DNA of 64,000 bases from Povalibacter uvarum (GTDB taxonomy: Bacteria > Pseudomonadota > Gammaproteobacteria > Steroidobacterales > Steroidobacteraceae), in assembly GCF_014202975.1 (NCBI RefSeq), contig NZ_JACHHZ010000006.1:496001-560000 (forward strand), written 5' to 3'. Below the pieces are notes generated by a model. That model made no database searches. It saw nothing but the letters and a program-made list of their open reading frames with translations, and was not told where the DNA came from. Shown piece by piece: positions 1 through 64,000 of the stretch. The position numbers and the translations under genes are program-made. How positions within the stretch are numbered: the first letter of the stretch is position 1; each line of letters opens with the position of its first letter.

Positions 1-460
1 GCCCGGCTTGAATGCCTTGTTCGATCCGTCGGGTCCGTCGCGAAAGATCATGGCACAGCTGCATCTGGCCATCGCGGTGGACACTGCGGATGGCCTCATC
101 GTGCCGGTGTTGCGCGATGTCGCCTCGCAGACGCCGGAGCAATTGCGCGCGGCGCTCAACGATCTCAAGGAGCGCACGCACAACCGTACGGTCGCTCCGG
201 ATCAGATGCGCGACTACACCTTCACGCTGTCGAATTTCGGAACCATGGCGGGACGCTATGCAACGCCGCTCGTGGTGCCGCCGACAGTCGCCATCCTGGG
301 TTCGGGCCGATTGCAGCGCGACGTCGTCGCCGGCGAGACCGGTCCGGAGATCCATACGCGGCTGCCGCTGTCCCTGACCTTCGATCATCGATGCATCACC
401 GGAGGCGAGGCCTGCCGTTTCCTTGGGGCAGTGATCGCCGATCTGCAGTCGCCCGGCTGA
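1..460 (+). CDS. 2-oxo acid dehydrogenase E2 acyltransferase, C-terminal part (5' end outside window)
   Basis: The frame is open from the first bases, so this is the 3' end of a longer gene. The visible ~150 residues match the catalytic (chloramphenicol-acetyltransferase-like) domain of dihydrolipoamide acyltransferases. They include the LHLAIAVDTADGLIVPVLRD strand region, FTLSNFGTMAGRYATPLVVP, and near the C-terminus the active-site signature FDHRCITGGEA with the catalytic His. In most E2 proteins this reads DHRxxDG, and here Thr replaces the Asp, as in some branched-chain or hybrid E2 enzymes. The protein would transfer an acyl group from lipoyl-lysine to CoA in a pyruvate or branched-chain 2-oxo acid dehydrogenase complex. 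Which complex cannot be decided without the lipoyl domain and upstream E1 genes. Confidence 0.85.
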   Translation, partial: PGLNALFDPSGPSRKIMAQLHLAIAVDTADGLIVPVLRDVASQTPEQLRAALNDLKERTHNRTVAPDQMRDYTFTLSNFGTMAGRYATPLVVPPTVAILGSGRLQRDVVAGETGPEIHTRLPLSLTFDHRCITGGEACRFLGAVIADLQSPG

Positions 461-581
461 CCGCGCCGGGCCGTTCCGGGCAGGATGCCCGGTACCTGGA
501 TTCTGCGAGGGATGACTACGAATTGCGGCGGTTCGCACCTGCTCGACATCATCGTTCAACTCCAACTACTCCCCTACTTCC

Positions 582-3500
582 ATGCACGGCACTATTCCCG
601 CTGCCCGAAAGAAGCTCATCGAACAGATTGCCGCATCGGCGCGGCGTCTCCAGAAGCGATCCGACCGCGTCAGCGCGCCGGATTTCGTCCGTCAGTACTA
701 CCGCGGCGTCGCCGAAGAGGACCTCGCGCAGTACGAGAAGTCCGCCCTGGCGGCCGTGGCGCTCGGACAACTGCGCTTCGCATCGACCCGGCGGCGCGAC
801 CGCGCAGCGGTTCGGGTCTTCAATGCCGACCAGGCCCGCGACGGCTGGTCATCGACGCACACGATCGTCGAAGTCGTCGTGGAGGACATGCCCTTCCTGG
901 TCGATTCGATCGGGATGGTGCTCAGCCAGGCCGGCCTCACGATCCAGCTGATGATTCACCCGATCATCGACGTTCGCCGCGACGCCGGCGGACGGCTGAC
1001 AGACGTCGATGACGGCTCCACGACCGAGGGCAAGTTCAAGCGGGAGTCGTGGCAGCACATCGAGATCGATCGCATTGCCGATCCCCGCCGGCTCGAGGAG
1101 CTCGAACAGAAGCTTCATCGCATCATCGAAGACGTACGCTTCGCCGTCCTGGACTGGAAGGCGATGCTCCAGAAGGCGCTCGAAATCGCGAAGGACATCG
1201 ACACGCTCTCGACACCGGTGCCTGCCAACGAAGCACGCGAAGTCGCCGCCCTGCTCGAGTGGATGGAGGCGAATCACTTCACGTTCCTGGGGTACCGGGA
1301 ATACAAGCTCCAGCGCGGCCGCAGCGAAGACACGCTGGTCCCGCTGCCCGAAACCGGCCTCGGCATCCTGCGCCAGCGCCGCAACCAGAAGCTGACGCCG
1401 ACGACCCTGACCGGACATCTGCGGGATCACGCCCGCGAGCGCGACCTGCTGACGATCACGAAGGCGAACTCGGTGTCGACCGTGCATCGCGCTTCCTATC
1501 TCGACTACATCGGCATCAAGACCTTCGACAAGTCGGGCAAGGTCACGGGCGAACGTCGCTTCCTCGGCCTTTTTACTTCGACCGTCTACAGCCGCAGTCC
1601 GCGCGAAATTCCGCTGCTGCGCCACAAGATCGAACGCGTGATCGAACACTTCGGCCTCGATCCTGCAAGCCACGACGGCAAGGCCGTCATGCATGTGGTG
1701 GAAACTTATCCTCGCGACGAACTGTTCCAGGCCAGCGTCGCCGACCTGATCCGCATCGTCCGCGGCATCGTGAATCTGTACGAACGCCATCGCGTTCGCG
1801 TGTTCATGCGCCGGGATGCATTCGACCGGTTCTACTCCGGCATGATCTTCGTACCGCGCGACCGCTACAGCACGCAGGTTCGTAACAAGATCGAAGCCCT
1901 CGTCCGTGAGCGATTGCAGGCGACCGGGATCGAATCGCAGGTCCAGCTCTCCGAATCCGCGCTGGCCCGCGTGCATATGATCGTGCGTCTGCCGCCGGAC
2001 GGGGGACCGCGCGTCGATGTCGATGCGCTCGAACAGCAGATCGCCGCCGCCGTGCGCACCTGGGACGACCAGCTCCGCGAAGCGCTCGCAGCCCGCCACG
2101 GCGAGATCGATGGCTTCGCACTCGCGGATCGACTCGAAAGCGCCTTCCCCGCGGCCTACGAGGAAGACGTCAACGCCGAAACCGCGGTGGCCGACGTCAC
2201 GCAGATCAATGAAGTTCTGAGCGATGGCGATCGCATCGCGATGCGGCTGGTTCCGGGCGAGGGCACCACGATTCACCTGCGGCTCTTCCGTTCAGCGGCG
2301 CCCATTCCGCTCTCGAAGGCACTGCCGATTCTCGAGAATCTCGGACTGACGGTGCTGAGCGAGCGGCCCTATCGCATCGCGCCCGCGCGCAATCGCGAAA
2401 TCTGGCTGCAGGATTTCCAGATGCAGAGCCGCGACGGTCGCAAGATCGATCCCGCAGCGTTGGGCACGCGGTTCACGGATGCGTTCATCGCAACGTGGAG
2501 CGACCAGGCGGAGAACGACGGTTTCAACCGTCTCATCGTGGCAGCCAATCTGACCTGGCGTCAGGCGATGATCCTGCGCGCGTACTGCCGCTACCTCCTC
2601 CAGGCCGGCATCACGTTCAGCCAGGCGTACATGGAGCGTGTGCTCGCTTCGAACTCGACGATTGCCTCGACGCTGTCATCGATCTTCGAGACGCAGTTCG
2701 ATCCGGAACATCCCGCGGCGCGTCGCAATGCCGATCTGTCGCGCCTGCAGAAGCAGCTCGCCAAACAGCTCGACAAGGTCACGAGCCTCGACGAAGACAG
2801 AATCCTGCGACGGTTCGCAAACGCCATTGCGGCCACGCTGCGGACGAATCACTACCAGTTCGATACGGCGAACCCGCAAGCGAAGACGCACAAATCGTAT
2901 GTATCGTTCAAGCTCGATCCACGCAGCATCGCCGACCTGCCGCAGCCGCGGCCCGCGTTCGAAATCTTCGTCTATTCACCGCGCGTCGAAGGCGTGCACC
3001 TGCGAATGGGCGCCGTAGCACGCGGCGGCTTGCGCTGGTCGGATCGACGCGAGGACTTCCGCACGGAAGTCCTGGGCCTGATGAAGGCACAGAACGTAAA
3101 GAACACGCTGATCGTGCCGGTCGGCGCGAAAGGCGGCTTCGTACCGAAGCGCCTGCCCGCGAATGCGAGCCGCGAGGACACGCAGCGTGAAGGCGTCGAG
3201 TGCTATCGCACGTTCATCCGTGCGCTTCTCGATGTGACGGACAACATCGTCGATGGCAAGGTCGCGCCGCCGCCGCGCGTCGTGCGTCGTGATCCGGACG
3301 ACACGTATCTCGTCGTCGCCGCCGACAAGGGAACGGCAACGTTTTCCGACATCGCCAACCGCATCTCGGCCGAATACAACTTCTGGCTCGGCGATGCATT
3401 CGCTTCCGGCGGTTCCGCGGGCTACGACCACAAGAAGATGGGCATCACCGCGCGTGGCGCCTGGGAGTGCGTAAAGCGTCACTTCCGCGAGATCGGCATC

Positions 3501-5408
3501 GACACGCAATCCTATGGCTTCACGGTGGCCGGCATCGGCGACATGGCGGGCGACGTGTTCGGCAACGGCATGCTCCAGTCGCACCACATCCGGCTCGTCG
3601 CGGCCTTCAACCACCAGCACATCTTCCTCGACCCGAATCCGAACCCCGCGACCACGTTTGCAGAGCGCAAGCGGCTGTTCGAGCTGCCGCGTTCGACGTG
3701 GGAAGACTACGACCGCAAGCTGCTGTCGGCAGGCGGCGGCATCTACCCGCGCAGCGCAAAGTCGATCCGCATTTCGACACCCGCGCAGACGATGCTCGGG
3801 CTCGATCGTGACACGCTCACTCCGCAGGAATTGATCCGCGCCATCCTGTGCATGCAGGTGGATCTGCTGTGGAACGGCGGTATCGGCACGTATGTGAAGT
3901 CCGCCGACGAAACAAACCTCGATGTCGGCGACCGCGCGAACGACGCAGTTCGCGTCAACGGCAAGGACCTGCGCTGTAAAGTGATCGGCGAAGGCGGCAA
4001 CCTCGGCCTTTCGCAACGCGGTCGCGTCGAGTACGCCCTGAACGGTGGGCGCCTCAACACCGACTTCGTCGACAACTCCGCGGGCGTCGACTGCTCGGAC
4101 CACGAGGTGAACATCAAGATCCTGCTCAACTCGCTGCCGAAGCGCGCCGGGCTCACGCTCGCGAAGCGCAACAAGCTGCTCGCCGCGATGACCGACGAAG
4201 TCGCCCACCTCGTGCTGCGGGACAACTATCTGCAGAGCCAGGCGCTGTCGATGATGCAGGCACGTGCCTCGAAGGACCTGCTGGAGCATGTGCACACGAT
4301 CCGCTCGCTGGAGCTGCAAGGTCTTCTCGACCGGGGCCTCGAGTTCCTGCCGATGGCGGAGGAAATCGAAGACCGCCGCAAAGCGAAACGTGGACTGACG
4401 CGCCCGGAACTCGCCATCGTGATTGCGTACGCAAAGATGGCGCTCTACACGCGCCTGATCGACTCGGACGTTCCCGAAGACCCGTATCTCGGCAACGAGC
4501 TCGACCGCTACTTCCCGGCGAAAATGCAGCAACGCCTGGGCAAGTACCTCAACCAGCATCGCCTGCGCCGCGAGATCATCGCGACTGCGACGACCAACAG
4601 CATGGTCAATCGCATGGGCGCTAGCTTCGCCCGTCGCGCACAGGAGGACACCGGTACGAGCGCCGCTTCCGTCGTCCGCGCTTATGCAATTGCACGCGAG
4701 TCCTTCGGCATGCGCTCGACCTGGAGCGCGATCGAAACGCTCGATGCGAAGATCGATGCGAAGACGCAGTACGAGATGATGTTCGAGACGACGCGCCTGC
4801 TGCGCTTCTGCACGTACTGGCTGCTCCATCGGCATCCGAACGCGCTCGACATCGAGCAGCAGGTCGGACGTCTGCGAGCCGGGCTCGCGAAGCTCGACGA
4901 CGCGCTGCCCAAAGTCCTGTCAGGTGCTGACCTGCACAGCTTCCACACCCAGCACGAGGCCTACCGCGGCGCGAAGGTGCCGGAAGGTCTTGCGAAGCGC
5001 ATGGCGAGCCTGGCGGCGCTGCGCTCGGGCCCCGACCTGGTCGATATCTCGGAACAAACCGGCGTCGCGATCGAATCCGCCGCGACCGTGTACTTCCGGC
5101 TCGGCACCGCCCTGTCCCTCGACTGGGTGCGCGAACAGATCGAGAAGCTCGGCGTCGAAGGTCACTGGCAGGCAGTCGCCCGCTCGACCCTGCGCGACAA
5201 CATCTACGATCTGCAACGCAAGCTCTGCCTGCAGGTCCTCGGCAAGTCGTCGAAGGCACCCGCGGGCCTGGTCGATTCGTGGCTCGCAAAGAACGAGTCC
5301 GCCATCGCCCACGTTCGCAGCACGGTCAACGACATGCGGGCCCTGGCGCAGATGGATTTCGCGACGCTTTCGGTGGCACTGCAGGCGGTCAGGGCGATTG
5401 CGGAATAG
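582..5408 (+). CDS. gdhB: NAD-specific glutamate dehydrogenase, large 180-kDa type
   Basis: A 1608-residue protein, the usual length of the large bacterial NAD-GDH family (Bac_GDH), which deaminates glutamate to 2-oxoglutarate. The N-terminal half is the ACT-like regulatory region (VEDMPFLVDSIGMVL near residue 105). The catalytic part holds ARGGLRWSDRREDFRTE, the substrate-Lys segment VPVGAKGGFVPKR, the nucleotide-binding GIGDMAGDVFGNGML and CKVIGEGGNLGLSQRGR. The ATG at 582 has no clear ribosome site, so the start is probable rather than certain. It stands alone, between an E2 gene and phosphoglycerate mutase, and ends just before a heptamer repeat array. Very long antisense frames across it are codon-bias shadows. 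Confidence 0.95.
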   Translation: MHGTIPAARKKLIEQIAASARRLQKRSDRVSAPDFVRQYYRGVAEEDLAQYEKSALAAVALGQLRFASTRRRDRAAVRVFNADQARDGWSSTHTIVEVVVEDMPFLVDSIGMVLSQAGLTIQLMIHPIIDVRRDAGGRLTDVDDGSTTEGKFKRESWQHIEIDRIADPRRLEELEQKLHRIIEDVRFAVLDWKAMLQKALEIAKDIDTLSTPVPANEAREVAALLEWMEANHFTFLGYREYKLQRGRSEDTLVPLPETGLGILRQRRNQKLTPTTLTGHLRDHARERDLLTITKANSVSTVHRASYLDYIGIKTFDKSGKVTGERRFLGLFTSTVYSRSPREIPLLRHKIERVIEHFGLDPASHDGKAVMHVVETYPRDELFQASVADLIRIVRGIVNLYERHRVRVFMRRDAFDRFYSGMIFVPRDRYSTQVRNKIEALVRERLQATGIESQVQLSESALARVHMIVRLPPDGGPRVDVDALEQQIAAAVRTWDDQLREALAARHGEIDGFALADRLESAFPAAYEEDVNAETAVADVTQINEVLSDGDRIAMRLVPGEGTTIHLRLFRSAAPIPLSKALPILENLGLTVLSERPYRIAPARNREIWLQDFQMQSRDGRKIDPAALGTRFTDAFIATWSDQAENDGFNRLIVAANLTWRQAMILRAYCRYLLQAGITFSQAYMERVLASNSTIASTLSSIFETQFDPEHPAARRNADLSRLQKQLAKQLDKVTSLDEDRILRRFANAIAATLRTNHYQFDTANPQAKTHKSYVSFKLDPRSIADLPQPRPAFEIFVYSPRVEGVHLRMGAVARGGLRWSDRREDFRTEVLGLMKAQNVKNTLIVPVGAKGGFVPKRLPANASREDTQREGVECYRTFIRALLDVTDNIVDGKVAPPPRVVRRDPDDTYLVVAADKGTATFSDIANRISAEYNFWLGDAFASGGSAGYDHKKMGITARGAWECVKRHFREIGIDTQSYGFTVAGIGDMAGDVFGNGMLQSHHIRLVAAFNHQHIFLDPNPNPATTFAERKRLFELPRSTWEDYDRKLLSAGGGIYPRSAKSIRISTPAQTMLGLDRDTLTPQELIRAILCMQVDLLWNGGIGTYVKSADETNLDVGDRANDAVRVNGKDLRCKVIGEGGNLGLSQRGRVEYALNGGRLNTDFVDNSAGVDCSDHEVNIKILLNSLPKRAGLTLAKRNKLLAAMTDEVAHLVLRDNYLQSQALSMMQARASKDLLEHVHTIRSLELQGLLDRGLEFLPMAEEIEDRRKAKRGLTRPELAIVIAYAKMALYTRLIDSDVPEDPYLGNELDRYFPAKMQQRLGKYLNQHRLRREIIATATTNSMVNRMGASFARRAQEDTGTSAASVVRAYAIARESFGMRSTWSAIETLDAKIDAKTQYEMMFETTRLLRFCTYWLLHRHPNALDIEQQVGRLRAGLAKLDDALPKVLSGADLHSFHTQHEAYRGAKVPEGLAKRMASLAALRSGPDLVDISEQTGVAIESAATVYFRLGTALSLDWVREQIEKLGVEGHWQAVARSTLRDNIYDLQRKLCLQVLGKSSKAPAGLVDSWLAKNESAIAHVRSTVNDMRALAQMDFATLSVALQAVRAIAE

Positions 5409-5410
5409 CA

Positions 5411-5577
5411 GCGGTTAGCGGTTGGCGGTTGGCGGTTGGTTCGGACCCGGACAATCAGCCGGGCCGAACCCGATTGGGCCGCGCCGCTTGCTCATCTGGT
5501 ATAAAGCCGCAGTGAGAGCGGATCCACTCCGGTCGTCCGCTTTCCGAATTCTGAACTAACCGCCAACCGCTAACCGC
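5411..5577. repeat. Inverted pair of heptamer arrays (GCGGTTR) between gdhB and gpmA
   Basis: Four tandem 7-mers GCGGTTA/GCGGTTG occupy 5411-5438, and three copies in inverted orientation (TAACCGC/CAACCGC) occupy 5557-5577, with about 118 bp between. The right arm ends 8 bp before the gpmA ATG, so the repeat lies where a ribosome site is expected. The same design recurs at 15.6, 25.3, 30.7 and 47.4 kb. Confidence 0.85.
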
Positions 5578-5585
5578 TTCTCCTT

Positions 5586-6338
5586 ATGCCTGGAAAACTC
5601 GTTCTCGTCCGTCACGGACAAAGCACCTGGAATCTCGAAAATCTGTTCACGGGGTGGGTCGATGTCGACCTGACCGATCAGGGACGTGGCGAGGCGCGCG
5701 AAGCAGGAAGGCTGCTCAAGGCCGAAGGTTTCGAGTTCGATCTCGTGTTCACTTCAGTGCTGAAGCGAGCGATCCGCACCATGTGGATCATCCTCGATGA
5801 GATGGATCTCATGTGGTTGCCAGTCGAGCGCAGCTGGCGGCTCAATGAGCGTCATTACGGCGCTCTGCAGGGTCTGAACAAGGCGCAGACAGTCGAAAAG
5901 CATGGCGCGGACCAGGTGAAGATCTGGCGCCGCAGCTATGACATCCCTCCTCCTGCCCTGACGCTCGACGACAAGCGCCATCCGCGGTTCGAACGCCGTT
6001 ATGCGAGCCTGAAGCCCGAAGAACTTCCCGCGACCGAGTCGCTGAAGACGACACTCGATCGCGTGCTGCCCTACTGGAACACGCGGCTTGCTCCCGAGCT
6101 CAAAGCGGGCCGCAACGTGCTCGTGGTCGCGCATGGCAACAGCCTGCGTGCACTCGTGAAGATGCTCGACAACATGTCGAACGAGGAGATCATCGAGTTC
6201 AACATCCCGACGGGGGTGCCGATCCACTACGAACTCGACAACAACCTGAAGCCCGTGTCGCGTCGCTTCCTCGGCGATCCCGAGGCGATCAAGGCCGCGG
6301 CGGAAGCCGTTGCGCGGCAGACGGAAGGGAAGAAGTAG
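5586..6338 (+). CDS. gpmA: 2,3-bisphosphoglycerate-dependent phosphoglycerate mutase
   Basis: A 250-residue protein, the normal GpmA length. It interconverts 3- and 2-phosphoglycerate in glycolysis and gluconeogenesis through a phospho-His intermediate. The RHG motif at residues 9-11 ([10 protein letters not shown]) carries the catalytic His10. Acid Glu88 sits in [13 protein letters not shown], the second His183 in [11 protein letters not shown], and the FTGW loop at 21-24 is intact. No Shine-Dalgarno sequence precedes the ATG, because a heptamer repeat array fills that position. It is followed by a CCACGGGG repeat and the convergent MalT-like gene. Confidence 0.96.
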
Positions 6339-6357
6339 CGAAGAGCAAGATGAGGAT

Positions 6358-6384
6358 TTTCCACGGGGAACCACGGGGAAATCA
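6358..6384. repeat. CCACGGGG-type short tandem repeat after gpmA
   Basis: TTCCACGGGGAACCACGGGG is a short tandem of a CACGGGGAAC-like unit in the convergent gap between gpmA and the MalT-like regulator. Related arrays occur at 40.6, 44.3-44.4 and 56.8 kb. There they usually come in inverted pairs next to the RBS or stop codon of a gene. Confidence 0.6.
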
Positions 6385-6453
6385 GGCTCATGCAAGCCGC
6401 GGATGCGCTCATTTCGGAAGGGGAGATCTTCTCTTCTCCTCAGACACCACGCG

Positions 6454-9168
6454 TCACGTGTGACGCCGGAACAGATCCGCCGCCTGGCCGCGAGAGTCGC
6501 AGTCCAGCTTGTCCAGGATGTTGGCGATGTGCCGCTTGACGGTATGAAGGCTCAGGGACAGGGAACGCGCGATGTGCTTGTTGCTCGCGCCAGCGGCTAC
6601 TTCCGCAAGCACTTCCAGTTCGCGCTCTGAAAGTATCGCCAGCAGGCCCTTCTTTTCCGTCGGCTCGAGCGTCGGTGAATCGTTCCAGCGGCCGAGCGTC
6701 TCGATGAGCACGGCATGCTCCGGTGAGCGCTTCTGCACAGGCGGAACGAGATCGAGCAACGCATCGACCACGGCGCGCGACTCGACGAGCAGCAGTCCGA
6801 CGGCGGTCTCGCGAATCACTTCGTCATAGGCCGGCTCGAAGATCGACCAGGCCTCGGCCTTGCGGCCCTGCATCGCCACGGCATACGCAAGATTGATGCG
6901 CGCGTCCGAGTAGATCATCGGCATGCGGCATTGATCGTATGTCGTGAGTGCTTCGCGCAGCGCGACTTCTGCCCGGCGCCAATCCTTGTCGAACATCGCA
7001 TCGAGCCCACGCACCGTGGCTGCGGCACTGGCGGTGAATGGCCATTCACCTGGCATCGGTGCCGCCGTCAGGTAAGGCAGCACCTGGCGGAATGCGGCGA
7101 CGTCACCTCGCACCCAGCACGCGCGACCGAGGGCATGGCGATAGGCACGCAGCCACACGACGCTGTGACCGACCAGCTCGGCGATCTGCAGTCCTTTGAT
7201 GTGCATGTGCATCTTTTCGATCGCGCGCTCGTAGTCACCGAGCACCATGTCGGTGATCGAGCGGATCTGCCCCAGCCGCTCGATCGCGAGCCTGACGCCA
7301 CCAAACTGATGCTGCACGATTTCGGCCTGCGAAAGCGCTTCGAGCAACTCGGCGCGACGGCCGCGCCACAGGTGTGCCCACGCACCGATCGTCAGCGCAG
7401 AGATATGCCAGGGCAGCGAGGCCGTGCCGCGAATCTGCTTGAACGCCGTGAAGAAACGCTCGAAAACGCCAGCGATGCCCGGCATGCCGATGAGCACGCA
7501 GTGGATGCGATCGGCAGTCGCGGCACAGATGGTCGCGGGCTCGGCCTCGACCAGTTCGATGTACTGGCGCTTGTAGTTCGCCACCGCGCCAAGATCGCCC
7601 GCAGGCGTCGCGCACCAGGCCTGCTGCAAGGCAAGCTCGGCCTTACCCAGCGTATCGAGCGGCAGCGCTGCGGCCTGCTCGATGCGATGGCGGGCTTCCT
7701 CGCGAGCACCCGATGAGTTCAGCGCGTCAATGAGATGAAATACCGCCGTGACGCGTTCCGAAGTGTGTTCCGGTGCCGTGAGCCCTTCCACGGCGGGCGT
7801 CAGTTCCTTTCTCGCCCGCGGCCAATCCCAGCGGAACCAGGCGCACGTGCCGCGCAGGTACGAAATCACCGGGTTGCCTGCGCGGACGTCTTCGGGGATC
7901 GCGTCGATCCAGCGTTCGACGGTCGCGAGGCCGCCATGAGCGAGCCGCTCGTTCGCGGCCTCGGCGATACGCTCCATCGCCTCGTCCCATCGTCGCGCTA
8001 CCAGCAGGTGGTAGATCGCACGTGATCGCGTGCGCTCGACCTTCGCGGTCAGCTCGTGCAGTTCGCGCTTCAGATCCGGATTGCGTCGCGCGAGCTCGGC
8101 TTCGAGGAACTCGCGGAACAGATCGTGGAAACGCAGCACCGGCGTCATCTCGTCGATCGCCGTGAGGAACAGGTTGCGCCGATACAGCGATTCCAGCACC
8201 TGCCGCGCGTCGGTGCGCCCCGTAAGGACCGAGCAAAGATGCGGGCTCAGTTCGATGAGGATCGAGCTGCGCAGAACGAAGTCCTGGAGGTCCGCGGGCA
8301 GTTCGTCCAGCACTTCCTGCGCGAGATACGCGAAGAGATGCCGATTCGAGTCCGCGCTGTCCCCCTTCGACAAAGCACCGGCGGCCGCGGCACCAGCGCG
8401 CGATTGCAGCATCAGCAGCAATCCCGCCGCCCATCCTTGAGTGCGCTGCATCGCTTCCTGCACGGCGCTTGCGTCGAGGGTGTTACCGAACTTCGCCAGC
8501 GCGAGTGCGGTCGCATCCTCCGGCGTGAACTGCAGGTCAGCGGGCGTGAACGAACCCAATTCGCCGTAGGCGCGCCATCGCGCGAGCGACAGCGGCGGTT
8601 CGACGCGCGTGCCGATCACGATCGTGACGTGATCCGGCAGACGCTCGATCAGCGAATCGAGCAGTTCGTAGCTTTCAGTCTTCTCGATGCGATGCAGGTC
8701 GTCGAGCACCAGCACGATGCGCCTTGCGACACTCGTGCACAGCGCATTCACCAATGCCGCGAGCGCGGCGCGCATCTGCGGACGCGATCCCGCCACGCTG
8801 TCGACGAGCGAATGCGGATCGACGTCCCATGTGAGCTCGAGAGGTTCGAGGGCCTGGATCAGCGCGGAGAACAATCGATTCGTGTCGTTGTCGTCCGAGT
8901 CGATCGTCAGCCACAGCGTCGTGGTCTCGGGCGGCGGATCGGACACCCACTGCGCGAGCAACGTCGTCTTGCCGGAACCGCCAGGCGCACAGACGAGCGT
9001 GACTGGATTCTCGTCGATCGATCGTGACAGCCGATCGAGCAACGCCGTGCGCGTCAGCACATCGCGGCGAACGCGAGGCGCACGAAACTTCGTGAGTGCG
9101 ACCAGGTTCCACTGACCGGTCACTCCCAGGGTATCGACGGTTTCGGCGTTTTCGGCGCTGGCGGCCAT
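6454..9168 (-). CDS. MalT-like LuxR-family transcriptional regulator with NTPase domain
   Basis: A 904-residue protein with the LAL/MalT layout. An N-terminal STAND-type NTPase has Walker A CAPGGSGKTTLL at residues 60-70 and the Walker B-like strand IVLVLDDLH. A long helical TPR-like middle follows, and a C-terminal LuxR HTH (LSERELEVLAEVAAGASNKH ... LSLHTVKRHIANILDKL) covers about the last 60 residues. Such proteins bind an inducer and ATP, oligomerise and activate nearby operons. No ligand can be inferred, because no obvious catabolic operon adjoins it. It is a lone gene on the minus strand, with about 115 bp to the histidine kinase stop upstream. The ATG at 9168 gives the full NTPase N-terminus, though its ribosome site is weak. 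Confidence 0.9.
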   Translation of the reverse strand: MAASAENAETVDTLGVTGQWNLVALTKFRAPRVRRDVLTRTALLDRLSRSIDENPVTLVCAPGGSGKTTLLAQWVSDPPPETTTLWLTIDSDDNDTNRLFSALIQALEPLELTWDVDPHSLVDSVAGSRPQMRAALAALVNALCTSVARRIVLVLDDLHRIEKTESYELLDSLIERLPDHVTIVIGTRVEPPLSLARWRAYGELGSFTPADLQFTPEDATALALAKFGNTLDASAVQEAMQRTQGWAAGLLLMLQSRAGAAAAGALSKGDSADSNRHLFAYLAQEVLDELPADLQDFVLRSSILIELSPHLCSVLTGRTDARQVLESLYRRNLFLTAIDEMTPVLRFHDLFREFLEAELARRNPDLKRELHELTAKVERTRSRAIYHLLVARRWDEAMERIAEAANERLAHGGLATVERWIDAIPEDVRAGNPVISYLRGTCAWFRWDWPRARKELTPAVEGLTAPEHTSERVTAVFHLIDALNSSGAREEARHRIEQAAALPLDTLGKAELALQQAWCATPAGDLGAVANYKRQYIELVEAEPATICAATADRIHCVLIGMPGIAGVFERFFTAFKQIRGTASLPWHISALTIGAWAHLWRGRRAELLEALSQAEIVQHQFGGVRLAIERLGQIRSITDMVLGDYERAIEKMHMHIKGLQIAELVGHSVVWLRAYRHALGRACWVRGDVAAFRQVLPYLTAAPMPGEWPFTASAAATVRGLDAMFDKDWRRAEVALREALTTYDQCRMPMIYSDARINLAYAVAMQGRKAEAWSIFEPAYDEVIRETAVGLLLVESRAVVDALLDLVPPVQKRSPEHAVLIETLGRWNDSPTLEPTEKKGLLAILSERELEVLAEVAAGASNKHIARSLSLSLHTVKRHIANILDKLDCDSRGQAADLFRRHT

Positions 9169-9283
9169 GACAAACAGCTGAGGAATAATTGTTTGGCTGT
9201 ATTGTCAGTCAGGACATTCGATCACTGCAATCGCGGGCCGAACCCGGATTGTCGCGTTTGTGTAAAGACCTCCGGCAGTCGGC

Positions 9284-10609
9284 TTAATCTTTTCCCTCAG
9301 TCTGCTCGATCGTCGGGATCCAGAGCGTCACGACCAGCCCTCCATCGGGCCGATTCGCGAGCGAGAGGCGACCGCCATGCGCCTCGACAACTTCCCGACA
9401 AATTGTCAGACCCAGCCCCGCGCCAGAGGGTTTGGTTGAATAGAACGGCAACAACGCGCCGCGTAACACCTCGTCGGTCATGCCGGTCCCACGGTCCAGC
9501 ACCTGCACGCGCCAGCCGCCCGCATGCTCCTGGACCTCGACGTCGATGCTCTCGGGCGGTGCGCCCGCCTCCTTCGCGTTCTTCACGAGATTGATGAGGA
9601 CCTGTTCCATCTGGGTCGGATCGAACACCGCTGTCCGGGCCGGCGGCGGAGCACCGAGGCGAAAGTGCGAGGTGTCCTGCAGGGAGCGCAGGAACGCGGA
9701 CCAATCCACTTCCTCCGGTCGGGGGCGGGGCAACTTCGCGAAGCGTGCATAGCCGTCGATGAACGAGTGCAGGTGCTTCGCCCGCTCTTCGATGGTGCGG
9801 AACACACGTTCGAGCTGGGCCGGCTCCGGGCGTACCGCGAGCTGCCGTCCGGAATGGGCGAGCGACGAAATCGGTGCGAGCGAATTGTTGAGCTCGTGGG
9901 CAATGACCCGGATCACTTTCTTCCAGGTCTCGACTTCCTGTCGCGACAGTTCGCGCGTCAGCTGCTTCAACAGGAACAGGCGATGCATCTGGCTGTTGAG
10001 CAGGAAGCCGCGCTTCGACAGGTGATAGATCTCGGATTCGCCGTCGTTATCGATGGTGAACAGGGTGTCACCCTCGCTGGCGACAGCCTGCCGCAGCGGC
10101 TCGGGCGCCGACGTCAGCAGTTCGGTAAACGACAACCCTTCGAGCTTGCGACCGCCGAGGAAGGTCTGGCGCGCAGCGACGTTGCTGTAGACGACGCGGT
10201 CGGCAGCGTTGGTAAGCACCATCGACAGCGGCGTCGCCTGGATTACCGTGTCGAGCAGGAGCTCGCGCTGGTACAGACCCTGGCGCTCCGAACGGAGCAA
10301 GGCGCCAAGGCCGTTGTAACTCTCGACCAGGTCCGTGAGCTCGCCGTGCGCCGGGGGCGTGATGCTCACGCTGAAATCGCGATCCCTCATGCTGACGATG
10401 CCATCGCTGATCGCCTGCACCGTTCGCGTGATGGGATAGGTGAGCAGGCGGGCAGCGAACATGCTCAGGGGCGCGCCGATGAGGAGCGCGACGCCGGCAG
10501 CGATCCATAGGGATCCGAGCCACATGAACATTACGGTGAAGGCCGCCAGCACCGCGGTGGCCAGGACTACGAACAGGAGTGCGAATCTGCCTTCGAGAGA
10601 GAACTGCAT
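9284..10609 (-). CDS. Membrane-bound sensor histidine kinase (NtrY-like)
   Basis: About 441 residues from the ATG at 10609. Two N-terminal membrane helices (about 9-30 and 33-55) are followed by a HAMP-like linker (51-104), a PAS-like segment (about 118-200), the phosphoacceptor box VIAHELNNSLAPISSL with His238, and an ATPase domain (LINLVKNAKEAGAP N-box, DRGTGM and GAGLGLTICREVVEAHGG G-boxes). HELNNSLAPI is typical of NtrY-type partners of NtrC regulators. A longer in-frame start at 10669 would begin inside a perfect hairpin and is less likely. It is the last gene of the ABC-transporter/NtrC operon and should phosphorylate the regulator encoded just upstream. Confidence 0.92.
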   Translation of the reverse strand: MQFSLEGRFALLFVVLATAVLAAFTVMFMWLGSLWIAAGVALLIGAPLSMFAARLLTYPITRTVQAISDGIVSMRDRDFSVSITPPAHGELTDLVESYNGLGALLRSERQGLYQRELLLDTVIQATPLSMVLTNAADRVVYSNVAARQTFLGGRKLEGLSFTELLTSAPEPLRQAVASEGDTLFTIDNDGESEIYHLSKRGFLLNSQMHRLFLLKQLTRELSRQEVETWKKVIRVIAHELNNSLAPISSLAHSGRQLAVRPEPAQLERVFRTIEERAKHLHSFIDGYARFAKLPRPRPEEVDWSAFLRSLQDTSHFRLGAPPPARTAVFDPTQMEQVLINLVKNAKEAGAPPESIDVEVQEHAGGWRVQVLDRGTGMTDEVLRGALLPFYSTKPSGAGLGLTICREVVEAHGGRLSLANRPDGGLVVTLWIPTIEQTEGKD

Positions 10610-10660
10610 GGAGGGCGGAGACACCGACGAGGTCAGGACGTTGGGGCCATCATAGCGGCC

Positions 10661-10694
10661 CTCCGTCATTCCCGCTTTCGCGGGAATGACGGAG
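10661..10694. repeat. Perfect 15-bp hairpin of the GTCATTCCCGC repeat family
   Basis: CTCCGTCATTCCCGC, a TTTC loop and the exact reverse complement form a 15-bp perfect stem in the gap between the response regulator stop and the kinase start. The GTCATTCCCGC...GCGGGAAT core is a common proteobacterial intergenic repeat. Inside this operon it could attenuate or stabilise the kinase message. There is no T-run, so it is not a classic terminator. Confidence 0.85.
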
Positions 10695-10700
10695 TGGCTT

Positions 10701-12071
10701 CTAGTCGCCCTCTCCTTCCTCCGCCCTGCCCGTCGCTTCCTTCAGCCCCAGTTTCTCCATGCGCCGGTACAGCGCCTGCCGGCTCAGACCCAGGTCGCGG
10801 GCCGCACGAGCGATCACGCCACGTGCACGCGCCAGCGCCTGCTCGATCTCGGCACGATCCGGTTCGCGTTCCGGCTCGGGCTCGAAGACGGGGCTTTGTG
10901 TGACGAGTCCGAGGTCCGCCGCCGTGATTTCCGACCCGGTCGACAGCAGCGACGACCGACGGATCGTGTTGAGCAGCTCACGCACATTGCCTGGCCAGTT
11001 GTGGGACAGCAGCGCACGCTCGGCGGACTGACTGAGCGGCCGGCCGCCTTCCAGGAAGTGCCGCGCGAGAGGCAATACGTCATCCGTCCGCTCCGCCAGC
11101 GGCGGCACTCGAAGTTCGATGACGTTCAGTCGATAGAACAAGTCCTCACGGAACCGTCCGTCCGCGATTCCAGCCCGAAGATCCGCGTTGGTCGCACTGA
11201 CCACCCGGACTTTGACACGGCGAGTCACGCTGCTGCCAAGGCGTTCGAATTCGCCAGTCTGCAACACGCGCAGCAGCTTCGCCTGGCCTTCGAGCGACAG
11301 GTTGCCGATCTCGTCGAGAAAGAGTGTGCCGCCGTCAGCCGCTTCGAACCGGCCTTGCCGCACCTTGGTCGCGCCAGTGAAGGCACCCGCCTCAGCGCCG
11401 AACAGCTCGGCTTCCATCAGATCTTTCGGGAGAGCGCCGACGTTGACCTTCACGAAGGGACCGCTGCGGACCGACGAATTCGCCTGGATGATCGCCGCGA
11501 TGATTTCCTTTCCGGACCCGTTGGGCCCCGTGATGAGCACGGGCACTTCGGCCGGTGCGACGTGCGTGGCCTTGGTGACCAGATCACGCATCGCGTCACT
11601 TTCGAAGACGAGCCCGCACAGATCGAATCGCGCAGTCAGCGCGGCTCTGGATTCCGCACGCTTCCGAACGGCTCGCTCCTTCTCCACCGACAGCTGTCGC
11701 AGTTCGAGCAGGTTGCGGACAGTCGTCAGCAGCCGGGCATCGTCCCAGGGCTTTGCGAGATAGTCCGCGGCACCCGCCTTCACGAGCTCGACGGCGGTTT
11801 CCAGATGCGTCCATGCCGTCAGCAGAACGATCGGAAGCGTCGGGTGTCGTTCGCGGATCGCGCGAAACAGCGCGACACCTTCTTCGCCCGATGTCGCTTC
11901 CTTGCGGAAATTCATGTCCTGGAGAACGAGATCGACCTCGTGCGAAACAAGAGCGCGCATTCCTTCGGCCGGCCCGTTCGCCGTCAGGATGCGATGACCC
12001 TGCAGCGAGAGCAGCACCTCGAGCGCAGTCCGTACTGCGTCGTTGTCGTCGATGATGAGAATGGTAGACAT
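10701..12071 (-). CDS. NtrC-family sigma-54-dependent response regulator
   Basis: A 456-residue protein with three modules: receiver (Asp52 in LVLQDMNF, Lys108 in LAKPWD), AAA+ sigma-54 activator (Walker A GPNGSGKE at 182-189, GAFTGA at 229-234, Walker B FLDE at 251-254) and a C-terminal Fis-type HTH (GVIARAARDLGLSRQALYRRMEKLG). GAFTGA is the loop that contacts sigma-54, so the protein should act only at -24/-12 promoters. A good match to such a promoter lies at 17305-17321, ahead of the transporter genes of the same operon. Autoregulation of the whole unit is therefore likely. The spacing to the upstream permease is 34 bp. Confidence 0.95.
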   Translation of the reverse strand: MSTILIIDDNDAVRTALEVLLSLQGHRILTANGPAEGMRALVSHEVDLVLQDMNFRKEATSGEEGVALFRAIRERHPTLPIVLLTAWTHLETAVELVKAGAADYLAKPWDDARLLTTVRNLLELRQLSVEKERAVRKRAESRAALTARFDLCGLVFESDAMRDLVTKATHVAPAEVPVLITGPNGSGKEIIAAIIQANSSVRSGPFVKVNVGALPKDLMEAELFGAEAGAFTGATKVRQGRFEAADGGTLFLDEIGNLSLEGQAKLLRVLQTGEFERLGSSVTRRVKVRVVSATNADLRAGIADGRFREDLFYRLNVIELRVPPLAERTDDVLPLARHFLEGGRPLSQSAERALLSHNWPGNVRELLNTIRRSSLLSTGSEITAADLGLVTQSPVFEPEPEREPDRAEIEQALARARGVIARAARDLGLSRQALYRRMEKLGLKEATGRAEEGEGD

Positions 12072-12105
12072 AGCGGCGTCACACCTTACACGCCCGCGCG
12101 TTCAT

Positions 12106-13317
12106 TCACACGGTTCGGGTGGCGATCGCAGGTGGAATCGCTGCGGCCCGGCGGGCCGGAACGAATACGGCGATCTGGCCGAGGATCCACAGCAACACCA
12201 CCCCTGCAACGGGATAGAGCGGCTCCAGGCGCGGCAGCGAGTAAGTGCTGCTGAGCCAGTGACCGAACGCGAAGGCCAGCACCAACCCCAAAGCAACGCC
12301 GCCGGTCGTCAGCAGCCAGTTCTCGATCATGAAGTACCGGATGATGTCGATGCGGCGCGCACCGACCGCACGGCGCGTGCCGATCTGCTTCGTGCGCACG
12401 CTGACGTGGAAGCTCGCCAGGCCAACGATACCGAGTGCGGTGACGAGCACCATCAGCGAAACGATGACGCTCAGGAATGCAACCATGCGGCTGTCGGCGC
12501 GATAGCTGCGCTCCACCCAGTACGTGTGCGGGCGCACCCAGGTCACGGCGCGATTCAGATTCGATTCCGCCAGTTTTTTCTCGACCTCGGGCACGAGCTG
12601 GTCGCGACGCCCCGGCTCCGTGCGGATGGCATAGCGGATCGTCGGGCCGTTCGACAGGCGCGGCTGCAGCATCACGTTCGACGGCTGATCGAACCCTACC
12701 CATGCACCGAGCATGTTCTCGATCACGCCGATGACGATCGCCGATTGACCGAGATTGTCGTAGATGGGTTTGCCGAGCGCGGGGCCGTCGCCGAACATCT
12801 GTTGCGCGACAGCCTGCGTGATGATCACGGACGGAGCGAAGTCCGAGTTGGTCGGATTCTCGTTGTACTGGATCTCCGCTTCCGTGAATGCGCGACCTTC
12901 GATGAGCTTGACGCCGAGCGCGTCCACGCCGTGTTCATCCACGAAGTAGATATTGCTCGTCGTCGGATTGGGCTGCGGCGTCGGCGGCTCGATCGTGTAG
13001 CCGCTCTGCCGCCCCCCGCCCGACATCGGGATTCCATTGAGCGCAGTGACGGCGACCACGCCCGGTATCGCGCGCAGCATGTCGACGTCGCGCCGCACGG
13101 TGTCGCGATGGTCGTAGTTCGGCCCGAATCCGTAGCTTTGCGCAAAGATCAGGTTGGCCGAATCGATGCCCGGCGGCCGGCCGATCTTCTCCACGCGCTG
13201 CATGATGATGAACACCGCGTTCGCGACGACGGCCAGGGTCAGCGCGATCTGCAAGCCGACGAGAAAGACGCCGGTCTTGTTGCGGAGCATGGCGCTGAGG
13301 ATGGGACGGAATTCCAT
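12106..13317 (-). CDS. ABC transporter permease, FtsX/MacB type (second permease)
   Basis: About 403 residues. A first membrane helix (FLVGLQIALTLAVVANAVFI) is followed by a large extracytoplasmic domain and three C-terminal helices (VIVSLMVLVTALGIVGLASF, WLLTTGGVALGLVLAFAFGHW, VAGVVLLWILGQIAVFVPARRAA). This is the MacB_PCD plus FtsX topology. The ATG at 13317 (MEFRPILSAMLRNKTG) has an AGG element about 8 bases upstream and is preferred over a longer frame to 13350. With the neighbouring permease it probably forms a heterodimeric mechanotransmitting transporter driven by the adjacent ATPase. The substrate is unknown. Confidence 0.88.
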   Translation of the reverse strand: MEFRPILSAMLRNKTGVFLVGLQIALTLAVVANAVFIIMQRVEKIGRPPGIDSANLIFAQSYGFGPNYDHRDTVRRDVDMLRAIPGVVAVTALNGIPMSGGGRQSGYTIEPPTPQPNPTTSNIYFVDEHGVDALGVKLIEGRAFTEAEIQYNENPTNSDFAPSVIITQAVAQQMFGDGPALGKPIYDNLGQSAIVIGVIENMLGAWVGFDQPSNVMLQPRLSNGPTIRYAIRTEPGRRDQLVPEVEKKLAESNLNRAVTWVRPHTYWVERSYRADSRMVAFLSVIVSLMVLVTALGIVGLASFHVSVRTKQIGTRRAVGARRIDIIRYFMIENWLLTTGGVALGLVLAFAFGHWLSSTYSLPRLEPLYPVAGVVLLWILGQIAVFVPARRAAAIPPAIATRTV

Positions 13318-13424
13318 GGGAGAACCTCGAAAGCTGTGAGCTGTGAGCAATGAGCCAGAAGTTACCGATTCGTACGTGTCCTGATCTGGCCAGCCGCTCG
13401 TAGCTCGCGACTAGCCGGCTTGCT

Positions 13425-14744
13425 TCACTGTGTCTTCAAATACGCGGCCGGCTGCACCCGGCACACCCGCCACGTCGGGTACAGCCCCGCGAGCACTCCG
13501 GAGGCGATCGCGATCACGAGCGCGGTCAACGACATCGTGACGTCGAGCCGCGTGAGCGTGTCGTAGTTCTCGTAGAGCTGACGGACGCCCAGCAATCCGA
13601 GGCCAGCGAGGCCGATGCCGAGAACGCCGCCGGCGATGCCGATGACGCCGACTTCCACGAGATGCTGATTGAATATCGTCTGGCGCGTGGCACCGAGAGC
13701 GCGCCGCAATCCGACGAGCGGTGCCGAACCCAGGAACTTGGCGAGCAGCAGTCCGATCATGTTCAGCAGGCAAACCGCAAGGAACATGAACGAGAGACCG
13801 ACGAGGACGCTGTTGTCGCTCGCGACGACGCGATTGATCTCGAGCCACTCTTCCGGTGTACGCAGCTTGTTGTTGAGCGGACGCTCGAAACGACCGAGCT
13901 TCTTCTGTTCCTGCACGTAGCTGTCGATGAAGCTCTGGTAGGCCTCGACCTTGTCGCGCCCCTTCAGCTCGACCCAGTACTGGATCCACACGCAGTCGCT
14001 CTCGAGGAAGTCCTGGAACGAGTTCAGCGGCTGCGTGCGCCAGCAGTTCACGTTGCCGCCCGGCTGGACCTGATCGATCTGGCCGATGTTGAAGGGGACG
14101 AACGCTTCCTCGATGCCGTCGAACGAACCGTTGTTCAGATCGTAGAACTTCGGTGTCGGCGTCCACTCGGCCAGAACGCCGATGACGTTGTAGTCCTTGC
14201 CATCGAGGCGGACGTTCTTGCCGACGCTGTCCTGGCCGCCGAAGATCTTGTCGTTCGTTTCCTTCGACAGCACGACGACGCGCTGCGCACCCTGATCCGC
14301 TGCCGCATCCCAGCCGCCGCCGTATTCGAACGGCACGTCGAAGATCGAGAAGAAGTCCTTGGTCGTGAGACGTGCTTCGACGAGGAACGGCTTCACGCCG
14401 AGTGCCGGGTCGCTTTCGACGACGAACGGCCCCTTGCGCATCATCACCTGTCGCGACGGAATGTCCGACTCGAACAGCGCCATCGCATCGCGATACGTCA
14501 GTTCATACGGAGGCAGCTCCGGGCGGCGATCGTCCCATGGCTGATTCGGATCCCAGTTGTCGAGCGTGACCGCGCGCAACACGTCGTTGCGATGCTCGAT
14601 CGGATTGCCCGACATCAGGCGATAGACCGTCAGCGTCGTGATGCACACGCCGACACCGAGCGCGATGGCGCCGATCATCAGCGCGGCAACGACCGGCGTG
14701 CGGCGCAGGCTCTTGAGGGCTAGGCGAACGTAATAGTTGAACAT
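13425..14744 (-). CDS. ABC transporter permease, FtsX/MacB type (first permease)
   Basis: 439 residues starting MFNYYVRLALKSLRRTPVVA. The N-terminal helix lies at about 18-42 and an extracytoplasmic MacB_PCD domain spans about 45-280. Three C-terminal helices follow, including VLVGLSFMFLAVCLLNMIGLL and MSLTALVIAIASGVLAGLYP. SAPLVGLRRALGATR is the characteristic cytoplasmic coupling loop of this superfamily. Having two different permeases beside one ATPase resembles the paired MacB-like exporters of Xanthomonadales and Acidobacteria. The gap to the next permease holds an AGCTGTG-type short repeat, and the gap to the ATPase holds an imperfect hairpin (about 14785-14838). Confidence 0.88.
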   Translation of the reverse strand: MFNYYVRLALKSLRRTPVVAALMIGAIALGVGVCITTLTVYRLMSGNPIEHRNDVLRAVTLDNWDPNQPWDDRRPELPPYELTYRDAMALFESDIPSRQVMMRKGPFVVESDPALGVKPFLVEARLTTKDFFSIFDVPFEYGGGWDAAADQGAQRVVVLSKETNDKIFGGQDSVGKNVRLDGKDYNVIGVLAEWTPTPKFYDLNNGSFDGIEEAFVPFNIGQIDQVQPGGNVNCWRTQPLNSFQDFLESDCVWIQYWVELKGRDKVEAYQSFIDSYVQEQKKLGRFERPLNNKLRTPEEWLEINRVVASDNSVLVGLSFMFLAVCLLNMIGLLLAKFLGSAPLVGLRRALGATRQTIFNQHLVEVGVIGIAGGVLGIGLAGLGLLGVRQLYENYDTLTRLDVTMSLTALVIAIASGVLAGLYPTWRVCRVQPAAYLKTQ

Positions 14745-14850
14745 GAGAGAGTGACTTCAGGTGTAAGTGTCGACTTCGTTCATTCCCGCGAAGGCAGGAG
14801 GCCATCGTTCGCAGCCGATGGCCGCCTGACCTTCGCGTTCCTGAACCCCC

Positions 14851-15570
14851 TCAGACTCCGGCCGCCACGGCTTCCGGGCGGATCAGCGGCTTCGCCGCGA
14901 ACGGCTGCAGGTCCGTGACCTGACCGTCCATCACGTGAACGTTGCGATGCGCACGGCGCGCGAGCTCAGGATCGTGCGTAACCATCACGATCGTCGTGCC
15001 GCGACGGTTGATGTCTTCGAGCAGGTCGACGACCTGCCGTGCCATCAGCGAATCGAGGTTACCGGTCGGTTCGTCCGCCAGCAGAAAGCGCGGCGTACCC
15101 GCGAGTGCACGAGCAATCGCCACGCGCTGCTGCTGACCGCCCGAAAGCTGCGCGGGAATGTGCTTCATGCGCGAAGCCAGGCCGACGAGCTCGAGCGATT
15201 CGGTGATGCGCTTCTTGCGCTCGGCCGCATTGAATCCGCGGTAGCGCAGCGGCACATCGACGTTGTCGAACAGATCGAGGTCCGGAATCAGGTTGAAGCT
15301 CTGGAAGATGAAACCGATCTTCTGGTTGCGGATGCGCGAGCGATCGTCATCGGAAAGCCGGCTCACATCCTGGCCATCGAGCTGATACGTGCCGCTGTTG
15401 AAGGTCTCCAGCAGCCCCGCGATGTTGAGGAACGTCGTCTTGCCCGAACCCGACGGCCCCGTCACGGCCACGAACTCCCCTTCCTTCACATGCAGGTTGA
15501 AGTCCCGCAGCGCATGCGTCTCGATGAGTTCCGTTCGGAAGACTTTGCTGATGTTCTGCATGTGAAGCAT
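14851..15570 (-). CDS. ABC transporter ATP-binding protein, MacB/LolD type
   Basis: 239 residues with all motifs intact: Walker A GPSGSGKT at 38-45, Q-loop FIFQSFNLIPDL, signature LSGGQQQRVAIARAL, Walker B FLLADEPTGNLD and the H-loop VTHDPELARRA. The LADEPTGNLD form and the length are typical of the LolD/MacB/FtsE clade, which powers FtsX-like permeases rather than channel importers. A GAGG element lies 5 bases before the ATG. It is encoded between the adaptor and the two permeases, so together they should form a tripartite-like export or envelope-remodelling machine. Confidence 0.94.
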   Translation of the reverse strand: MLHMQNISKVFRTELIETHALRDFNLHVKEGEFVAVTGPSGSGKTTFLNIAGLLETFNSGTYQLDGQDVSRLSDDDRSRIRNQKIGFIFQSFNLIPDLDLFDNVDVPLRYRGFNAAERKKRITESLELVGLASRMKHIPAQLSGGQQQRVAIARALAGTPRFLLADEPTGNLDSLMARQVVDLLEDINRRGTTIVMVTHDPELARRAHRNVHVMDGQVTDLQPFAAKPLIRPEAVAAGV

Positions 15571-15590
15571 AAGGACCTCGAAGCGCTTGA

Positions 15591-15701
15591 CGGTTAGCGG
15601 TTAGCGGTTGGTTCAGAAAAAAGAACAGCATTCACTGGGACTGGGCGTGGGTTGGCGACTTTCCGGTTCTGACTAACCGCTAACCGCCAACCGCCAACCG
15701 C
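15591..15701. repeat. Inverted pair of GCGGTTR heptamer arrays in the efflux operon
   Basis: Three 7-mers (first one short) at 15591-15610 face four inverted copies at 15674-15701. The right array abuts the stop codon of the adaptor gene. The element fills the 130-bp gap between the adaptor and ATPase genes of one operon, so it is probably transcribed and could fold into a long hairpin. Confidence 0.85.
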
Positions 15702-15702
15702 T

Positions 15703-17019
15703 TCAGTCCGTCAATCTGACCGTTGCGGCACGTTCGAACTCGCCGAGGTTCGAAATGATGATCCGGTCGCCGGGGCTGAGCCCTTCGAGGATCTCCACTT
15801 CGTTGACGCTCGTGCTGCCCGTGCGGATCGTGGCGCGGGTGGCGATGTCATCCTGCACGACGTAGGCGACGCGGCCGCCGCTGGTGTCGAGGAACGGGCC
15901 GCGGGCGACCTTCAGGACGCCGTCGCGCTGTTCGAGCACGATGCGGGTGGACAAGCGCTGGTTCTGACGCAGGCCGCGCGGGACTTCGCCGGAGAAACGC
16001 AGCCGGCCGGTGACCTGGCCGCTTCGCACTTCGGGGGACACCGCGCTCACCAGCGCTGCGAATTTCTGCGTCGAGTAGACGACTTCCGCGTCCATCCCGA
16101 GCTTCAGGTCGTCGGCGTAGGTTTCCGGCACCTGGAACTCGACTTCGAACGCGGTGAGATCCACGACCGTGATGACGGCGGCGTTCTGTGCGACCGCTGC
16201 GCGTTCATTCACCGCGAGCGTTCCGACGATGCCGTCAACCGGCGATTTGATTTCGAGATCGCCGACGCGGCGCTGCAGCTCCTTGACGACCAGGCGCTGA
16301 CGATCGCGTTCGAGACGACGTGCGCTCAGCTCGAACTGCAGGCTTTCTTTCTGCAGCTCCGCGTTCTCGACCGAGTGCTTGTGATTGACGGCGGCGGCAG
16401 CGGCCTCGTCACGCGCTTTCTCATAGTCGCGCTCGCTGATGAGATGCTTGCTCCAGGAATCCTCGGCACGACGCTGCTCGCGCTGCGCTGCCTGAATCTC
16501 GACGTTCGCGAGGTCAATCGTCTGCTGATTGGTCAGCAGCTGGCGACGCGTGTCGATGCTCTGGCGCTGGACCGCCACTTCGAGACTGGCCAGCGTTGCC
16601 TGCTCGCGTTCGAGCTCATTTTTGAGCTCCGGGCTGTCGATCTGCGCGAGCGGCTCGCCCTTCTTCACTGTGTCACCGGCCTGCACGATGTAATGGACCG
16701 TGCCCGGTGCAACCGCGAACAGCGTCGGGCTGACGGCCGCAACGACGGTGCCCTGAGCCGAGACGTCGCGCGTGAACTGTCCGCGAGTCACTTCAGCAAT
16801 TCGCACACGATCGAGGGGAATCGAGACCTCGGCGCCCAGCCAGTTCCTGACCAGCAGCACGAGGATGATGAGGACCAGCAGTCCGCCGACGCCCGCGGCA
16901 ATGAACTGATACCGGCGCTTGCGCTGCAGCGGCTCCTGGTCGACAGGCCGGTCCTGCGCCGAGGTGTCGCGAATGCGCGTGACCTTCTCGCGATCGCCGG
17001 TGGGAAGTGCGGAAATCAT
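15703..17019 (-). CDS. HlyD/RND-type periplasmic adaptor (membrane fusion protein)
   Basis: 438 residues. A cytoplasmic N-terminus is followed by one membrane helix (about 39-58, LLVLIILVLLVRNW). A lipoyl-like half-motif (AVAPGTVHYIVQAGDTVKKGEPLAQIDSPEL) then leads into a long alpha-hairpin of coiled coil (about 125-250), the second lipoyl half (IKSPVDGIVGTLAVNERAAV) and beta-barrel/membrane-proximal domains. This is the layout of MacA/HlyD adaptors that bridge an inner-membrane transporter to an outer-membrane channel; no TolC homologue is encoded in this window. Its ATG overlaps the stop of the small upstream gene by one base (TGATG), which implies translational coupling. Confidence 0.93.
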   Translation of the reverse strand: MISALPTGDREKVTRIRDTSAQDRPVDQEPLQRKRRYQFIAAGVGGLLVLIILVLLVRNWLGAEVSIPLDRVRIAEVTRGQFTRDVSAQGTVVAAVSPTLFAVAPGTVHYIVQAGDTVKKGEPLAQIDSPELKNELEREQATLASLEVAVQRQSIDTRRQLLTNQQTIDLANVEIQAAQREQRRAEDSWSKHLISERDYEKARDEAAAAAVNHKHSVENAELQKESLQFELSARRLERDRQRLVVKELQRRVGDLEIKSPVDGIVGTLAVNERAAVAQNAAVITVVDLTAFEVEFQVPETYADDLKLGMDAEVVYSTQKFAALVSAVSPEVRSGQVTGRLRFSGEVPRGLRQNQRLSTRIVLEQRDGVLKVARGPFLDTSGGRVAYVVQDDIATRATIRTGSTSVNEVEILEGLSPGDRIIISNLGEFERAATVRLTD

Positions 17020-17258
17020 CAGCCACGCTCCTGGTGAGTCGTCGCACAGGCTTCCTCGGCATCGCGCGGCAGGTCGAGCGCGTTGCGGACGTCGTGCCGG
17101 GTCATCAGCGTTTCCAGGTGCGCGATCTGCTGCTGCTCGATCGTCGTATCCCTATCGACCGAGCGAGCCGGAGGCGCCATCAACAGGACGGCGAGCGCCC
17201 CCGCACTGACGGTCATTGCCGATAACCGGGCCGTAAACTGGATTGCCGCTGTCTTCAT
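17019..17258 (-). CDS. Small exported protein heading the ABC efflux operon
   Basis: 79 residues from the ATG at 17258, which has a strong GGGAGCAGGA ribosome site. The N-terminus is a signal peptide (AMTVSAGALAVLLMAPPARS). The mature part of about 50 residues is charged and helical (DTTIEQQQIAHLETLMTRHDVRNALDL) with one Cys near the C-terminus. Its stop overlaps the adaptor start (TGATG). No family is recognised. Position and coupling suggest a periplasmic accessory or sensor peptide for the transporter or kinase, but that is inference. A longer frame back to 17438 runs through the promoter region and is rejected. Confidence 0.7.
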   Translation of the reverse strand: MKTAAIQFTARLSAMTVSAGALAVLLMAPPARSVDRDTTIEQQQIAHLETLMTRHDVRNALDLPRDAEEACATTHQERG

Positions 17259-17304
17259 GATCCTGCTCCCGCGCACCTGTCCGGGTGTCGCTTGCCTACC
17301 TACG

Positions 17305-17321
17305 TTGCACGGGCTGTGCCA
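17305..17321 (-). promoter_or_regulatory. Predicted sigma-54 (-24/-12) promoter of the efflux operon
   Basis: On the minus strand the sequence TGGCACAGCCCGTGCAA matches the sigma-54 consensus (TGGCAC-N5-TTGCA, GG and GC separated by 10 bases), with only one T of the -12 box changed to G. Transcription would begin near 17295, about 37 bases before the ATG of the small exported protein. The operon encodes its own NtrC-type activator, which supports the call. Confidence 0.75.
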
Positions 17322-17391
17322 GGAGCGAAAAATGGGGAAATTCCGCGGGAAAAGCGCGGTTCTGGGGTGGCCGGGGAAGCGGCCGTCCGGG

Positions 17392-17442
17392 TGTCCGGGC
17401 GGGTGGCCGGACAGGCAGCGGACACTTTTGGCGGACACTTTT
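17392..17442. promoter_or_regulatory. Candidate upstream activator site: TGTCCGG inverted repeat plus GCGGACAC direct repeats
   Basis: TGTCCGG (17392-17398) and CCGGACA (17407-17413) form a perfect inverted repeat with an 8-bp spacer. Beside it the 12-mer GCGGACACTTTT occurs twice (17418-17429 and 17431-17442) with a 13-bp period. All share the CGGACA half-site. The centre lies about 105-135 bp upstream of the predicted start, which is the usual distance for an NtrC-type enhancer. Confidence 0.65.
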
Positions 17443-17518
17443 CCGGGGAGGTTCAGTACAATGCGCGCCCGCGCGGGCCGCCGTTGCCCATGCGCTATTC
17501 TTCAGCTTCTCAGTACAC

Positions 17519-17595
17519 GCGCCCGTAGCTCAGTTGGATAGAGCATCTGGCTTCGAACCAGAGGGTCGGGAGTTCGAATCTCTCCGGGCGCGCCA
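17519..17595 (+). tRNA. tRNA-Arg (anticodon TCG)
   Basis: A 77-base cloverleaf including an encoded CCA. The acceptor GCGCCCG (17519-17525) pairs with CGGGCGC (17585-17591), followed by discriminator G and CCA. The anticodon stem TCTGG/CCAGA encloses CTTCGAA, so the anticodon is TCG and reads CGA codons. The T-arm is GGGAG-TTCGAAT-CTCTC. A TACAAT -10-like box (17457-17462) with a GC-rich discriminator lies upstream. The 3' part from the anticodon loop onward is duplicated at 20446, which marks an integration site. Confidence 0.97.
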
Positions 17596-17596
17596 T
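17551..17596 (+). repeat. attL: 46-bp direct repeat formed by the tRNA-Arg 3' half
   Basis: The 46 bases from CTTCG in the anticodon loop to the T after CCA are identical to 20446-20491. Flanking bases differ on both sides (GG before, ATAA after; TT before, TTCA after). A tRNA 3' half from the anticodon loop is a classic tyrosine-recombinase attachment core. The island side restores a complete tRNA at this end. Confidence 0.92.
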
Positions 17597-17736
17597 ATAA
17601 ATCAATAAGCTACAAAATTTTTGCTGAGTTGGATCCGAGGTAGCCTTCAGGTGGGTACCGTCATCCGATTGGCCATCGACCGTTAGTCGACGCCGACGTG
17701 AGAGGCACAGTTCGGTAGCCACAGGTGCATAGACAC

Positions 17737-18318
17737 ATGGAAGCGCAAGAAATAATCGACGCCTTCAGGCGCCAAGTCGCACAGCTTGAAGCGAAAGGCA
17801 TGACGCAGGTGCAGGTGGTGGCACTGGCGGCTTACCTCGACGCACTTCAGAAGGACGCAGCCAATTCCAACGAGCATCGCAAACGAGAACACGAAGGGCT
17901 GCTGGCGCAGTACGCCGCTGCGAACGAACAGAGTATCGAGATGTTTCGAGCGGTGCTCGAAACCGGCAAGACTGGGCTGCAAACGCTGCTAGTGATCAAC
18001 GGGGGAGCCGTAATTGCCTTAATGGGCGTCATGAGCAATCTCGCAACTAGGTCCGGTGGCGATCTGCTTGCACGGTACCTCGCTCTGCCACTCCTGCAGT
18101 TCGGCATCGGTGTGCTTTGCGGGGCAGTTGGCTTTGCATTTCGCTACTTCAGCCAGGCGTGTTATGCGGCGGCTGATGAGGGTGAAAAGAATCGTTACAC
18201 CACCTGGGGTGACTGGCTGCGCTACACAGCAATCGCCGTTGGCATTTCTGGTTACGTTCTTTTTGGGTTCGCGTTGGTGAATGCATATCACGGCGTTCTC
18301 TGGTCCTTCACGCGGTGA
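17737..18318 (+). CDS. Island membrane protein with helical N-terminus and three TM segments
   Basis: 193 residues from the ATG at 17737, which has AGGTG 9 bases upstream; a GTG at 17725 is an alternative. The first ~75 residues are charged and predicted helical (EIIDAFRRQVAQLEAKG, then EHRKREHEGLLAQYAAANEQ). Hydrophobic stretches follow: GLQTLLVINGGAVIALMGVM (about 90-110), LALPLLQFGIGVLCGAVGFA (about 125-147) and YTAIAVGISGYVLFGFALV (about 170-188). The LLVINGGAVIALMG segment resembles one found in uncharacterised membrane proteins of bacterial mobile elements. The function is unknown. It lies 24 bp ahead of the next gene, so the two form an operon. Confidence 0.75.
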   Translation: MEAQEIIDAFRRQVAQLEAKGMTQVQVVALAAYLDALQKDAANSNEHRKREHEGLLAQYAAANEQSIEMFRAVLETGKTGLQTLLVINGGAVIALMGVMSNLATRSGGDLLARYLALPLLQFGIGVLCGAVGFAFRYFSQACYAAADEGEKNRYTTWGDWLRYTAIAVGISGYVLFGFALVNAYHGVLWSFTR

Positions 18319-18342
18319 TAGCTAGTTACTGAAAGGCACGCA

Positions 18343-19113
18343 ATGCGCGACCCTCACGTCGAAGCCATTCATTACAAGGTCGGATCTGCGGAAACGATCT
18401 CGTACAACAATCCAAGGCCGATTAACTTCTCCAATCACCTCGGAGAGTTCACGCTGTCGGATGGCTATCTTCGAGTGATTCCAGTGGAACACTTCGCCAG
18501 CGCGAACGAGGCGCGCGCGGCGATTGATCCATTTCTTAGCGCGTGGGAGATCAGCACCGATCTCAACTCGAACTTCGGAATGGTTCGCTTCGAATTCGAG
18601 CGCGTTGAAGTCGTGGACCGCGCGCCACCTGAGCCGGGTGGTTCTATTGTTTGTAGCCTCGAAGGGGCGTCGATGGTGATGATCGGCAGCAGCGCAGTTG
18701 TACGCCTCACATGCAGCGAATACCCAAACCCGCCCACAGCCTTCAGCGCCACGACAGACGTAACGGCTGCCTACCGAAGGTGGTTGCGGTACCGGGCTGG
18801 AAACGAACCGCTTCAGTCCATGGCTTACTTCGTTCTGACACTGCTTCAGACCGCCGCTGGTGGGAGAGCACTCGCTTCGCAGATATTTCAGATCGAACGC
18901 AAGATCCTAGACACGATGGGTCACCTGAGTTCGACGAAGGGGGATGAGGCGACCGCAAGGAAAGCGAACAACCCGGGGCAATTCCAGGATCTGTCTCCCG
19001 CTGAGAAGCAATGGCTGGAGGAAGCGGTACGGCGTGTTATCCGAAAGCTCGGAGAGCACGCTGCCGGCTCACCGGGGACACTCATCACGATGGCGGACCT
19101 TCCGCAGATTTAA
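18343..19113 (+). CDS. Island protein of unknown function
   Basis: 256 residues; GAAAGG lies 8 bases before the ATG. There is no signal peptide or membrane helix. The first ~140 residues look like a beta-rich domain (FTLSDGYLRVIPVEHF, MVRFEFERVEV, SIVCSLEGASMVMI). The rest is helical, with the conserved-looking stretch YRRWLRYRAGNEPLQSMAYF followed by LLQTAAGGRALASQIFQI and a charged C-terminus ending in LITMADLPQI. No catalytic motif is recognised. It is translated from the same operon as the membrane protein and converges on the PIN-like gene. It could be a sensor or partner of the membrane protein. Confidence 0.75.
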   Translation: MRDPHVEAIHYKVGSAETISYNNPRPINFSNHLGEFTLSDGYLRVIPVEHFASANEARAAIDPFLSAWEISTDLNSNFGMVRFEFERVEVVDRAPPEPGGSIVCSLEGASMVMIGSSAVVRLTCSEYPNPPTAFSATTDVTAAYRRWLRYRAGNEPLQSMAYFVLTLLQTAAGGRALASQIFQIERKILDTMGHLSSTKGDEATARKANNPGQFQDLSPAEKQWLEEAVRRVIRKLGEHAAGSPGTLITMADLPQI

Positions 19114-19151
19114 GGGACCGCGTGCGAAGTTCAGATCGCACGGACGCCGGT

Positions 19152-20297
19152 TCACTTCCTGTGGCGACGGTGCTCCTGAAGCGCCTTCTGCATCGCCTCG
19201 AAGCGTGGCCGGAACTCCTCGTACAAAGCCTTCCGCTCTTCGTCGGTCATCTTCGGCTTAGTATTTCTCTTCGGAGGTCCGAAATTTTTCTGCCAGACCG
19301 TCGCCGCGTGGGAGTCGATTGACGGCGGCGGCTGCGATCCGTAATCGTGACGGTGACACACGCGTTCCTCTTCGGACAGGGATTGCCACCATTCAGCCAA
19401 TCGCGCCATATCTGCCTTCAGCACATCGGCCGGTACGACTTCCTGTTTGAGTCGCAGCATTTCGGAAGCGACATCCAGCTGCAATTGATCACCGGTGGAG
19501 AAGGCGTGGCAAAAGGGCAGATATCGCAAGTACTCGAGGTCAATCCAGTTCGTCTTTCGCGTTGTGATCGCGCCGACCTGCAGGCCGATGTAGAAGGTCA
19601 TGCTGACCCGCAAGAAGTGATGAGCGTACGGCGCGAACTGTTGTAGCGTGCCTACTCGTTCCCGATCCCAGCGCAACATGATTGCGGCTCGGAGCCGCGC
19701 GGGCACCTTCGCTTCCAAACTCGCGAGCGAGACGAACAACCGCTGATACGTCGGCTGCGCGAGCATCGTATCGACGAACTGCACCACGTCGCGAATCGAT
19801 TTCAGACCCGAGAGATTCGGGTGAAGTTTCCGCAGTTGCTTCTGAAAAGCTTCCATATCGAGCGACTTGATCGACTCTCGATAGTGCAGCGACTGAGCCC
19901 GCTCATCGTCTGTGAACCGCCGGACGTGCCATCGGAGAACTGCGTCGAGTTCCGGGGGATGGTCGAAAACGATACCGTACCCCCCGGTCGGATCCGGGAC
20001 ACGAATGCCACCGGGCATGGGAATGCGACCTTCCATTGGGACCGGATGACCCATCAGGCTGGCCAAGGCGCAGTCACGCGCATCCGAGCACACCCTCGGA
20101 TGAGCCACATGCAGGTTGCGCGAAAGTGTCGCGACCACGCCGTCCGCGCGCTCGGCCTCATACTTCGACAGATCCCCCAGCAACTCGAAGAAGAGCACCG
20201 GCGGAGCAACGACCATATAGTGCATGCCAACCCGACTCAGCTCCGCGTGACTGAGACGGTGTAAAGAAGACTTGTCGAGGAGCAGGATCGGTCCCAT
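19152..20297 (-). CDS. PIN-like domain protein in the tRNA-Arg island
   Basis: 381 residues from the ATG at 20297. The N-terminus ILLLDKSSLHRLSH (Asp8) followed by APPVLFFELLGDLSKYE (Glu38, Asp42) has the order of PIN-fold nucleases. Far downstream come WIDLEYLRYLPFC (Asp253) and HAFSTGDQLQLDVA (Asp270), which look like the third and fourth acidic positions of PIN domains. A long helical insert (about 110-240) separates the halves. The C-terminus is highly charged (DEERKALYEEFRPRFEAMQK ... HRRHRK). A metal-dependent RNase/toxin or defence effector role is inferred from fold-like motifs only. A perfect 17-bp palindrome sits 4 bp upstream of the start. Confidence 0.75.
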   Translation of the reverse strand: MGPILLLDKSSLHRLSHAELSRVGMHYMVVAPPVLFFELLGDLSKYEAERADGVVATLSRNLHVAHPRVCSDARDCALASLMGHPVPMEGRIPMPGGIRVPDPTGGYGIVFDHPPELDAVLRWHVRRFTDDERAQSLHYRESIKSLDMEAFQKQLRKLHPNLSGLKSIRDVVQFVDTMLAQPTYQRLFVSLASLEAKVPARLRAAIMLRWDRERVGTLQQFAPYAHHFLRVSMTFYIGLQVGAITTRKTNWIDLEYLRYLPFCHAFSTGDQLQLDVASEMLRLKQEVVPADVLKADMARLAEWWQSLSEEERVCHRHDYGSQPPPSIDSHAATVWQKNFGPPKRNTKPKMTDEERKALYEEFRPRFEAMQKALQEHRRHRK

Positions 20298-20300
20298 CAC

Positions 20301-20317
20301 CGAAGTTTATAACTTCG
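20301..20317. promoter_or_regulatory. Perfect palindrome upstream of the PIN-like gene, possible operator
   Basis: CGAAGTTTATAACTTCG is a 7-bp inverted repeat around TAT, ending four bases before the ATG at 20297. Its position over the leader or promoter suggests an operator or an RNA hairpin that controls translation of the PIN-like protein. No repressor is identified in the island. Confidence 0.5.
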
Positions 20318-20445
20318 ACTAGCGCCGCGCTGAAGGTCGCCTGCCGCGAGCCGCCCACGCAAATGAAAGCGGCCCACGGCAGGACTTCGCTCGGATCTGG
20401 CAGCGGCAGACAACCATGGGACAATCGAGGAAACTATTCTTCTTT

Positions 20446-20491
20446 CTTCGAACCAGAGGGTCGGGAGTTCGAATCTCTCCGGGCGCGCCAT
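20446..20491 (+). repeat. attR: second copy of the tRNA-Arg 3' half
   Basis: Identical over 46 bp to 17551-17596 and not preceded by the 5' half of any tRNA, so it cannot be a gene. It marks the distal end of the island. The DUF6152 gene begins (3' end) 45 bp further on, as expected for ordinary chromosome resuming after the insertion. Confidence 0.92.
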
Positions 20492-20536
20492 TTCAAAGCC
20501 GTGACCGCAAGGCGCCCAGTCCTGAGCGCGTGACGC

Positions 20537-21559
20537 CTAGCGCTCAAGGCACTCGTAGGGCTTCACGGATTCATTGGCTCGTGCCATCCATGACTTGGTG
20601 AGCTCCATCGGCCGCGTGAAGTTCACCGGGTCGGTGACGATCATCGTGTACTGCAAGCGGGATCCGTCGGCCGCGGGGGTGAAGCGTTCGACGATGGACG
20701 TTGCAGGACTCAACGGCGTGCCCTGGTGATCGAAATGGGCCCACGTAATGCCATCGGTGGCGACGACGAGAGTGTCGCCCTCCCAATGCCCGATCGAGCG
20801 CCCGAGCAGACCTTTTTGCAGCGACTCTCGCCGTGTATCGCCCGTATGGATGACCCGGACAGCGTCATAGATCTCCATCTTCAGCAGGATCGTGCCTGCC
20901 TGGCGCACGAATTCGAACGGATACGGATTGTCCATGATCGTAGGCATGCCGACCGGCGAGCAGCCCTGGGTGACGGAGTCGTTCACGGGATCCCACGCGG
21001 CCGCCTTGCGGCGAGCGGCGTCCGTGAGCGGCGGTTGTTCAGGATTCCAGGCCAGGAACTCATCGAACCGTGAACTCCAGACTCGAAAAATCCCCGACCT
21101 GGAGGACTCCAGGTTGCGTTGATCGAACCAGTTCGTCTCTGATCCGAGCGGTGCCGTGGTCCAGCGGGGCACTCCCCCGGGCTCGAATAGAAGCTCCCTC
21201 CCATCGGCCTGCAGCAGATTCAAGCCAAGCAGACGCCCCGGACCCCGTCGCGAGGGATGACCGGCTACCCGCACCTTGTCGCCGACGTGGAGTCCTTGAG
21301 CCGTCGCGTTCGTTCGTCGCATCACGCTCAAGGCGCTGCCTTCGATATCGACGATGACTGGCTGGCCGGTCGCATCGGTGCCCGTCCGCATGCGGATCCG
21401 CACATGCGGATTCCGCCAACTCACTTCGACGAGCGTGCCCTCCATCTCGACGACCTGCTGAAAGTCGTACTCGGTCGGTGCGTGATGCGCTTTCGCGCTC
21501 GCAATGCACATCGCACTGACGACGATGATGAGCGAGTGCCTCACGATGCATCTTGCCAT
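20537..21559 (-). CDS. Exported DUF6152-like protein
   Basis: 340 residues with a signal peptide (SLIIVVSAMCIASAKAHHAP). The N-terminal mature part matches DUF6152: YDFQQVVEMEGTLVEVSWRN PH, RIRMRTGTDATGQPVIVDIE and GLHVGDKVRVAGHPSRRGPG. The remainder (about 130-340) contains DPVNDSVTQGCSPVGMP and VGWEGDTL-like phrases (SIGHWEGDTLVVATDGITW) typical of a companion beta-rich region often annotated hypothetical. It is presumably periplasmic. The function is unknown; such genes are frequent in several copies in environmental gammaproteobacteria. It is a single gene next to the island. Confidence 0.8.
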   Translation of the reverse strand: MARCIVRHSLIIVVSAMCIASAKAHHAPTEYDFQQVVEMEGTLVEVSWRNPHVRIRMRTGTDATGQPVIVDIEGSALSVMRRTNATAQGLHVGDKVRVAGHPSRRGPGRLLGLNLLQADGRELLFEPGGVPRWTTAPLGSETNWFDQRNLESSRSGIFRVWSSRFDEFLAWNPEQPPLTDAARRKAAAWDPVNDSVTQGCSPVGMPTIMDNPYPFEFVRQAGTILLKMEIYDAVRVIHTGDTRRESLQKGLLGRSIGHWEGDTLVVATDGITWAHFDHQGTPLSPATSIVERFTPAADGSRLQYTMIVTDPVNFTRPMELTKSWMARANESVKPYECLER

Positions 21560-21661
21560 GGTGGACCCGGTGCTTCGCCGTTGACGCCGCGATCCTACTC
21601 TATGACACGTGTAGTAGCAACGACCTCACCTGTAGTCCAGTGTACAAGCAGCTGGTGAGAT

Positions 21662-22492
21662 TCAAGGATCTCGATCTGGCGCAGGGTTGACCGTTTCCGC
21701 CTCCTCATGCGTCGGCGGCCACGCCGACGCATCGATCCCGCTGCGATACGCGTGCCATGTCGCATGACCGATGAGCGGCATCAGAATCACGAACCCGACG
21801 AGGAACGTTGCGAAGCCGATCAACACGAGGCACGCGATCAACGCGCCCCACAGCGCCAACGTCAGCTTGTTACGCAACGTCGCATTGATGCTGGTCACGA
21901 CCGCGGTGATGGCATCCGTGCGTCGATCGAGCAGCATCGGAAGCGAGAATGCGGTCGCGGCGAGAACGATGGATGCGAAGAACAGGCCGACCAGCGCTCC
22001 GATGCCGAAGTAGGCGAGCAGGTCGGTCCACGCGTCGATCGCATGATCGGGCTGAAAAATGCTCATGACCGTAGCGGCGCGGGCCCAGACCAGAAGAACG
22101 ACGAGCAGGCAGAGGCCGAGCACGAGTGTATCCGGCAGATGCGACCGACCCTCCTGGAGGCTGTACGAGAGTGTGGGCTTGCGGCCGATCTCGAGCTGGT
22201 AGCTGATGGAATACAGGCCCATCGCAAGGAACGGGCCGATGAAGACGAAGCCCGTCGCGAGGCCGAGATACAAAGCAAGCGTGCCGAAGCGCCAGGTCGC
22301 GTACGCGATCAACGCACTCAGCGCAGTGAGCAGCATTCCGTAGAAAAGACTCGGCAAACCCGCGCGGCGCAAGTCGCTCCATCCCATGCGCAGCCAGTGA
22401 AGCGGCGCAGACGGCGCAAGCACTCGACATGGCGCGGCGAGCGGCAGCAAATCGAGATCGACGCCTGCATTGCCCGGTTGTTGTTCTGGCAT
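21662..22492 (-). CDS. DUF2189 family integral membrane protein
   Basis: About 276 residues from the ATG at 22492, preceded by GGGGGTGG. An N-terminal ~35-residue tail is followed by about six hydrophobic helices, among them SLFYGMLLTALSALIAYATW, TLVLGLCLLVVLLVWARAA, IVLAATAFSLPMLLDRR and LALWGALIACLVLIGFATFL. LRMGWSDLRRAGLPSLFYG and GPFLAMGLYSISYQLEIGRKP are diagnostic of the DUF2189 family, small inner-membrane proteins of unknown role found widely in proteobacteria. The longer frame upstream to 22588 lacks a good start. Confidence 0.85.
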   Translation of the reverse strand: MPEQQPGNAGVDLDLLPLAAPCRVLAPSAPLHWLRMGWSDLRRAGLPSLFYGMLLTALSALIAYATWRFGTLALYLGLATGFVFIGPFLAMGLYSISYQLEIGRKPTLSYSLQEGRSHLPDTLVLGLCLLVVLLVWARAATVMSIFQPDHAIDAWTDLLAYFGIGALVGLFFASIVLAATAFSLPMLLDRRTDAITAVVTSINATLRNKLTLALWGALIACLVLIGFATFLVGFVILMPLIGHATWHAYRSGIDASAWPPTHEEAETVNPAPDRDP

Positions 22493-22638
22493 CGCCCACC
22501 CCCTGAAGTGGTTCGCACTGGCGATGCCATCACAGGGCACTATGGAGAACAAATAGGGAAACCCCGTGAATACTAGGGGGAACCGCATGTCCTCGGCTCA
22601 GCTGGAGACTGTGCGAGTACCTTCTCCAATGCCTGGGC

Positions 22639-22656
22639 CGTGTCAAAGGCATGACA
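22639..22656. promoter_or_regulatory. Inverted repeat GTGTCA-N6-TGACAC in the DUF2189 upstream gap
   Basis: A perfect 6+6 inverted repeat around AAGGCA lies in the 323-bp divergent gap between the DUF2189 gene and the small membrane protein gene. It could be an operator for either gene. The rest of the gap shows no other clear signal. Confidence 0.35.
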
Positions 22657-22815
22657 CCTGAATCCACCGCAACGACTCCAGGGAGCAGCACGCCACTCGT
22701 CGTTGTCAACCCCGACGATCGCAAGTGCGTGCGCATTCTCAATAATCGACTGTCAAACGCAGATGCGCGCGCGGATTCGGGATGATGCGCGCCGTCGAAG
22801 TCGAGATGAGTGTTC

Positions 22816-23082
22816 ATGCAGACCCTTCTACGTCCTCTCGTGGCACCGGCTGCCTATTGGCGAACGTTGCTGCTGGTTCCGTCGGTTGGATTGCTCGTCG
22901 ATACGGTCTTTCAGGACCGCCTGGCTGTGCTGCTTTCGACGCTGGCGTGCGCGTTCATCTTCCGCGGTTACGAGCGTCGACGATGGATTCATGCGCCCGC
23001 GGAGTTTCTGAGCGGTGATGTCATCCTGCGGTTGGGGTTGGTGTTCGTGGTGACGAGCGTGGCGCAGCTGACGGGGGCGTGA
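22816..23082 (+). CDS. Small membrane protein of unknown function
   Basis: 88 residues from the ATG at 22816 (MQTLLRPLVAP). There are two hydrophobic segments, TLLLVPSVGLLVDTVF and LAVLLSTLACAFIF, then a basic turn (RGYERRRW) and a third hydrophobic end (VILRLGLVFVVTSVAQLTGA). No family is recognised. It faces the SDR gene across a pair of hairpin repeats that likely end both transcripts. Confidence 0.6.
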   Translation: MQTLLRPLVAPAAYWRTLLLVPSVGLLVDTVFQDRLAVLLSTLACAFIFRGYERRRWIHAPAEFLSGDVILRLGLVFVVTSVAQLTGA

Positions 23083-23087
23083 TGTCA

Positions 23088-23194
23088 CTCGCGCGAAAGC
23101 GTGAGTCCATCCGGATTCGGATAGGATGGATTCCCGCTTTCGCGGCAATGACGGAGTGCTTCGCATGACGTCCGACTGAAGTCGGACCCACAGG
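23088..23194. repeat. Two hairpin repeats in a convergent gap, likely bidirectional terminator
   Basis: An inverted pair of GTCACTCGCGCGAAAGCG and GGATTCCCGCTTTCGCGG units (about 23092-23152) is followed by ACGTCCGACTGAAGTCGGAC (about 23168-23187), a second repeat family. Both lie between the convergent small membrane gene and the SDR gene and leave only a few unexplained bases. Confidence 0.7.
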
Positions 23195-23195
23195 C

Positions 23196-24188
23196 CTAAT
23201 ACCCGCCGATGATCGGCAGGATCTCGCCCGTGATGTAACTCGAGCACTGCGACGAGGCCAGAAACACATACGCCGGTGCAATCTCCTCCGGTTGCGCCGG
23301 ACGTTTCATCGGCGTATCCGAGCCGAACTTGGACACGTCAGCGGCCTTCTTGTCGGCCGGGTTGAGCGGCGTCCACACGGGGCCTGGCGCAATTGCATTC
23401 ACGCGAATACCGCGTTCGATCAACTGGCCCGCCAGCGATCTCGTGAACGCGTGAATGCCGCCCTTGGTGGTCGAGTAGTCCAGAAGGTGCTTGCTCCCTT
23501 CCAGGCCAGTCACTGATCCCGTGTTCAGAATCACGCCGCCCCGCTTCAGGTGCGGCACGGCCGCTTTCGTCATGTAGAAGTAGCCGTAGAGATTGGTCTT
23601 GAGCGTTTCGTCGAAATGCTCCTCGGTGATGTCTTCGATGGACTTCGCGTGCAACTGAAACGCCGCGTTGTTCACGAGAATGTCCAGCTGACCGAACTCG
23701 TCGACGACCTGTTCGATGGCCTTGGCACAGAACGCCTTCGCGGTCACATCGCCCGCGATCAGCAGGCACCGGCGCCCTTCTTCCTCCACGGCACGCTGCG
23801 TTTCCTTTGCGTCGCCGTGTTCTTCCAGATACACGATCGCGACGTCGGCCCCTTCCCGCGCGAACAACGTCGCGACTGCGCGGCCGATGCCGGAGTCTCC
23901 ACCGGTGATCAGCGCGACTTTATCGAGGAGCTTCTCCGAACCTTTGTAGAAGGGCGCGTCGTACATCGGTGCCGGCTCGAGTTGCGCCTCGCTGCCAGGT
24001 TTCGCGATGTGCTGTTTGGGAAAAGGCGGGACTGGATATCGACGCGCGCCTGTTTGCGGCGCCGAGCCGGATTGCTTCGCCTGCGCCTTTTGATCCTTCC
24101 TGTCGATCCCACGCTGGAGCTTGCGATGCACCGAAGCCGTCGAGGATGGTCTTTGCCCCTCACGCCGCCGAGCCGCAGTTCGCGCCAT
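23196..24188 (-). CDS. Short-chain dehydrogenase/reductase, YghA/general-stress type
   Basis: 330 residues from the ATG at 24188, which has a good GGAGAGGATC ribosome site. A basic, disordered N-terminus of ~75 residues precedes PMYDAPFYKGSEKLLDKVAL. A Rossmann fold follows with TGGDSGIGRAVA (cofactor), LDILVNNAAFQ and the YSTTKGG active site (Tyr-x3-Lys), with GSVTG supplying the Ser, and APGPVWTPLNP. The PFPKQ and MYDAP...KGS segments are typical of the YghA / B. subtilis YhdF-YhxC stress-induced subfamily, which probably uses NADP(H) with aldehydes or sugars. It ends the minus-strand unit next to a terminator-like repeat pair. Confidence 0.92.
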   Translation of the reverse strand: MARTAARRREGQRPSSTASVHRKLQRGIDRKDQKAQAKQSGSAPQTGARRYPVPPFPKQHIAKPGSEAQLEPAPMYDAPFYKGSEKLLDKVALITGGDSGIGRAVATLFAREGADVAIVYLEEHGDAKETQRAVEEEGRRCLLIAGDVTAKAFCAKAIEQVVDEFGQLDILVNNAAFQLHAKSIEDITEEHFDETLKTNLYGYFYMTKAAVPHLKRGGVILNTGSVTGLEGSKHLLDYSTTKGGIHAFTRSLAGQLIERGIRVNAIAPGPVWTPLNPADKKAADVSKFGSDTPMKRPAQPEEIAPAYVFLASSQCSSYITGEILPIIGGY

Positions 24189-24317
24189 GCGTTGATCCTC
24201 TCCGCAGATGTATCGCCAGAAGGGAAAGATCACCCATACGCAATTGTTCCTGCGTCGCCCACGAACTTTCGACAGCGATGGGCGTTGTCACAGCACATCA
24301 CGTCGTGAGGATCCGTC

Positions 24318-24476
24318 ATGTCGCTGGGCACCATTCTTCTCATCGTTCTCATCCTGCTGCTCGTAGGCGCATTGCCGTCGTGGCCTTACAGCACCGGGTG
24401 GGGCTACGGTCCCAGCGGCCTGCTGGGTCTCGTGGTCGTCGTGCTCATCGTTCTCCTGCTGATGGGGCGACTATGA
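24318..24476 (+). CDS. DUF3309 family small membrane protein
   Basis: 52 residues: MSLGTILLIVLILLLVGALP, a WPYSTGWGYGPSG turn and a second hydrophobic helix LLGLVVVVLIVLLLMGRL. This is the full-length signature of DUF3309 proteins, a two-helix hydrophobic miniprotein of unknown role often associated with stress regulons. AGGA lies 8 bases before the ATG. It is divergent from the SDR gene. Confidence 0.88.
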   Translation: MSLGTILLIVLILLLVGALPSWPYSTGWGYGPSGLLGLVVVVLIVLLLMGRL

Positions 24477-24516
24477 GAGCGGGCAGCAGCGCGACGCGCG
24501 CAATCGACGATGAGTT

Positions 24517-24590
24517 TTCCGTCACTCCCGCGCAGGCGGGAGTCCATCCTGATGCAGATTCAGATGGGCTCCCGCTTGCGCGGGAATGAC
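24517..24590. repeat. Inverted pair of GTCACTCCCGC repeats between convergent genes
   Basis: GTCACTCCCGCGCAGGCGGGAG and TCCCGCTTGCGCGGGAATGAC face each other around a GATGCAGATTCAGATG spacer. They lie between the convergent DUF3309 and hemerythrin genes, so they probably serve as a terminator. A TAGC-type short repeat follows at about 24607-24640. Confidence 0.75.
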
Positions 24591-24652
24591 TCGATACTGA
24601 CTACACCCTCTGGCTTGCCAGCTGATAGCTAGCTGGCCAGCCCGCTTCCGAA

Positions 24653-25189
24653 TCATGCATTCGCGTGCGTTCCCCGCTGCGTCCGCTTTCTGCCGTTCGC
24701 CGATGACTCGCCCATCAGCTCCGCCTTACGGGCTGCGAGTTGTTCACCGAGTTCCTTCAGATCCATCTTGGCCTTCTTCGCTTCGGCGAACATGCCGCCG
24801 GGCTGCTCCTCTTCCTTGACGTGATGTTTGATCATTTCGGAGAGGACCTTCACCTTGGCATCGAAGAATTCTTCGTCCGGACCGGAGGCTTCGATCTGTT
24901 CGATCAGGCGCTTTGCGCCATCGTGTTCGACGATCGCCTCGTGATGAAGCTCCGTATCCTCGGTGGCTTCGAAGAACGCGGGATAGAGGATCTCCTCTTC
25001 GATCTGCGTATGGACCCGCAAGGCCAGGCAGATCTGAGCAGCGAGCTGCGTCTTGCGCGAGTCGGCGCGCGCCTTTTCGAACTCGCCGAACCATTTCTCG
25101 ACCTGACGGTGATCAGCCTTCAGGAGGCTGATTGCATCTTTGCGCGCAGTGCGGGTCGAGGCGCGACGCGCGGTGCTGGAACGTGGCAT
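24653..25189 (-). CDS. Hemerythrin-domain protein
   Basis: 178 residues. A basic N-terminal tail precedes a four-helix HHE cation-binding domain. Likely di-iron ligands are His27 (LLKADHRQVEKWF), His60 and Glu64 (RVHTQIEEEILYPAF), His89 (IVEHDGAK) and His122/123 with Glu127 (MIKHHVKEEE). The C-terminal ~40 residues are Lys/Ala-rich. This type is usually soluble and is linked to oxygen, NO or oxidative-stress sensing; no partner domain or operon neighbour shows its role here. Confidence 0.92.
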   Translation of the reverse strand: MPRSSTARRASTRTARKDAISLLKADHRQVEKWFGEFEKARADSRKTQLAAQICLALRVHTQIEEEILYPAFFEATEDTELHHEAIVEHDGAKRLIEQIEASGPDEEFFDAKVKVLSEMIKHHVKEEEQPGGMFAEAKKAKMDLKELGEQLAARKAELMGESSANGRKRTQRGTHANA

Positions 25190-25268
25190 GAAACTTCTCC
25201 TTGCGTTGGCTATCGAGAAGAGAGACGAGAAGGCAACGCGCGCGATCGGAGACAGTTCCTAAGGAGAA

Positions 25269-25296
25269 GCGGTTAGCGGTTGGCGGTTAGTGGTTA
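25269..25296. repeat. GCGGTTR heptamer array in a 360-bp divergent gap
   Basis: Four consecutive 7-mers (GCGGTTA, GCGGTTG, GCGGTTA, GTGGTTA) form an unpaired array in the gap between the hemerythrin gene and the Ser/Thr kinase gene. The rest of that gap (25297-25551) holds no convincing gene; a TACACT -10-like box at 25511 may serve the kinase. Confidence 0.75.
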
Positions 25297-25551
25297 GTTA
25301 GGAAAGGAGTCGAGGCGAGTTTGGGCGCTCTGGGACGGCGCACTCGTCGCAAGCGAACGGCAGGAAGAACTGGCCGTTCGTGCGCACACCGTTCATGACA
25401 TGACTGAGTCGCGAGAGATGTAAGCAATCCGCTCTCGTGGTCGTCCGTTCGGGTGCGTTGGACCCGCGGATCGCGGCTGTTCCGATGGCTCCCATTCGGT
25501 AAAAACCGTCTACACTCGGCGTCCCTCCGAGAACAGCAGGATGCTGTGCCA

Positions 25552-27579
25552 ATGTCCGAGTCGATCACCGTTCCCGGCTATCGCATCGAACGCAAGCTGG
25601 GCCAGGGCGGCATGGCCGCCGTGTACCTCGCGATCCAGCAGAGCTTCGAGCGCGAAGTGGCGCTCAAGATCATGTCGCCGCTGCTCAACTCGGATCCGAG
25701 CTTCACGACGCGCTTCATGCGCGAGGCGCGCATCGTCGCGCACATGCATCACGCATCGATCGTGCCTGTATTCGATGTCGGCGAGCACAAGCCGTATCAC
25801 TACCTGTCGATGGAATACCTGCCGGGCGGAGATCTCAAGCAACGCATCCTGCAGGGCCTCGGCAGTCCGCAACTGGTCAGTGACGTGTGCATGGCGCTTT
25901 GCCCCGCACTCGACCTGGCGCATCGCAAGGGCTTCGTGCACCGGGACATCAAGCCCGAGAACATTCTCTTTCGCGAGGACGGCACACCGGTTCTCACCGA
26001 TTTCGGCATCGCACGCGCCGTCGACAGCGGCACGTCGCTCACGATGGCCGGCATGCTTGTCGGCACGCCGAGCTACATGAGCCCGGAACAGGTGAAGGGA
26101 CAGGAACTCGATGGCCGTTCCGACCTCTATTCGCTCGGCATCGTCTGCTACGAAATCCTGACGGGCACCGTGCCGTTCCGCGCCGACTCGACGCTGTCGG
26201 TCGCGCTGAAGCATCTGAGCGAGCCGTTACCGACGCTGCCAGCAAACCTCGCGATGTACCAGGCGTTCCTCAACAAGCTCACCGCAAAGGAACGCGGTGA
26301 ACGCTTTGCGAGCGGCTCGGAGATATTGAAGGCGCTGCGACATCTCGAGTCTCACTACCGCACCGCTGATGTGACCCTGCTGCGGCCGCTCCCGGAGGAA
26401 CTCAGGTCGGCGCCGTTGCTTCGAACACTGCCAGCGAAGGCGAAGGCATCGGTCATTACGCTTTCCACGCAACTGAAGGACCTGTGGACCAGGGTCCCGC
26501 CGCTGCCGAAGATCCCGTGGTCGAAAATCACGCCGTCGAAGCCCGCGATCGACAAGCGCACGGCAATGGGGATCGGCTCCGGAGTCGCGGCACTCCTGCT
26601 CGTCGCGATCCTGATCCGCGTACAGAGCAATGAATCGCCCGAAGAGCAAGTCGCACGAGCGCCGGCGCTCGTGGCGGCCACACCAGCGGCGGCGACCGCC
26701 TCCCCATCGCTGAGGGAGCAAACAGCAGACAGCTCGATCGCTCCAGCTCCAGTGGCTACAGCAGAACCGGAGGCGATCGCGGAAGAGCTCGACCCTGTTG
26801 CCGAAGCCGCGCGTATCGCCCAGCTTGCGGAAGCACGAGCGCAGAGACAGGCCGAACGGCAGCGGCAACTGGAGCAGCAGCGCAGGCGCGAAGCGGAACA
26901 ACAGGCTGCGGCGCAAGCAGCGAAGCAGGAACAGATTGAGAAGCTGCTCGCGTCCGCGCAGACGTTGTACGCACAGGGCTCGCTGGCTCTGCCCTCAGGC
27001 GCGAGCGCGGCCGACCGATACCAGGAAGTCCTTCAACTGCAGCCCGGGCAGCCCGAGGCGATGGCCGGCAAGCAGCGCATTGCGAACGTGCTCGCTCAGG
27101 AAGCCGAGCACGCCCGGTCTGTTCGCGATGCCGATGCTTTGCGCCGCCTGATCCCGCAGATCGCGTGGGTGCAGCCGGGTCATCCGAAGCTCGTCGAACT
27201 TCAGAGCCAGCTCGCCGCGCTCGAGGCGAGCCCGACGGAACTGACACGACGTCAGGCAGCCAATCTCGAGAAGGCCGCGCGCCACGTAGCCAAAGCGTAC
27301 GAGCTCATCGAGCGCAAGCCGTATGACATTCGTGCGGCAGATGCGGCGACGGACGAATACGATCGCGCCGCGTCCGCGGTCGCGATGGCACCGGGATTGC
27401 CGCTGCTCAAGGAACGGCTGATCTCTTCATACCCGCAGGCAGTGCGCACCGAGCTCAATGACAACGACACCAGGAATGCGCTGAAGATGATCAATCTCGC
27501 CCGCAAGCGAAAGTGGCTGAGCCCGGAGCTGGAGCAGATGGAGGCGAGCATTCAAAGAGGGAGCGTGGCGGCGGACTAG
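25552..27579 (+). CDS. Membrane-anchored Ser/Thr protein kinase (Hanks type)
   Basis: 675 residues from ATG 25552. The kinase domain (about 8-290) is complete: GQGGMAAVYL glycine loop, Lys39 in VALKIM, HRDIKPEN with Asp132, DFG at 150-152 and SYMSPEQ. A Pro/Ala-rich linker leads to one membrane helix (about 339-357, GSGVAALLLVAILIRV). An Ala/Glu/Gln-rich coiled coil (about 400-470) and a TPR-like helical C-terminus containing QEVLQLQPGQPEAMAGKQRI follow on the outer side. No PASTA or other known sensor domain is visible. It is a lone gene followed by 360 bp of repeats. Confidence 0.93.
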   Translation: MSESITVPGYRIERKLGQGGMAAVYLAIQQSFEREVALKIMSPLLNSDPSFTTRFMREARIVAHMHHASIVPVFDVGEHKPYHYLSMEYLPGGDLKQRILQGLGSPQLVSDVCMALCPALDLAHRKGFVHRDIKPENILFREDGTPVLTDFGIARAVDSGTSLTMAGMLVGTPSYMSPEQVKGQELDGRSDLYSLGIVCYEILTGTVPFRADSTLSVALKHLSEPLPTLPANLAMYQAFLNKLTAKERGERFASGSEILKALRHLESHYRTADVTLLRPLPEELRSAPLLRTLPAKAKASVITLSTQLKDLWTRVPPLPKIPWSKITPSKPAIDKRTAMGIGSGVAALLLVAILIRVQSNESPEEQVARAPALVAATPAAATASPSLREQTADSSIAPAPVATAEPEAIAEELDPVAEAARIAQLAEARAQRQAERQRQLEQQRRREAEQQAAAQAAKQEQIEKLLASAQTLYAQGSLALPSGASAADRYQEVLQLQPGQPEAMAGKQRIANVLAQEAEHARSVRDADALRRLIPQIAWVQPGHPKLVELQSQLAALEASPTELTRRQAANLEKAARHVAKAYELIERKPYDIRAADAATDEYDRAASAVAMAPGLPLLKERLISSYPQAVRTELNDNDTRNALKMINLARKRKWLSPELEQMEASIQRGSVAAD

Positions 27580-27597
27580 GCAACAGCGGGCAGCTCT

Positions 27598-27770
27598 TGT
27601 TGTGGGTCCGGCTTTAGCCGGACGTCAGGCCGACAGGCCTCTGTCGCTTCGCGATGACGTCCGACTAAAGTCGGACCCACAATCAGGACAAGCCAGACAA
27701 CCCGCGTTGGGCCGACAGGCCTCTGTCGGTGGCGCGATGACGTCCGGCTGAAGCCGGACCCACAACCAGA
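27598..27770. repeat. Cluster of GTCCGGCT/AGCCGGAC hairpin repeats
   Basis: Three units of a GTGGGTCCGGCTTTAGCCGGACGT-type palindrome (about 27602, 27655 and 27737) alternate in orientation around GCCGACAGGCCTCTGTCG spacers. They fill half of the 363-bp gap between the kinase and the dienelactone hydrolase. The remainder holds a TAGC-type short repeat (27889-27925) just before the next ATG and nothing else recognisable. Confidence 0.85.
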
Positions 27771-27942
27771 CCAGATGCGGACGCCCGCGCGTCGCTGCGA
27801 AGTAATACCCGGCAAACGACAAGCTATTAGCCCGGATAAAGAGAAGAACTATGATGCGGCCGGACGAGCGCCCCTTTTCCGAGTTCTCCCTCTGGCTAGC
27901 TGCCAGTGGCTAGCCGGCTAACAGCTTCTCAACGAGCCTCCC

Positions 27943-28830
27943 ATGTCCCGCAAAACATCGAGTGATTTCTCTCCCGAAGTCCTCCGCCTCTTCGACCAAT
28001 ACGTCCATGGCCAGCTCACGCGCCGCGGATTCCTCGACGGGGCAGCGAAGTTCGCCGTCGGCGGCCTGACTGCTGCCGGGCTGCTCGAAGCGCTGAGCCC
28101 CCAGTTCGCACAGGCCCAGCAGATCGCGCCGTCGGATCCGCGATTGAAAACGGAGTTCGTCGAGATCCCCGCGCCGGGATACGGCAAGGTCCATGCGTAC
28201 GTCGCGAGACCGACGGATGCGAAGGGCAAACTTCCCGTGGTCCTCGTCGTTCACGAGAATCGTGGTCTCAATCCGCACATCGAGGACATCGCGAGACGCG
28301 TCGCCCTCGACAACTTCATCGCGGTTGCGCCGGACGCGCTTTTCCCGGTCGGCGGATATCCGGGAAATGAAGACAAAGCGCGCGAACTGTTTGGCCAGCT
28401 CGACCAGGCGAAGACGCGCGAAGACTTCGTCGCGACTGCGCGCTATCTGAAGGCGCTGCCGGAAGGGAATGGAAAGCTCGGCGTGGTGGGCTTTTGCTAT
28501 GGCGGCGGCATCGCGAACTTCCTCGCAACGCGCGTACCCGATCTCAACGCGGCCGTGCCCTTCTATGGCTCAGCGGCACCACTCGAAGACGTGCCGAAGA
28601 TCAAGTCGCCGCTGCTGATTCAGTTCGCAGCAACCGACGAGCGCATCAACGCGCAGTGGCCGGCGTACGAAGCGGCGCTGAAGGCCGCGAACGTTCCCTA
28701 CGAAGCTCACACCTATCCGGGCACGCAGCACGGCTTCAACAACGACACGACGCCGCGATACGACGAAGCGGCGGCCAAACTCGCGTGGGGAAGGACGATC
28801 GGATTCTTCAACCAGCACCTGCGCGGCTGA
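27943..28830 (+). CDS. Dienelactone hydrolase family protein, Tat-exported
   Basis: 295 residues. The N-terminus carries a twin-arginine motif TRRGFLDG (26-33), a hydrophobic stretch (FAVGGLTAAGLLEAL) and an AQA-type cleavage site near 58. The alpha/beta-hydrolase fold has the Cys-Asp-His triad of dienelactone hydrolases: Cys185 in GFCYGGG, Asp232 in AATDERIN and His263 in TQHGFNN. HENRGLNPHIEDIARR is also characteristic of the family. The likely role is hydrolysis of a lactone or ester in the periplasm; the natural substrate is unknown. It stands alone. Confidence 0.92.
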   Translation: MSRKTSSDFSPEVLRLFDQYVHGQLTRRGFLDGAAKFAVGGLTAAGLLEALSPQFAQAQQIAPSDPRLKTEFVEIPAPGYGKVHAYVARPTDAKGKLPVVLVVHENRGLNPHIEDIARRVALDNFIAVAPDALFPVGGYPGNEDKARELFGQLDQAKTREDFVATARYLKALPEGNGKLGVVGFCYGGGIANFLATRVPDLNAAVPFYGSAAPLEDVPKIKSPLLIQFAATDERINAQWPAYEAALKAANVPYEAHTYPGTQHGFNNDTTPRYDEAAAKLAWGRTIGFFNQHLRG

Positions 28831-28836
28831 AGGCCT

Positions 28837-29145
28837 TCAGAAGCTGGTGGTCTGCCCGGCGCTCGTCACGAACTCATCGATCACGAAAACCGCGGGCGCC
28901 ATGTCGAGCGTTTCCAGAGGTTCAGTCGGAGGCTGAACCGAGGGCGCGCCGACTGAAGTCCCCGGCCCTTCCGCGACATCACGCGCCTGCGACTGATCCT
29001 GCGATGGCGTACCCGCATTGCGCAGCGAAGGCGGCAGGTCGTCGCACAGCGCACCGGACAGCCGCTCGTAGCCTGCGTCAGCGCAAGCGACGAGTCCTGC
29101 CGTCGAAAGCACGGCGAGCAATAGGCGGGTGAAAGCCGGTGCCAT
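28837..29145 (-). CDS. Small predicted lipoprotein
   Basis: 102 residues from ATG 29145. The signal LLLAVLSTAGLVAC ends in a lipobox-like LVAC. The mature part is Ala/Pro/Ser-rich and low in hydrophobic content (GALCDDLPPSLRNAG ... VFVIDEFVTSAGQTTSF), with a second Cys. No family is recognised. A longer frame to 29292 would bury the signal peptide. It is divergent from the MipA gene across 250 bp. Confidence 0.6.
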   Translation of the reverse strand: MAPAFTRLLLAVLSTAGLVACADAGYERLSGALCDDLPPSLRNAGTPSQDQSQARDVAEGPGTSVGAPSVQPPTEPLETLDMAPAVFVIDEFVTSAGQTTSF

Positions 29146-29396
29146 GATGGAAACGATGCTCCCCTTGTATACCTGTCGATCAGTCTCCAGCGACTCCATC
29201 GTCGCCGCGATCGGGGATCGGATCTGTGCCCCTTTTGTAAAAGATGTAACGGCCTGGCCGACGGTTTCGAGACCCGGAGCGGGAACGTACATTTGCGTTA
29301 CAAATGTCTAAGAACGTTCTACACACCGCCCGGGACGACTCTGCAACAATTGACTCGCGTCCATTCCGGACCGAAGGATTCAGGAACCATTCATCG

Positions 29397-30266
29397 ATGC
29401 ACGGGTTCGGGCACAAATCGTTGTCCGCCTCACCGGCGATTGCGCTGCTGCTCGCAGCGTTCAGCGCCCCTGTGCTCGCGGCACCCGCCAGCGGCGGCTG
29501 CACCGCACCGTCGACCGATTGCGTGGAAGTCGGCCAGCTGAAGCTCAGTGTCTCGCTGGGCGCCGGGTCCCGATCGAATCCGGTGCTGGGCGAGTCCGAC
29601 ATCCCGCTGGTGATCATTCCCCAGATCAGCTACTACGGAAAACGGTTCTTCCTCGAGAACCTGGACCTCGGATTCACGCTCCACGAAGGCGAGTCCAACA
29701 CATTCAACCTCATCGCGTCGCCCGGTTACGACCGCGTGTTCTTTTATCGCGACGACCTGCAGAATTTCTTCGTCAGCGGCGCCACCGGCGCGGTTTCCGC
29801 GGCCGCCCCGCTGCTCGGGCAGGAGGATTTCTCGCAGGAATTCGACGTCCGTCCCCGCCGCACAACCTACCTGGCCGGCCCCGAATGGCTGTTCCAGTAC
29901 GGAAATTTCGTGGGCCAGGTCGACGCCCTCTACGAAGTCACCGGCCGGCACGACGGATATGAGGTGCGCGCAGCGGTGGCTGCCCCTATCATCCAGTCCG
30001 AACATTCACTGGTGATCAGCGCGGGACTGACCTGGAAGAGCGCCGAGCTCGTCCACTACTACTATGGGGTCGATGGTTTGTATGAGCCGGGATCGGCACT
30101 CAGCCCGTTCCTCAAGCTCGGGTATACACGAGCCCTGTCGGACCGCTGGAGCGTCAACGCGTTCATCCACTACGAGCGCCTCGGCAGCTCCATCGCTGAC
30201 AGCCCGATCGTTTCCGACGACGGCGTCACCACGGCGTTCGCCGGCGTCGTATTCAGGATTCTTTAG
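29397..30266 (+). CDS. MipA/OmpV family outer-membrane protein
   Basis: 289 residues from ATG 29397, with signal peptide SPAIALLLAAFSAPVLAAP. The mature protein is an amphipathic beta-barrel: VSLGAGSRSNPVLGESDIPLV, PQISYYGKRFFLENLDLGF, and repeating strands up to a C-terminal VVFRIL typical of outer-membrane insertion. MipA/OmpV proteins were first described as MltA-interacting scaffolds, but most are regulated by two-component systems in response to peptides or metals. Here the gene leads a four-gene unit with DUF3019, an OmpR-type regulator and a kinase. Upstream ATG codons at 29304 and 29397 compete; the latter places the signal peptide correctly. Confidence 0.9.
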   Translation: MHGFGHKSLSASPAIALLLAAFSAPVLAAPASGGCTAPSTDCVEVGQLKLSVSLGAGSRSNPVLGESDIPLVIIPQISYYGKRFFLENLDLGFTLHEGESNTFNLIASPGYDRVFFYRDDLQNFFVSGATGAVSAAAPLLGQEDFSQEFDVRPRRTTYLAGPEWLFQYGNFVGQVDALYEVTGRHDGYEVRAAVAAPIIQSEHSLVISAGLTWKSAELVHYYYGVDGLYEPGSALSPFLKLGYTRALSDRWSVNAFIHYERLGSSIADSPIVSDDGVTTAFAGVVFRIL

Positions 30267-30654
30267 CGCGATCGCCCTCGCCGCCCTGGCCTGTGGCGTC
30301 GCGAACGCGGCCAGCCAGGTCCAGCACGAGAACATCACGCTCGAACTGCAGCCGCGGGTCTGCACGCTTTCCGCCGACGACAACGTCTGCGAGACCACGA
30401 TCCGGGCTCAGTGGCGCGCGCCGAAAGACGAATCCCTGTGCCTCGTCATCGTCGACCGGCCGGACATCAAGCGCTGCTGGGAGAATTTTTCGAACGGCAC
30501 CTACAACGTCGAACTGTCGTTCGAAAGAGACCTGACGGTCGAACTGCGCGACCCACAGCTGCGGCAGGTGCTGGTCTCGGAAACGATCGCCGTGATCAAG
30601 CAGGCCCTGCAGCTGCGCCGCAAACGGCGCCAGCCGTGGAATCTTCTTTACTAG
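30196..30654 (+). CDS. DUF3019 domain exported protein, start nested in the mipA gene
   Basis: The mature domain is clear: ITLELQPRVCTLSADDNVC, TTIRAQWRAPKDESLCLVI, DIKRCWENFSNGTYNVEL, with four Cys in the DUF3019 pattern. A signal peptide (FFSAIALAALACGVANA) starts inside the 3' end of mipA in another frame. No ATG, GTG or TTG precedes it closely. The nearest candidates are CTG at 30196 or ATG at 30082/30064, giving a 70-200 base overlap. The protein is probably periplasmic and disulphide-bonded. DUF3019 genes commonly sit between MipA and a two-component pair, so a shared sensing or resistance pathway is likely. The start is uncertain. Confidence 0.7.
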   Translation: MTARSFPTTASPRRSPASYSGFFSAIALAALACGVANAASQVQHENITLELQPRVCTLSADDNVCETTIRAQWRAPKDESLCLVIVDRPDIKRCWENFSNGTYNVELSFERDLTVELRDPQLRQVLVSETIAVIKQALQLRRKRRQPWNLLY

Positions 30655-30664
30655 AAGTTGGATA

Positions 30665-30776
30665 GCGGATAGCGGATGGCGGATGGTCAAAAACGAAGGA
30701 AGCCCGATCGATCCATTGCATGCTGAACTCGACATCAAAGCCTCTGGCTATCCGCTATCCGCTATCCGCTATCCGC
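30665..30776. repeat. Inverted pair of GCGGATR heptamer arrays upstream of the response regulator
   Basis: Three 7-mers GCGGATA/GCGGATG at 30665-30685 face four inverted TATCCGC copies at 30749-30776. The right arm ends 12 bp before the regulator ATG. This is the same design as the GCGGTTR arrays with a different heptamer. It lies inside the mipA operon. Confidence 0.85.
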
Positions 30777-30788
30777 CATCCACTTCTC

Positions 30789-31499
30789 ATGAACTCCCCC
30801 ACCACCCCCCTCGTTCTCCTCGTCGAAGATGACGCCCGGCTCGCTGAGCTGGTGCGGACGTATCTCACCGCCAATGGTTTTCGCGTGAACGTGGAGAATC
30901 GGGGCGATCGCGTCGTCGAGCGCGTACAGAGGGAGAATCCCGATGTCGTGATCCTGGATCTCGGGCTGCCGGTGAAGGATGGCTTTTCCGTTTGCCGCGA
31001 GCTGCGGACGATCTACTCCGCGCCGATTCTGATACTGACGGCGCGCGACAGCGACATCGATCACGTCGTCGGACTCGAGCTGGGCGCTGATGACTACGTG
31101 ATCAAGCCTGTCGAGCCGCGCGTGCTCGTCGCACGCATTCAGGCGTTGTTGCGGCGGGGACGAGCGCCGGGCGCCGCGGACGGCCGAACCCTGCGATTCG
31201 GCACGCTGTCCATAAACAGCGCAGCACGATCCGTAGCGCTGGGCGACCAGCCAGTGTCGCTGTCCAGCAATGAATTCGACCTGCTCTTCTTCCTCGCGAC
31301 CCGCGCGGGGCAGATCCAGTCGCGCGAGACGCTCTACCAGCAACTGTATCGTCGCGACTACGACGGTCTCGACCGCACCCTCGACGTGCGTATTTCGCAT
31401 CTGCGCAAGAAGCTCGGCGACACAGGCAGTCCCGAAAAGATCCGGACCGTCTGGGGACACGGCTACATGTTCGTGTCGGAAGCCTGGGAAACGGCTTGA
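30789..31499 (+). CDS. OmpR-family response regulator (RstA-like)
   Basis: 236 residues. The receiver domain has the acidic pair Glu13/Asp14-Asp15 (LVEDDARL), phosphoacceptor Asp57 in VVILDLGLP, Thr in LILTARD and Lys in YVIKPVEPR. A C-terminal winged helix (LRFGTLSINSAARSVALGDQ ... LDVRISHLRKKLGD ... TVWGHGYMF) follows. The ATG at 30789 is used; a longer frame begins inside the heptamer array. It should respond to the kinase encoded 10 bp downstream and probably controls mipA and the DUF3019 gene. Confidence 0.95.
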   Translation: MNSPTTPLVLLVEDDARLAELVRTYLTANGFRVNVENRGDRVVERVQRENPDVVILDLGLPVKDGFSVCRELRTIYSAPILILTARDSDIDHVVGLELGADDYVIKPVEPRVLVARIQALLRRGRAPGAADGRTLRFGTLSINSAARSVALGDQPVSLSSNEFDLLFFLATRAGQIQSRETLYQQLYRRDYDGLDRTLDVRISHLRKKLGDTGSPEKIRTVWGHGYMFVSEAWETA

Positions 31500-31509
31500 A
31501 TCCCTCCGC

Positions 31510-32820
31510 ATGACGCGGCACTTCCTGCAGCTATATCTCCTGATCGTTGCAACGCTGGCGGCCGTCAGCTGGGGCCAGGAGCGCCTCTGGCAGGCCTACG
31601 CAAAACGCAACCCGGTGGAGATCGCCGCTGAGAACCCATCGCAGGTTGCGATGCTCGATGTGCTCGAATCACAGTTGCGCGCGCTGCCCGCCGATCGGCG
31701 CCGCGAATTCGTCCAGGACCTCGCACACGATAGCGCCGTCGACATCGAGCTCTTCGACCTCAAGGACATCGCGGGCGACGATATTCTCGCGAGCCTCTCG
31801 CGTGGCGACGTGGCGTACATGAGCGCGGCCACCGGACAGACGTGGATGCTGAAGCAAGTGAACGGCGATCCCGCGGTGCTCGCGTTTCGCTACGTACCTC
31901 ACGAGCCGCGTCGAGGTGCTCTCGATTGGACGCTCGCTTTCATGTTCTACGCAGCCATCGCGCTGGTGATCATGATGTGGCTCTGGCCGCTGCGGCGCGA
32001 TCTGCAGCGCCTCGAACACGCGACGAGCACGTTCGGCAATCGCAACTGGAAGTTCAACGCAGACATCAGTCCACGATCGCAGATCCATCCGCTCGCCCAG
32101 GCCTTCCAGCGCATGGCGGCGCGAATCGACGGGCTGATCCGTTCGCACAAGGACATGTCGCACGCGATGTCGCATGAGATCAAGACACCGCTCGCCCGCA
32201 TGCGCTTCGAAGTGGAAGTCGCCCGATCGGCGACCTCGCCCGAGAAAATGGCCGAGCACCTGACCAACATCAACACCGACATCACCGAGCTCAATGCGTT
32301 CGTCACGGCAACGCTCGACTACGCGATCCTCGAACGCGCGGAGGTCGCGCTCAATCTCGCCGGACACGATTTCACGACCATTCTTCCTGCAGTAACGGAA
32401 TCCGTACGACGCACCAGCCGCACGTCACTTGCGCTGATCTGCGAAGTTGACCCCGCAGCGACCCGCGTTCGTTGCGACGCGCATCTCATGGAAACGGTGT
32501 TGCGGAATCTCGTCTACAACGCACTGCGTTACGCGCGCGAAAAAATCGTCGTGAGATTCGCCGTCGAAGACGACACGCGATACACCCTCAGCGTGGAGGA
32601 CGACGGTCCCGGGGTGCCCGAAGCGGATCGCGAGCGCGTTTTCGAATCGTTCGTGCAACTCGACCACACGCCACAGCACAAGTCCGGATTCGGACTGGGA
32701 CTCGCCATCGTCCAACGGGTCGTGGAATGGCATGGGGGGAGCGCGGCGGTGGAAGCGGCGACGTTGGGAGGAGCGAGGTTTGTGGTGAGATGGCAGGGCG
32801 GCCAGCCATTAGCCAGCTAG
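31510..32820 (+). CDS. Sensor histidine kinase (RstB-like)
   Basis: 436 residues. An N-terminal helix (FLQLYLLIVATLAAVSWG) precedes a periplasmic domain of about 130 residues (RstB-type: LPADRRREFVQDLAHDSAVD). A second helix (LAFMFYAAIALVIMMWLWPL), HAMP, the H-box SHEIKTPLARMRFEV with His222, the N-box VLRNLVYNALRYAREK and G-boxes EDDGPGVP and GFGLGLAIVQRVVEWHGG complete the kinase. It follows its regulator by 10 bp. The gene ends at a TAGC-type repeat (32806-32838). Confidence 0.95.
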   Translation: MTRHFLQLYLLIVATLAAVSWGQERLWQAYAKRNPVEIAAENPSQVAMLDVLESQLRALPADRRREFVQDLAHDSAVDIELFDLKDIAGDDILASLSRGDVAYMSAATGQTWMLKQVNGDPAVLAFRYVPHEPRRGALDWTLAFMFYAAIALVIMMWLWPLRRDLQRLEHATSTFGNRNWKFNADISPRSQIHPLAQAFQRMAARIDGLIRSHKDMSHAMSHEIKTPLARMRFEVEVARSATSPEKMAEHLTNINTDITELNAFVTATLDYAILERAEVALNLAGHDFTTILPAVTESVRRTSRTSLALICEVDPAATRVRCDAHLMETVLRNLVYNALRYAREKIVVRFAVEDDTRYTLSVEDDGPGVPEADRERVFESFVQLDHTPQHKSGFGLGLAIVQRVVEWHGGSAAVEAATLGGARFVVRWQGGQPLAS

Positions 32821-32859
32821 CCACTAGCTGCTGGCCAGAAGGAGGATCCGGACTCGCAC

Positions 32860-33399
32860 CTAGCCCGCCTTCGACATCCTCACGAACTCGATCGACAGCT
32901 CGGCGCCCAGCGGGTACGACACTCGCTCGTCTGCCTGGTAGCCGCACGCTTCATACAGACGCACTCCCGGCAGCGTCGCCATCATCTCGAATCTCGTGAA
33001 TCCCCGCGCTCGCGCCGCGCGCTCGCACGCTTCCAGAATCGCCTTCCCGATCCCGCGCCGCGCATGATCCGGATCGACAAAGAACGCCCGGATCTTCGCA
33101 GCATCCTTCTCGGGATCCAGGTCACCGACTTCCCGATCGGCACGCGCGTCTCCGCCGAACAGCGTCCGGCGATAACTCCATCCGCCGCAACCCACCAAAT
33201 GCCCCGCTTCCTCGGCAACGAAGTACGTACCGTCGAGAATGAGCTGCGTATCGACACCGAACGCGCCGCGTAAAGCACCTTCGATCTGCTGCGGCGAGTA
33301 GTCCTGCGTGCTGAGCCCGCGCGCGGACCGCGCAATCAGCGCCTGCAGCAGGGGTTTCTCTTCGAGTGTCGCGGGTCGTATCTGGAACATGTCCCGCAT
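32860..33399 (-). CDS. GNAT-family N-acetyltransferase
   Basis: About 179 residues (start 33399 or 33390). The N-terminus FQIRPATLEEKPLLQALIAR is typical of GNAT. FFVDPDHARRGIGKAILEAC is the acetyl-CoA-binding motif A (R/Q-x-x-G-x-G/A), and GFTRFEMMATLPGVRLYEACGYQ is motif B. The protein acetylates an unknown amine or peptide. It lies convergent to the kinase and divergent from the oxidoreductase operon, with about 190 bp between the starts. Confidence 0.88.
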   Translation of the reverse strand: MRDMFQIRPATLEEKPLLQALIARSARGLSTQDYSPQQIEGALRGAFGVDTQLILDGTYFVAEEAGHLVGCGGWSYRRTLFGGDARADREVGDLDPEKDAAKIRAFFVDPDHARRGIGKAILEACERAARARGFTRFEMMATLPGVRLYEACGYQADERVSYPLGAELSIEFVRMSKAG

Positions 33400-33587
33400 T
33401 GATCCACGGCAACGAGGGATCGCGCAAGCCGCAGCTCGCACGTCGCCGGTTCATTCGCGCACCGCCCCTGTGCCGTGACGGTGCAATCGCTTCGTCGCGT
33501 CATTGAAAAATCGCAGGCGAAGCGCGGTCGCATGCGCTGGCACGCAGATTGAATGGTGACAGCATTGATGTTCACCAGGGGGCGCTG

Positions 33588-35171
33588 ATGTCCGCAGATG
33601 GCCTGTTGTCGCGACGCCGGTTTCTGCACCTGGTCGGTGCAGTGGGTGGATCGACAGCCGTGTACCAAGCAGCACTTGGACTGGGCCTCACGCCTCAGGT
33701 CCAGCCGATGCGGCGCCCCGATCTCGCACCCCTCGCGCGCGCCGGCAGCAAGTCCGTCGTCATTCTCGGAGCCGGCATTGCAGGGCTGACTGCCGCGTAT
33801 GAACTGAGCCGCAAGGGCTACGAAGTCACCGTGCTCGAGGCCTCGCATCGCGTCGGCGGCAGAAACCTCACTGTCCGCGGAGGCGATCTCGTCGATGAGA
33901 TCGGACAACCCCAGATCTGCCGGTTCGATCGTGATCCCGATCTGTACTTCAACGCCGGCCCCGCGCGCATTCCCGGACACCATGCTTCGCTCCTGAGCTA
34001 CTGCCGCGAGTTCGGCGTGCAACTCGCGCCCTTCGTGAACGACAACCGCAACGCCTGGGTGCAGGATGACTCGATGCTCGGCGGCCAGCGCATCCGCAAT
34101 CGCGAATACATGGCTGACGCGCGCGGATTCATGGCCGAGCTCATGGCGAAGTCGCTGAAAGCAGAGCAGCTCGATCGACCGTTCACCGCGACTGATCACG
34201 GCCGACTGCTGGAGTTTCTGCGGCAGTTCGGCGAGCTCGATCCGCAGTTCCGCTATCGAAGCGCGACGCGCGCCGGCCTCGTCTCCTACGACTACACGCA
34301 GCCCGAACCCCACCGCACACCGATCGATTTCAAGGAGCTGCTGCAATCCCGCTTCATGTACCTCATGAGCTTCGGCGAAGCCGACGATCAGGCCGCGATG
34401 ATGATGGAACCCGTCGGCGGCATGGACCGGATCGTGGCGGGTTTCATGAGCAAGATCAGCTCGCTCGTTCAGACGCGCGCCATCGTCCAGTCCGTGCGGT
34501 TGCAAGAGAACGGCGTCGAAATCGTCTACGCTCGCAACGACAGCAAGCGGACGATTCACGCCGATTTCTGCCTCAACAGCATTCCGACGCAGTTGCTGGC
34601 GGGTCTCGAGCACAACTTTCCAGCGGACTACTCCGGCTGCTTCTCCGCCATCCCGCGCGGGAAACTCTTCAAGATCGGGCTGCAGGCGCGCGAGCGCTTC
34701 TGGGAACGCGAAGGCATCTACGGCGGCATCTCGTGGACGATGCAGGACATCTTGCAGATCTGGTATCCGGCGCACGGGATTCATCGCGACAAGGGCATCC
34801 TCCTCGGCGCCTACACTTTCGACGATGCCTCCGGTGATCGCTTCGCTCGCCTCACGCACGCACAGCGCGTCGAGCTCGCGCTTCAGCAGGGCGAGAAAGT
34901 GCATCCCGGTTATCGCGAACACATCGAGAACGGCATCAGCATCTGCTGGCATCGCATGAATCACATGCTCGGCTGCTCCGCGCAATGGGACGAGTCGCTG
35001 CAATCGCAATGGTTCAAGCGGGCCCAGGCGCCGATCGGCAATCACTATCTGATCGGCGATCAGGTCAGCTATCACCCGGGCTGGCAGGAAGGCGCGATCC
35101 ACTCTGCGTTCCATGCGATATCGGACATCGACCGGCGGGTTCGCGGCATGGCGACCGTGGTGGCTGCATGA
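33588..35171 (+). CDS. Tat-exported flavin amine/L-amino-acid oxidoreductase
   Basis: 527 residues; AGGGGG precedes ATG 33588. A twin-arginine signal (SRRRFLHLVGAVGG, 8-21) is followed by the FAD Rossmann motif VVILGAGIAGLTAAYELSRKG (GxGxxG at 61-66), EASHRVGGR, and a C-terminal FAD contact WQEGAIHSAFHAI. The layout fits flavin monoamine oxidases and L-amino-acid oxidases, which give imino acids. It overlaps the cytochrome c gene by 4 bases (ATGA), and an exported RidA follows. Electrons may therefore pass to cytochrome c rather than O2, which is an inference from the operon. The substrate cannot be read from the sequence. Confidence 0.9.
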   Translation: MSADGLLSRRRFLHLVGAVGGSTAVYQAALGLGLTPQVQPMRRPDLAPLARAGSKSVVILGAGIAGLTAAYELSRKGYEVTVLEASHRVGGRNLTVRGGDLVDEIGQPQICRFDRDPDLYFNAGPARIPGHHASLLSYCREFGVQLAPFVNDNRNAWVQDDSMLGGQRIRNREYMADARGFMAELMAKSLKAEQLDRPFTATDHGRLLEFLRQFGELDPQFRYRSATRAGLVSYDYTQPEPHRTPIDFKELLQSRFMYLMSFGEADDQAAMMMEPVGGMDRIVAGFMSKISSLVQTRAIVQSVRLQENGVEIVYARNDSKRTIHADFCLNSIPTQLLAGLEHNFPADYSGCFSAIPRGKLFKIGLQARERFWEREGIYGGISWTMQDILQIWYPAHGIHRDKGILLGAYTFDDASGDRFARLTHAQRVELALQQGEKVHPGYREHIENGISICWHRMNHMLGCSAQWDESLQSQWFKRAQAPIGNHYLIGDQVSYHPGWQEGAIHSAFHAISDIDRRVRGMATVVAA

Positions 35172-35770
35172 GCCGGCCCCTCTTCGCGACGCTGCTGTTC
35201 GTGACAACAATATCCGTAGCGCTCGCGGACGATGTCGATCTGTCGCAGTGCGCGCTCTGTCACGGCACGAACGGCAACGGCAACCCCGCCGTGCGTGCGC
35301 CAAAGATCTCAGGCCTCGATGCCGCGTACCTGCGCCGGCAGCTCGAAATCTTCCGCGCTGGCTGGCGAGGCACGCACGAGGCCGATGAACGCGGCAATGA
35401 GATGCGTGCCGTGGCCGCCTCACTCACCGATGACGCTGCGATCGATCGCGCTGTTGCACATGTGCGCTCGTTCGAAGTGCGACCGCCCGCGCCGACTGTC
35501 GCCGGGGACGTCGAACGCGGCCGGACGCTGTATGAGCAGTGCGCAGCCTGCCACGGCGCGCGAGGCGAAGGGAACGCGGCGATGCAGGCCCCCGCCCTCG
35601 CGAACGCATCGGACTGGTATCTGCTGGCGCAACTGCGCAACTATGCGAGCGGCATCCGCGGAACCGCTGAGCCGGAAGGCCCAGGAACGCAGATGCGGGC
35701 TATCGCGTTGACGCTGCCGGATGCCCAGGCCGCATCCGACGTCGTCGCTTACATCAACACATTGCGCTGA
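35168..35770 (+). CDS. Periplasmic di-haem cytochrome c
   Basis: 200 residues with a signal peptide cleaved near residue 20 (ATLLFVTTISVALA). Two class-I haem domains are tandem: C28-A-L-C31-H32 with distal Met79 (GNEMRAVA), and C125-A-A-C128-H129 with distal Met176 (GTQMRAIA). This resembles cytochrome c4-type electron carriers. Its ATG overlaps the stop of the flavoprotein gene, so the two are translationally coupled. It is a plausible direct electron acceptor of that enzyme, delivering to a terminal oxidase. Confidence 0.94.
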   Translation: MSRPLFATLLFVTTISVALADDVDLSQCALCHGTNGNGNPAVRAPKISGLDAAYLRRQLEIFRAGWRGTHEADERGNEMRAVAASLTDDAAIDRAVAHVRSFEVRPPAPTVAGDVERGRTLYEQCAACHGARGEGNAAMQAPALANASDWYLLAQLRNYASGIRGTAEPEGPGTQMRAIALTLPDAQAASDVVAYINTLR

Positions 35771-35796
35771 TCCTCGGCGCCACCTGCGGGGTTCTC

Positions 35797-36318
35797 ATGA
35801 CTGGATTGAAGTTCGTTCGACAGGCCGGCGTGCTGACAGCATTCGGCGCCATCTCACTGTGCGCGTCGGCGCACGCAGCCGACATCGTGCGGCATCCGCT
35901 CGGCGGCGGATCAAAATTTCCAATTGCGCGGGCGATCGAAGTGCCTCCGGGCAGCACTTTCATATTTCACAGCGGCATGACGCCGGCGCCCGCCGATCCC
36001 AAAGCGCCTGAAGGCAGCGCTGCGTACTGGGGCGACACGAAGGCGCAGACGTTAAGTGTCTTCAAGCGCATCGAGGAGTCGCTCACGTCGCTCGGGCTCG
36101 GATTCGGCGATGTCGTTTCCATGACTGTCTATCTCGTCGGTGATCCGGCGAAGCAGGGCCGGATGGATTTCGCCGGGATGATGGAAGCGTACTCGCAATA
36201 CTTCGGCACCCCGACACAGCCGAATCTGCCCACACGCTCGACCGTGCAGGTGGCAGGACTTGTGGCACCCGGCATGCTCGTAGAGATCGAAGTCACGCTC
36301 GCTCGCGCGCCGAAGTAG
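35797..36318 (+). CDS. Exported RidA-family protein
   Basis: 173 residues. Unusually for RidA there is a signal peptide (GVLTAFGAISLCASAHAAD, cleavage near 28). The RidA/YjgF fold is complete: FIFHSGMTPAPADPKAP, DTKAQTLSVFKRIEESLTSL, DVVSMTVYLVGD and the anion-binding Arg147 in LPTRSTVQVAGL, the residue that binds the substrate carboxylate in imine deaminases. RidA hydrolyses reactive enamine/imine products. As third gene of the operon, 26 bp after the cytochrome, it would complete oxidative deamination in the periplasm. Confidence 0.9.
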   Translation: MTGLKFVRQAGVLTAFGAISLCASAHAADIVRHPLGGGSKFPIARAIEVPPGSTFIFHSGMTPAPADPKAPEGSAAYWGDTKAQTLSVFKRIEESLTSLGLGFGDVVSMTVYLVGDPAKQGRMDFAGMMEAYSQYFGTPTQPNLPTRSTVQVAGLVAPGMLVEIEVTLARAPK

Positions 36319-36337
36319 TCATGGGCCGGGTTCTGGC

Positions 36338-36422
36338 TGTGGGTCCGGCTTTAGCCGGACCTTATCGCGCCAGCGACAGAGGGCCTTCGGCCCTGACGTC
36401 CGACTAAAGTCGGACCCACAGG
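36338..36422. repeat. GTCCGGCT-type hairpin pair after ridA
   Basis: GTGGGTCCGGCTTTAGCCGGAC and GTCCGACTAAAGTCGGACCCAC face each other around GAGGGCCTTCGGCCC, itself a small hairpin. The element is complete and lies just after the RidA operon, so it is a likely transcription end. Confidence 0.85.
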
Positions 36423-36911
36423 AAGAACGCAGTGCCCAAGGTGGGGCACTTCCGTAGGCTGCTGCACCAACGAGTATTGCTCCTGCTGCAGCAACCCTCT
36501 TCCGCACCGCGCTCCCGCCGCCGTAGCGAATCCCCGTCGCGCGGCCGCCACAGCCGCCGCCTTCCGCGACGGCTCTCAAACGCCTTGAAAACCAGCGGTT
36601 TGCGACGGTGCGAGCCACCTCGAAGCACGGATTCCCGAATCGACCCCGAACTGGCCGGCTTATTGCAACAGACCGCGTGCTCGCGACCGCCAGCGTTGTC
36701 ACCGCAACGACATCGCATGACCGGCCGCAGCGATGCGTGCGCAACGCGCAAGGAAATCGCGATCCAAAGCCAACGACGTAACGCAGCGTCGCCCGGGATC
36801 GCACAGCCACGCGGTCTGCCTGCGCAGACAGCCGAAGCGAGGCAGCCACTGGAGGCGGCCGAGGCGCCAGCACGCAACGGGGTCTCACAACTACACGGGA
36901 GAATCTGCGTT
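36423..36911. other. 490-bp leader upstream of the TonB receptor, no gene seen
   Basis: The receptor frame is open through this stretch, but the predicted peptide is Arg/Pro/Gln-rich with no domain, and the receptor signal peptide starts at 36912. The antisense frame is similarly featureless. The stretch is long for a promoter, so a regulatory RNA or leader, or a degraded gene, is possible. I could not match it to a known riboswitch. Confidence 0.4.
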
Positions 36912-39503
36912 ATGAACAGGCAAGCCATTTCACGGCGTGTCGCAGCACTGGCCCTCATCGGCGGTACGAGTGTCGTCCTCACGGATGTCGCGCTCGCGGC
37001 CGACTCGGGCGAGAAACTCGAAGAGATCATGGTCATCGGCTCGCGCCGCACGACCAGCGCGACGGAAACCGTTGCCCCGGTCGACCTCATCACCGGCGAG
37101 GATTTCAAACGGCTCGGCACTCCGGAAATGGACAACATGTTGCGAAGCCTGGTGCCCTCGTACAACGTGTCGCAGCAGCCGATCAACGACGAGTCGAGCC
37201 TCATCCGCCCCGCGAATCTGCGCGGACTGCCGCCGGACAACACGCTGATCCTCGTGAACGGCAAGCGCCGTCACCGCGGCGGCGTCATCAACTTCCTCGG
37301 CGATGGCATCTCCGACGGCGCGCAGGGCGTCGACGTCGGTCCGATCCCCAGCATTGCATTGAAGCAGGTGCAGGTACTGCGCGATGGCGCGGCCGCCCAG
37401 TACGGCTCCGATGCAATCGCAGGCGTCATCAACTTCGAGCTCAAAGACGCCTCCGACGGCGCGGCGTTCGAAACGCGCTACGGCGAGTTCTACGAAGGCG
37501 ACGGCGGTACGATGCTCGCGGCTGCAAACGTAGGGTTGCCGCTCGGAGCCAGCGGCTTCGCCAACTTCAGTCTCGAGTACAGCGAAGGCGACGCAACGTC
37601 GCGCAGCGCGCAGCGTGCCGATGCTCAGGCACTGATCGATGCGGGCAATACCGCGGTCGCCGTCCCTGCGATGGTCTGGGGTCAGCCAGAGATCACGGAA
37701 TCCATCAAGTTCTTCGCGAACACGGGCTTCGACATCGGCGAGTCCGCGAAGGCCTACGCCTTCGGCAACTACGGCAAGCGCGAGATCGATGGCGGATTCT
37801 TCTATCGCAATCCGAACACGCGCGGCGCAGTGTTCTCCAATGACGGCGGCGCGACGCTGCTGGTCGGTGACGCCAATCCCGATAACGCAATCACCTGCCC
37901 TACGATCGCGATCACCAACAACGTGCCGAACGCCGCGGCACTCGCGCAGATTTCCTCCGGTGGCGCGCTCGACGCAGAGTGCTTCGCCTTCAACGAATGG
38001 TTCCCGGGCGGATTCACACCGCGATTCGGTGGCGAGATCGTCGACACGTCGTTGGTGGCTGGGGTCAAAGGCGAGCTCGGCGGCGGTCTGCGCTACGACT
38101 TCAGCGCGGGCTACGGCAGCTCGGACGTCCAGTACCTCATCTACAACACCGTGAATGCTTCGCTCGGCCCGGACAGCCCCACTCGCTTCAATCCCGGCGT
38201 CAACCACGAGACCGACACGAGCGTGAACGCGGACTTCTCATACCCGGTGGAAATCAGCGCGTTCGCCTCGCCGCTCAACATCGCTTTCGGTGCGGAGTGG
38301 CGCGAAGAGGAGTTCGAGATCGAGAAAGGCCAGCTCGAGTCCTACGAGATCGGCCCGTACGCCGAACAGGGCTTCAGCTCGGGATCGAACGGCTTCAGCG
38401 GCTTCGGTCCGCAATCGGAAGGTACGTTCTCGCGCCAGAGCATGGGCGTCTACATCGATCTCGAAGCGGACATCACGGAGAAGCTCATTCTCGGCGCGGC
38501 GGCGCGCTGGGAAGATTTCGATGACTTCGGCACCACCACGAACGGCAAGCTCTCCGCGCGCTACGAGCTGACCGATTCGTGGGCATTGCGCGCGACCGTC
38601 AGCACAGGCTTCCGAGCGCCGACACCCGGACAAGCCAACATCGTGCGCACGATCACGCAGATGGTGAACGGTGAATTGAACGAAACCGGCGTGTTGCCGC
38701 CGACCAATCCGATCGCGATCGAACTGGCGGAAGTCGCATCCGATGGCGCCTTCAGCGCCGTGCCGCTCGAACCGGAAGAGTCGGTGAACTGGACCATCGG
38801 CACGACCTTCAACGCGGGGCCGATCGACATCACGATCGACTACTTCACCATCGACCTGAAGGATCGCATCGCGCTGAGCAGCCTGATCGCAATCGATCGC
38901 ACGGACCCCGAGCAGGCCGAGATCCTCGATCGACTGAACGAGGCAGGCGTGCCCGGTGCCACGACGCTGACAGCGTTCCAGTTCTTCACCAACGATTTCG
39001 AAACGACGACACAGGGCATCGACTTCGTTGCTTCAACGGCATTCGCGATGGGCGGCGGCGATTCGACCGTGACGCTGGCCGTGAACTGGACCAAGACCGA
39101 ACTGGAGGAGATCACGGCGCTCGCCGATCAGACTCGAAAGATCCAGCTCGAGGATCAACTGCCCGAGTACCGTGCCGTGCTTACCGGCACCCACGCGATC
39201 GGCCCGTGGCGCTTCCTCGCCCGCGCGAGCTACTACGACTCGTTCATCTCCGCGCTCGAGATCGGCGCCGACGCAAGCGGTACTTTCGATGGCGAATACG
39301 GCGCGAAAGTCCTGTTCGATGTCGAGGCGGCCTACACGATCGCGGATCGTTACACGATCAGCATCGGAGCCCAGGACGCCTTCGACACGTACCCTGACAA
39401 GTTCCCGAACCCGGAGATCAACAGCGGTGCGATCTATCCCGGTATCTCGCCGTACGGCTTCAACGGCGGGTTCTGGTACGCGCGGCTGAACGTGGATTTC
39501 TAG
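36912..39503 (+). CDS. TonB-dependent outer-membrane receptor
   Basis: 863 residues from ATG 36912 (GGGAG about 11 bases upstream), with signal peptide RVAALALIGGTSVVLTDVALA. A TonB-box-like EEIMVIGSR is followed by the plug domain (LRSLVPSYNVSQQPIND, DNTLILVNGKRRHRGGVIN, IALKQVQVLRDGAAAQYGSD, IAGVINFEL). The long beta-barrel includes LRATVSTGFRAPTPGQANI, DITIDYFTIDLKDRI and a C-terminal GGFWYARLNVDF ending in aromatic Phe. The subfamily is common in Xanthomonadales-like organisms. The substrate is unknown, and no transporter neighbour points to a metal or sugar. Confidence 0.95.
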   Translation: MNRQAISRRVAALALIGGTSVVLTDVALAADSGEKLEEIMVIGSRRTTSATETVAPVDLITGEDFKRLGTPEMDNMLRSLVPSYNVSQQPINDESSLIRPANLRGLPPDNTLILVNGKRRHRGGVINFLGDGISDGAQGVDVGPIPSIALKQVQVLRDGAAAQYGSDAIAGVINFELKDASDGAAFETRYGEFYEGDGGTMLAAANVGLPLGASGFANFSLEYSEGDATSRSAQRADAQALIDAGNTAVAVPAMVWGQPEITESIKFFANTGFDIGESAKAYAFGNYGKREIDGGFFYRNPNTRGAVFSNDGGATLLVGDANPDNAITCPTIAITNNVPNAAALAQISSGGALDAECFAFNEWFPGGFTPRFGGEIVDTSLVAGVKGELGGGLRYDFSAGYGSSDVQYLIYNTVNASLGPDSPTRFNPGVNHETDTSVNADFSYPVEISAFASPLNIAFGAEWREEEFEIEKGQLESYEIGPYAEQGFSSGSNGFSGFGPQSEGTFSRQSMGVYIDLEADITEKLILGAAARWEDFDDFGTTTNGKLSARYELTDSWALRATVSTGFRAPTPGQANIVRTITQMVNGELNETGVLPPTNPIAIELAEVASDGAFSAVPLEPEESVNWTIGTTFNAGPIDITIDYFTIDLKDRIALSSLIAIDRTDPEQAEILDRLNEAGVPGATTLTAFQFFTNDFETTTQGIDFVASTAFAMGGGDSTVTLAVNWTKTELEEITALADQTRKIQLEDQLPEYRAVLTGTHAIGPWRFLARASYYDSFISALEIGADASGTFDGEYGAKVLFDVEAAYTIADRYTISIGAQDAFDTYPDKFPNPEINSGAIYPGISPYGFNGGFWYARLNVDF

Positions 39504-39510
39504 AAGCCTC

Positions 39511-39582
39511 CTGTCACTCCCGCGTACGCGGGAGTCCATCTGTTGACCGGATGGATGCCCGCTTTCGCGGGCATGACGGATG
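39511..39582. repeat. Inverted pair of GTCACTCCCGC repeats after the TonB receptor
   Basis: TGTCACTCCCGCGTACGCGGGAG and GCCCGCTTTCGCGGGCATGAC surround a GTCCATCTGTTGACCGGATGG spacer that is itself partly palindromic. They start 8 bp after the receptor stop and probably act as its terminator. Confidence 0.8.
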
Positions 39583-39634
39583 TGTCCGGCGGGCGAGGCT
39601 GTGCCAGTTTCGACAGCTGGTGTAGCCTCGCCGG

Positions 39635-40315
39635 ATGGAAGTTCCGGCTGCAGAGCCCCTTACGCTTCGGGTCAGTGAATCTCAGACGGTCTCGGGGCTG
39701 CTGATTCAGCCGCCCACGGCGAGCGCCTGCTACGTGTTCGCGCACAGCGCGGGTGCCGGCATGGCGCACGCTTCGATGTCTTCGCTCGCAGAGGGCTTCG
39801 CGAGCATGGGCATAGCGACGCTGCGGTACCAGTTTCCATACATGGAGCGCGGCTCGAAGCGCCCCGATCCTCCGCCGCTCTGTCACGCGACAGTTCGTGC
39901 TGCCGTTCAGGCGGCGCGGGAACGGATGCCGTCAATGCCACTGATCGCGGGTGGCCGGTCATTTGGCGGTCGAATGACTTCGCAAGCGCAGGCGATTGCC
40001 CCGCTGGCCAACGTTCGCGGCCTGGTCTTTCTCGGATTCCCTTTACACCCGGCGGGCAAGCCGGGCATCGAACGCGCCCAGCATCTCGCTGATATCGCGA
40101 TCCCGATGCTGTTCGTCCAGGGCACGAATGACGATCTCGCCTCGCTCGATCTGCTCCAGCCGATCATCGGCCGACTGGTGCCGCGCGCGACACTGCACAT
40201 CCTGCAGGATGCGGATCACTCCTTCCACGTACCTGCCCGCAGCGGCCGCAAGGACGCGCAGGTCCGTGAAGAAGCACAGCAAGCCGTCGCGTCGTGGCTC
40301 CAGTCACTGCAGTGA
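39635..40315 (+). CDS. Alpha/beta-hydrolase, KANL3/Tex30-like
   Basis: 226 residues, no signal peptide. An N-terminal YVFAHSAGAGMAHASM (HSAGAGM) oxyanion loop precedes nucleophile Ser109 in GGRSFGGRMTS. An Asp (165/166) follows in VQGTNDDLAS and His195 in DADHSFHVP, completing the triad. The HSAGAGM plus GGRSFGGR pair is typical of the KANL3/Tex30 branch related to dienelactone hydrolases. The gene is followed 3 bp later by a small membrane protein gene. Confidence 0.9.
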   Translation: MEVPAAEPLTLRVSESQTVSGLLIQPPTASACYVFAHSAGAGMAHASMSSLAEGFASMGIATLRYQFPYMERGSKRPDPPPLCHATVRAAVQAARERMPSMPLIAGGRSFGGRMTSQAQAIAPLANVRGLVFLGFPLHPAGKPGIERAQHLADIAIPMLFVQGTNDDLASLDLLQPIIGRLVPRATLHILQDADHSFHVPARSGRKDAQVREEAQQAVASWLQSLQ

Positions 40316-40318
40316 CTC

Positions 40319-40519
40319 ATGACCGACACACGCAAGCTCAGGATCGTCGCCGCAGTCGTGGCGTCGTTCTGCGCGCTCATCGTGCTGGTGATGGCGCTGC
40401 TCATCAAGCACGTGATCACTTTCCAGATGGCGCTGCTGATGCTGATCGCACTGTTCGGCCTGTACTTCGGCTTTGGCGTCCTGGTCGCGGTGTGGCGCTT
40501 CATTGGCAAGCTGGAATGA
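40319..40519 (+). CDS. Small two-helix membrane protein
   Basis: 66 residues with two hydrophobic helices (IVAAVVASFCALIVLVMALL and FQMALLMLIALFGLYFGFGVLVAVW) and a short charged C-terminus. No family is recognised. It starts 3 bp after the hydrolase stop, so it is co-transcribed. A CCACGGGG-type repeat (40588-40616) lies between it and ligD. Confidence 0.7.
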   Translation: MTDTRKLRIVAAVVASFCALIVLVMALLIKHVITFQMALLMLIALFGLYFGFGVLVAVWRFIGKLE

Positions 40520-40585
40520 AGAGACGGGGAAGAGAGAATGCATATCGCCCAGCGATCGGGTTCCGGCATGGATACCTAGTTCCGC

Positions 40586-40618
40586 CCCCGTGATCCCCGT
40601 GTCCCCCGTGGAAAATCC
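40586..40618. repeat. CCCCGTGG-type tandem repeat before ligD
   Basis: CCCCGTGATCCCCGTGTCCC followed by CCCGTGG is a tandem of CCCCGTGxx units lying just before the ligD ATG, in the orientation inverse to the arrays at 6.36 and 44.31 kb. Confidence 0.6.
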
Positions 40619-40633
40619 CTTCTTGCTCTTGTC

Positions 40634-43336
40634 ATGAAACGCCCGCTCGAGAAGTACGCACAGAAGCGCAAGTTCACGAAGACGCCGGAGCCCGGGCCGA
40701 AAGTCGTCACGCGCACAGGACCCCTGCTCTTCATCGTGCAGAAACATGCGGCGCGGCGGTTGCACTACGACTTCCGGCTCGAGCTCGACGGCGTACTGAA
40801 ATCCTGGGCGGTTCCGAAAGGCCCGTCATTGCAGCCAGGCGAGAAGCGGCTTGCGGTCGAAGTCGAGGATCATCCGTTCGATTACGCGTCGTTCGAAGGC
40901 GTGATTCCGGAGAAGGAATACGGCGCCGGCAATGTGATCGTCTGGGACTGCGGCGTGTATTCGCCGGACGAAGGCAGCGAGTACTCGTTCGGCGACCGCG
41001 AGGAAGCGGAAGAACGACTGCGTCGGGAACTCGCGAACGGCAAGCTCAGCATCTTCCTGCGCGGCGAGAAACTGAAAGGTTCCTTCGCGCTGGTCCGCAC
41101 GACGACGGACAAGCAGTGGCTTCTGATCAAGCACAAGGATCGGTTCGTCGGCCCCGATACCCTGCTCGCGCAGAACACATCGGTTCTTTCAGGTGCCACC
41201 CTGGATGAGATCGCGGCTGTCGCTGCGCGTGAGCGATTCTCCGCGGGCCTGCTCGCTCCGGCTGGCCCGGCGGAGTCCCTGCCGCGGAACCTCTCGCCGA
41301 TGCTCGCGGAATCCGGCGATGAGGATCCCATGACGCAGGCCGACTGGAGCTACGAACCGAAGCTCGACGGCTACCGTGTGCTCGCCTACATCGACAACGG
41401 CGAAGTGTTCCTGCAATCGCGGCGCGGTATCGACCTGACGCCGATGTTCCCGGAAGTCGTCGAGGACCTGCAGCGGCAATGCATCGACACGATGCTGCTC
41501 GACGGCGAGATCGTGGCGCTCGATGGTGACGGTCGTCCGTCGTTCCATGCCCTGCAGAATCGCGCCCAGCGCAAGAGCACGAAAGAACTGACAGCCGCGC
41601 GGCGCGAGAACCCGGTGATCTTCCTCTGCTTCGATCTGCTGCACTTCGCGGGCATGAATCTTCGCGGCGCGACGTACGAAGAACGCCGCCGCTACCTGAC
41701 GCAATGCCTGCTGCCCTCAGCGCACGTGCAGCTGATTCACACCTCGGACAACGCCGAACAGATGTATGGCGCCTCGCTCGCCAGCGGCTTCGAAGGGATC
41801 GTGGCAAAACGACGCGACAGCGTGTATCAGCCGGGCAAGCGCGCTGCGACATGGGTCAAGTACAAGTCGACTCGAACCGGTGACTTCGTCGTCGGCGGCT
41901 ATACCGAGGGACGCGGAGGACGCGGCAAGCTCGGCGCGCTGCTGCTCGGCTACTACAAGAACAAGCAGCTCCACTACGTCGGTCACTCGGGGTCCGGATT
42001 CACGGATCAGTCGATCAAGCAGTTCCTTGCGCTGGCCAGTACGCTCGAAACGAAGGAGTCGCCTTTCGTCGGCAAACCGCCGCTGAACGCGCCGGCGACC
42101 TGGCTCACTCCCGATCTGGTCGCGGAGATCCAGTTCGATGCGTGGACACCGGACGGCCATCTGCGCAGCCCGGTTTTCCTGCGGCTTCGCGATGACATCG
42201 AAGCGAAGGAAGTGCGCAGCGGTCCGGACAGCAAGCCTGCGAAAACCAAGGCGGCGAAGACCCCCGCGAACGACATCGAGCGGGTCGTGCAGCAGCTCGA
42301 CAACAAGTCGCAGCAGTTGGAGCTCGTCCTCGACAACTGGAAGCTCAGGCTCACCAATCTCGACCGCGAATACTGGCCGGGCGACAAGAGCGGCAAGACT
42401 CCGCCGATCACCAAGCGCGAGTATCTGCGCTACCTGGCGCGCGTATCGCCGTTCATGCTGCCGCACCTGCGGGATCGGCCACTCACGATGATTCGCATGC
42501 CCGAGGGCATCGATGGCGAGCGTTTCTTCCAGAAGCACTGGGAACAGGCGAAGCCCGAATTCGTCGAGACAGTCTCGGTCTTCTCCGAGCACAAGGAAGG
42601 TCGCCACGAGTACGTGATGGGCAACAATCTGCCAACCCTTCTGTGGCTCGGCCAGATCGGCACGCTGGAATTCCACATCTGGCACTCGCGCGCAAAAGTC
42701 GCAGCCGACTCGAAGAGCAAGAGCACGGACTACGACAGCTCGATCGAAGCGATGGAGTCGTCGGTGTTGAACTATCCCGACTACCTCGTCTTCGACATCG
42801 ACCCGTACATCTACTCGGGCAAGGAGGCCAAGGGCGCCGAGCCGGAGCTGAACAAGAAAGGCTTCGCGGTCGGCAAGCGCGTGGCGTTCTGGATCAACGA
42901 CCTGCTGAAGGAGATGTCGCTGACCGCCCGCGTGAAGACCTCGGGCAAGACGGGCCTGCATGTATTCGTCCCGATCGAGCGCACGGTGACCTTCGATGAG
43001 GCCCGCCACATCTGCGAAATGGTGGGCCGGCACGTCATGCAGGCGCACCCGAAGGAGGTCACCATGGAATGGGCCGTGGTGAAGCGCACGGGCAAGATCT
43101 TCATCGACTACAACATGAACGTGCGGGGCAAGACGCTCAACGTGGCCTACTCCCCCCGGGGTGTCCCGGGGGCGCCAATTTCCATGCCCCTGACCTGGGA
43201 AGAGCTGGAAGCGGCCGAACCGGGGCACTTTACCCTGCGAAATGTGCTCGACCGCTTGGAAAAGGCAGGGGACCGGTGGCATGATGTTCTTTCGATAAAA
43301 CAGAACCTTGCGAAGGTATTCGGAAGCAAGCGTTGA
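40634..43336 (+). CDS. ligD: NHEJ DNA ligase D (phosphoesterase-ligase-polymerase)
   Basis: 900 residues in the Pseudomonas domain order. The 3'-phosphoesterase domain (about 25-190) has His38/His44-Asp46 in KHAARRLHYDFRLELDG, His80, and VWDCGVYSP. The ATP-dependent ligase domain (about 225-530) has adenylated Lys243 in EPKLDGYR and GIVAKRRDS. A linker of ~40 residues precedes the AEP-type primase/polymerase domain (about 575-880), with catalytic Asp721/Asp723 in FDIDPY and LHVFVPIERTV. It repairs double-strand breaks with Ku, encoded 92 bp downstream. The start ATG follows a CCCCGTGG repeat and lacks a strong ribosome site. Confidence 0.96.
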   Translation: MKRPLEKYAQKRKFTKTPEPGPKVVTRTGPLLFIVQKHAARRLHYDFRLELDGVLKSWAVPKGPSLQPGEKRLAVEVEDHPFDYASFEGVIPEKEYGAGNVIVWDCGVYSPDEGSEYSFGDREEAEERLRRELANGKLSIFLRGEKLKGSFALVRTTTDKQWLLIKHKDRFVGPDTLLAQNTSVLSGATLDEIAAVAARERFSAGLLAPAGPAESLPRNLSPMLAESGDEDPMTQADWSYEPKLDGYRVLAYIDNGEVFLQSRRGIDLTPMFPEVVEDLQRQCIDTMLLDGEIVALDGDGRPSFHALQNRAQRKSTKELTAARRENPVIFLCFDLLHFAGMNLRGATYEERRRYLTQCLLPSAHVQLIHTSDNAEQMYGASLASGFEGIVAKRRDSVYQPGKRAATWVKYKSTRTGDFVVGGYTEGRGGRGKLGALLLGYYKNKQLHYVGHSGSGFTDQSIKQFLALASTLETKESPFVGKPPLNAPATWLTPDLVAEIQFDAWTPDGHLRSPVFLRLRDDIEAKEVRSGPDSKPAKTKAAKTPANDIERVVQQLDNKSQQLELVLDNWKLRLTNLDREYWPGDKSGKTPPITKREYLRYLARVSPFMLPHLRDRPLTMIRMPEGIDGERFFQKHWEQAKPEFVETVSVFSEHKEGRHEYVMGNNLPTLLWLGQIGTLEFHIWHSRAKVAADSKSKSTDYDSSIEAMESSVLNYPDYLVFDIDPYIYSGKEAKGAEPELNKKGFAVGKRVAFWINDLLKEMSLTARVKTSGKTGLHVFVPIERTVTFDEARHICEMVGRHVMQAHPKEVTMEWAVVKRTGKIFIDYNMNVRGKTLNVAYSPRGVPGAPISMPLTWEELEAAEPGHFTLRNVLDRLEKAGDRWHDVLSIKQNLAKVFGSKR

Positions 43337-43428
43337 AATATCACGGTCAAGCTCGTCGGTAAGGCGCCCGCCGGAACGTCCTTGGGGGCCAGGCATTTCC
43401 TACCCAGACGGGCAAACAAGAGGCAGCC

Positions 43429-44301
43429 ATGGCCGCACGTTCTATCGGTTCACTGACCATCTCCTTCGGGCTCGTTGCGATCCCGGTCAAGCTCTACAGC
43501 GCCACCCAGTCGGGTAACGCGATCTCCTTCAACCTCCTGCACAAGGCCTGCGGTTCGCGCCTCAAGCAGCAGTACATCTGCCAGAAGGAAGGTGTGGTCG
43601 TCGAACGCGACGAGATGGTGAAGGGTTACGAGTTCGCGAAGGACCAGTACGTCCAGTTCTCGAACGAAGAGATCAAGCAGCTCGAGGAAGTCGGCACGCA
43701 CTCCGTCGATATCTCCGAGTTCGTCCCGATCGAAGCCATCGATCCGGTGTACTTCGACAAGACCTACTACCTAGCTCCGGACAAAGGCGCTGCCAAGCCC
43801 TACGCCCTGCTCGTCGAAGCGTTGAAGGAATCGAAGCGCTGCGCCGTCGCCCACTGGGCTTCGCGCGGCAAGTCGCACATCGTGGCACTGCGTCCGGTCG
43901 GCGATGTGCTGACCATGCAGCAGCTCTACTTCGCTACCGATGTGCGACCGGCGACAGAACTCGATGTGGCCAAGATGGATGTGAAGCCCCAGGAACTGAA
44001 ACTCGCACGCCAGCTCATCGATCAGCAGTCGGCTACCTCCTTCGATCCCGCGGCCTACACCGACGATGTCCGCGCCCGCGTCGAAGCTGCGATCCAGAAG
44101 AAGGTCGAGGGGCAGGAAATCTCCGTCTCGGAAGCACAGCCTGAAACCGGCGGCAAAGTCATCGATCTCATGGAAGCCCTGCGCGCAAGTCTCGAAAAAA
44201 CCGAGGCCGCGAAGGAAACCGCCTCGAAGCTCGGCCCGCGCAAGGCGCCCAAACGCGTCGAGCAGCCCGCGAAGACCGCACGCCGCGCCGCGAAGAGATA
44301 A
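43429..44301 (+). CDS. ku: Ku protein, NHEJ DNA-end-binding
   Basis: 290 residues, the usual bacterial Ku length. The core domain starts MAARSIGSLTISFGLVAIPV and continues FNLLHKACGSRLKQQYICQK, VERDEMVKGYEFAKDQYV, YLAPDKGAAKPYALLVEAL and VALRPVGDVLTMQQLYFATD. The C-terminus after about 235 is Lys/Ala-rich, the LigD-contacting, DNA-binding tail. The homodimer threads onto DNA ends and recruits LigD, the neighbouring gene. Confidence 0.97.
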   Translation: MAARSIGSLTISFGLVAIPVKLYSATQSGNAISFNLLHKACGSRLKQQYICQKEGVVVERDEMVKGYEFAKDQYVQFSNEEIKQLEEVGTHSVDISEFVPIEAIDPVYFDKTYYLAPDKGAAKPYALLVEALKESKRCAVAHWASRGKSHIVALRPVGDVLTMQQLYFATDVRPATELDVAKMDVKPQELKLARQLIDQQSATSFDPAAYTDDVRARVEAAIQKKVEGQEISVSEAQPETGGKVIDLMEALRASLEKTEAAKETASKLGPRKAPKRVEQPAKTARRAAKR

Positions 44302-44302
44302 G

Positions 44303-44395
44303 ATTCTCCACGGGGGACACGGGGCGCACGGGGTAAAGAGGTTCTGGAATTGAACATCCTGACCCCATGCTCCCCGTGCCCCCCGTGGAAATCTT
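44303..44395. repeat. Inverted pair of CCACGGGG arrays after ku
   Basis: CCACGGGGGACACGGGGCGC ACGGGG (about 44309-44334) faces CCCCATGCTCCCCGTGCCCC CCGTGG (about 44363-44391), bracketing 30 bp. The left arm begins 8 bp after the ku stop. The right arm lies 30 bp before the MerR/TPR gene. Confidence 0.8.
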
Positions 44396-44421
44396 TTCCG
44401 GCTGGACACACGACCCCCTTC

Positions 44422-45273
44422 ATGCAGACCTACAGTGCCGCCGACATCGAACGTATCCTGCGCCTCTCGCGCAGTACGTTGCGCGGCCTGATCAAGAGCG
44501 GTTTCGTGAAGCCGGAGCGCGGTCCGCGTCGCGAGCTGCGTTTCTCATTCCAGGACCTCATCGTGTTGCGTGCTGCGCGAACGCTGCTCGAAGCCAAGGT
44601 TCCTGCGCGTCGCATCAATCGTTCACTGCAGGATCTGCGACGGCATCTGCCTGAAGAAGCGCCCCTGTCGGGCCTGAGCATCGGCGCCGTCGGCGACCAG
44701 GTCGTCGTGCGCGACGGCAAGAATCACTTCCACGCCGATAGCGGCCAATACGTTCTGGGGTTCGACGTCAGCGTCGAGAACGGCGTCCTGCGCGTCGTCG
44801 AGCGAAAGGAAGAAACGGCGAAGCGTGCCGAGCCCGAGCCTGCCGACATGGAGGAATGGTTCAACCGCGCGCTCGAACTGGAAGAAACGAATCCCGGCGA
44901 AGCGCGTGCGGCCTACCAGCGCGTCGTCGACGCCGATCCCGAAAATTGCGCCGCCTGGACCAACCTCGGCCGATTGCTGCACGAAGAAGGCGAAACCCGC
45001 GACGCCGAACACATCTATCGGCGCGCCGTCGAGCAGTGCGGCCCCGATCCGGTGCTCATGTTCAATCTGGGCGTACTGATGGAAGATCTGGGCCGTCCGC
45101 AAGCCGCGCTCGAAGCCTATCAATCGGCGATCACGGAAGATCCGAGCCTCGCCGACGGCCACTTCAATCTCGCACGCCTCTACGAAGCCATCGGCCAGCA
45201 ACAGCACGCGATCCGCCACCTCGGCCAATATCGACGGCTGGTAAAGAACGCCGACGTCTTCAGCGATGCGTGA
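44422..45273 (+). CDS. MerR-type HTH plus tetratricopeptide-repeat protein
   Basis: 283 residues from ATG 44422. The N-terminus is a MerR-like winged helix (YSAADIERILRLSRSTLRGL, VKPERGPRRELRFSFQDLIV, LRAARTLLEAKVPARRINRS). A middle segment of small beta strands (AVGDQVVVRDGKNHFHAD) follows. The C-terminus has about three TPR units (ALELEETNPGEARAAYQRVV, NCAAWTNLGRLLHEEGETRD, LMFNLGVLMEDLGRPQAALE). It is probably a transcription regulator with a protein-interaction tail. Located directly after ku, it may control or assist NHEJ, which is an inference from position. Confidence 0.82.
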   Translation: MQTYSAADIERILRLSRSTLRGLIKSGFVKPERGPRRELRFSFQDLIVLRAARTLLEAKVPARRINRSLQDLRRHLPEEAPLSGLSIGAVGDQVVVRDGKNHFHADSGQYVLGFDVSVENGVLRVVERKEETAKRAEPEPADMEEWFNRALELEETNPGEARAAYQRVVDADPENCAAWTNLGRLLHEEGETRDAEHIYRRAVEQCGPDPVLMFNLGVLMEDLGRPQAALEAYQSAITEDPSLADGHFNLARLYEAIGQQQHAIRHLGQYRRLVKNADVFSDA

Positions 45274-45326
45274 TGCCGCCTTCCCTCCGGCTCGTTGCTA
45301 GCAGCTAGTAGCTCACAGCTTCCATC

Positions 45327-46034
45327 ATGACCATCTGGGTCGGCACTTCCGGTTACAACTACCCAGAGTGGAAGGGCAGCTTCTACCCCGAGAAGCTGGC
45401 GGCGGCCGACATGCTGCCCTACTACGCGCAGCGGCTCTCCACGGTGGAGATCAACTACACCTACTACCGGATGCCGAATGCGAAGACGCTCGAGACCTGG
45501 AACGTCGCAACGCCGCCGAAATTCAAACTGACGCTCAAGGCACCGAAGCGCATCACCCACGATGCCAGGCTGCGCGACTGCGCGGACAACGTGAAGTATT
45601 TCACCGAGACCGCTGCGAAGCTGGGGCCCAAGCTCGGCGCGCTGTTATTCCAGCTGCCTCCGAGCCTCAAACAGGACCTGGCGCTGCTCGATGCATTTCT
45701 CGAAACGCTGCCGCAGGACACGTGCGCCGCATTCGAATTCCGGCATGGATCGTGGCTGAACGAAGAGCTGTACTCGCGACTGCGGGCACGGAATCTCGCG
45801 CTGTGCATCGCCGATGGCGAGACGATGGCGACGCCGACGATCATCACAGCCGACTACGCCTACTTCCGACTGCGCGACGAGGGCTACACACCGGAGGACA
45901 TCGCTGGCTGGGCGCAACGGATTCGTGAATCGACGGTTCAGTGCAAGGAAGTGTACGTCTACTTCAAGCACGAAGAGGCGGGCCTCGGGCCGCAGTTCGC
46001 GAAAGTCTTCCTCGACGCACTCGGAGCCCAATGA
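45327..46034 (+). CDS. DUF72 family protein
   Basis: 235 residues. IWVGTSGYNYPEWKGSFYPE at the N-terminus, VEINYTYYRMPNAKTLETW, FKLTLKAPKRITHDARL, LGALLFQLPPSLKQDL and CAFEFRHGSWLNEELYS give the TIM-barrel-like DUF72 (YecE) pattern. The biochemical role is unknown. It is often found near DNA-repair genes, and here it follows the NHEJ cluster. Its stop overlaps the region of the next start (ATGACATG), so the small AAA gene is in the same unit. Confidence 0.9.
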   Translation: MTIWVGTSGYNYPEWKGSFYPEKLAAADMLPYYAQRLSTVEINYTYYRMPNAKTLETWNVATPPKFKLTLKAPKRITHDARLRDCADNVKYFTETAAKLGPKLGALLFQLPPSLKQDLALLDAFLETLPQDTCAAFEFRHGSWLNEELYSRLRARNLALCIADGETMATPTIITADYAYFRLRDEGYTPEDIAGWAQRIRESTVQCKEVYVYFKHEEAGLGPQFAKVFLDALGAQ

Positions 46035-46035
46035 C

Positions 46036-46491
46036 ATGCGCAAAGTATCCGCTGGCGACATACGCAAGGTATCCAAGGTTGCGCTGACTGATCAAAGCAA
46101 TGCCCGCCTCGTCACGGGCTCGTCATCAGAGGAGCGCTTCCGGAACGCACAGCAACTCGCTCAGTCGGCGGGGCGACAACTGCTGCGGGTGGACCTCGCG
46201 CAAGTCGTCAGCAAGTACATCGGGGAGACCGAGAAGAATCTGCAGCAGCTCTTCGAGAAGGCGGAACGCGGCAACTTTGTCCTGTACTTCGATGAAGCGG
46301 ATGCGCTCTTCGGCAAGAGAACCGAGGTGAAGGACGCGCACGACCGGTATGCGAATATCGAAGTGAGCTACCTGCTCGCCGCCGAGGATCGAGGTATTCC
46401 GATCCTGATCGGCACCTCACTCAGCAATCAGTCGCTCGCGCAGTCAAAGGCGGCGCTGACGTTGCAGCGGCCGAGGAAATGGCCGCCCTGA
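46036..46491 (+). CDS. Short AAA-type ATPase-like protein lacking Walker A
   Basis: 151 residues. From about residue 48 it is nearly canonical for a small AAA ATPase: RVDLAQVVSKYIGETEKNLQ, Walker B VLYFDEADALFGKR (82-95) and DAHDRYANIEVSYLL. The P-loop position (28-35) reads GSSSEERF instead of GxxGxGKT, so it should not bind ATP normally. The domain ends about ten residues after sensor-1-like ILIGTS and has no lid. It may be a pseudo-ATPase partner or a decayed gene. It starts 2 bp after the DUF72 stop, and a strong hairpin repeat follows the stop codon. Confidence 0.7.
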   Translation: MRKVSAGDIRKVSKVALTDQSNARLVTGSSSEERFRNAQQLAQSAGRQLLRVDLAQVVSKYIGETEKNLQQLFEKAERGNFVLYFDEADALFGKRTEVKDAHDRYANIEVSYLLAAEDRGIPILIGTSLSNQSLAQSKAALTLQRPRKWPP

Positions 46492-46620
46492 CCGTCATTC
46501 CCGCGAAAGCGGGAATCCATCCGTTGCTCTCTTCCTGTCGGTCCGACTTTAGTCGGACGTTAGGCAGAAGGCCCGGATCGCTGGCGCGATGACGTCCGAC
46601 TAAAGTCGGACCCACAGCCG
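46492..46620. repeat. Hairpin repeats in a convergent gap, likely bidirectional terminator
   Basis: GTCATTCCCGCGAAAGCGGGAAT (46494-46516) follows the AAA stop. A pair of GTCCGACTTTAGTCGGAC (46541-46558) and GTCCGACTAAAGTCGGAC (46594-46611) comes next. The gap separates two convergent genes and is almost entirely repeat. Confidence 0.85.
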
Positions 46621-46625
46621 GACTC

Positions 46626-47387
46626 CTAATCCCCGTAACTATCCACCCCAAGCTCCCGCAGGATCGCCACTCTCAGCTCCTGCGCCTCCGGGCTCGACAG
46701 CCGTCGCGGGTGCGCGAACGGCACATCGAACGTCGCCTGGATTCTCGTCGGTCGCGGTGACAGCACCATGATGCGATCGGCGAGATGGATCGCCTCCTCG
46801 ACGTCGTGAGTGATCAGCATCACCGTGTGGCGCTCTTTCGCCAGGATCCGCAGCAGCTCGTTGCGCATGCGCAAGCTCATCAGCGCGTCGAGCGCCGAGA
46901 ACGGCTCGTCCATGTAGAGAACTTCCGGCTTCACAACCAGCGCACGGGCGAGCTCGGCGCGCTTCAGCATGCCGCCGGAGAGTTCGTGGGGATACGCCTT
47001 CTCGAAACCCGTGAGGCCGACGATCGCAGCGTAGTGATCAGCCAGCTCAGCCTTGTTCGCCGGCGCGTGCCCGTTCAGGCCGAACATCAGATTCTCCCGC
47101 ACGGTCAGCCACGGAAACACCGATCCGTGCTGCGAGATCAGAATCCCTTTCGCATTGGGCTTATTGCGCGGCTGCCCGTCGATGATCACGGCCCCCTGAT
47201 CAGGCTGCACGAACCCCGAGATGATGTTCATCAGCGTCGACTTGCCGCATCCCGAAGGACCGACGATGGCAACGAACTCCCCGTCGCGGACCGAAAAGCT
47301 CACGCCGTCGACGACGTTCAACGCCGTCCCATCGTCCTTCGCAAAACCCTTGCGAATATTCCGAACTTCTATCTTGGAGCTCTGCAT
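46626..47387 (-). CDS. ABC transporter ATP-binding protein, NitT/TauT type
   Basis: 253 residues from ATG 47387. Walker A GPSGCGKS lies at 43-50, Q-loop ISQHGSVFPWLTVRENL, signature LSGGMLKRAELARAL (Met for the usual Gln), Walker B LYMDEPFSALD and H-loop ITHDVEEAIHLADRI. The FPWLTV and DVEEAIHLAD segments mark the nitrate/sulfonate/taurine importer class. It is the last gene of the five-gene minus-strand operon with permease, cupredoxin, SCO and binding protein. A GCGGTTG heptamer array fills the gap to the permease. Confidence 0.94.
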   Translation of the reverse strand: MQSSKIEVRNIRKGFAKDDGTALNVVDGVSFSVRDGEFVAIVGPSGCGKSTLMNIISGFVQPDQGAVIIDGQPRNKPNAKGILISQHGSVFPWLTVRENLMFGLNGHAPANKAELADHYAAIVGLTGFEKAYPHELSGGMLKRAELARALVVKPEVLYMDEPFSALDALMSLRMRNELLRILAKERHTVMLITHDVEEAIHLADRIMVLSPRPTRIQATFDVPFAHPRRLSSPEAQELRVAILRELGVDSYGD

Positions 47388-47407
47388 CTCTCTTATCCGC
47401 TTCTTGC

Positions 47408-47435
47408 CAACCGCCAACCGCCAACCGCCAACCGC
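47408..47435. repeat. CAACCGC heptamer array, four perfect copies
   Basis: Four identical 7-mers CAACCGC in tandem, an unpaired array starting 8 bp beyond the permease stop and ending about 20 bp before the ATPase start on the minus strand. Confidence 0.85.
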
Positions 47436-47442
47436 TTCTGTC

Positions 47443-48201
47443 TCAATGCCCATACCGCCATCGAACCAGCTTCAACCCTTCGAGCATGCGCATCGTCCCA
47501 TCGAGCAACAACCCGATCAGGCCGATGATGATCATTCCCGCGATCACCAGGTCGTAACGATTCCCCGCGTTACGCGAGTCCATGATCATGTAGCCGAGTC
47601 CCGAGCGCAGCGCGATCATTTCCGCCGCGACGACGACCAGCCACGCGACGCCCAGACCGATGCGCATGCCGACGATGATCTGCGGCAACACAGCGGGAAT
47701 CACGACCTGCGTGAACAGCGCGTAGCGTGAGACGCCGAAATTCTCGGCGGCGCGCAGATAGCGTTTCTCGATCGTGTGCACGCCCACCGTGGTCTGCACG
47801 ATCATCGGAAACACGGACGAGATGAAGATCAGGTAGATCGGCGACGCATTGCCGACACCGAACCAGAGAATGGCGATCGGGATCCACGCGATCGGCGAGA
47901 TGGGGCGCAGGATCTGGAACAGCGGATTCAGCGTTGCGTAGGCGCCTTTCACCCATCCCATCCAGAGCCCGAGCGGGATCGCGACGATCACGGCAATCAG
48001 GAATCCCGCGCCGACGCGCATCAGCGATGCGCCGATGTGCATCCAGAGCGTGCCGTCCTCGATCAGCTCGATCGTGCCCGTCACCACCTGCCAGGGCGAA
48101 GGAAAGATCACGCTCTTCGTGATGGCCACGCTCGCCCACCAGGCCGCGATGAGGACCGCGAGAACCGCAAGCGCCGGGAGTGTCTGCTGCACCTTTCTCA
48201 T
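47443..48201 (-). CDS. ABC transporter permease, NitT/TauT type
   Basis: 252 residues from ATG 48201. Six hydrophobic helices include LPALAVLAVLIAAWWASVAI, ASLMRVGAGFLIAVIVAIPLG, ISPIAWIPIAILWFGVGNAS, and IAGMIIIGLIGLLLDGTMRM. The BPD_transp_1 coupling loop is RYLRAAENFGVSRYALFTQV with the EAA-like helix. The family imports small anions such as nitrate, sulfonates or thiamine precursors. The start is 17 bp after the cupredoxin stop; a longer start at 48243 would overlap it. Confidence 0.92.
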   Translation of the reverse strand: MRKVQQTLPALAVLAVLIAAWWASVAITKSVIFPSPWQVVTGTIELIEDGTLWMHIGASLMRVGAGFLIAVIVAIPLGLWMGWVKGAYATLNPLFQILRPISPIAWIPIAILWFGVGNASPIYLIFISSVFPMIVQTTVGVHTIEKRYLRAAENFGVSRYALFTQVVIPAVLPQIIVGMRIGLGVAWLVVVAAEMIALRSGLGYMIMDSRNAGNRYDLVIAGMIIIGLIGLLLDGTMRMLEGLKLVRWRYGH

Positions 48202-48218
48202 GTCGTTCTTGTTCTCGA

Positions 48219-48656
48219 TCAGGCTTTCGACTTCGACAACCATTCGCGCGTACGCCAGGCGATCCTCGCCCACGGCGTCGATGGGTTCGGCTCGACGATC
48301 ACGGTCATCTGACCATTCGCATGCGCCGTGCACGCGAACTGATACTCCGATGCCACTTCAAACGGCAACCGGAAACTCTGCCCGGGCATCATCAGCGCCG
48401 GCCCGAATGTCTGCGGCACATCATCCAGATTGCGCAGCAACAGAACGTCGTTCATCCCCAGCGTCAGGCGAATCTCGTTCGGCAGGATCTCCACTGGATC
48501 GCCCGCCATGCGTCGCGCCCACGTGCCCTGCGGAATCTCGAAGACCTCCTCGCGCGACGCCGGCTTCTCGATCGGCGCGAAGCCCGCCCACCCCAATGCC
48601 GCGAGCACGACACCCGCGAACAGACCAGCAATCACCACGCGCGGGCTGAGAGTCAT
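48219..48656 (-). CDS. Membrane-anchored cupredoxin-like protein
   Basis: 145 residues. An N-terminal helix (VVIAGLFAGVVLAALGWAGF) anchors it with the rest outside. Beta strands IRLTLGMNDVLLLRNLDDVP and FEVASEYQFACTAHANGQMT resemble a cupredoxin fold with the C-terminal type-1 copper loop Cys109-x2-His112-x4-Met117. The N-terminal copper His expected in N-x-D-x-x-x-H reads Gln82 here (NLDDVPQTF), so copper binding may be altered. It overlaps the SCO stop by 4 bases (ATGA). Being coupled to a copper chaperone and an ABC importer is unusual. Confidence 0.8.
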   Translation of the reverse strand: MTLSPRVVIAGLFAGVVLAALGWAGFAPIEKPASREEVFEIPQGTWARRMAGDPVEILPNEIRLTLGMNDVLLLRNLDDVPQTFGPALMMPGQSFRLPFEVASEYQFACTAHANGQMTVIVEPNPSTPWARIAWRTREWLSKSKA

Positions 48657-49288
48657 TCGCTCAGCAGCATCTTCAGATCGTGCGCGTAATCGTCCGGCGT
48701 GTGCCCGTATGGCATGAGCGCTCTCAGGACGCCTTTGCGGTCGATCAGATACACATACGATGAGTGCGCGACCATGTAGTTGTCGCCGAACACCTTCTTC
48801 TCGGCCTGGATGCCATAGTCCTTGCGAACTGCCGCCAGTTGTTCGCCACTGCCGGTGCCGCCGATGAAGGTCGGATCGAATGTGCCGAGGTACTGCTTCA
48901 TGCGCGCCGCCGTATCGCGTTCGGGATCGACGGTGACGTAGACGACCTGGACCTCGGCACCCGCGGCACCGAGCTTCTTGCGTGCGGATGAAAGCACCGA
49001 CAACGTCGTCGGACAGACATCGGGACACGACGTGAACCCGAAGCCCAGGACGACGAGCTTGCCGCGATAGTCGCTCAGCTTGAGCGCCGCGCCGTTCGAC
49101 CCCTGCAGCGAGAAATCGGGCGCGAGCCGCGGCGGATCGAATACGCCGGCTTTCAATGCCGATGCCGCAGCGCTTGCCGTCGCTGCCACGACCAGGCTGA
49201 CAGCGGCCAGCAGCCAGCCTGCGCGCGATTGACGCCCTGATCTGGCTGTTGAGCTGCTGAATCGATTCTTTATGGGCATGAAGGGCAT
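48653..49288 (-). CDS. SCO1/SenC family copper chaperone
   Basis: About 211 residues (start 49288 or 49279), with N-terminal hydrophobic anchor (AGWLLAAVSLVVAATASAAA). The thioredoxin-like fold carries the copper motif Cys88-x3-Cys92 in FGFTSCPDVCPTTL and the distal His175 in YMVAHSSYVYLID, the three SCO ligands. VVYVTVDPERDTAARMKQYL is also diagnostic. SCO proteins insert copper into the CuA site of cytochrome oxidase or keep it reduced. No oxidase gene is near; the partner here is probably the coupled cupredoxin-like protein. Confidence 0.93.
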   Translation of the reverse strand: MPFMPIKNRFSSSTARSGRQSRAGWLLAAVSLVVAATASAAASALKAGVFDPPRLAPDFSLQGSNGAALKLSDYRGKLVVLGFGFTSCPDVCPTTLSVLSSARKKLGAAGAEVQVVYVTVDPERDTAARMKQYLGTFDPTFIGGTGSGEQLAAVRKDYGIQAEKKVFGDNYMVAHSSYVYLIDRKGVLRALMPYGHTPDDYAHDLKMLLSE

Positions 49289-49396
49289 GCGGCATCTGTG
49301 CGCACCGGGCGCCAGATTCACTTATAGGGCGCCCTCGGCGCCAGGGGCAACGGAAGGTCGATAAATTCTGGCTATCGCGAAGGGGACGCCAGCCAA

Positions 49397-50416
49397 TCAG
49401 AGGTGAATGGCTGCCGGCCGGGCGACTCGCGCAAAGCTCTCGTCCATGTATTTCTCGTACGCGATCGGGTGCTTGATCGTGCCGGCGGCAATCGACAGCT
49501 GCATCAGTTCTTCGAACTCCGAACGGATCATGCGCAGGTCGCCGTAGGTCACACGGTCCGTCGGATTCTCCATGACGAAGCGGATGATGTTCGGATCCTG
49601 GTTGAAGTAGTCGCGCCCGGCAGCGATCTCGACGGCCTTGTTGCGGTTCTCCTGGCGCTGATCGAGCCACGCGCCCGCGCCGAGCACCTGATTGACGAGG
49701 TCCTGGACCATCGGACGATTCTCCGTGATCAGCTCTTCGCGAACCGTCAGCACGCAGCAGATGTACTTCGGCCACTCATCCCGCGTCATGCGCAGCGGGC
49801 GCGCATAGCCTGCACTCTGTGCGGCTGCGCCGAAGGGTTCGCCCGTGCAGTAAGCGTCAACAGCGTTTGCGTAAAGCGCGGCCGGCATGTCCGGCGGCGG
49901 CATCTCGACGATCTCGAGCTGGTCGATCGTCATGTTCTCCTCGGCGAGCATGCGCCGCAGGAACAGGAAATCGACGGCAAAACGGCTGGGAATCGCGATG
50001 CGCTTGCCCGTCAGCTCCTTGAACGAGCCGATGCTGGAATCCTTGCGCACCATGATGACCGCGCCGGAACGATGCCCGAGCGAAACGATCTTGACCGGAA
50101 TGCCCTTGTCCGCGAGATCCATGACGAGCGGCGCGAGCATGTATGCCGCCTGGATGCGGCCCGACATCAGCGACTCCTTGATCTCTGGCCAGCCGCTGTA
50201 CTTGCTGTACTGGAACTCATAGCGCGGCGCATCGGCCGCCGCGGACTGATTGCTCGCCGCTTTGGCGACGCACGCAACGGGCAGAGTGAGATTGCATGTC
50301 ACCGGCAGGCCGCCGACGACGAGGGAATTGGGCTTCTGGGAAGCACAAGAGATCAGGCTCGCCGGCAGCGACGCTGCCATGAGACCCTGTAGGAACTGTC
50401 TGCGGTGCACGAACAC
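49397..50416 (-). CDS. ABC transporter substrate-binding lipoprotein, NitT/TauT type
   Basis: 339 residues. The signal HRRQFLQGLMAASLPASLISC ends at a lipobox Cys, and the RRQFLQG segment resembles a Tat motif. The two-lobed binding fold shows LVVGGLPVTCNLTLPVACVA, YSGWPEIKESLMSGRIQAAY, IPSRFAVDFLFLRRML, EMPPPDMPAALYANAVDAYC and GEPFGAAAQS, the NMT1/nitrate-sulfonate pattern. Four Cys residues sit in the mature part, more than usual. It heads the operon with SCO, cupredoxin, permease and ATPase. The ligand is unknown; the context favours something connected with copper or copper enzymes. Confidence 0.9.
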   Translation of the reverse strand: MFVHRRQFLQGLMAASLPASLISCASQKPNSLVVGGLPVTCNLTLPVACVAKAASNQSAAADAPRYEFQYSKYSGWPEIKESLMSGRIQAAYMLAPLVMDLADKGIPVKIVSLGHRSGAVIMVRKDSSIGSFKELTGKRIAIPSRFAVDFLFLRRMLAEENMTIDQLEIVEMPPPDMPAALYANAVDAYCTGEPFGAAAQSAGYARPLRMTRDEWPKYICCVLTVREELITENRPMVQDLVNQVLGAGAWLDQRQENRNKAVEIAAGRDYFNQDPNIIRFVMENPTDRVTYGDLRMIRSEFEELMQLSIAAGTIKHPIAYEKYMDESFARVARPAAIHL

Positions 50417-50555
50417 GTCTGGCTTCTCCCGAGCATGACGCCCGTCTGAAGCAGGGCTTGCGCGGATCCAGGGCCCGTGCGGTTCGCTCGATGGAAGGGA
50501 TTCTAGCCGAACCCGGTGCCGGCGCTGTCAATGCGCCGCAAGCCCGTTCGCGGAA

Positions 50556-50906
50556 TCAGCCGCGACGAGCGTCCAGGGCCTTGAGCGCACTCTTCGGCGC
50601 GACGAGACGCCACGCGCGCTCGAGCTGGTCGGCGAAATCGCTGCTGGTGATGCCCTTCAGCAGGACCTTGGTCCAGCCCTGTTCGGCCCACTGGTCGACC
50701 GTGAAGGTGTACGGGTCCATGGAAAGGAGCGCGTGCTGGTCGTCCTGCGACAGCTTCAGGATCGCGATCGACTCGACCGGCCAGAGCACGGCATAGGTGT
50801 GCTCGCCGACGCGAAAGCCGCGATGGCCCCAGTGATCGTGCTCGTCCGTGCCCGGCAGGGCCATGGCAAGGCGGATGACTTCGTCGGTCCTAATCAAGGG
50901 TCCCAC
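50556..50906 (-). CDS. MmcQ/YjbR family protein
   Basis: 116 residues with the YjbR-like fold: EVIRLAMALPGTDEHDHWGH, RVGEHTYAVLWPVESIAILK, LSMDPYTFTVDQWAEQGWTK and QLERAWRLVAPKSALKALDA. These small cytoplasmic proteins adopt a double-wing DNA-binding-like (CyaY-like) fold of unknown role. The start at 50906 has a GGGTGGGACC upstream. It is a lone gene, divergent from the Lys/Arg-rich gene. Confidence 0.88.
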   Translation of the reverse strand: MGPLIRTDEVIRLAMALPGTDEHDHWGHRGFRVGEHTYAVLWPVESIAILKLSQDDQHALLSMDPYTFTVDQWAEQGWTKVLLKGITSSDFADQLERAWRLVAPKSALKALDARRG

Positions 50907-51089
50907 CCCTTCTGTTCAATTCGCGGCAGTTTATAGCACCCGCCGGCCCCAAAATCGTGACGTCCGCCGCATTCAGAAAGCCCGGAACGCGCCGCCTGAC
51001 AGGGTTCCCCTGAAGCTCCTCCCGGAAATGGCGACCGGCCCGGCCGAATTCACCCGGCGGGTCCGGTACCATCCCCTGCAAGTCGTCGA

Positions 51090-51518
51090 ATGTTGCCGGA
51101 ATCCCCCGTGGGCATTCCCCGCCAGGACATGAAGAAGTTTCTCTTCGAACCGCCCTCCCAGCCACGCGCCAGCACCCGGGAAGTCCTGGTGCCCGCCTCC
51201 GTCCGCATCGCCCGCGAAAAGATCGTGGCGAAGCTGCAGGCTGCCAAGGCCCGGGCGACAGCGAAAGCAAAGCTGAAAGCCGCTCGTGAGGAACGTGAGA
51301 TCGCGCGAGCCGCGCTGAAGATCGCGCGTGCGTTGGATCGGAAGGCGGCCCAGAAGGAACGTGAGGCAGCGAAGCTCGATCGTGAAGCGCAACGCGTGGC
51401 GTTCCAGCTCGCTCGTCGCGATCGACTCGAGGAACAGCGATTGGTCCAGCGGGCACGCCGCGAGGAACTGAAACGCAAGCGACGGAAGCAGGCGAGGAAG
51501 GCGACGGGTAGGCGCTGA
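51090..51518 (+). CDS. Lys/Arg/Ala-rich coiled-coil protein, uncertain
   Basis: 142 residues (or 129 from ATG 51129, MKKFLFEPPSQ). From about residue 40 the sequence is almost continuous charged helix (AREKIVAKLQAAKARATAKA, EEREIARAALKIARALDRKA), ending in KRKRRKQARKATGRR. The codon third positions look protein-coding, but low complexity makes long antisense frames too, so it may be spurious. If real, it is probably a nucleic-acid-binding or structural protein. No family is recognised. Confidence 0.5.
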   Translation: MLPESPVGIPRQDMKKFLFEPPSQPRASTREVLVPASVRIAREKIVAKLQAAKARATAKAKLKAAREEREIARAALKIARALDRKAAQKEREAAKLDREAQRVAFQLARRDRLEEQRLVQRARREELKRKRRKQARKATGRR

Positions 51519-51539
51519 AGAAGGCTCGTCGCTCGCCGC

Positions 51540-52292
51540 TCATCGCTCGCCGCTTCCCCTCCTCCCACAACGCGAATGCGGCGCTGTGCTCTCGTAGCGA
51601 TCGTGATGCCTCACCCAGTCCGTGAGATCGAAGGCAGGTCCGGTTTCGTTACGGCCCTTCGGCGCCATGTCGAGATAGTTATAGGCCCCCGTGAGGTGCT
51701 CGGCGCTACGCCCATAAGCTGAGTAGGTGCGGAAGATCGCGCCCGTCTCGTCGCGGTAGAAAACACTGACGCCCGGCATTTCCTCGCTGTCGAGCTCGCG
51801 CGTTTCGAAGTTGTAGCTCACCGCGCCGCGCGCCAGATCCTCGGCAGTGAACGACACGCCGAAATCAAAGTTGAAGTCGCTCCCCTGGGACGAGACCCAG
51901 TGGAATTGCCAGCCCATGCGCCGGCGGAACGCGTCGATCTTCACGTAAGGAGCGCGAGACACCGCAGCGAAGGCGACGTCGTGATGCCGAAGGTGCACGA
52001 ACGAGGAGTCGACGTGGTCGGCCTGGAATGAACAGCCGACGCAGCCTTCGACCCAGTCGGGCGCGAACATGAAGTGCTGGATGATGAGCTGGCTGCACTC
52101 ACCGAAGAGATCCGCCAGCGTCTCCTCACCCTTCGGCCCGGTGAATACGTAGGGCTTTGTGACCCGTACCCACGGCAGCTCGCGACGTTGCTGGCGCAGC
52201 TCGTCGAGCTGCCGCAGCAGGTCCTTCTCCCGCAGAAGGTGATGCCGGCGAGCGGCGAACCACTCGCTTTCGCTGACGATGGGATGTTTCAT
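51540..52292 (-). CDS. DUF899 thioredoxin-like family protein
   Basis: 250 residues. WFAARRHHLLREKDLLRQLD, LPWVRVTKPYVFTGPKGEET, LADLFGECSQLIIQHFMFAP, GCVGCSFQADHVDSSFVHL and MGWQFHWVSSQGSDFNFDFG give the DUF899 (AhpC-like) pattern. The Cys pair in EGCVGCSF may be redox active. C-terminal RTYSAYGRSAEHLTGAYNYL is typical of the family. Its function is not established. The downstream end lies in a GCGAGCG-type repeat (51525-51556). Confidence 0.9.
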   Translation of the reverse strand: MKHPIVSESEWFAARRHHLLREKDLLRQLDELRQQRRELPWVRVTKPYVFTGPKGEETLADLFGECSQLIIQHFMFAPDWVEGCVGCSFQADHVDSSFVHLRHHDVAFAAVSRAPYVKIDAFRRRMGWQFHWVSSQGSDFNFDFGVSFTAEDLARGAVSYNFETRELDSEEMPGVSVFYRDETGAIFRTYSAYGRSAEHLTGAYNYLDMAPKGRNETGPAFDLTDWVRHHDRYESTAPHSRCGRRGSGER

Positions 52293-52392
52293 GATGCAGA
52301 TCCTCTTCGCGCACTTCCCGAAGCGGCGGCGATCGCCCTTCGCTTCAAGGACGCGCGGAAAACGCCGGTACCGACGTTCTCGCGGAGGATCT

Positions 52393-53688
52393 TCAGCTGT
52401 TGTGCGGACTGGTCTTGCGACGCGGCTTCTGCGCGTCCTCCGCCTGGCTGCCCTCGATCAGGCGATCGAGATGCGCGCGGATGTGTGCGGCTTCGGCCGC
52501 TGTATTCGCGAGTGACAAGGCGCGGTCGAACGCGAGGCGAGCTTCGGCTTTGCGTTCGAGCTGCAAGAGCAGCGCACCGCGAGCGCCGTGAAAGTGAAAG
52601 TAGCCGGCCAGCGCATCTGCCAGCGGCTCAACCATCGCGAGCGCGGCGGCGGGTCCATGCACCTTCGATACTGCAACAGCGCGATTGAGCGTCACGACCG
52701 GCGAAGGCTGCAACGTTTCGAGCACGGCGTAGAGCCGGTCGATCTCGCTCCAGTCGGTATCTTCGAAACGCGGTGCCTGTGCGTGCGTGGCCGCAATCGC
52801 AGCCTGCACCTGGTAGGGACCGAGTTGCCGCATTCGCAGCGCTGCATCGACCAGCGCCAGACCCTCGGTGATCATGTCGCGATTCCACAGGCTGCGATCC
52901 TGCATTTCCAGCAGCACGATCTCGCCAGCCTTGTCTAGTCGCGCGGGTGCACGTGCATGCTGGAGCAGGAGAAGCGCAGCGAGCCCCATGAGCTCGCTCT
53001 CGCCTGCGAACAGTTGCAGCATGAGCCGTGCAAGACGGATCGCCTCCTCGCACAACGGAGCGCGCAGATGCACTTCTCCGCCGCTCGCTGAGTAGCCCTC
53101 GTTGAACAGCAGGTAGACCATCGCCGCAACGGTACTGAGCCGCTCGGCTCTCTGTGCAGCGCCTGGGGTTTCGAATGGAACGTCCGCGGTACCGACGCGC
53201 CGCTTGGCGCGCGTTATCCGCTGCTCCATCGCAGCTTCCGTCACCAGGAATGCGCGGGCGATCTCGCGCACCGACAACCCGCAGACGACTCGCAACGCGA
53301 GGGCGATCTGCTGCGTCGCCGGCAGTTCCGGATGACAGCAGATGAAGAGCAGGCGCAGGACATCGTCACGGTACTGCGAATTGTCGAGCTTCTCGGCAAG
53401 CGGCGTTTCCGCATCGTCCGTGTTCGAGATCACGTCATCCGAGGGCAGCTCCTGCAACCGGCTGTTCCGCCGGACTTCATCGAGCGCCACGTTGCGCGCG
53501 ACGAGAATGAGCCATGCCACCGGATCGTTTGGCGGCCCATTCACGGGCCAGCGCTTTAGCGCGCGCAGGCACGCTTCCTGGAATGCTTCTTCGGCTGTAT
53601 CGAGATCGCGGAAATACCTCAGCAGCGCGCCGATCGCCTGCGGGCGCGCGTTCGTGAGAACCGCATCGATCCAGCCGATATCGGTCAT
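52393..53688 (-). CDS. ECF sigma factor of the ECF42-like (DUF6596) type
   Basis: 431 residues. Sigma2 (AIGALLRYFRDLDTAEEAFQ EAC, ARNVALDEVRRNS) and sigma4 (QIALALRVVCGLSVREIARA, FLVTEAAMEQRITRAKRRV) are followed by a ~230-residue C-terminal extension (YLLFNEGYSASGGEVHLRAP, RLARLMLQLFAGESELMGLA, ETLQPSPVVTLNRAVAVSKV). This is the TPR-like DUF6596 domain that defines ECF42. Such sigma factors have no anti-sigma and are encoded with DGPF proteins, as here: the start overlaps the DGPF stop (ATGA). The regulon is unknown. Confidence 0.93.
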   Translation of the reverse strand: MTDIGWIDAVLTNARPQAIGALLRYFRDLDTAEEAFQEACLRALKRWPVNGPPNDPVAWLILVARNVALDEVRRNSRLQELPSDDVISNTDDAETPLAEKLDNSQYRDDVLRLLFICCHPELPATQQIALALRVVCGLSVREIARAFLVTEAAMEQRITRAKRRVGTADVPFETPGAAQRAERLSTVAAMVYLLFNEGYSASGGEVHLRAPLCEEAIRLARLMLQLFAGESELMGLAALLLLQHARAPARLDKAGEIVLLEMQDRSLWNRDMITEGLALVDAALRMRQLGPYQVQAAIAATHAQAPRFEDTDWSEIDRLYAVLETLQPSPVVTLNRAVAVSKVHGPAAALAMVEPLADALAGYFHFHGARGALLLQLERKAEARLAFDRALSLANTAAEAAHIRAHLDRLIEGSQAEDAQKPRRKTSPHNS

Positions 53689-54047
53689 GCCAGCGGGGCT
53701 CCCGGGAAGAAGCTGTGAACAGGCCGGACTTCGATACAGCCGGGCGGCTCGACGAGCTGCTTCGCAATCTCCTGCGCCTCGGCGAGCGATGCCACATCGA
53801 GGACGTAGAAGCCGAGCATCTGTTCCTTCGTCTCGGCAAACGGGCCGTCCAGCACGGCCTTCTCACGACCCGACCGCACCGTCGTTGCGAGCGTTGTCGG
53901 CTTCAGCCGCGCCACCGGCCCCATCTTTCCCTGGGCTGCGAGTCCCGCGATCACCTTCTCGTGTCGCGCCATGACAGCTGCATCTTCCTCCGCCGTCCAG
54001 GAGCCAACTGCGGCTTCGTCGTTGTAGCAAATGATGGCGTAGAGCAT
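53685..54047 (-). CDS. DGPF (YCII-related) domain protein
   Basis: 120 residues from ATG 54047. The YCII-like ferredoxin fold is seen in MLYAIICYNDEAAVGSWTAE and the signature VLDGPFAETKEQMLGFYVL, with the DGPF tetrad at about 68-71. ECF42 sigma factors are almost always encoded next to such proteins. The gene overlaps the sigma start by 4 bases, so both are produced together. It may be a target or accessory of the sigma factor. Confidence 0.93.
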   Translation of the reverse strand: MLYAIICYNDEAAVGSWTAEEDAAVMARHEKVIAGLAAQGKMGPVARLKPTTLATTVRSGREKAVLDGPFAETKEQMLGFYVLDVASLAEAQEIAKQLVEPPGCIEVRPVHSFFPGAPLA

Positions 54048-54100
54048 GGGTCGCACCTTGGGAGTCGCCTCAGAAGCCGCGCAGTATGCCCGATGCGTTC

Positions 54101-54271
54101 TCAGGCCTTGCGACGTGGCTGAATCTGCTGGACGACGGGCGCGGGAACGGTAGGCGCCTGCTTACGCGCCTTCCTGTCGCGGTACTTGCGGGCAGCGAAG
54201 AAGGTCAATCCACCGGCGGACGTGGTCCCGGCAACCGCCCAGGCGGCAGCGGCAAGACAAGCAGGGCACAT
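54101..54271 (-). CDS. Small membrane protein with CPAC start
   Basis: 56 residues from ATG 54271, which has AGGAG 8 bases upstream. MCPACLAAAAWAVAGTTSAG GLTFFAARKY forms one hydrophobic helix with a Cys pair at the N-terminus; the tail is basic and Pro-rich (RKQAPTVPAPVVQQIQPRRK). Similar miniproteins occur in many proteobacteria without known role. Longer frames upstream lack a ribosome site. Confidence 0.6.
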   Translation of the reverse strand: MCPACLAAAAWAVAGTTSAGGLTFFAARKYRDRKARKQAPTVPAPVVQQIQPRRKA

Positions 54272-54352
54272 GGCAGGACTCCTGTGGCAAGCGGGGCGAT
54301 GCTCACAGGACGGGTGGGGACGAGGAGTGCCGACAATTACGGATAGGAAGGG

Positions 54353-54622
54353 CGATGAGCGGCGAGCGGCGAGCGATGAGCCGGAGATGAGACAGCCGAC
54401 GGGCAACCCTGCCCTCATGGCTCACAGCTCGTGTGGGTCCGGCTTTAGCCGGACGTTATGCGAAAGCATCTGGCTGGCGGCCAGCCAGCTCCGCGCTATC
54501 GCACGACCGCGGGAATGCTTCGCATGACGTCCGGCTGAAGCCGGACCCACAGCAAGCACGAACACCCGAGAGCCACTTCCCTCTCTGGCTACCTGCTAGC
54601 GGCTAGCCGGCTAGTCGGCTAT
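54353..54622. repeat. Three repeat families filling a 339-bp gap
   Basis: A GCGAGCG/GCGATGAGC short tandem (about 54355-54385), a GTCCGGCTTTAGCCGGAC (54437-54454) with inverted partner GTCCGGCTGAAGCCGGAC (54529-54546), and a TAGCCGGCTAG-type tandem (about 54589-54622) that runs into the 3' end of the nitronate monooxygenase gene. No gene is seen in 54272-54610. Confidence 0.8.
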
Positions 54623-55675
54623 TCCTCTTCCCAACTCCTTCGTCAGCTCCCCCGCTCCCACTTCCTTGCAGCCTGTTGCGTTCTGCCCCGCCCACAGCGA
54701 CGAGAAATCATTACGTCCAGCGGCCTCGGCTTTTGCACGCAGAGGGGCGACGGCGGCGGCGGCGAGCGGGAACTGCGGTGCCAGCGAGCTCATTGGTCCC
54801 TGCTCTTCGACCAATCGATTCACGATGCCGCGCGCAGGGCGGCCTGTGAAGACGTTGGTCAGTGCCGTGTGTTGAGCGGTGGGAGATTTCAAAGCGGCGC
54901 GATGGATCGGAGACGTCAGCGCTTCGTTGCACAACAAATAAGCGGTGCCGATCTGAACGCCCGACGCGCCCAGGGCCATGGCCGCGGCTACACCCCCACG
55001 GTCCGCGATACCGCCCGCGGCTATCACGGGCACATTCACTGCGCGAACGATCTGGGGTACGAGCGCCATCGTGCTGATCTGCGTCGTGATGTCTTCGGTC
55101 AGGAAAGACGCGCGATGACCCCCTGCTTCGAGGCCCTGCGCTATCACTGCATCGACGCCGTTGGCTTCGAGCCAGCGCGCTTCTTCGACCGTCGTCGCGG
55201 AGGCGAGCACCTTCGCACCCCAGGCCTTCACACGCGTGAGCAACGATGGCGACGGCAGACCGAAGTGGAAACTCACGACACGCGGTCGAAATTCTTCGAG
55301 CACCGACGCCATCTCCACGGTGAAGGGCTGCCGTCCGGGTCCCGTGGGAATCGACGCGATGTCGACATCGAATTCGAGGTAGTAGCGGCCGAGAGCCGAG
55401 CGCCAGCGACCCTCGCGCGCCAGGTTCGGTTCGGCTGCGCGATGACAGAAGAAATTGACGTTGTAAGGGCGCTGGGTTCCTGCGTGGATCGCAGTCAGTT
55501 CGGCGCGCACGGACTCTGCGTTCAGCAAGCCGCACGGCAACGACCCCAACCCGCCTGCATTCGACACTGCGATTGCGAGAGCGCTGCCCTGCGATCCGGC
55601 CATCGGCGCCTGGATCAGCGGCAACTCGGTCCCGATCAGCGCCAGCAGCTTCTCCCGCCCCCCGAAGCCCGTCAT
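54611..55675 (-). CDS. Nitronate monooxygenase-like FMN enzyme
   Basis: About 354 residues from ATG 55675 (alternatives 55708 and 55732). A TIM-barrel with LIGTELPLIQAPMAGSQGSA, AVSNAGGLGSLPCGLL, VVSFHFGLPSPSLLTRVKAW, VDAVIAQGLEAGGHRASFL and the FMN phosphate loop PVIAAGGIADRGGVAAAMAL, GASGVQIGTAYLLCNEA. This matches class I nitronate monooxygenases, which oxidise propionate-3-nitronate and related nitronates. It is divergent from the ketopantoate-reductase-like gene. Confidence 0.9.
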   Translation of the reverse strand: MTGFGGREKLLALIGTELPLIQAPMAGSQGSALAIAVSNAGGLGSLPCGLLNAESVRAELTAIHAGTQRPYNVNFFCHRAAEPNLAREGRWRSALGRYYLEFDVDIASIPTGPGRQPFTVEMASVLEEFRPRVVSFHFGLPSPSLLTRVKAWGAKVLASATTVEEARWLEANGVDAVIAQGLEAGGHRASFLTEDITTQISTMALVPQIVRAVNVPVIAAGGIADRGGVAAAMALGASGVQIGTAYLLCNEALTSPIHRAALKSPTAQHTALTNVFTGRPARGIVNRLVEEQGPMSSLAPQFPLAAAAVAPLRAKAEAAGRNDFSSLWAGQNATGCKEVGAGELTKELGRGIAD

Positions 55676-55779
55676 ACACTGCTCGTCATTGCGAAGATGG
55701 CCGATCATGACGGCGGCGCGCCTGAAAAGCACCCACGCAGTTCGCGCAATCCGGCATGCAGTTTAAGTATGCTCACGAC

Positions 55780-56772
55780 ATGACAAGTTCCGTCGAAAAC
55801 AGCCCGAAATTCGCCATCCTCGGCGCCGGGGCCCTGGGCTCCATCCTGGGCGCGCATCTCGTCCGCGCCGGCCATTCCGTCGTCATGCTCGTCCGCGAGC
55901 GACGTGCGCAGCAGATCCGCGAGGGCGGCCTGCGCGTGAAAGGATTGGTCGACTTCCAGGTCGAAGTCCCCGTGCTGACAGACGCATCGCAGCTGCGCAA
56001 AGCGGACGTGCTGGTCGTTGCGATGAAGACGACAGGCACAGCCGCCGCGCTTCAGCCGCTGCGAAACGCGCGGATCGGCGCGGCGTTCTCCGTCCAGAAC
56101 GGGGTGTTCAAGGACGACGAACTCGTCGACGCCTTCGGACGTGATCGCGTCCTCGGCTCGCTGGCCAACACGAGCGGCGAGTTGCTGGCGAACGGCGATG
56201 CGCTCTTCACCCGGAACGTGGATCTGCAAGTCGGCGAGTTGAACGGGGGCCTGAGTCCCCGCGCGAAGGAAATCACTTCGACCATCGATGCCGCCGGCGT
56301 GCGTTCGACCGCCGTGCCGGACATCGTGAGTCTCGAATGGTCGAAGTTCGCCGTCTGGGCGAGCTACATGCCGCTGTCCGTGGCAACGCGATCGGCGACC
56401 TGGAAATATCTGCTCGATCCCGATATCGCGATCATCGTTGCACGCGTCGTTCGCGAAATCGGCGCCATGGCCCGCGCCCAGAGCATCGCGCTCAGCGACG
56501 ACTCGATGTTGCCGGTGAAGAGCATGTGCGAGGAAACGGAAGACCAGGCGGTTCGGCGCGTACTCCAGGCGGGCGAGACGTTCAGGACCAAGGCGCCGGA
56601 GCACCGCATGTCGTCGCTGCAGGATTTCAACGCCGGCCGCCCTCTCGAGCTCGAGGACACCATCGGCCGTGCCGTGCGGAAGGCAGCCGAGTTGGGCGTG
56701 GCGATTCCGGTCGCGGAGTCGCTCTATCGGCTGGTCAGGGGGATCGAGAAGATCGCGGAGAAGAAAGAGTAG
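55780..56772 (+). CDS. 2-dehydropantoate 2-reductase-like (ApbA/PanE) protein
   Basis: About 330 residues (start 55780; 55756 possible). The NADP-binding FAILGAGALGSILGAHLVRA (GxGxxG at 15-20) and VVAMKTTGTAAALQPL come first. They are followed by FSVQNGVFKDDELVDAFG and the C-terminal catalytic helix region SLEWSKFAVWASYMPLSVAT (the conserved Lys of WxK) and PEHRMSSLQDFNAGRPLELE (SSMxQD-like). This is the PanE/ApbA family, but no pantothenate genes adjoin, so it may reduce another 2-keto acid. Confidence 0.88.
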   Translation: MTSSVENSPKFAILGAGALGSILGAHLVRAGHSVVMLVRERRAQQIREGGLRVKGLVDFQVEVPVLTDASQLRKADVLVVAMKTTGTAAALQPLRNARIGAAFSVQNGVFKDDELVDAFGRDRVLGSLANTSGELLANGDALFTRNVDLQVGELNGGLSPRAKEITSTIDAAGVRSTAVPDIVSLEWSKFAVWASYMPLSVATRSATWKYLLDPDIAIIVARVVREIGAMARAQSIALSDDSMLPVKSMCEETEDQAVRRVLQAGETFRTKAPEHRMSSLQDFNAGRPLELEDTIGRAVRKAAELGVAIPVAESLYRLVRGIEKIAEKKE

Positions 56773-56870
56773 GAATTTCCACGGGGCACACGGGGAGCCA
56801 CGGGGATCGGAACAGGAGATTTCTTCCGAGGTTCTTACCCCGTGGATCCCCGTGTGCCCCGTGGAGATTC
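56773..56870. repeat. Inverted pair of CCACGGGG arrays after the PanE-like gene
   Basis: CCACGGGGCACACGGGGAGC CACGGGG (about 56779-56805) faces CCCCGTGGATCCCCGTGTGC CCCGTGG (about 56839-56865). The left arm starts 6 bp after the stop codon. The pair lies in a convergent gap, so it is a probable terminator. Confidence 0.8.
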
Positions 56871-56888
56871 TTCCTCCGGGGTCTTCGC

Positions 56889-57128
56889 TCAGACGCGCTC
56901 GACCGCTTCCCGCGAACGCATCAAACGTTGCCGTGCGAACTCGAACAGGAATGCGGACAGCACCAGCGCGATGATCGCCAGCGTGACATGCGGTGCGACG
57001 ACGAGCGCGAATCCCGTCGCGGCGAAGAGCGCGCATGCAACGAGGAAGCCGATAATCCGGGGCGCCAGATGACGCAGCGCGCCAAAAGCGTCGTCGAGAT
57101 CGTCGATCCAGAGCAGCAGGAATTCCAT
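56889..57128 (-). CDS. Small membrane protein
   Basis: 79 residues from ATG 57128 with GAGGCACC upstream. MEFLLLWIDDLDDAFGALRH is followed by two hydrophobic helices (IIGFLVACALFAATGFALVV and VTLAIIALVLSAFLFEFARQ) and a charged end (RLMRSREAVERV). The pattern is seen in many short gammaproteobacterial membrane proteins without known function. It is divergent from the ParA gene. Confidence 0.65.
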   Translation of the reverse strand: MEFLLLWIDDLDDAFGALRHLAPRIIGFLVACALFAATGFALVVAPHVTLAIIALVLSAFLFEFARQRLMRSREAVERV

Positions 57129-57313
57129 GCGGGTGCCTCGATGTTTGCGAAACTCTACGCGGACCGTTGCGGGGTCGATGTGAGCGGACTCACAGCCACC
57201 TGCTGCGACCAACGGGCAACCCAGTGACGGTCGTCACAAAGCGAACCTTGCACCTGGATTACCCTCTCCCGTAGGCTGATGAGCAAACGCCCGCCAGCGG
57301 CAAGCGGTTTCGC

Positions 57314-58096
57314 ATGCAGAAGATCGTTCTACTGAATCCGAAAGGTGGTTCCGGTAAGACCACGATCGCGACCAATCTGGCGAGTTATTTCGCTGTATCC
57401 GGCCTACGGCCAACCCTGATGGACCTCGACGCCCAGGGCTCGAGCACGCGCTGGCTGAGCAAGCGCGCCAAGGGACAGCAGCCGATTCACGGCATCGCCG
57501 GTTACGAACGCAACTCACGCGTCACCCGCAGCTTTGCTACCCGTCTGCCGCTCGACACCGAACGGCTCGTCATCGATACGCCCGCCGCACTCGAACCGCA
57601 GAACCTGCCCGACATCACCCGCAATGCCACCGCGATCCTGGTGCCGGTATTGCCGTCGGATATCGACATTCACGCGGCGGCAAAATGCATCTCCGACCTG
57701 CTGCTGATCGCCAAGGTGAAACGCGAGGACCAGCGCATCGCCGTCATCGCCAATCGCGTGAAGAAGAACACGCTGATGTACAAATCGCTGATGCGCTTCC
57801 TGGAGACGCTGCAGATTCCCGTCGTCACCACGCTGCGCGATTCGCAGAACTACATCCGGGCCGCTGAAACCGGCACAGGCCTCTACGAGATGAAGCCATA
57901 CCTGGTCAGGGAAGATCTCGACCAGTGGCTTCCGCTGATCGGCTGGCTGGAACAGCGTACGCCCCTGACATTACAGCCGGGCGCGCCTGCGATGACATCG
58001 ATCTTGCGGGCAGGTGCGATTGCACCAACGGCGCCGGCGACTGCGGCTGCTGCGACGCCCACCTTGCCGGTCGGGCAGTTGACGGTCGACGGCTGA
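57314..58096 (+). CDS. Orphan ParA/MinD-type ATPase
   Basis: 260 residues. The deviant Walker A KGGSGKTT (10-17) with signature Lys10, switch I/Walker A' LMDLDAQGSSTRW and switch II LVIDTPAAL are all intact. LRDSQNYIRAAETGTGLYEM lies in the C-terminal lobe, and the last ~40 residues are Ala/Pro/Thr-rich and unstructured. No ParB, centromere-like repeat or cargo gene is adjacent, so it is not a chromosome par system. Roles in positioning a protein cluster or other cargo are possible. Confidence 0.9.
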   Translation: MQKIVLLNPKGGSGKTTIATNLASYFAVSGLRPTLMDLDAQGSSTRWLSKRAKGQQPIHGIAGYERNSRVTRSFATRLPLDTERLVIDTPAALEPQNLPDITRNATAILVPVLPSDIDIHAAAKCISDLLLIAKVKREDQRIAVIANRVKKNTLMYKSLMRFLETLQIPVVTTLRDSQNYIRAAETGTGLYEMKPYLVREDLDQWLPLIGWLEQRTPLTLQPGAPAMTSILRAGAIAPTAPATAAAATPTLPVGQLTVDG

Positions 58097-58102
58097 GCCG
58101 TC

Positions 58103-58186
58103 CTGTCATTCCCGTGCAAGCGGGAATCCATCTTTCTGAAGGAGTCGTATCAAGGCATGGATCCCCGCCTTCGCGGGGATGACGAG
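58103..58186. repeat. Inverted pair of GTCATTCCCG repeats between convergent genes
   Basis: GTCATTCCCGTGCAAGCGGGAAT and GATCCCCGCCTTCGCGGGGATGAC surround a 38-bp spacer, starting 8 bp after the parA stop and ending 13 bp before the stop of the convergent gene. This is a likely bidirectional terminator. Confidence 0.8.
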
Positions 58187-58196
58187 CGATCGCTCG

Positions 58197-58439
58197 TCAC
58201 TTCTTGTCCTTGTCCCACCCGTGCTTGACCTTGTCGGTCCAGCTCTTGTAGTTGTTCCAGCTGTGCAGCGAACGCGTAATCGCAGCGTGACGGGAATTGC
58301 TCGGCTGGGCCCGGTCGAGCCAGTTGCGCTGTCCTTCGCGCGGCGCATTGCCTGCACGGACGACCGCACCGCCGGTCTCACCGACCCACGCCCGATGCGT
58401 TCCGGTCGCTGTCAGCTCATCACCTTTGTGTTCTGACAT
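58197..58439 (-). CDS. Small basic hypothetical protein
   Basis: 80 residues from ATG 58439; AGGAG lies about 11 bases upstream. The composition is polar, with Trp and Lys clusters (SLHSWNNYKSWTDKVKHGWD KDKK). No membrane helix, signal or known domain is visible. Convergent with parA. The 306-bp gap upstream holds its promoter region and a CACGGAG repeat pair. Confidence 0.55.
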   Translation of the reverse strand: MSEHKGDELTATGTHRAWVGETGGAVVRAGNAPREGQRNWLDRAQPSNSRHAAITRSLHSWNNYKSWTDKVKHGWDKDKK

Positions 58440-58643
58440 AGTCGTGCTCTCCTGTTGGAAAGCACGGTAATGATTCGCCCGGTTCTCGCGTGAGGAACTG
58501 GATCACAGCGATGTGGTGAAGTCGCGAGACTGCGACTGTGATCGCAATAACCTAGCTGTCACATGCCGCTCAGCGTCACACACTGACGCGGTTTCACACG
58601 CTATTTAACAGGCAATTATTTCGACAGTCAGGAGAGGATCGGG

Positions 58644-58737
58644 AGTTTCACACGGAGTTCACGGAGCACGCGGAGATGAACAAGTCTCGAATCCGATGCC
58701 TCCGTGATCGCCGTGAACTCCGTGTGAAATTCCGTGT
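58644..58737. repeat. Inverted pair of CACGGAG arrays
   Basis: CACACGGAGTTCACGGAGCA CGCGGAG (about 58650-58675) faces CTCCGTGATCGCCGTGAACT CCGTGTG (about 58700-58728). CACGGAG arrays are found between genes in many bacteria. The pair ends just before the stop of the Cys-containing protein gene. Confidence 0.75.
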
Positions 58738-58745
58738 GCTCTTCT

Positions 58746-59453
58746 TCAGGACGGTTCGGAAAGAAGCGCCGCGAACGCGGGCTTGATCTCGTCCAGTATT
58801 TCGTGGATCGCAGCAGGCACGAGACTGCTGTAGACATCGAGCAGGACGATCGCATTCACGATCGCGTCCTGCCGGCTCGCGGCACGCAGGCGCTGCGCCA
58901 TCCCGCGATTCACTGCGTGCATGCCGTGATAAACGCTCTCGAGATTCTTCAGATCCAGATCCGCCGTGCCGCCATCGCGCGCCTTGAAATGCTGTGCGAC
59001 GAGATACATCGCAGCGACGCGATAGGCAGTCTCCGATTCGCTCGAGAACGGCAGATGAAAACGCGCCATCGGCCGGAAAACCGCGGTCCGCGGACAGCCG
59101 CTCGACGCCATGATCAGGCCCATCAGCGACGCCAGTGCCTGCTGCGCCGACAGCGTCGCGATGACGCTGCGCTCTTCGCTTTCGACCGTCACACGGACGG
59201 TGTCATAGGAGACCAGATCGGCGAAGCCGTCGATGATGCTCGCCAGGTGCAGCGCGGCCGGGCAATGCTTGGTCTTCGCCGCGTCGAGCGGGCATCCCGC
59301 GCACTGGTGAAACGGCAGCTCCGTCCATGCGGGCGGATTCGGATCGGGCGCCGAGGTCAGCTGCGCGGTGTCATGGTCCAGCTGCAGGTTGAACACGCGT
59401 TCGCGCGAATCCGGGAGCGCGACCCGGTACGTCAGTTTCAGCGGAGCACTCAT
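58746..59453 (-). CDS. Cys-motif protein of unknown function in the PpnN operon
   Basis: 235 residues. The N-terminal part is beta-rich (LKLTYRVALPDSRERVFNLQ LDHDTAQL), then a Cys cluster FHQCAGCPLDAAKTKHCPAA (C-x2-C-x9-C) and, further on, MASSGCPRTAVFRP. The C-terminal half is helical. The Cys/His arrangement suggests a metal site. The family is not recognised with confidence. Its ATG overlaps the PpnN stop by 4 bases, so the two are translated together, which suggests a role linked to nucleotide or envelope metabolism. Confidence 0.8.
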   Translation of the reverse strand: MSAPLKLTYRVALPDSRERVFNLQLDHDTAQLTSAPDPNPPAWTELPFHQCAGCPLDAAKTKHCPAALHLASIIDGFADLVSYDTVRVTVESEERSVIATLSAQQALASLMGLIMASSGCPRTAVFRPMARFHLPFSSESETAYRVAAMYLVAQHFKARDGGTADLDLKNLESVYHGMHAVNRGMAQRLRAASRQDAIVNAIVLLDVYSSLVPAAIHEILDEIKPAFAALLSEPS

Positions 59454-60868
59454 GCGACCAGCCGGTAGCAGGGCCGGTACTCGCCGGCGATTTTCATGCG
59501 TTTTTGTGCGACGAAGGCCGCGAGCAGCTCATCGAGCAGCGTCATGATCTCCCGGTCGCCGTGCAGCTCGAACGGGCCATGCGTTTCGATTGCCTGGACA
59601 CCCTGCTCCTTCACGTTGCCCGCAACGATGCCGGAGAAGGCCCGGCGCAGGTTCGCCGCCAGGACATGCGGTTCGAGGCCGCGGCGCAGCTCGAGCTTCG
59701 CCATGGCTTCGTGGGTCGGCTCGAAAGGCCGCTGGAAATCGGGCGCGATGTTCAGCAGCCAGTTGAAGTTGTAGGCATCGCGGTGGGTTCGTCGGTGCTC
59801 GCGTACGGCTTCGACTCCCTTCGCCACTTCGCGCGCGGCCTGGGCAGCATCGCCGACGACGATCTTGTAGCGCCGCTGTGCGGCCTCTCCGAGGGTCGCA
59901 CCGATGAACCGATCGATCTGCGCGAAATAGTCAGCTGACGACGAGGGCCCTGTGAAGACCACGGGCAGCGGCTGCTCCGCATTCGCGGGATTGAGCAGGA
60001 TGCCGAGCAGGTACAGGATTTCTTCCGCGGTGCCGGCGCCGCCGGGGAAAACGATGATCGCGTGGGCCGTGCGCACGAACGCTTCGAGACGCTTCTCGAT
60101 GTCCGGCATGATCACGAGCTGGTTCACGATCGGATTCGGCGGTTCGGCGGCGATGATGCCGGGCTCCGTCATGCCGATGTAACGACCGTCGCGGATGCGC
60201 TGTTTCGCGTGGCCGATGGTTGCACCTTTCATCGGGCCCTTCATGGCGCCCGGGCCGCAGCCGGTGCAGACACTCAGCGCGCGCAGGCCCAGCTCGTAGC
60301 CAACCTTCTTCGTGTAGTCGTACTCGGCCGAACCGATCGAATGACCGCCCCAGCAGACGACCAGGTCGGGCCGGCCCTTGTAGTCGAGAATCCGGGCGTT
60401 GCGCAGGATCTGATAGACCGCGTTCGTGATCGACGCAGGATCGTTCAGATCGAAGCGGTTGTTGCCCAGGATCGCGTCGTGGATATAGACGATGTCACGC
60501 AGCACCGCGAACAGGTGCTCCTTGATGCCGCGGATCATCTGGCCGTCGACGAACGCACTCGAAGGCGCGTTGCGGACTTCGAGCTTCACGCCCCAGGCCT
60601 GACGGCCCAGGCGGATGTCGAAGTCCTTGTAGCGGCCGAAGATGTCGCGGATGTCGTCCGTCTGCAGGCCAGAGGACAGCACTGCAAGCGCGCAGCGACG
60701 GAAGAGCTGGTAGACGCCGCCGTGCCCTGCGCTCAGCAGTTGGGCGACTTCGCGTTGGGAGAGGTTTTCGAGACTGCCGGTGGGCGATACGCGCGCATCC
60801 ACCAGTGCATCAGGTTCGGAGCTCGAGAGCGAAACGGTAGTGCCGCCCTCACTCGAGGGTGGGGTCAC
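59450..60868 (-). CDS. ppnN: Nucleotide 5'-monophosphate nucleosidase (LOG family)
   Basis: 472 residues from a GTG at 60868 that overlaps the upstream stop (GTGA). An internal GTG at 60802 gives a start closer to E. coli PpnN (VSPTGSLENLSQREV aligns with ISPLGSMDMLSQLEV). The lysine-decarboxylase-like (LOG) core has CWGGHSIGSAEYDYTKKVGY, CTGCGPGAMKGPMKGATIGH and the catalytic loop VFPGGAGTAEEILYLLGILL. PpnN cleaves purine mononucleotides to base and ribose 5-phosphate and is stimulated by (p)ppGpp in E. coli. It is in the same operon as a YafK-type transpeptidase. Confidence 0.93.
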   Translation of the reverse strand: MTPPSSEGGTTVSLSSSEPDALVDARVSPTGSLENLSQREVAQLLSAGHGGVYQLFRRCALAVLSSGLQTDDIRDIFGRYKDFDIRLGRQAWGVKLEVRNAPSSAFVDGQMIRGIKEHLFAVLRDIVYIHDAILGNNRFDLNDPASITNAVYQILRNARILDYKGRPDLVVCWGGHSIGSAEYDYTKKVGYELGLRALSVCTGCGPGAMKGPMKGATIGHAKQRIRDGRYIGMTEPGIIAAEPPNPIVNQLVIMPDIEKRLEAFVRTAHAIIVFPGGAGTAEEILYLLGILLNPANAEQPLPVVFTGPSSSADYFAQIDRFIGATLGEAAQRRYKIVVGDAAQAAREVAKGVEAVREHRRTHRDAYNFNWLLNIAPDFQRPFEPTHEAMAKLELRRGLEPHVLAANLRRAFSGIVAGNVKEQGVQAIETHGPFELHGDREIMTLLDELLAAFVAQKRMKIAGEYRPCYRLVA

Positions 60869-61443
60869 GGCTGGATCTCGATCGGCGTATCTGGCGGCGT
60901 CATCAGCCAGATCTCGACCATGTCGGAGTTCGAAACGGCAATGCAGCCTTCGGTCCAGTCGACATTGGAGTAGTAATCGCGCGGCTTGCGCGGGGTGTTC
61001 GGCTGGCCGTGAATCATGATCGCGCCGCCGGGCCGCTGACCCTGCTTGCGGGCGCGCGCCACGTCCTGGTCATTCGGGTAGGAAACCTGGATCGACAGGA
61101 AGTACTCGCTGTTCGGGTTGCGGCGGGTCAGCTGGTACCTGCCTTCGGGTGTGCGGAAATCGCCTTCGAACTGTTTGTGCCCTTCGGGCCGCAGGCCGAG
61201 CGCGATCTTGTAGGTGCGCAGGATCTCGCCGTTGCGCATGAGCTGCAGGGTCCGCTGGCCCTTGCGAACGACCACGGCATCGGCGAGCGGCAGGCCCGCT
61301 TCGACGCTCGAACTCGCAATGGCGGACGACGACAGGGGACCTTCGGCGTGCGCCGCGAGGCCAAGGAACGCCAGCAGGCCCGGGAGCGCCCACCGCAGGA
61401 TCGATCGCTGAATCGGCATTCGTGTCAGTTGAGTTCGCACCAT
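60865..61443 (-). CDS. L,D-transpeptidase, YafK type
   Basis: 192 residues with signal sequence (LRWALPGLLAFLGLAAHAEG). The YkuD fold shows VVRKGQRTLQLMRNGEILRT, GLRPEGHKQFEGDFRTPEGR, FLSIQVSYPNDQDVARARKQ and the active site HGQPN...DWTEGCIAVSNSDM with His145 and Cys167. The TEGC form (rather than SHGC) and RTPEGRY place it near YafK/DpaA, which cuts the Lpp-peptidoglycan link in E. coli; that exact activity here is inference. It probably leads the operon with ppnN. A 177-bp gap upstream holds no gene. Confidence 0.92.
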   Translation of the reverse strand: MVRTQLTRMPIQRSILRWALPGLLAFLGLAAHAEGPLSSSAIASSSVEAGLPLADAVVVRKGQRTLQLMRNGEILRTYKIALGLRPEGHKQFEGDFRTPEGRYQLTRRNPNSEYFLSIQVSYPNDQDVARARKQGQRPGGAIMIHGQPNTPRKPRDYYSNVDWTEGCIAVSNSDMVEIWLMTPPDTPIEIQP

Positions 61444-61620
61444 GGCGATAGCACCGCGAGTATAGCCTGCTTATGTTGAGCGGCCAGAGGACGCCAGTCC
61501 CCCAGCCTCGTTCGGTGCCTATCTTGGGATGCAGTTCATGAAATGCCGTGACCCGGATCACCGGCTCGCCAGGTTAGGTGAGCACCTTAAGCGCAGTGAC
61601 GACGGTATCTCACTCCCGGT

Positions 61621-62007
61621 TCAGGAGGCCGGTTCGAGGTGCACTGCGACACAGCCCTGCCTTTCCGTCCCTGTCTCCGGGACCAGACGGTATCGCTCGC
61701 CCGCCGCGACCGAGACGTTGAGTTCGAAGCGACTCGTGCTGGCCGGGTCCTGAATCACGCAATCCACGAGCAGGACGTGGTCGCCTGGCATCACATCGAC
61801 GCCGCTCTGACCGACGCTCAATGTGCGCCCGTCCACCTGTCGCAGAAGCGCCGACACCGGAAGGCCAGCGGTGAAGCGCAGATCGCCGCTGATATGCGCG
61901 ACTTCCTTGCTGCTGAGCTTCGGCCCGTCGTAGGCCTGTTGAGTCATGCAGCCGCTCGCGAACATCACGCTCGCTGTCGCAAACCAATGTAGAGATGTGA
62001 GGCGCAT
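61621..62007 (-). CDS. Predicted lipoprotein following MltD
   Basis: 128 residues. The signal WFATASVMFASGC ends at lipobox Cys20. The mature part is beta-rich (VAHISGDLRFTAGLPVSALL, RTLSVGQSGVDVMPGDHVLL, SRFELNVSVAAGERYRLVPE) with two Cys. LDVMPGDHVLLVDCVI resembles small outer-membrane lipoproteins of unknown role. Its ATG overlaps the MltD stop by one base (TGATG), so it is made with the transglycosylase. Confidence 0.78.
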   Translation of the reverse strand: MRLTSLHWFATASVMFASGCMTQQAYDGPKLSSKEVAHISGDLRFTAGLPVSALLRQVDGRTLSVGQSGVDVMPGDHVLLVDCVIQDPASTSRFELNVSVAAGERYRLVPETGTERQGCVAVHLEPAS

Positions 62008-64000
62008 CAGCCGGCAGGTCCTGTGTTCGCGGGCGCCGCGTTCGCAGCGGCCACGGGTTCGACGGTCGGGATGATCAGTTTCGTGCCGGCACGCAGCGAC
62101 CCCAGATCCACATCCGGGTTGTACTGCCGCAGCAGCCAGATCGGAATGTTGTAGCGCTGCTGCGCGAGCACCCAGATCGACTCGCCGCTCTTGATGACGT
62201 GACTCACGTCGCCGCTGATGCGGAATTCCGTGAAGAACGCTTCCTGCAGTTCGCGGTGATAGGCAACGCGACGCGCTTCGAACTGGTCGGGCGTGACCTT
62301 CGAGAAATCGAGCTTCAGCTTGCGACCGATGACCACCGGCGTTGCCGAGGTCATGCGGTTCAGCTTGCGCACCTGGCTCGCGCGAACTTCCAGCCACTCG
62401 GCGTAGTGACCGATGGTCTCTGCCGCCTGCACGCGAATCGTGCTGCCGTCATGAACCGAGTAGTCGGCCGGGTCAGCCGATGCAGCGGCTTGCGCACCGG
62501 GAACCAGCGTCGGACCCAACTCCTCCGCTTCCCTTTCAGAGGCAGGCTCTGCAGCTTCATTCACGGCCGCGACCTCGGCCACTGCAGCTGCAGCAGGCAC
62601 GGCGGTATCGACAGGAACCTGTGCCTCAGCCGGCGGCGCAACGCGAGCGGATGCCTGCAACGCCAGCACCTGTCCCTCATAGACGAAGTTGCGGTTGCGG
62701 ATCTCGTTCATGTCCATCAGCGCCTGTTCGGTCAGGCCGTGCTTCGTGGCGATCTTCGACAGCGTGTCGCCTCGTTTCACGATGTAGCGATTCTCGGTAC
62801 CGACGACGCCCGTCGGCGCGGCTGCCGGCGGAGTCGGCTCCTTTTCCTTCTCTGCCTGCGCGACCTGAACAGGCGCCTGTGTCGGCTTGCCCGTCGTCGG
62901 TAGCGTCAGAACCTGGCCGGCGTGGATGCGATACGGTTTACGCAGACCGTTCATCTCGGCGAGGCGCGCCATGCTCACACCGTATCGGCTGGCGATCACC
63001 GAAAGCGTCTCACCGCCACGAACCTTGTGCTTGGTATCGGCAACCTGCGCATCGAAGCGATCCGCGCTTGCGAGACGCGCGACGACTTTGTTCATGTCCA
63101 TCTCGGCGGGAACCCGGAACTCGAAACCCCGCGGCACGTGGCGCGAGCCGTTCCACACGGTCGGCAGCAACGAGGGATTCAGCTTGCGCAGGATGTCACT
63201 GTCGACCTGGAGCGCCGAAGCAAGCTGGCTCGCCGGCACATAGCCGGACATCACCATGATCTGGCTGTTGTCGATCGGATGAAGCTTGACGGGGCCGAAG
63301 AACTTCTCGGGATTCGAATCGATCTCGAGCGCCGCGAGGAAGGCGACGTAGAAATTGCGCGACGCGAAGCCGAATGAGCGGCTGCTGTACTCGCGCACGA
63401 TCGTCGTGATGTCGCTCGTGCCCATGGCTTCCTGCGCGCGGCGCATGCCAGCAGTGCCGTGGTTGTACGCAGTGAGTGCGAGCGGCCACGAGCCGAGCAC
63501 GATGTGATTCTGTTCGAGGAAGCGACCCGCGGCTTCAGTCGCGATGTACGGATCGAGCCGTTCATCGACGACGCTGTCGATGCGCATGTAGCGGCGGCCG
63601 GTGCCGCGCATGAATTGCCACATGCCTGCCGCACCGACTTTCGAATAGGCATATGTGTTGAATGAAGACTCGACGTGGGGCAGCGCCGCGAGTTCCGTCG
63701 GCAATCCCATCTTCTGGAAGGTCTTCGCGATGTGACCCTTGTACGCGCCCGAGCGGATCAGGCCTTCGAGGAATCGATCGGACTGACCGAGCTGAAAGCG
63801 CACTTCCTCCGACGCTTGCTCGAACCGGGCGCGGCGTGTGCCCTTTGGCCACAGCGCCTGCACGCGCAACTCCTCTTCGCTCAGGTCGGTGGCGCCGGCG
63901 GCGAGGCGATCGAGCATCCGGCTGTACTTGCGCTTCGTGTCGTCGATGCGCTTCGAACGCTCCCGCGGCGACAGATCACCCGGGAATTTCATGATTTCGT
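62007..64000 (-). CDS. mltD: Membrane-bound lytic transglycosylase, MltD type, 5' end probably outside window
   Basis: At least 661 residues. The frame is open beyond the ATG at 63992 to the window edge and no signal peptide is visible, so the N-terminus is probably missing. The SLT domain has catalytic Glu108 (ALPHVESSFNTYAYSKVGAA) and GMWQFMRGTGRRYMRIDSVV, DERLDPYIATEAAGRFL. Three LysM repeats follow (RGGETLSVIASRYGVSMARL, KRGDTLSKIATKHGLTEQAL, KSGESIWVLAQQRYNIPIWL), with a degenerate one before the third. It cleaves peptidoglycan glycan strands to anhydromuropeptides. The lipoprotein gene overlaps its stop. Confidence 0.92.
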   Translation of the reverse strand, partial: EIMKFPGDLSPRERSKRIDDTKRKYSRMLDRLAAGATDLSEEELRVQALWPKGTRRARFEQASEEVRFQLGQSDRFLEGLIRSGAYKGHIAKTFQKMGLPTELAALPHVESSFNTYAYSKVGAAGMWQFMRGTGRRYMRIDSVVDERLDPYIATEAAGRFLEQNHIVLGSWPLALTAYNHGTAGMRRAQEAMGTSDITTIVREYSSRSFGFASRNFYVAFLAALEIDSNPEKFFGPVKLHPIDNSQIMVMSGYVPASQLASALQVDSDILRKLNPSLLPTVWNGSRHVPRGFEFRVPAEMDMNKVVARLASADRFDAQVADTKHKVRGGETLSVIASRYGVSMARLAEMNGLRKPYRIHAGQVLTLPTTGKPTQAPVQVAQAEKEKEPTPPAAAPTGVVGTENRYIVKRGDTLSKIATKHGLTEQALMDMNEIRNRNFVYEGQVLALQASARVAPPAEAQVPVDTAVPAAAAVAEVAAVNEAAEPASEREAEELGPTLVPGAQAAASADPADYSVHDGSTIRVQAAETIGHYAEWLEVRASQVRKLNRMTSATPVVIGRKLKLDFSKVTPDQFEARRVAYHRELQEAFFTEFRISGDVSHVIKSGESIWVLAQQRYNIPIWLLRQYNPDVDLGSLRAGTKLIIPTVEPVAAANAAPANTGPAG

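Follow-up and report, generated by a model that had tools for sequence, protein, structure and literature searches.

Cis-mobilisable elements (CIMEs) are those that have kept attL and attR and whose genes for integration and transfer are gone; the passages that introduce them in two papers define them as decayed ICEs or IMEs (PMC5704250, PMC3146451). The passage on Dehalococcoides in the second of these papers reports 15 ssrA islands without integration modules (PMC3146451). A 64-kb stretch of the genome of Povalibacter uvarum, called the window here, contains a 2.9-kb island of foreign DNA that lies inside a tRNA-Arg(TCG) gene and has no integrase (Table 1). The island is probably an integrase-less derivative of tyrosine-recombinase elements of tRNA-Arg genes, with attL and attR kept.

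Table 1. Features of the island and its tRNA target, in window coordinates
Feature	Position	Strand	Basis
tRNA-Arg(TCG), target of the insertion, with attL as its 3' part	17519..17595	+	ARAGORN; Rfam RF00005, 71.2 bits
attL core, 46 bp, from the anticodon loop through CCA and one further T	17551..17596	+	sequence read-off and repeat search
IHF-like site, 8 of 9 consensus positions, in AT-rich left end	17600..17612	+	motif scoring against the IHF consensus
Left-end repeat copy 1 (GGTAGCC..CAGGTG), candidate arm-type site	17639..17653	+	self-alignment; function inferred
Left-end repeat copy 2	17714..17727	+	self-alignment
Gene 1, 193-aa membrane protein, three hydrophobic stretches, INGGA motif	17737..18318	+	ORF and relatives in a phage/satellite/plasmid accessory family
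Gene 2, 256-aa protein without recognised function	18343..19113	+	ORF; starts 24 bp after gene 1
Gene 3, 382 aa, conserved acidic residues, convergent with gene 2	19152..20300	-	ORF and relatives
attR core, 46 bp, without 5' tRNA half	20446..20491	+	sequence read-off and repeat search

The repeat that bounds the island is perfect. The repeat search paired 17546-17601 with 20441-20496 at 93%, and the two cores are identical at 46 of 46 positions. A preliminary description had reported such repeats, one within the tRNA and the other 2.9 kb away without a 5' half, and ARAGORN, the repeat search and the sequence itself all agree with it. The target is the sole tRNA called by ARAGORN in the window. 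With up to 3 mismatches allowed, a 40-base core occurs at just three places in the 6.32-Mb genome, namely attL, attR and tRNA-Arg(ACG) (2 mismatches), and the 46-bp repeat is therefore not a product of chance. A looser core pattern adds one further tRNA-like place, with 3 mismatches. In a survey of 80 tRNA calls, with overlapping regions counted twice, a 3' repeat of at least 15 bp in the stretch around the tRNA was found only for tRNA-Ser(GGA) and for the tRNA-Arg(TCG) of the island.

The left end of the island resembles that of an integrative element. The IHF consensus is WATCAANNNNTTR. The first 30 bases of the left end are 77% AT, and the IHF-like site lies within this end. Sites scoring 8 or 9 of 9 within 35 bp are found at 3 of the 70 distinct tRNA 3' flanks of the genome and in 57 of 20000 random 35-mers (0.3%). 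The three flanks are those of the island tRNA-Arg(TCG), of tRNA-Arg(ACG) and of tRNA-Ser(GGA); the last of these has an integrase next to it and, at a distance of 17 kb, a 32-bp 3' repeat. Further in, 14-15 bases are repeated 74 bp apart, with a self-alignment score of 19 that none of 100 shuffles reached. This left-end repeat is a candidate arm site for an integrase. The right end lacks a counterpart, the left-right score being reached by 88 of 100 shuffles.

The composition of the island differs from that of its surroundings. Its GC content is 57.7%, lower than in any of 555 overlapping windows of the same length taken from the rest of the 64-kb window (60.4-64.9%). The GC3 values of the three ORFs are 0.632, 0.656 and 0.715, compared with 0.74-0.85 in 20 hand-chosen neighbour genes. 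These are the three long ORFs between the cores, and all are open. No match better than E 0.033 was obtained for their products in Pfam, PHROGs, PADLOC or NCBIfam, and Pfam, PHROGs and NCBIfam gave no match to integration, transfer, replication primase or helicase proteins. A promoter scan found 0 sites against 1.1 expected, and 5 terminator-like sites were seen against 2.3 expected; neither result carries weight in any conclusion. Single-sequence structure models (pLDDT 36 for gene 3, and 39) are too poor to use.

Judged by its relatives, gene 1 is the only one of the three genes with a phage or satellite pedigree. Relatives of it occur in viral contigs (3), genome contigs (32), plasmids (2) and phages (1), a spread that takes in chromosomes and satellites as well. 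One of the viral-contig relatives (L108) seems to be the L124 prophage. Some relatives lie at tRNA genes or attachment sites. In phage IPK, a 47-bp tRNA-Pro(GGG) core lies between an integrase and the gene 1 relative, which is on the opposite side of the core compared with the island. In Cupriavidus pauculus (L127), the relative is near attR of a 10.7-kb island that has 46-bp cores and a PF00589 integrase. Similarly, relatives are found 155 bp after tRNA-Pro in Pandoraea commovens and 88 bp after tRNA-Ser in a Binatia contig. At one locus (L114) a CCA-ending, T-arm-like fragment, not matched to a tRNA, lies 3' of the relative, and at two others (L112 and L133) an integrase-like gene, judged by eye, adjoins it. 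The tRNA-associated relatives are a minority, any tRNA being present in 9 of the 38 gene 1 loci. The gene 1 family, with no above-cut-off Pfam match in the members tested, may mark those ends of some phages and satellites that lie at tRNA genes.

Genes 2 and 3 have few relatives. Gene 2 is probably in the same operon as gene 1, given the short distance between them. It has two distant plasmid relatives, none in viral contigs or phages, and among 369 genomes of the class it is found in this one alone. Gene 3 has a full-length relative in one other genome (G589), making 2 of 398 genomes of the phylum with its own counted, and a partial relative on a Granulicella plasmid. As a single query it found nothing in genome and viral contigs or in phages, and its family alignment (A5) found nothing in viral contigs or among PDB sequences. 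A match in another genome (G018; E 9e-4, 65 residues) was rejected as chance, being in frame within a 414-aa ORF of other make-up. D254 and D271 of gene 3 are invariant in 3 relatives. The preliminary description spoke of three unusual genes, and its membrane protein and protein of no recognised function stand. Its third label, 'PIN-like', rests on a pattern of conserved acidic residues and is confirmed by no library; the three gene 3 members gave no Pfam match to the PIN family, and no PIN protein was found among PDB sequences.

The function of the three genes together can only be guessed. In 188 loci, own copies excluded, relatives of gene 2 or gene 3 (E 1e-3) never share a locus with a relative of gene 1. 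A conserved three-gene system is therefore not supported, and a defence or addiction role, as first proposed from composition and gene types, is a guess that no match backs; the PADLOC search for described anti-phage systems gave a best E of 0.033. The likeliest guess is that the cargo is an accessory set of phage or satellite type, for lysogenic conversion or anti-phage activity.

The genome has seven PF00589 matches, none of them inside the island, which agrees with the earlier remark that no recombinase lies between the repeats. Three of the seven adjoin tRNA-Ser(GGA), tRNA-Thr(TGT) and tRNA-Ser(GCT). As for a possible helper in trans, none of the seven has a tRNA-Arg in the stretch around it. 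Searches of the island with seven integrase queries found no relic (best E 0.03), and no second copy of the island is present in the genome.

Comparison with another genome of the same genus (G002) shows that the island site is a variable region that starts exactly at the tRNA. G002 is collinear with window positions 8540-17596, at 75-81%, up to the tRNA end. Collinearity returns at window position 39616, leaving 19.1 kb of the window and 31.2 kb of G002 unmatched in between. With up to 1 mismatch allowed, the core is met once in G002, and the looser pattern has three genome-wide matches there; a single core match lies in the 98 kb of the G002 contig that were set against the window. The G002 tRNA is followed by TTTC, as at attR of the island and unlike attL, which lengthens the match to 49 bp; this argument rests on three bases. 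The check for an empty site proposed earlier thus succeeded on the left, where the junction is exact, and failed on the right, where G002 has a different variable region. No clean empty site, and no right flank joined directly to the tRNA, was found in the genomes compared. As for the same three genes between tRNA ends, a search also proposed then, genes 2 and 3 were sought in the whole-genome sets, and no genome with the same island was found.

Integrase-bearing elements occupy the same tRNA core in another genus of the family. The core pattern, with up to 3 mismatches, matches 199 of 217 family genomes, and it also catches tRNA-Arg(ACG) and a few other tRNAs. A non-random set of 24 tRNA-Arg(TCG) loci that includes the island window and G002 was compared, and an IHF-like site of at least 8 is present in nine. 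A match to the integrase of one element (L180) lies within the next 1.4 kb in six of these nine (one, L163, is the source of the query itself, and L173 and L176 are partial), compared with one of the 15 loci without the site (L164, partial). At one locus (L174) the IHF-like site is present but no integrase match. L180 and L175 have PF00589 integrases, and the HigB-like gene of L180 belongs to PF05973. The L175 element has 8.3 kb between its cores and a D5_N protein besides the integrase, with a different gene after attL and the integrase at the attR end. Searches with tblastn found no relative of the three island proteins in the integrase-bearing tRNA-Arg(TCG) elements of the L175 or L180/L181/L186 kind.

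Direct evidence for the possibility of integrase loss at tRNA-Arg(TCG) with the cores retained comes from one genome (G939, locus L176). Its copy is 1.94 kb long and has both cores. The left end is kept (87% over 148 positions), and the last 40 residues are all that remains of the integrase. A HigB-like stretch (80% over 102 residues) has no intact ORF, and the right core is followed by a 9 of 9 IHF-like site, as if a second element starts there. The integrase elements, this partly deleted copy and the integrase-free island form a tractable series, all at a single tRNA gene within one family. The island itself illustrates how little DNA a cargo unit between att sites can have with its ORFs still open.

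Several lines of evidence point to the island as a derivative of such elements. The perfect repeat has one copy with and one copy without the 5' tRNA half, the GC content is below all 555 windows, and GC3 is below that of the 20 neighbours. The left end is of element type, with its IHF-like site, and integrase elements occur at the same core in the family; both support the early interpretation of a cargo-only insertion of tyrosine-recombinase type in the tRNA 3' half. In addition, the G939 copy is a precedent for integrase loss, some gene 1 relatives adjoin att sites (IPK, Cupriavidus, Pandoraea, Binatia), and the left junction is exact, with G002 collinear up to the tRNA. The element would have entered the 3' half of tRNA-Arg(TCG) by tyrosine-recombinase integration, its ancestor having had, or having been helped by, an integrase specific for tRNA-Arg. 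Loss of this integrase, and of replication genes if there were any, would then have left the three intact cargo ORFs. As both cores are kept, the integrase of another tRNA-Arg element may excise the island in trans, or the island may excise as one unit with a neighbour integrated alongside it, in the cis-mobilisable mode of CIMEs. A local duplication within the tRNA gene, with no mobile element involved, would also produce a repeat that covers only the 3' half, but it is scarcely credible given the foreign composition, the element-type left end and the integrase elements at the same core.

Other observations count against the derivative reading and leave room for alternatives. The deletion is not seen directly here since no integrase relic was found, G002 is different over 31 kb past the tRNA, and the same island was found in none of the other genomes compared. 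The IHF-like site matches at only 8 of 9 positions, a score that 0.3% of random places reach; in L174 such a site comes with no integrase match, and in L175 the integrase is at the far end. The left-end repeat is unmatched on the right, tRNAs are present at few of the gene 1 loci, and the gene 1 relative of IPK lies across the core. The full-length ORFs and the lack of a relic would suit a non-autonomous mini-element that never had an integrase in its present form and consists of att arms and cargo moved in trans. MITEs, which are moved by a transposase, are the comparison. The att core, IHF-like site and left-end repeat are all present, and candidate helpers exist at the same core elsewhere in the family. 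Such an origin is nevertheless unlikely, as this genome has no second copy and no PF00589 gene at a tRNA-Arg, and genes 2 and 3 are nearly confined to it among the class and phylum genomes. It is somewhat less doubtful that the island is a fixed relic, a dead deletion product that has lost excision and in which selection acts only on the cargo. With regard to origin, such a relic falls under the derivative reading; the two compete only over present mobility. Deletion clearly produced the G939 copy, and the IHF-like site of the island is off consensus at one place, but the identical 46-bp cores and the three open ORFs argue against decay. At the other extreme, a minimal cassette still hopping among tRNA-Arg(TCG) genes on foreign integrases, with the three genes as an undescribed anti-phage or superinfection-exclusion system, is distinctly improbable.

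The island shares features with several known systems. As CIMEs are characterized in the passages cited above, the likeness is that it is flanked by attL and attR, with perfect cores, and has no genes for integration or transfer. The differences are that the kin of its gene 1 point to phages, satellites and plasmids, that no ICE or IME parent was found, and that no tandem partner is seen adjoining it. If it is mobile at all, the island would behave like a CIME; in the strict sense of the term, which asks for ICE or IME descent and functional att sites, it is a candidate. P4-like satellites and autonomous genomic islands have their own tyrosine integrase and a replication primase or helicase gene, and the island has neither. 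The L175 and L180/L181/L186 elements use the same tRNA core and have the left-end IHF-like site, but they carry an integrase, and L175 also the D5_N protein. The Cupriavidus island likewise has a 46-bp core from anticodon loop to CCA and a relative of gene 1, but it uses a different tRNA, tRNA-Thr(CGT), has an integrase and more genes, and carries its gene 1 relative at the attR end. The G939 copy is at the same tRNA, is also below 3 kb, and has lost its integrase between two kept cores. Unlike the island, it retains an integrase remnant and HigB-like sequence and has an IHF-like site after its right core. Overall, the island closely resembles the known relics or hitch-hikers of phage-type islands.

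Comparison of the window with G002, a genome of the same genus, indicates that the stretch 3' of tRNA-Arg(TCG) is a variable locus. Collinearity is lost over a long segment, at whose place G002 has 31.2 kb of different sequence. One protein encoded in this segment belongs to a family with 19 matches across the P. uvarum genome.

At another tRNA locus of P. uvarum, an integrase adjoins tRNA-Ser(GGA), and a 32-bp repeat of the 3' end of this tRNA is located 17 kb downstream. Elsewhere tRNA genes are packed in a dense array, all on one strand. tRNA-Arg(ACG) is directly abutted by an IHF-like site (9/9 positions of the consensus), and no integrase was seen beside it in the 0.8 kb up to the contig end. 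This end may be another element relic.

Coordinates of the features in P. uvarum
Feature	Location	Strand
Collinearity with G002 absent	window 20492-39616	
Collinearity starts again	window 39616	
Gene of the 19-match family	window 20537-21559	-
tRNA-Ser(GGA) locus (L097)	G000:C1:1402900-1422899	
tRNA gene array	G000:C6:4761-9076	
tRNA-Arg(ACG) and IHF-like site	L104 ~9892-10000 (G000:C4:699891)	

Array-like arrangements are found at tRNA-Arg cores in other genomes. Locus L178 (G495:C72) has three half cores of tRNA-Arg type inside 7 kb, plus an integrase-like gene, and looks like a tandem array. In L176 (G939:C80), tRNA-Arg(TCG) holds a 1.94-kb copy whose integrase is reduced to 40 residues. 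Its right core is followed by a second element-type end, an arrangement as in an accreted array.
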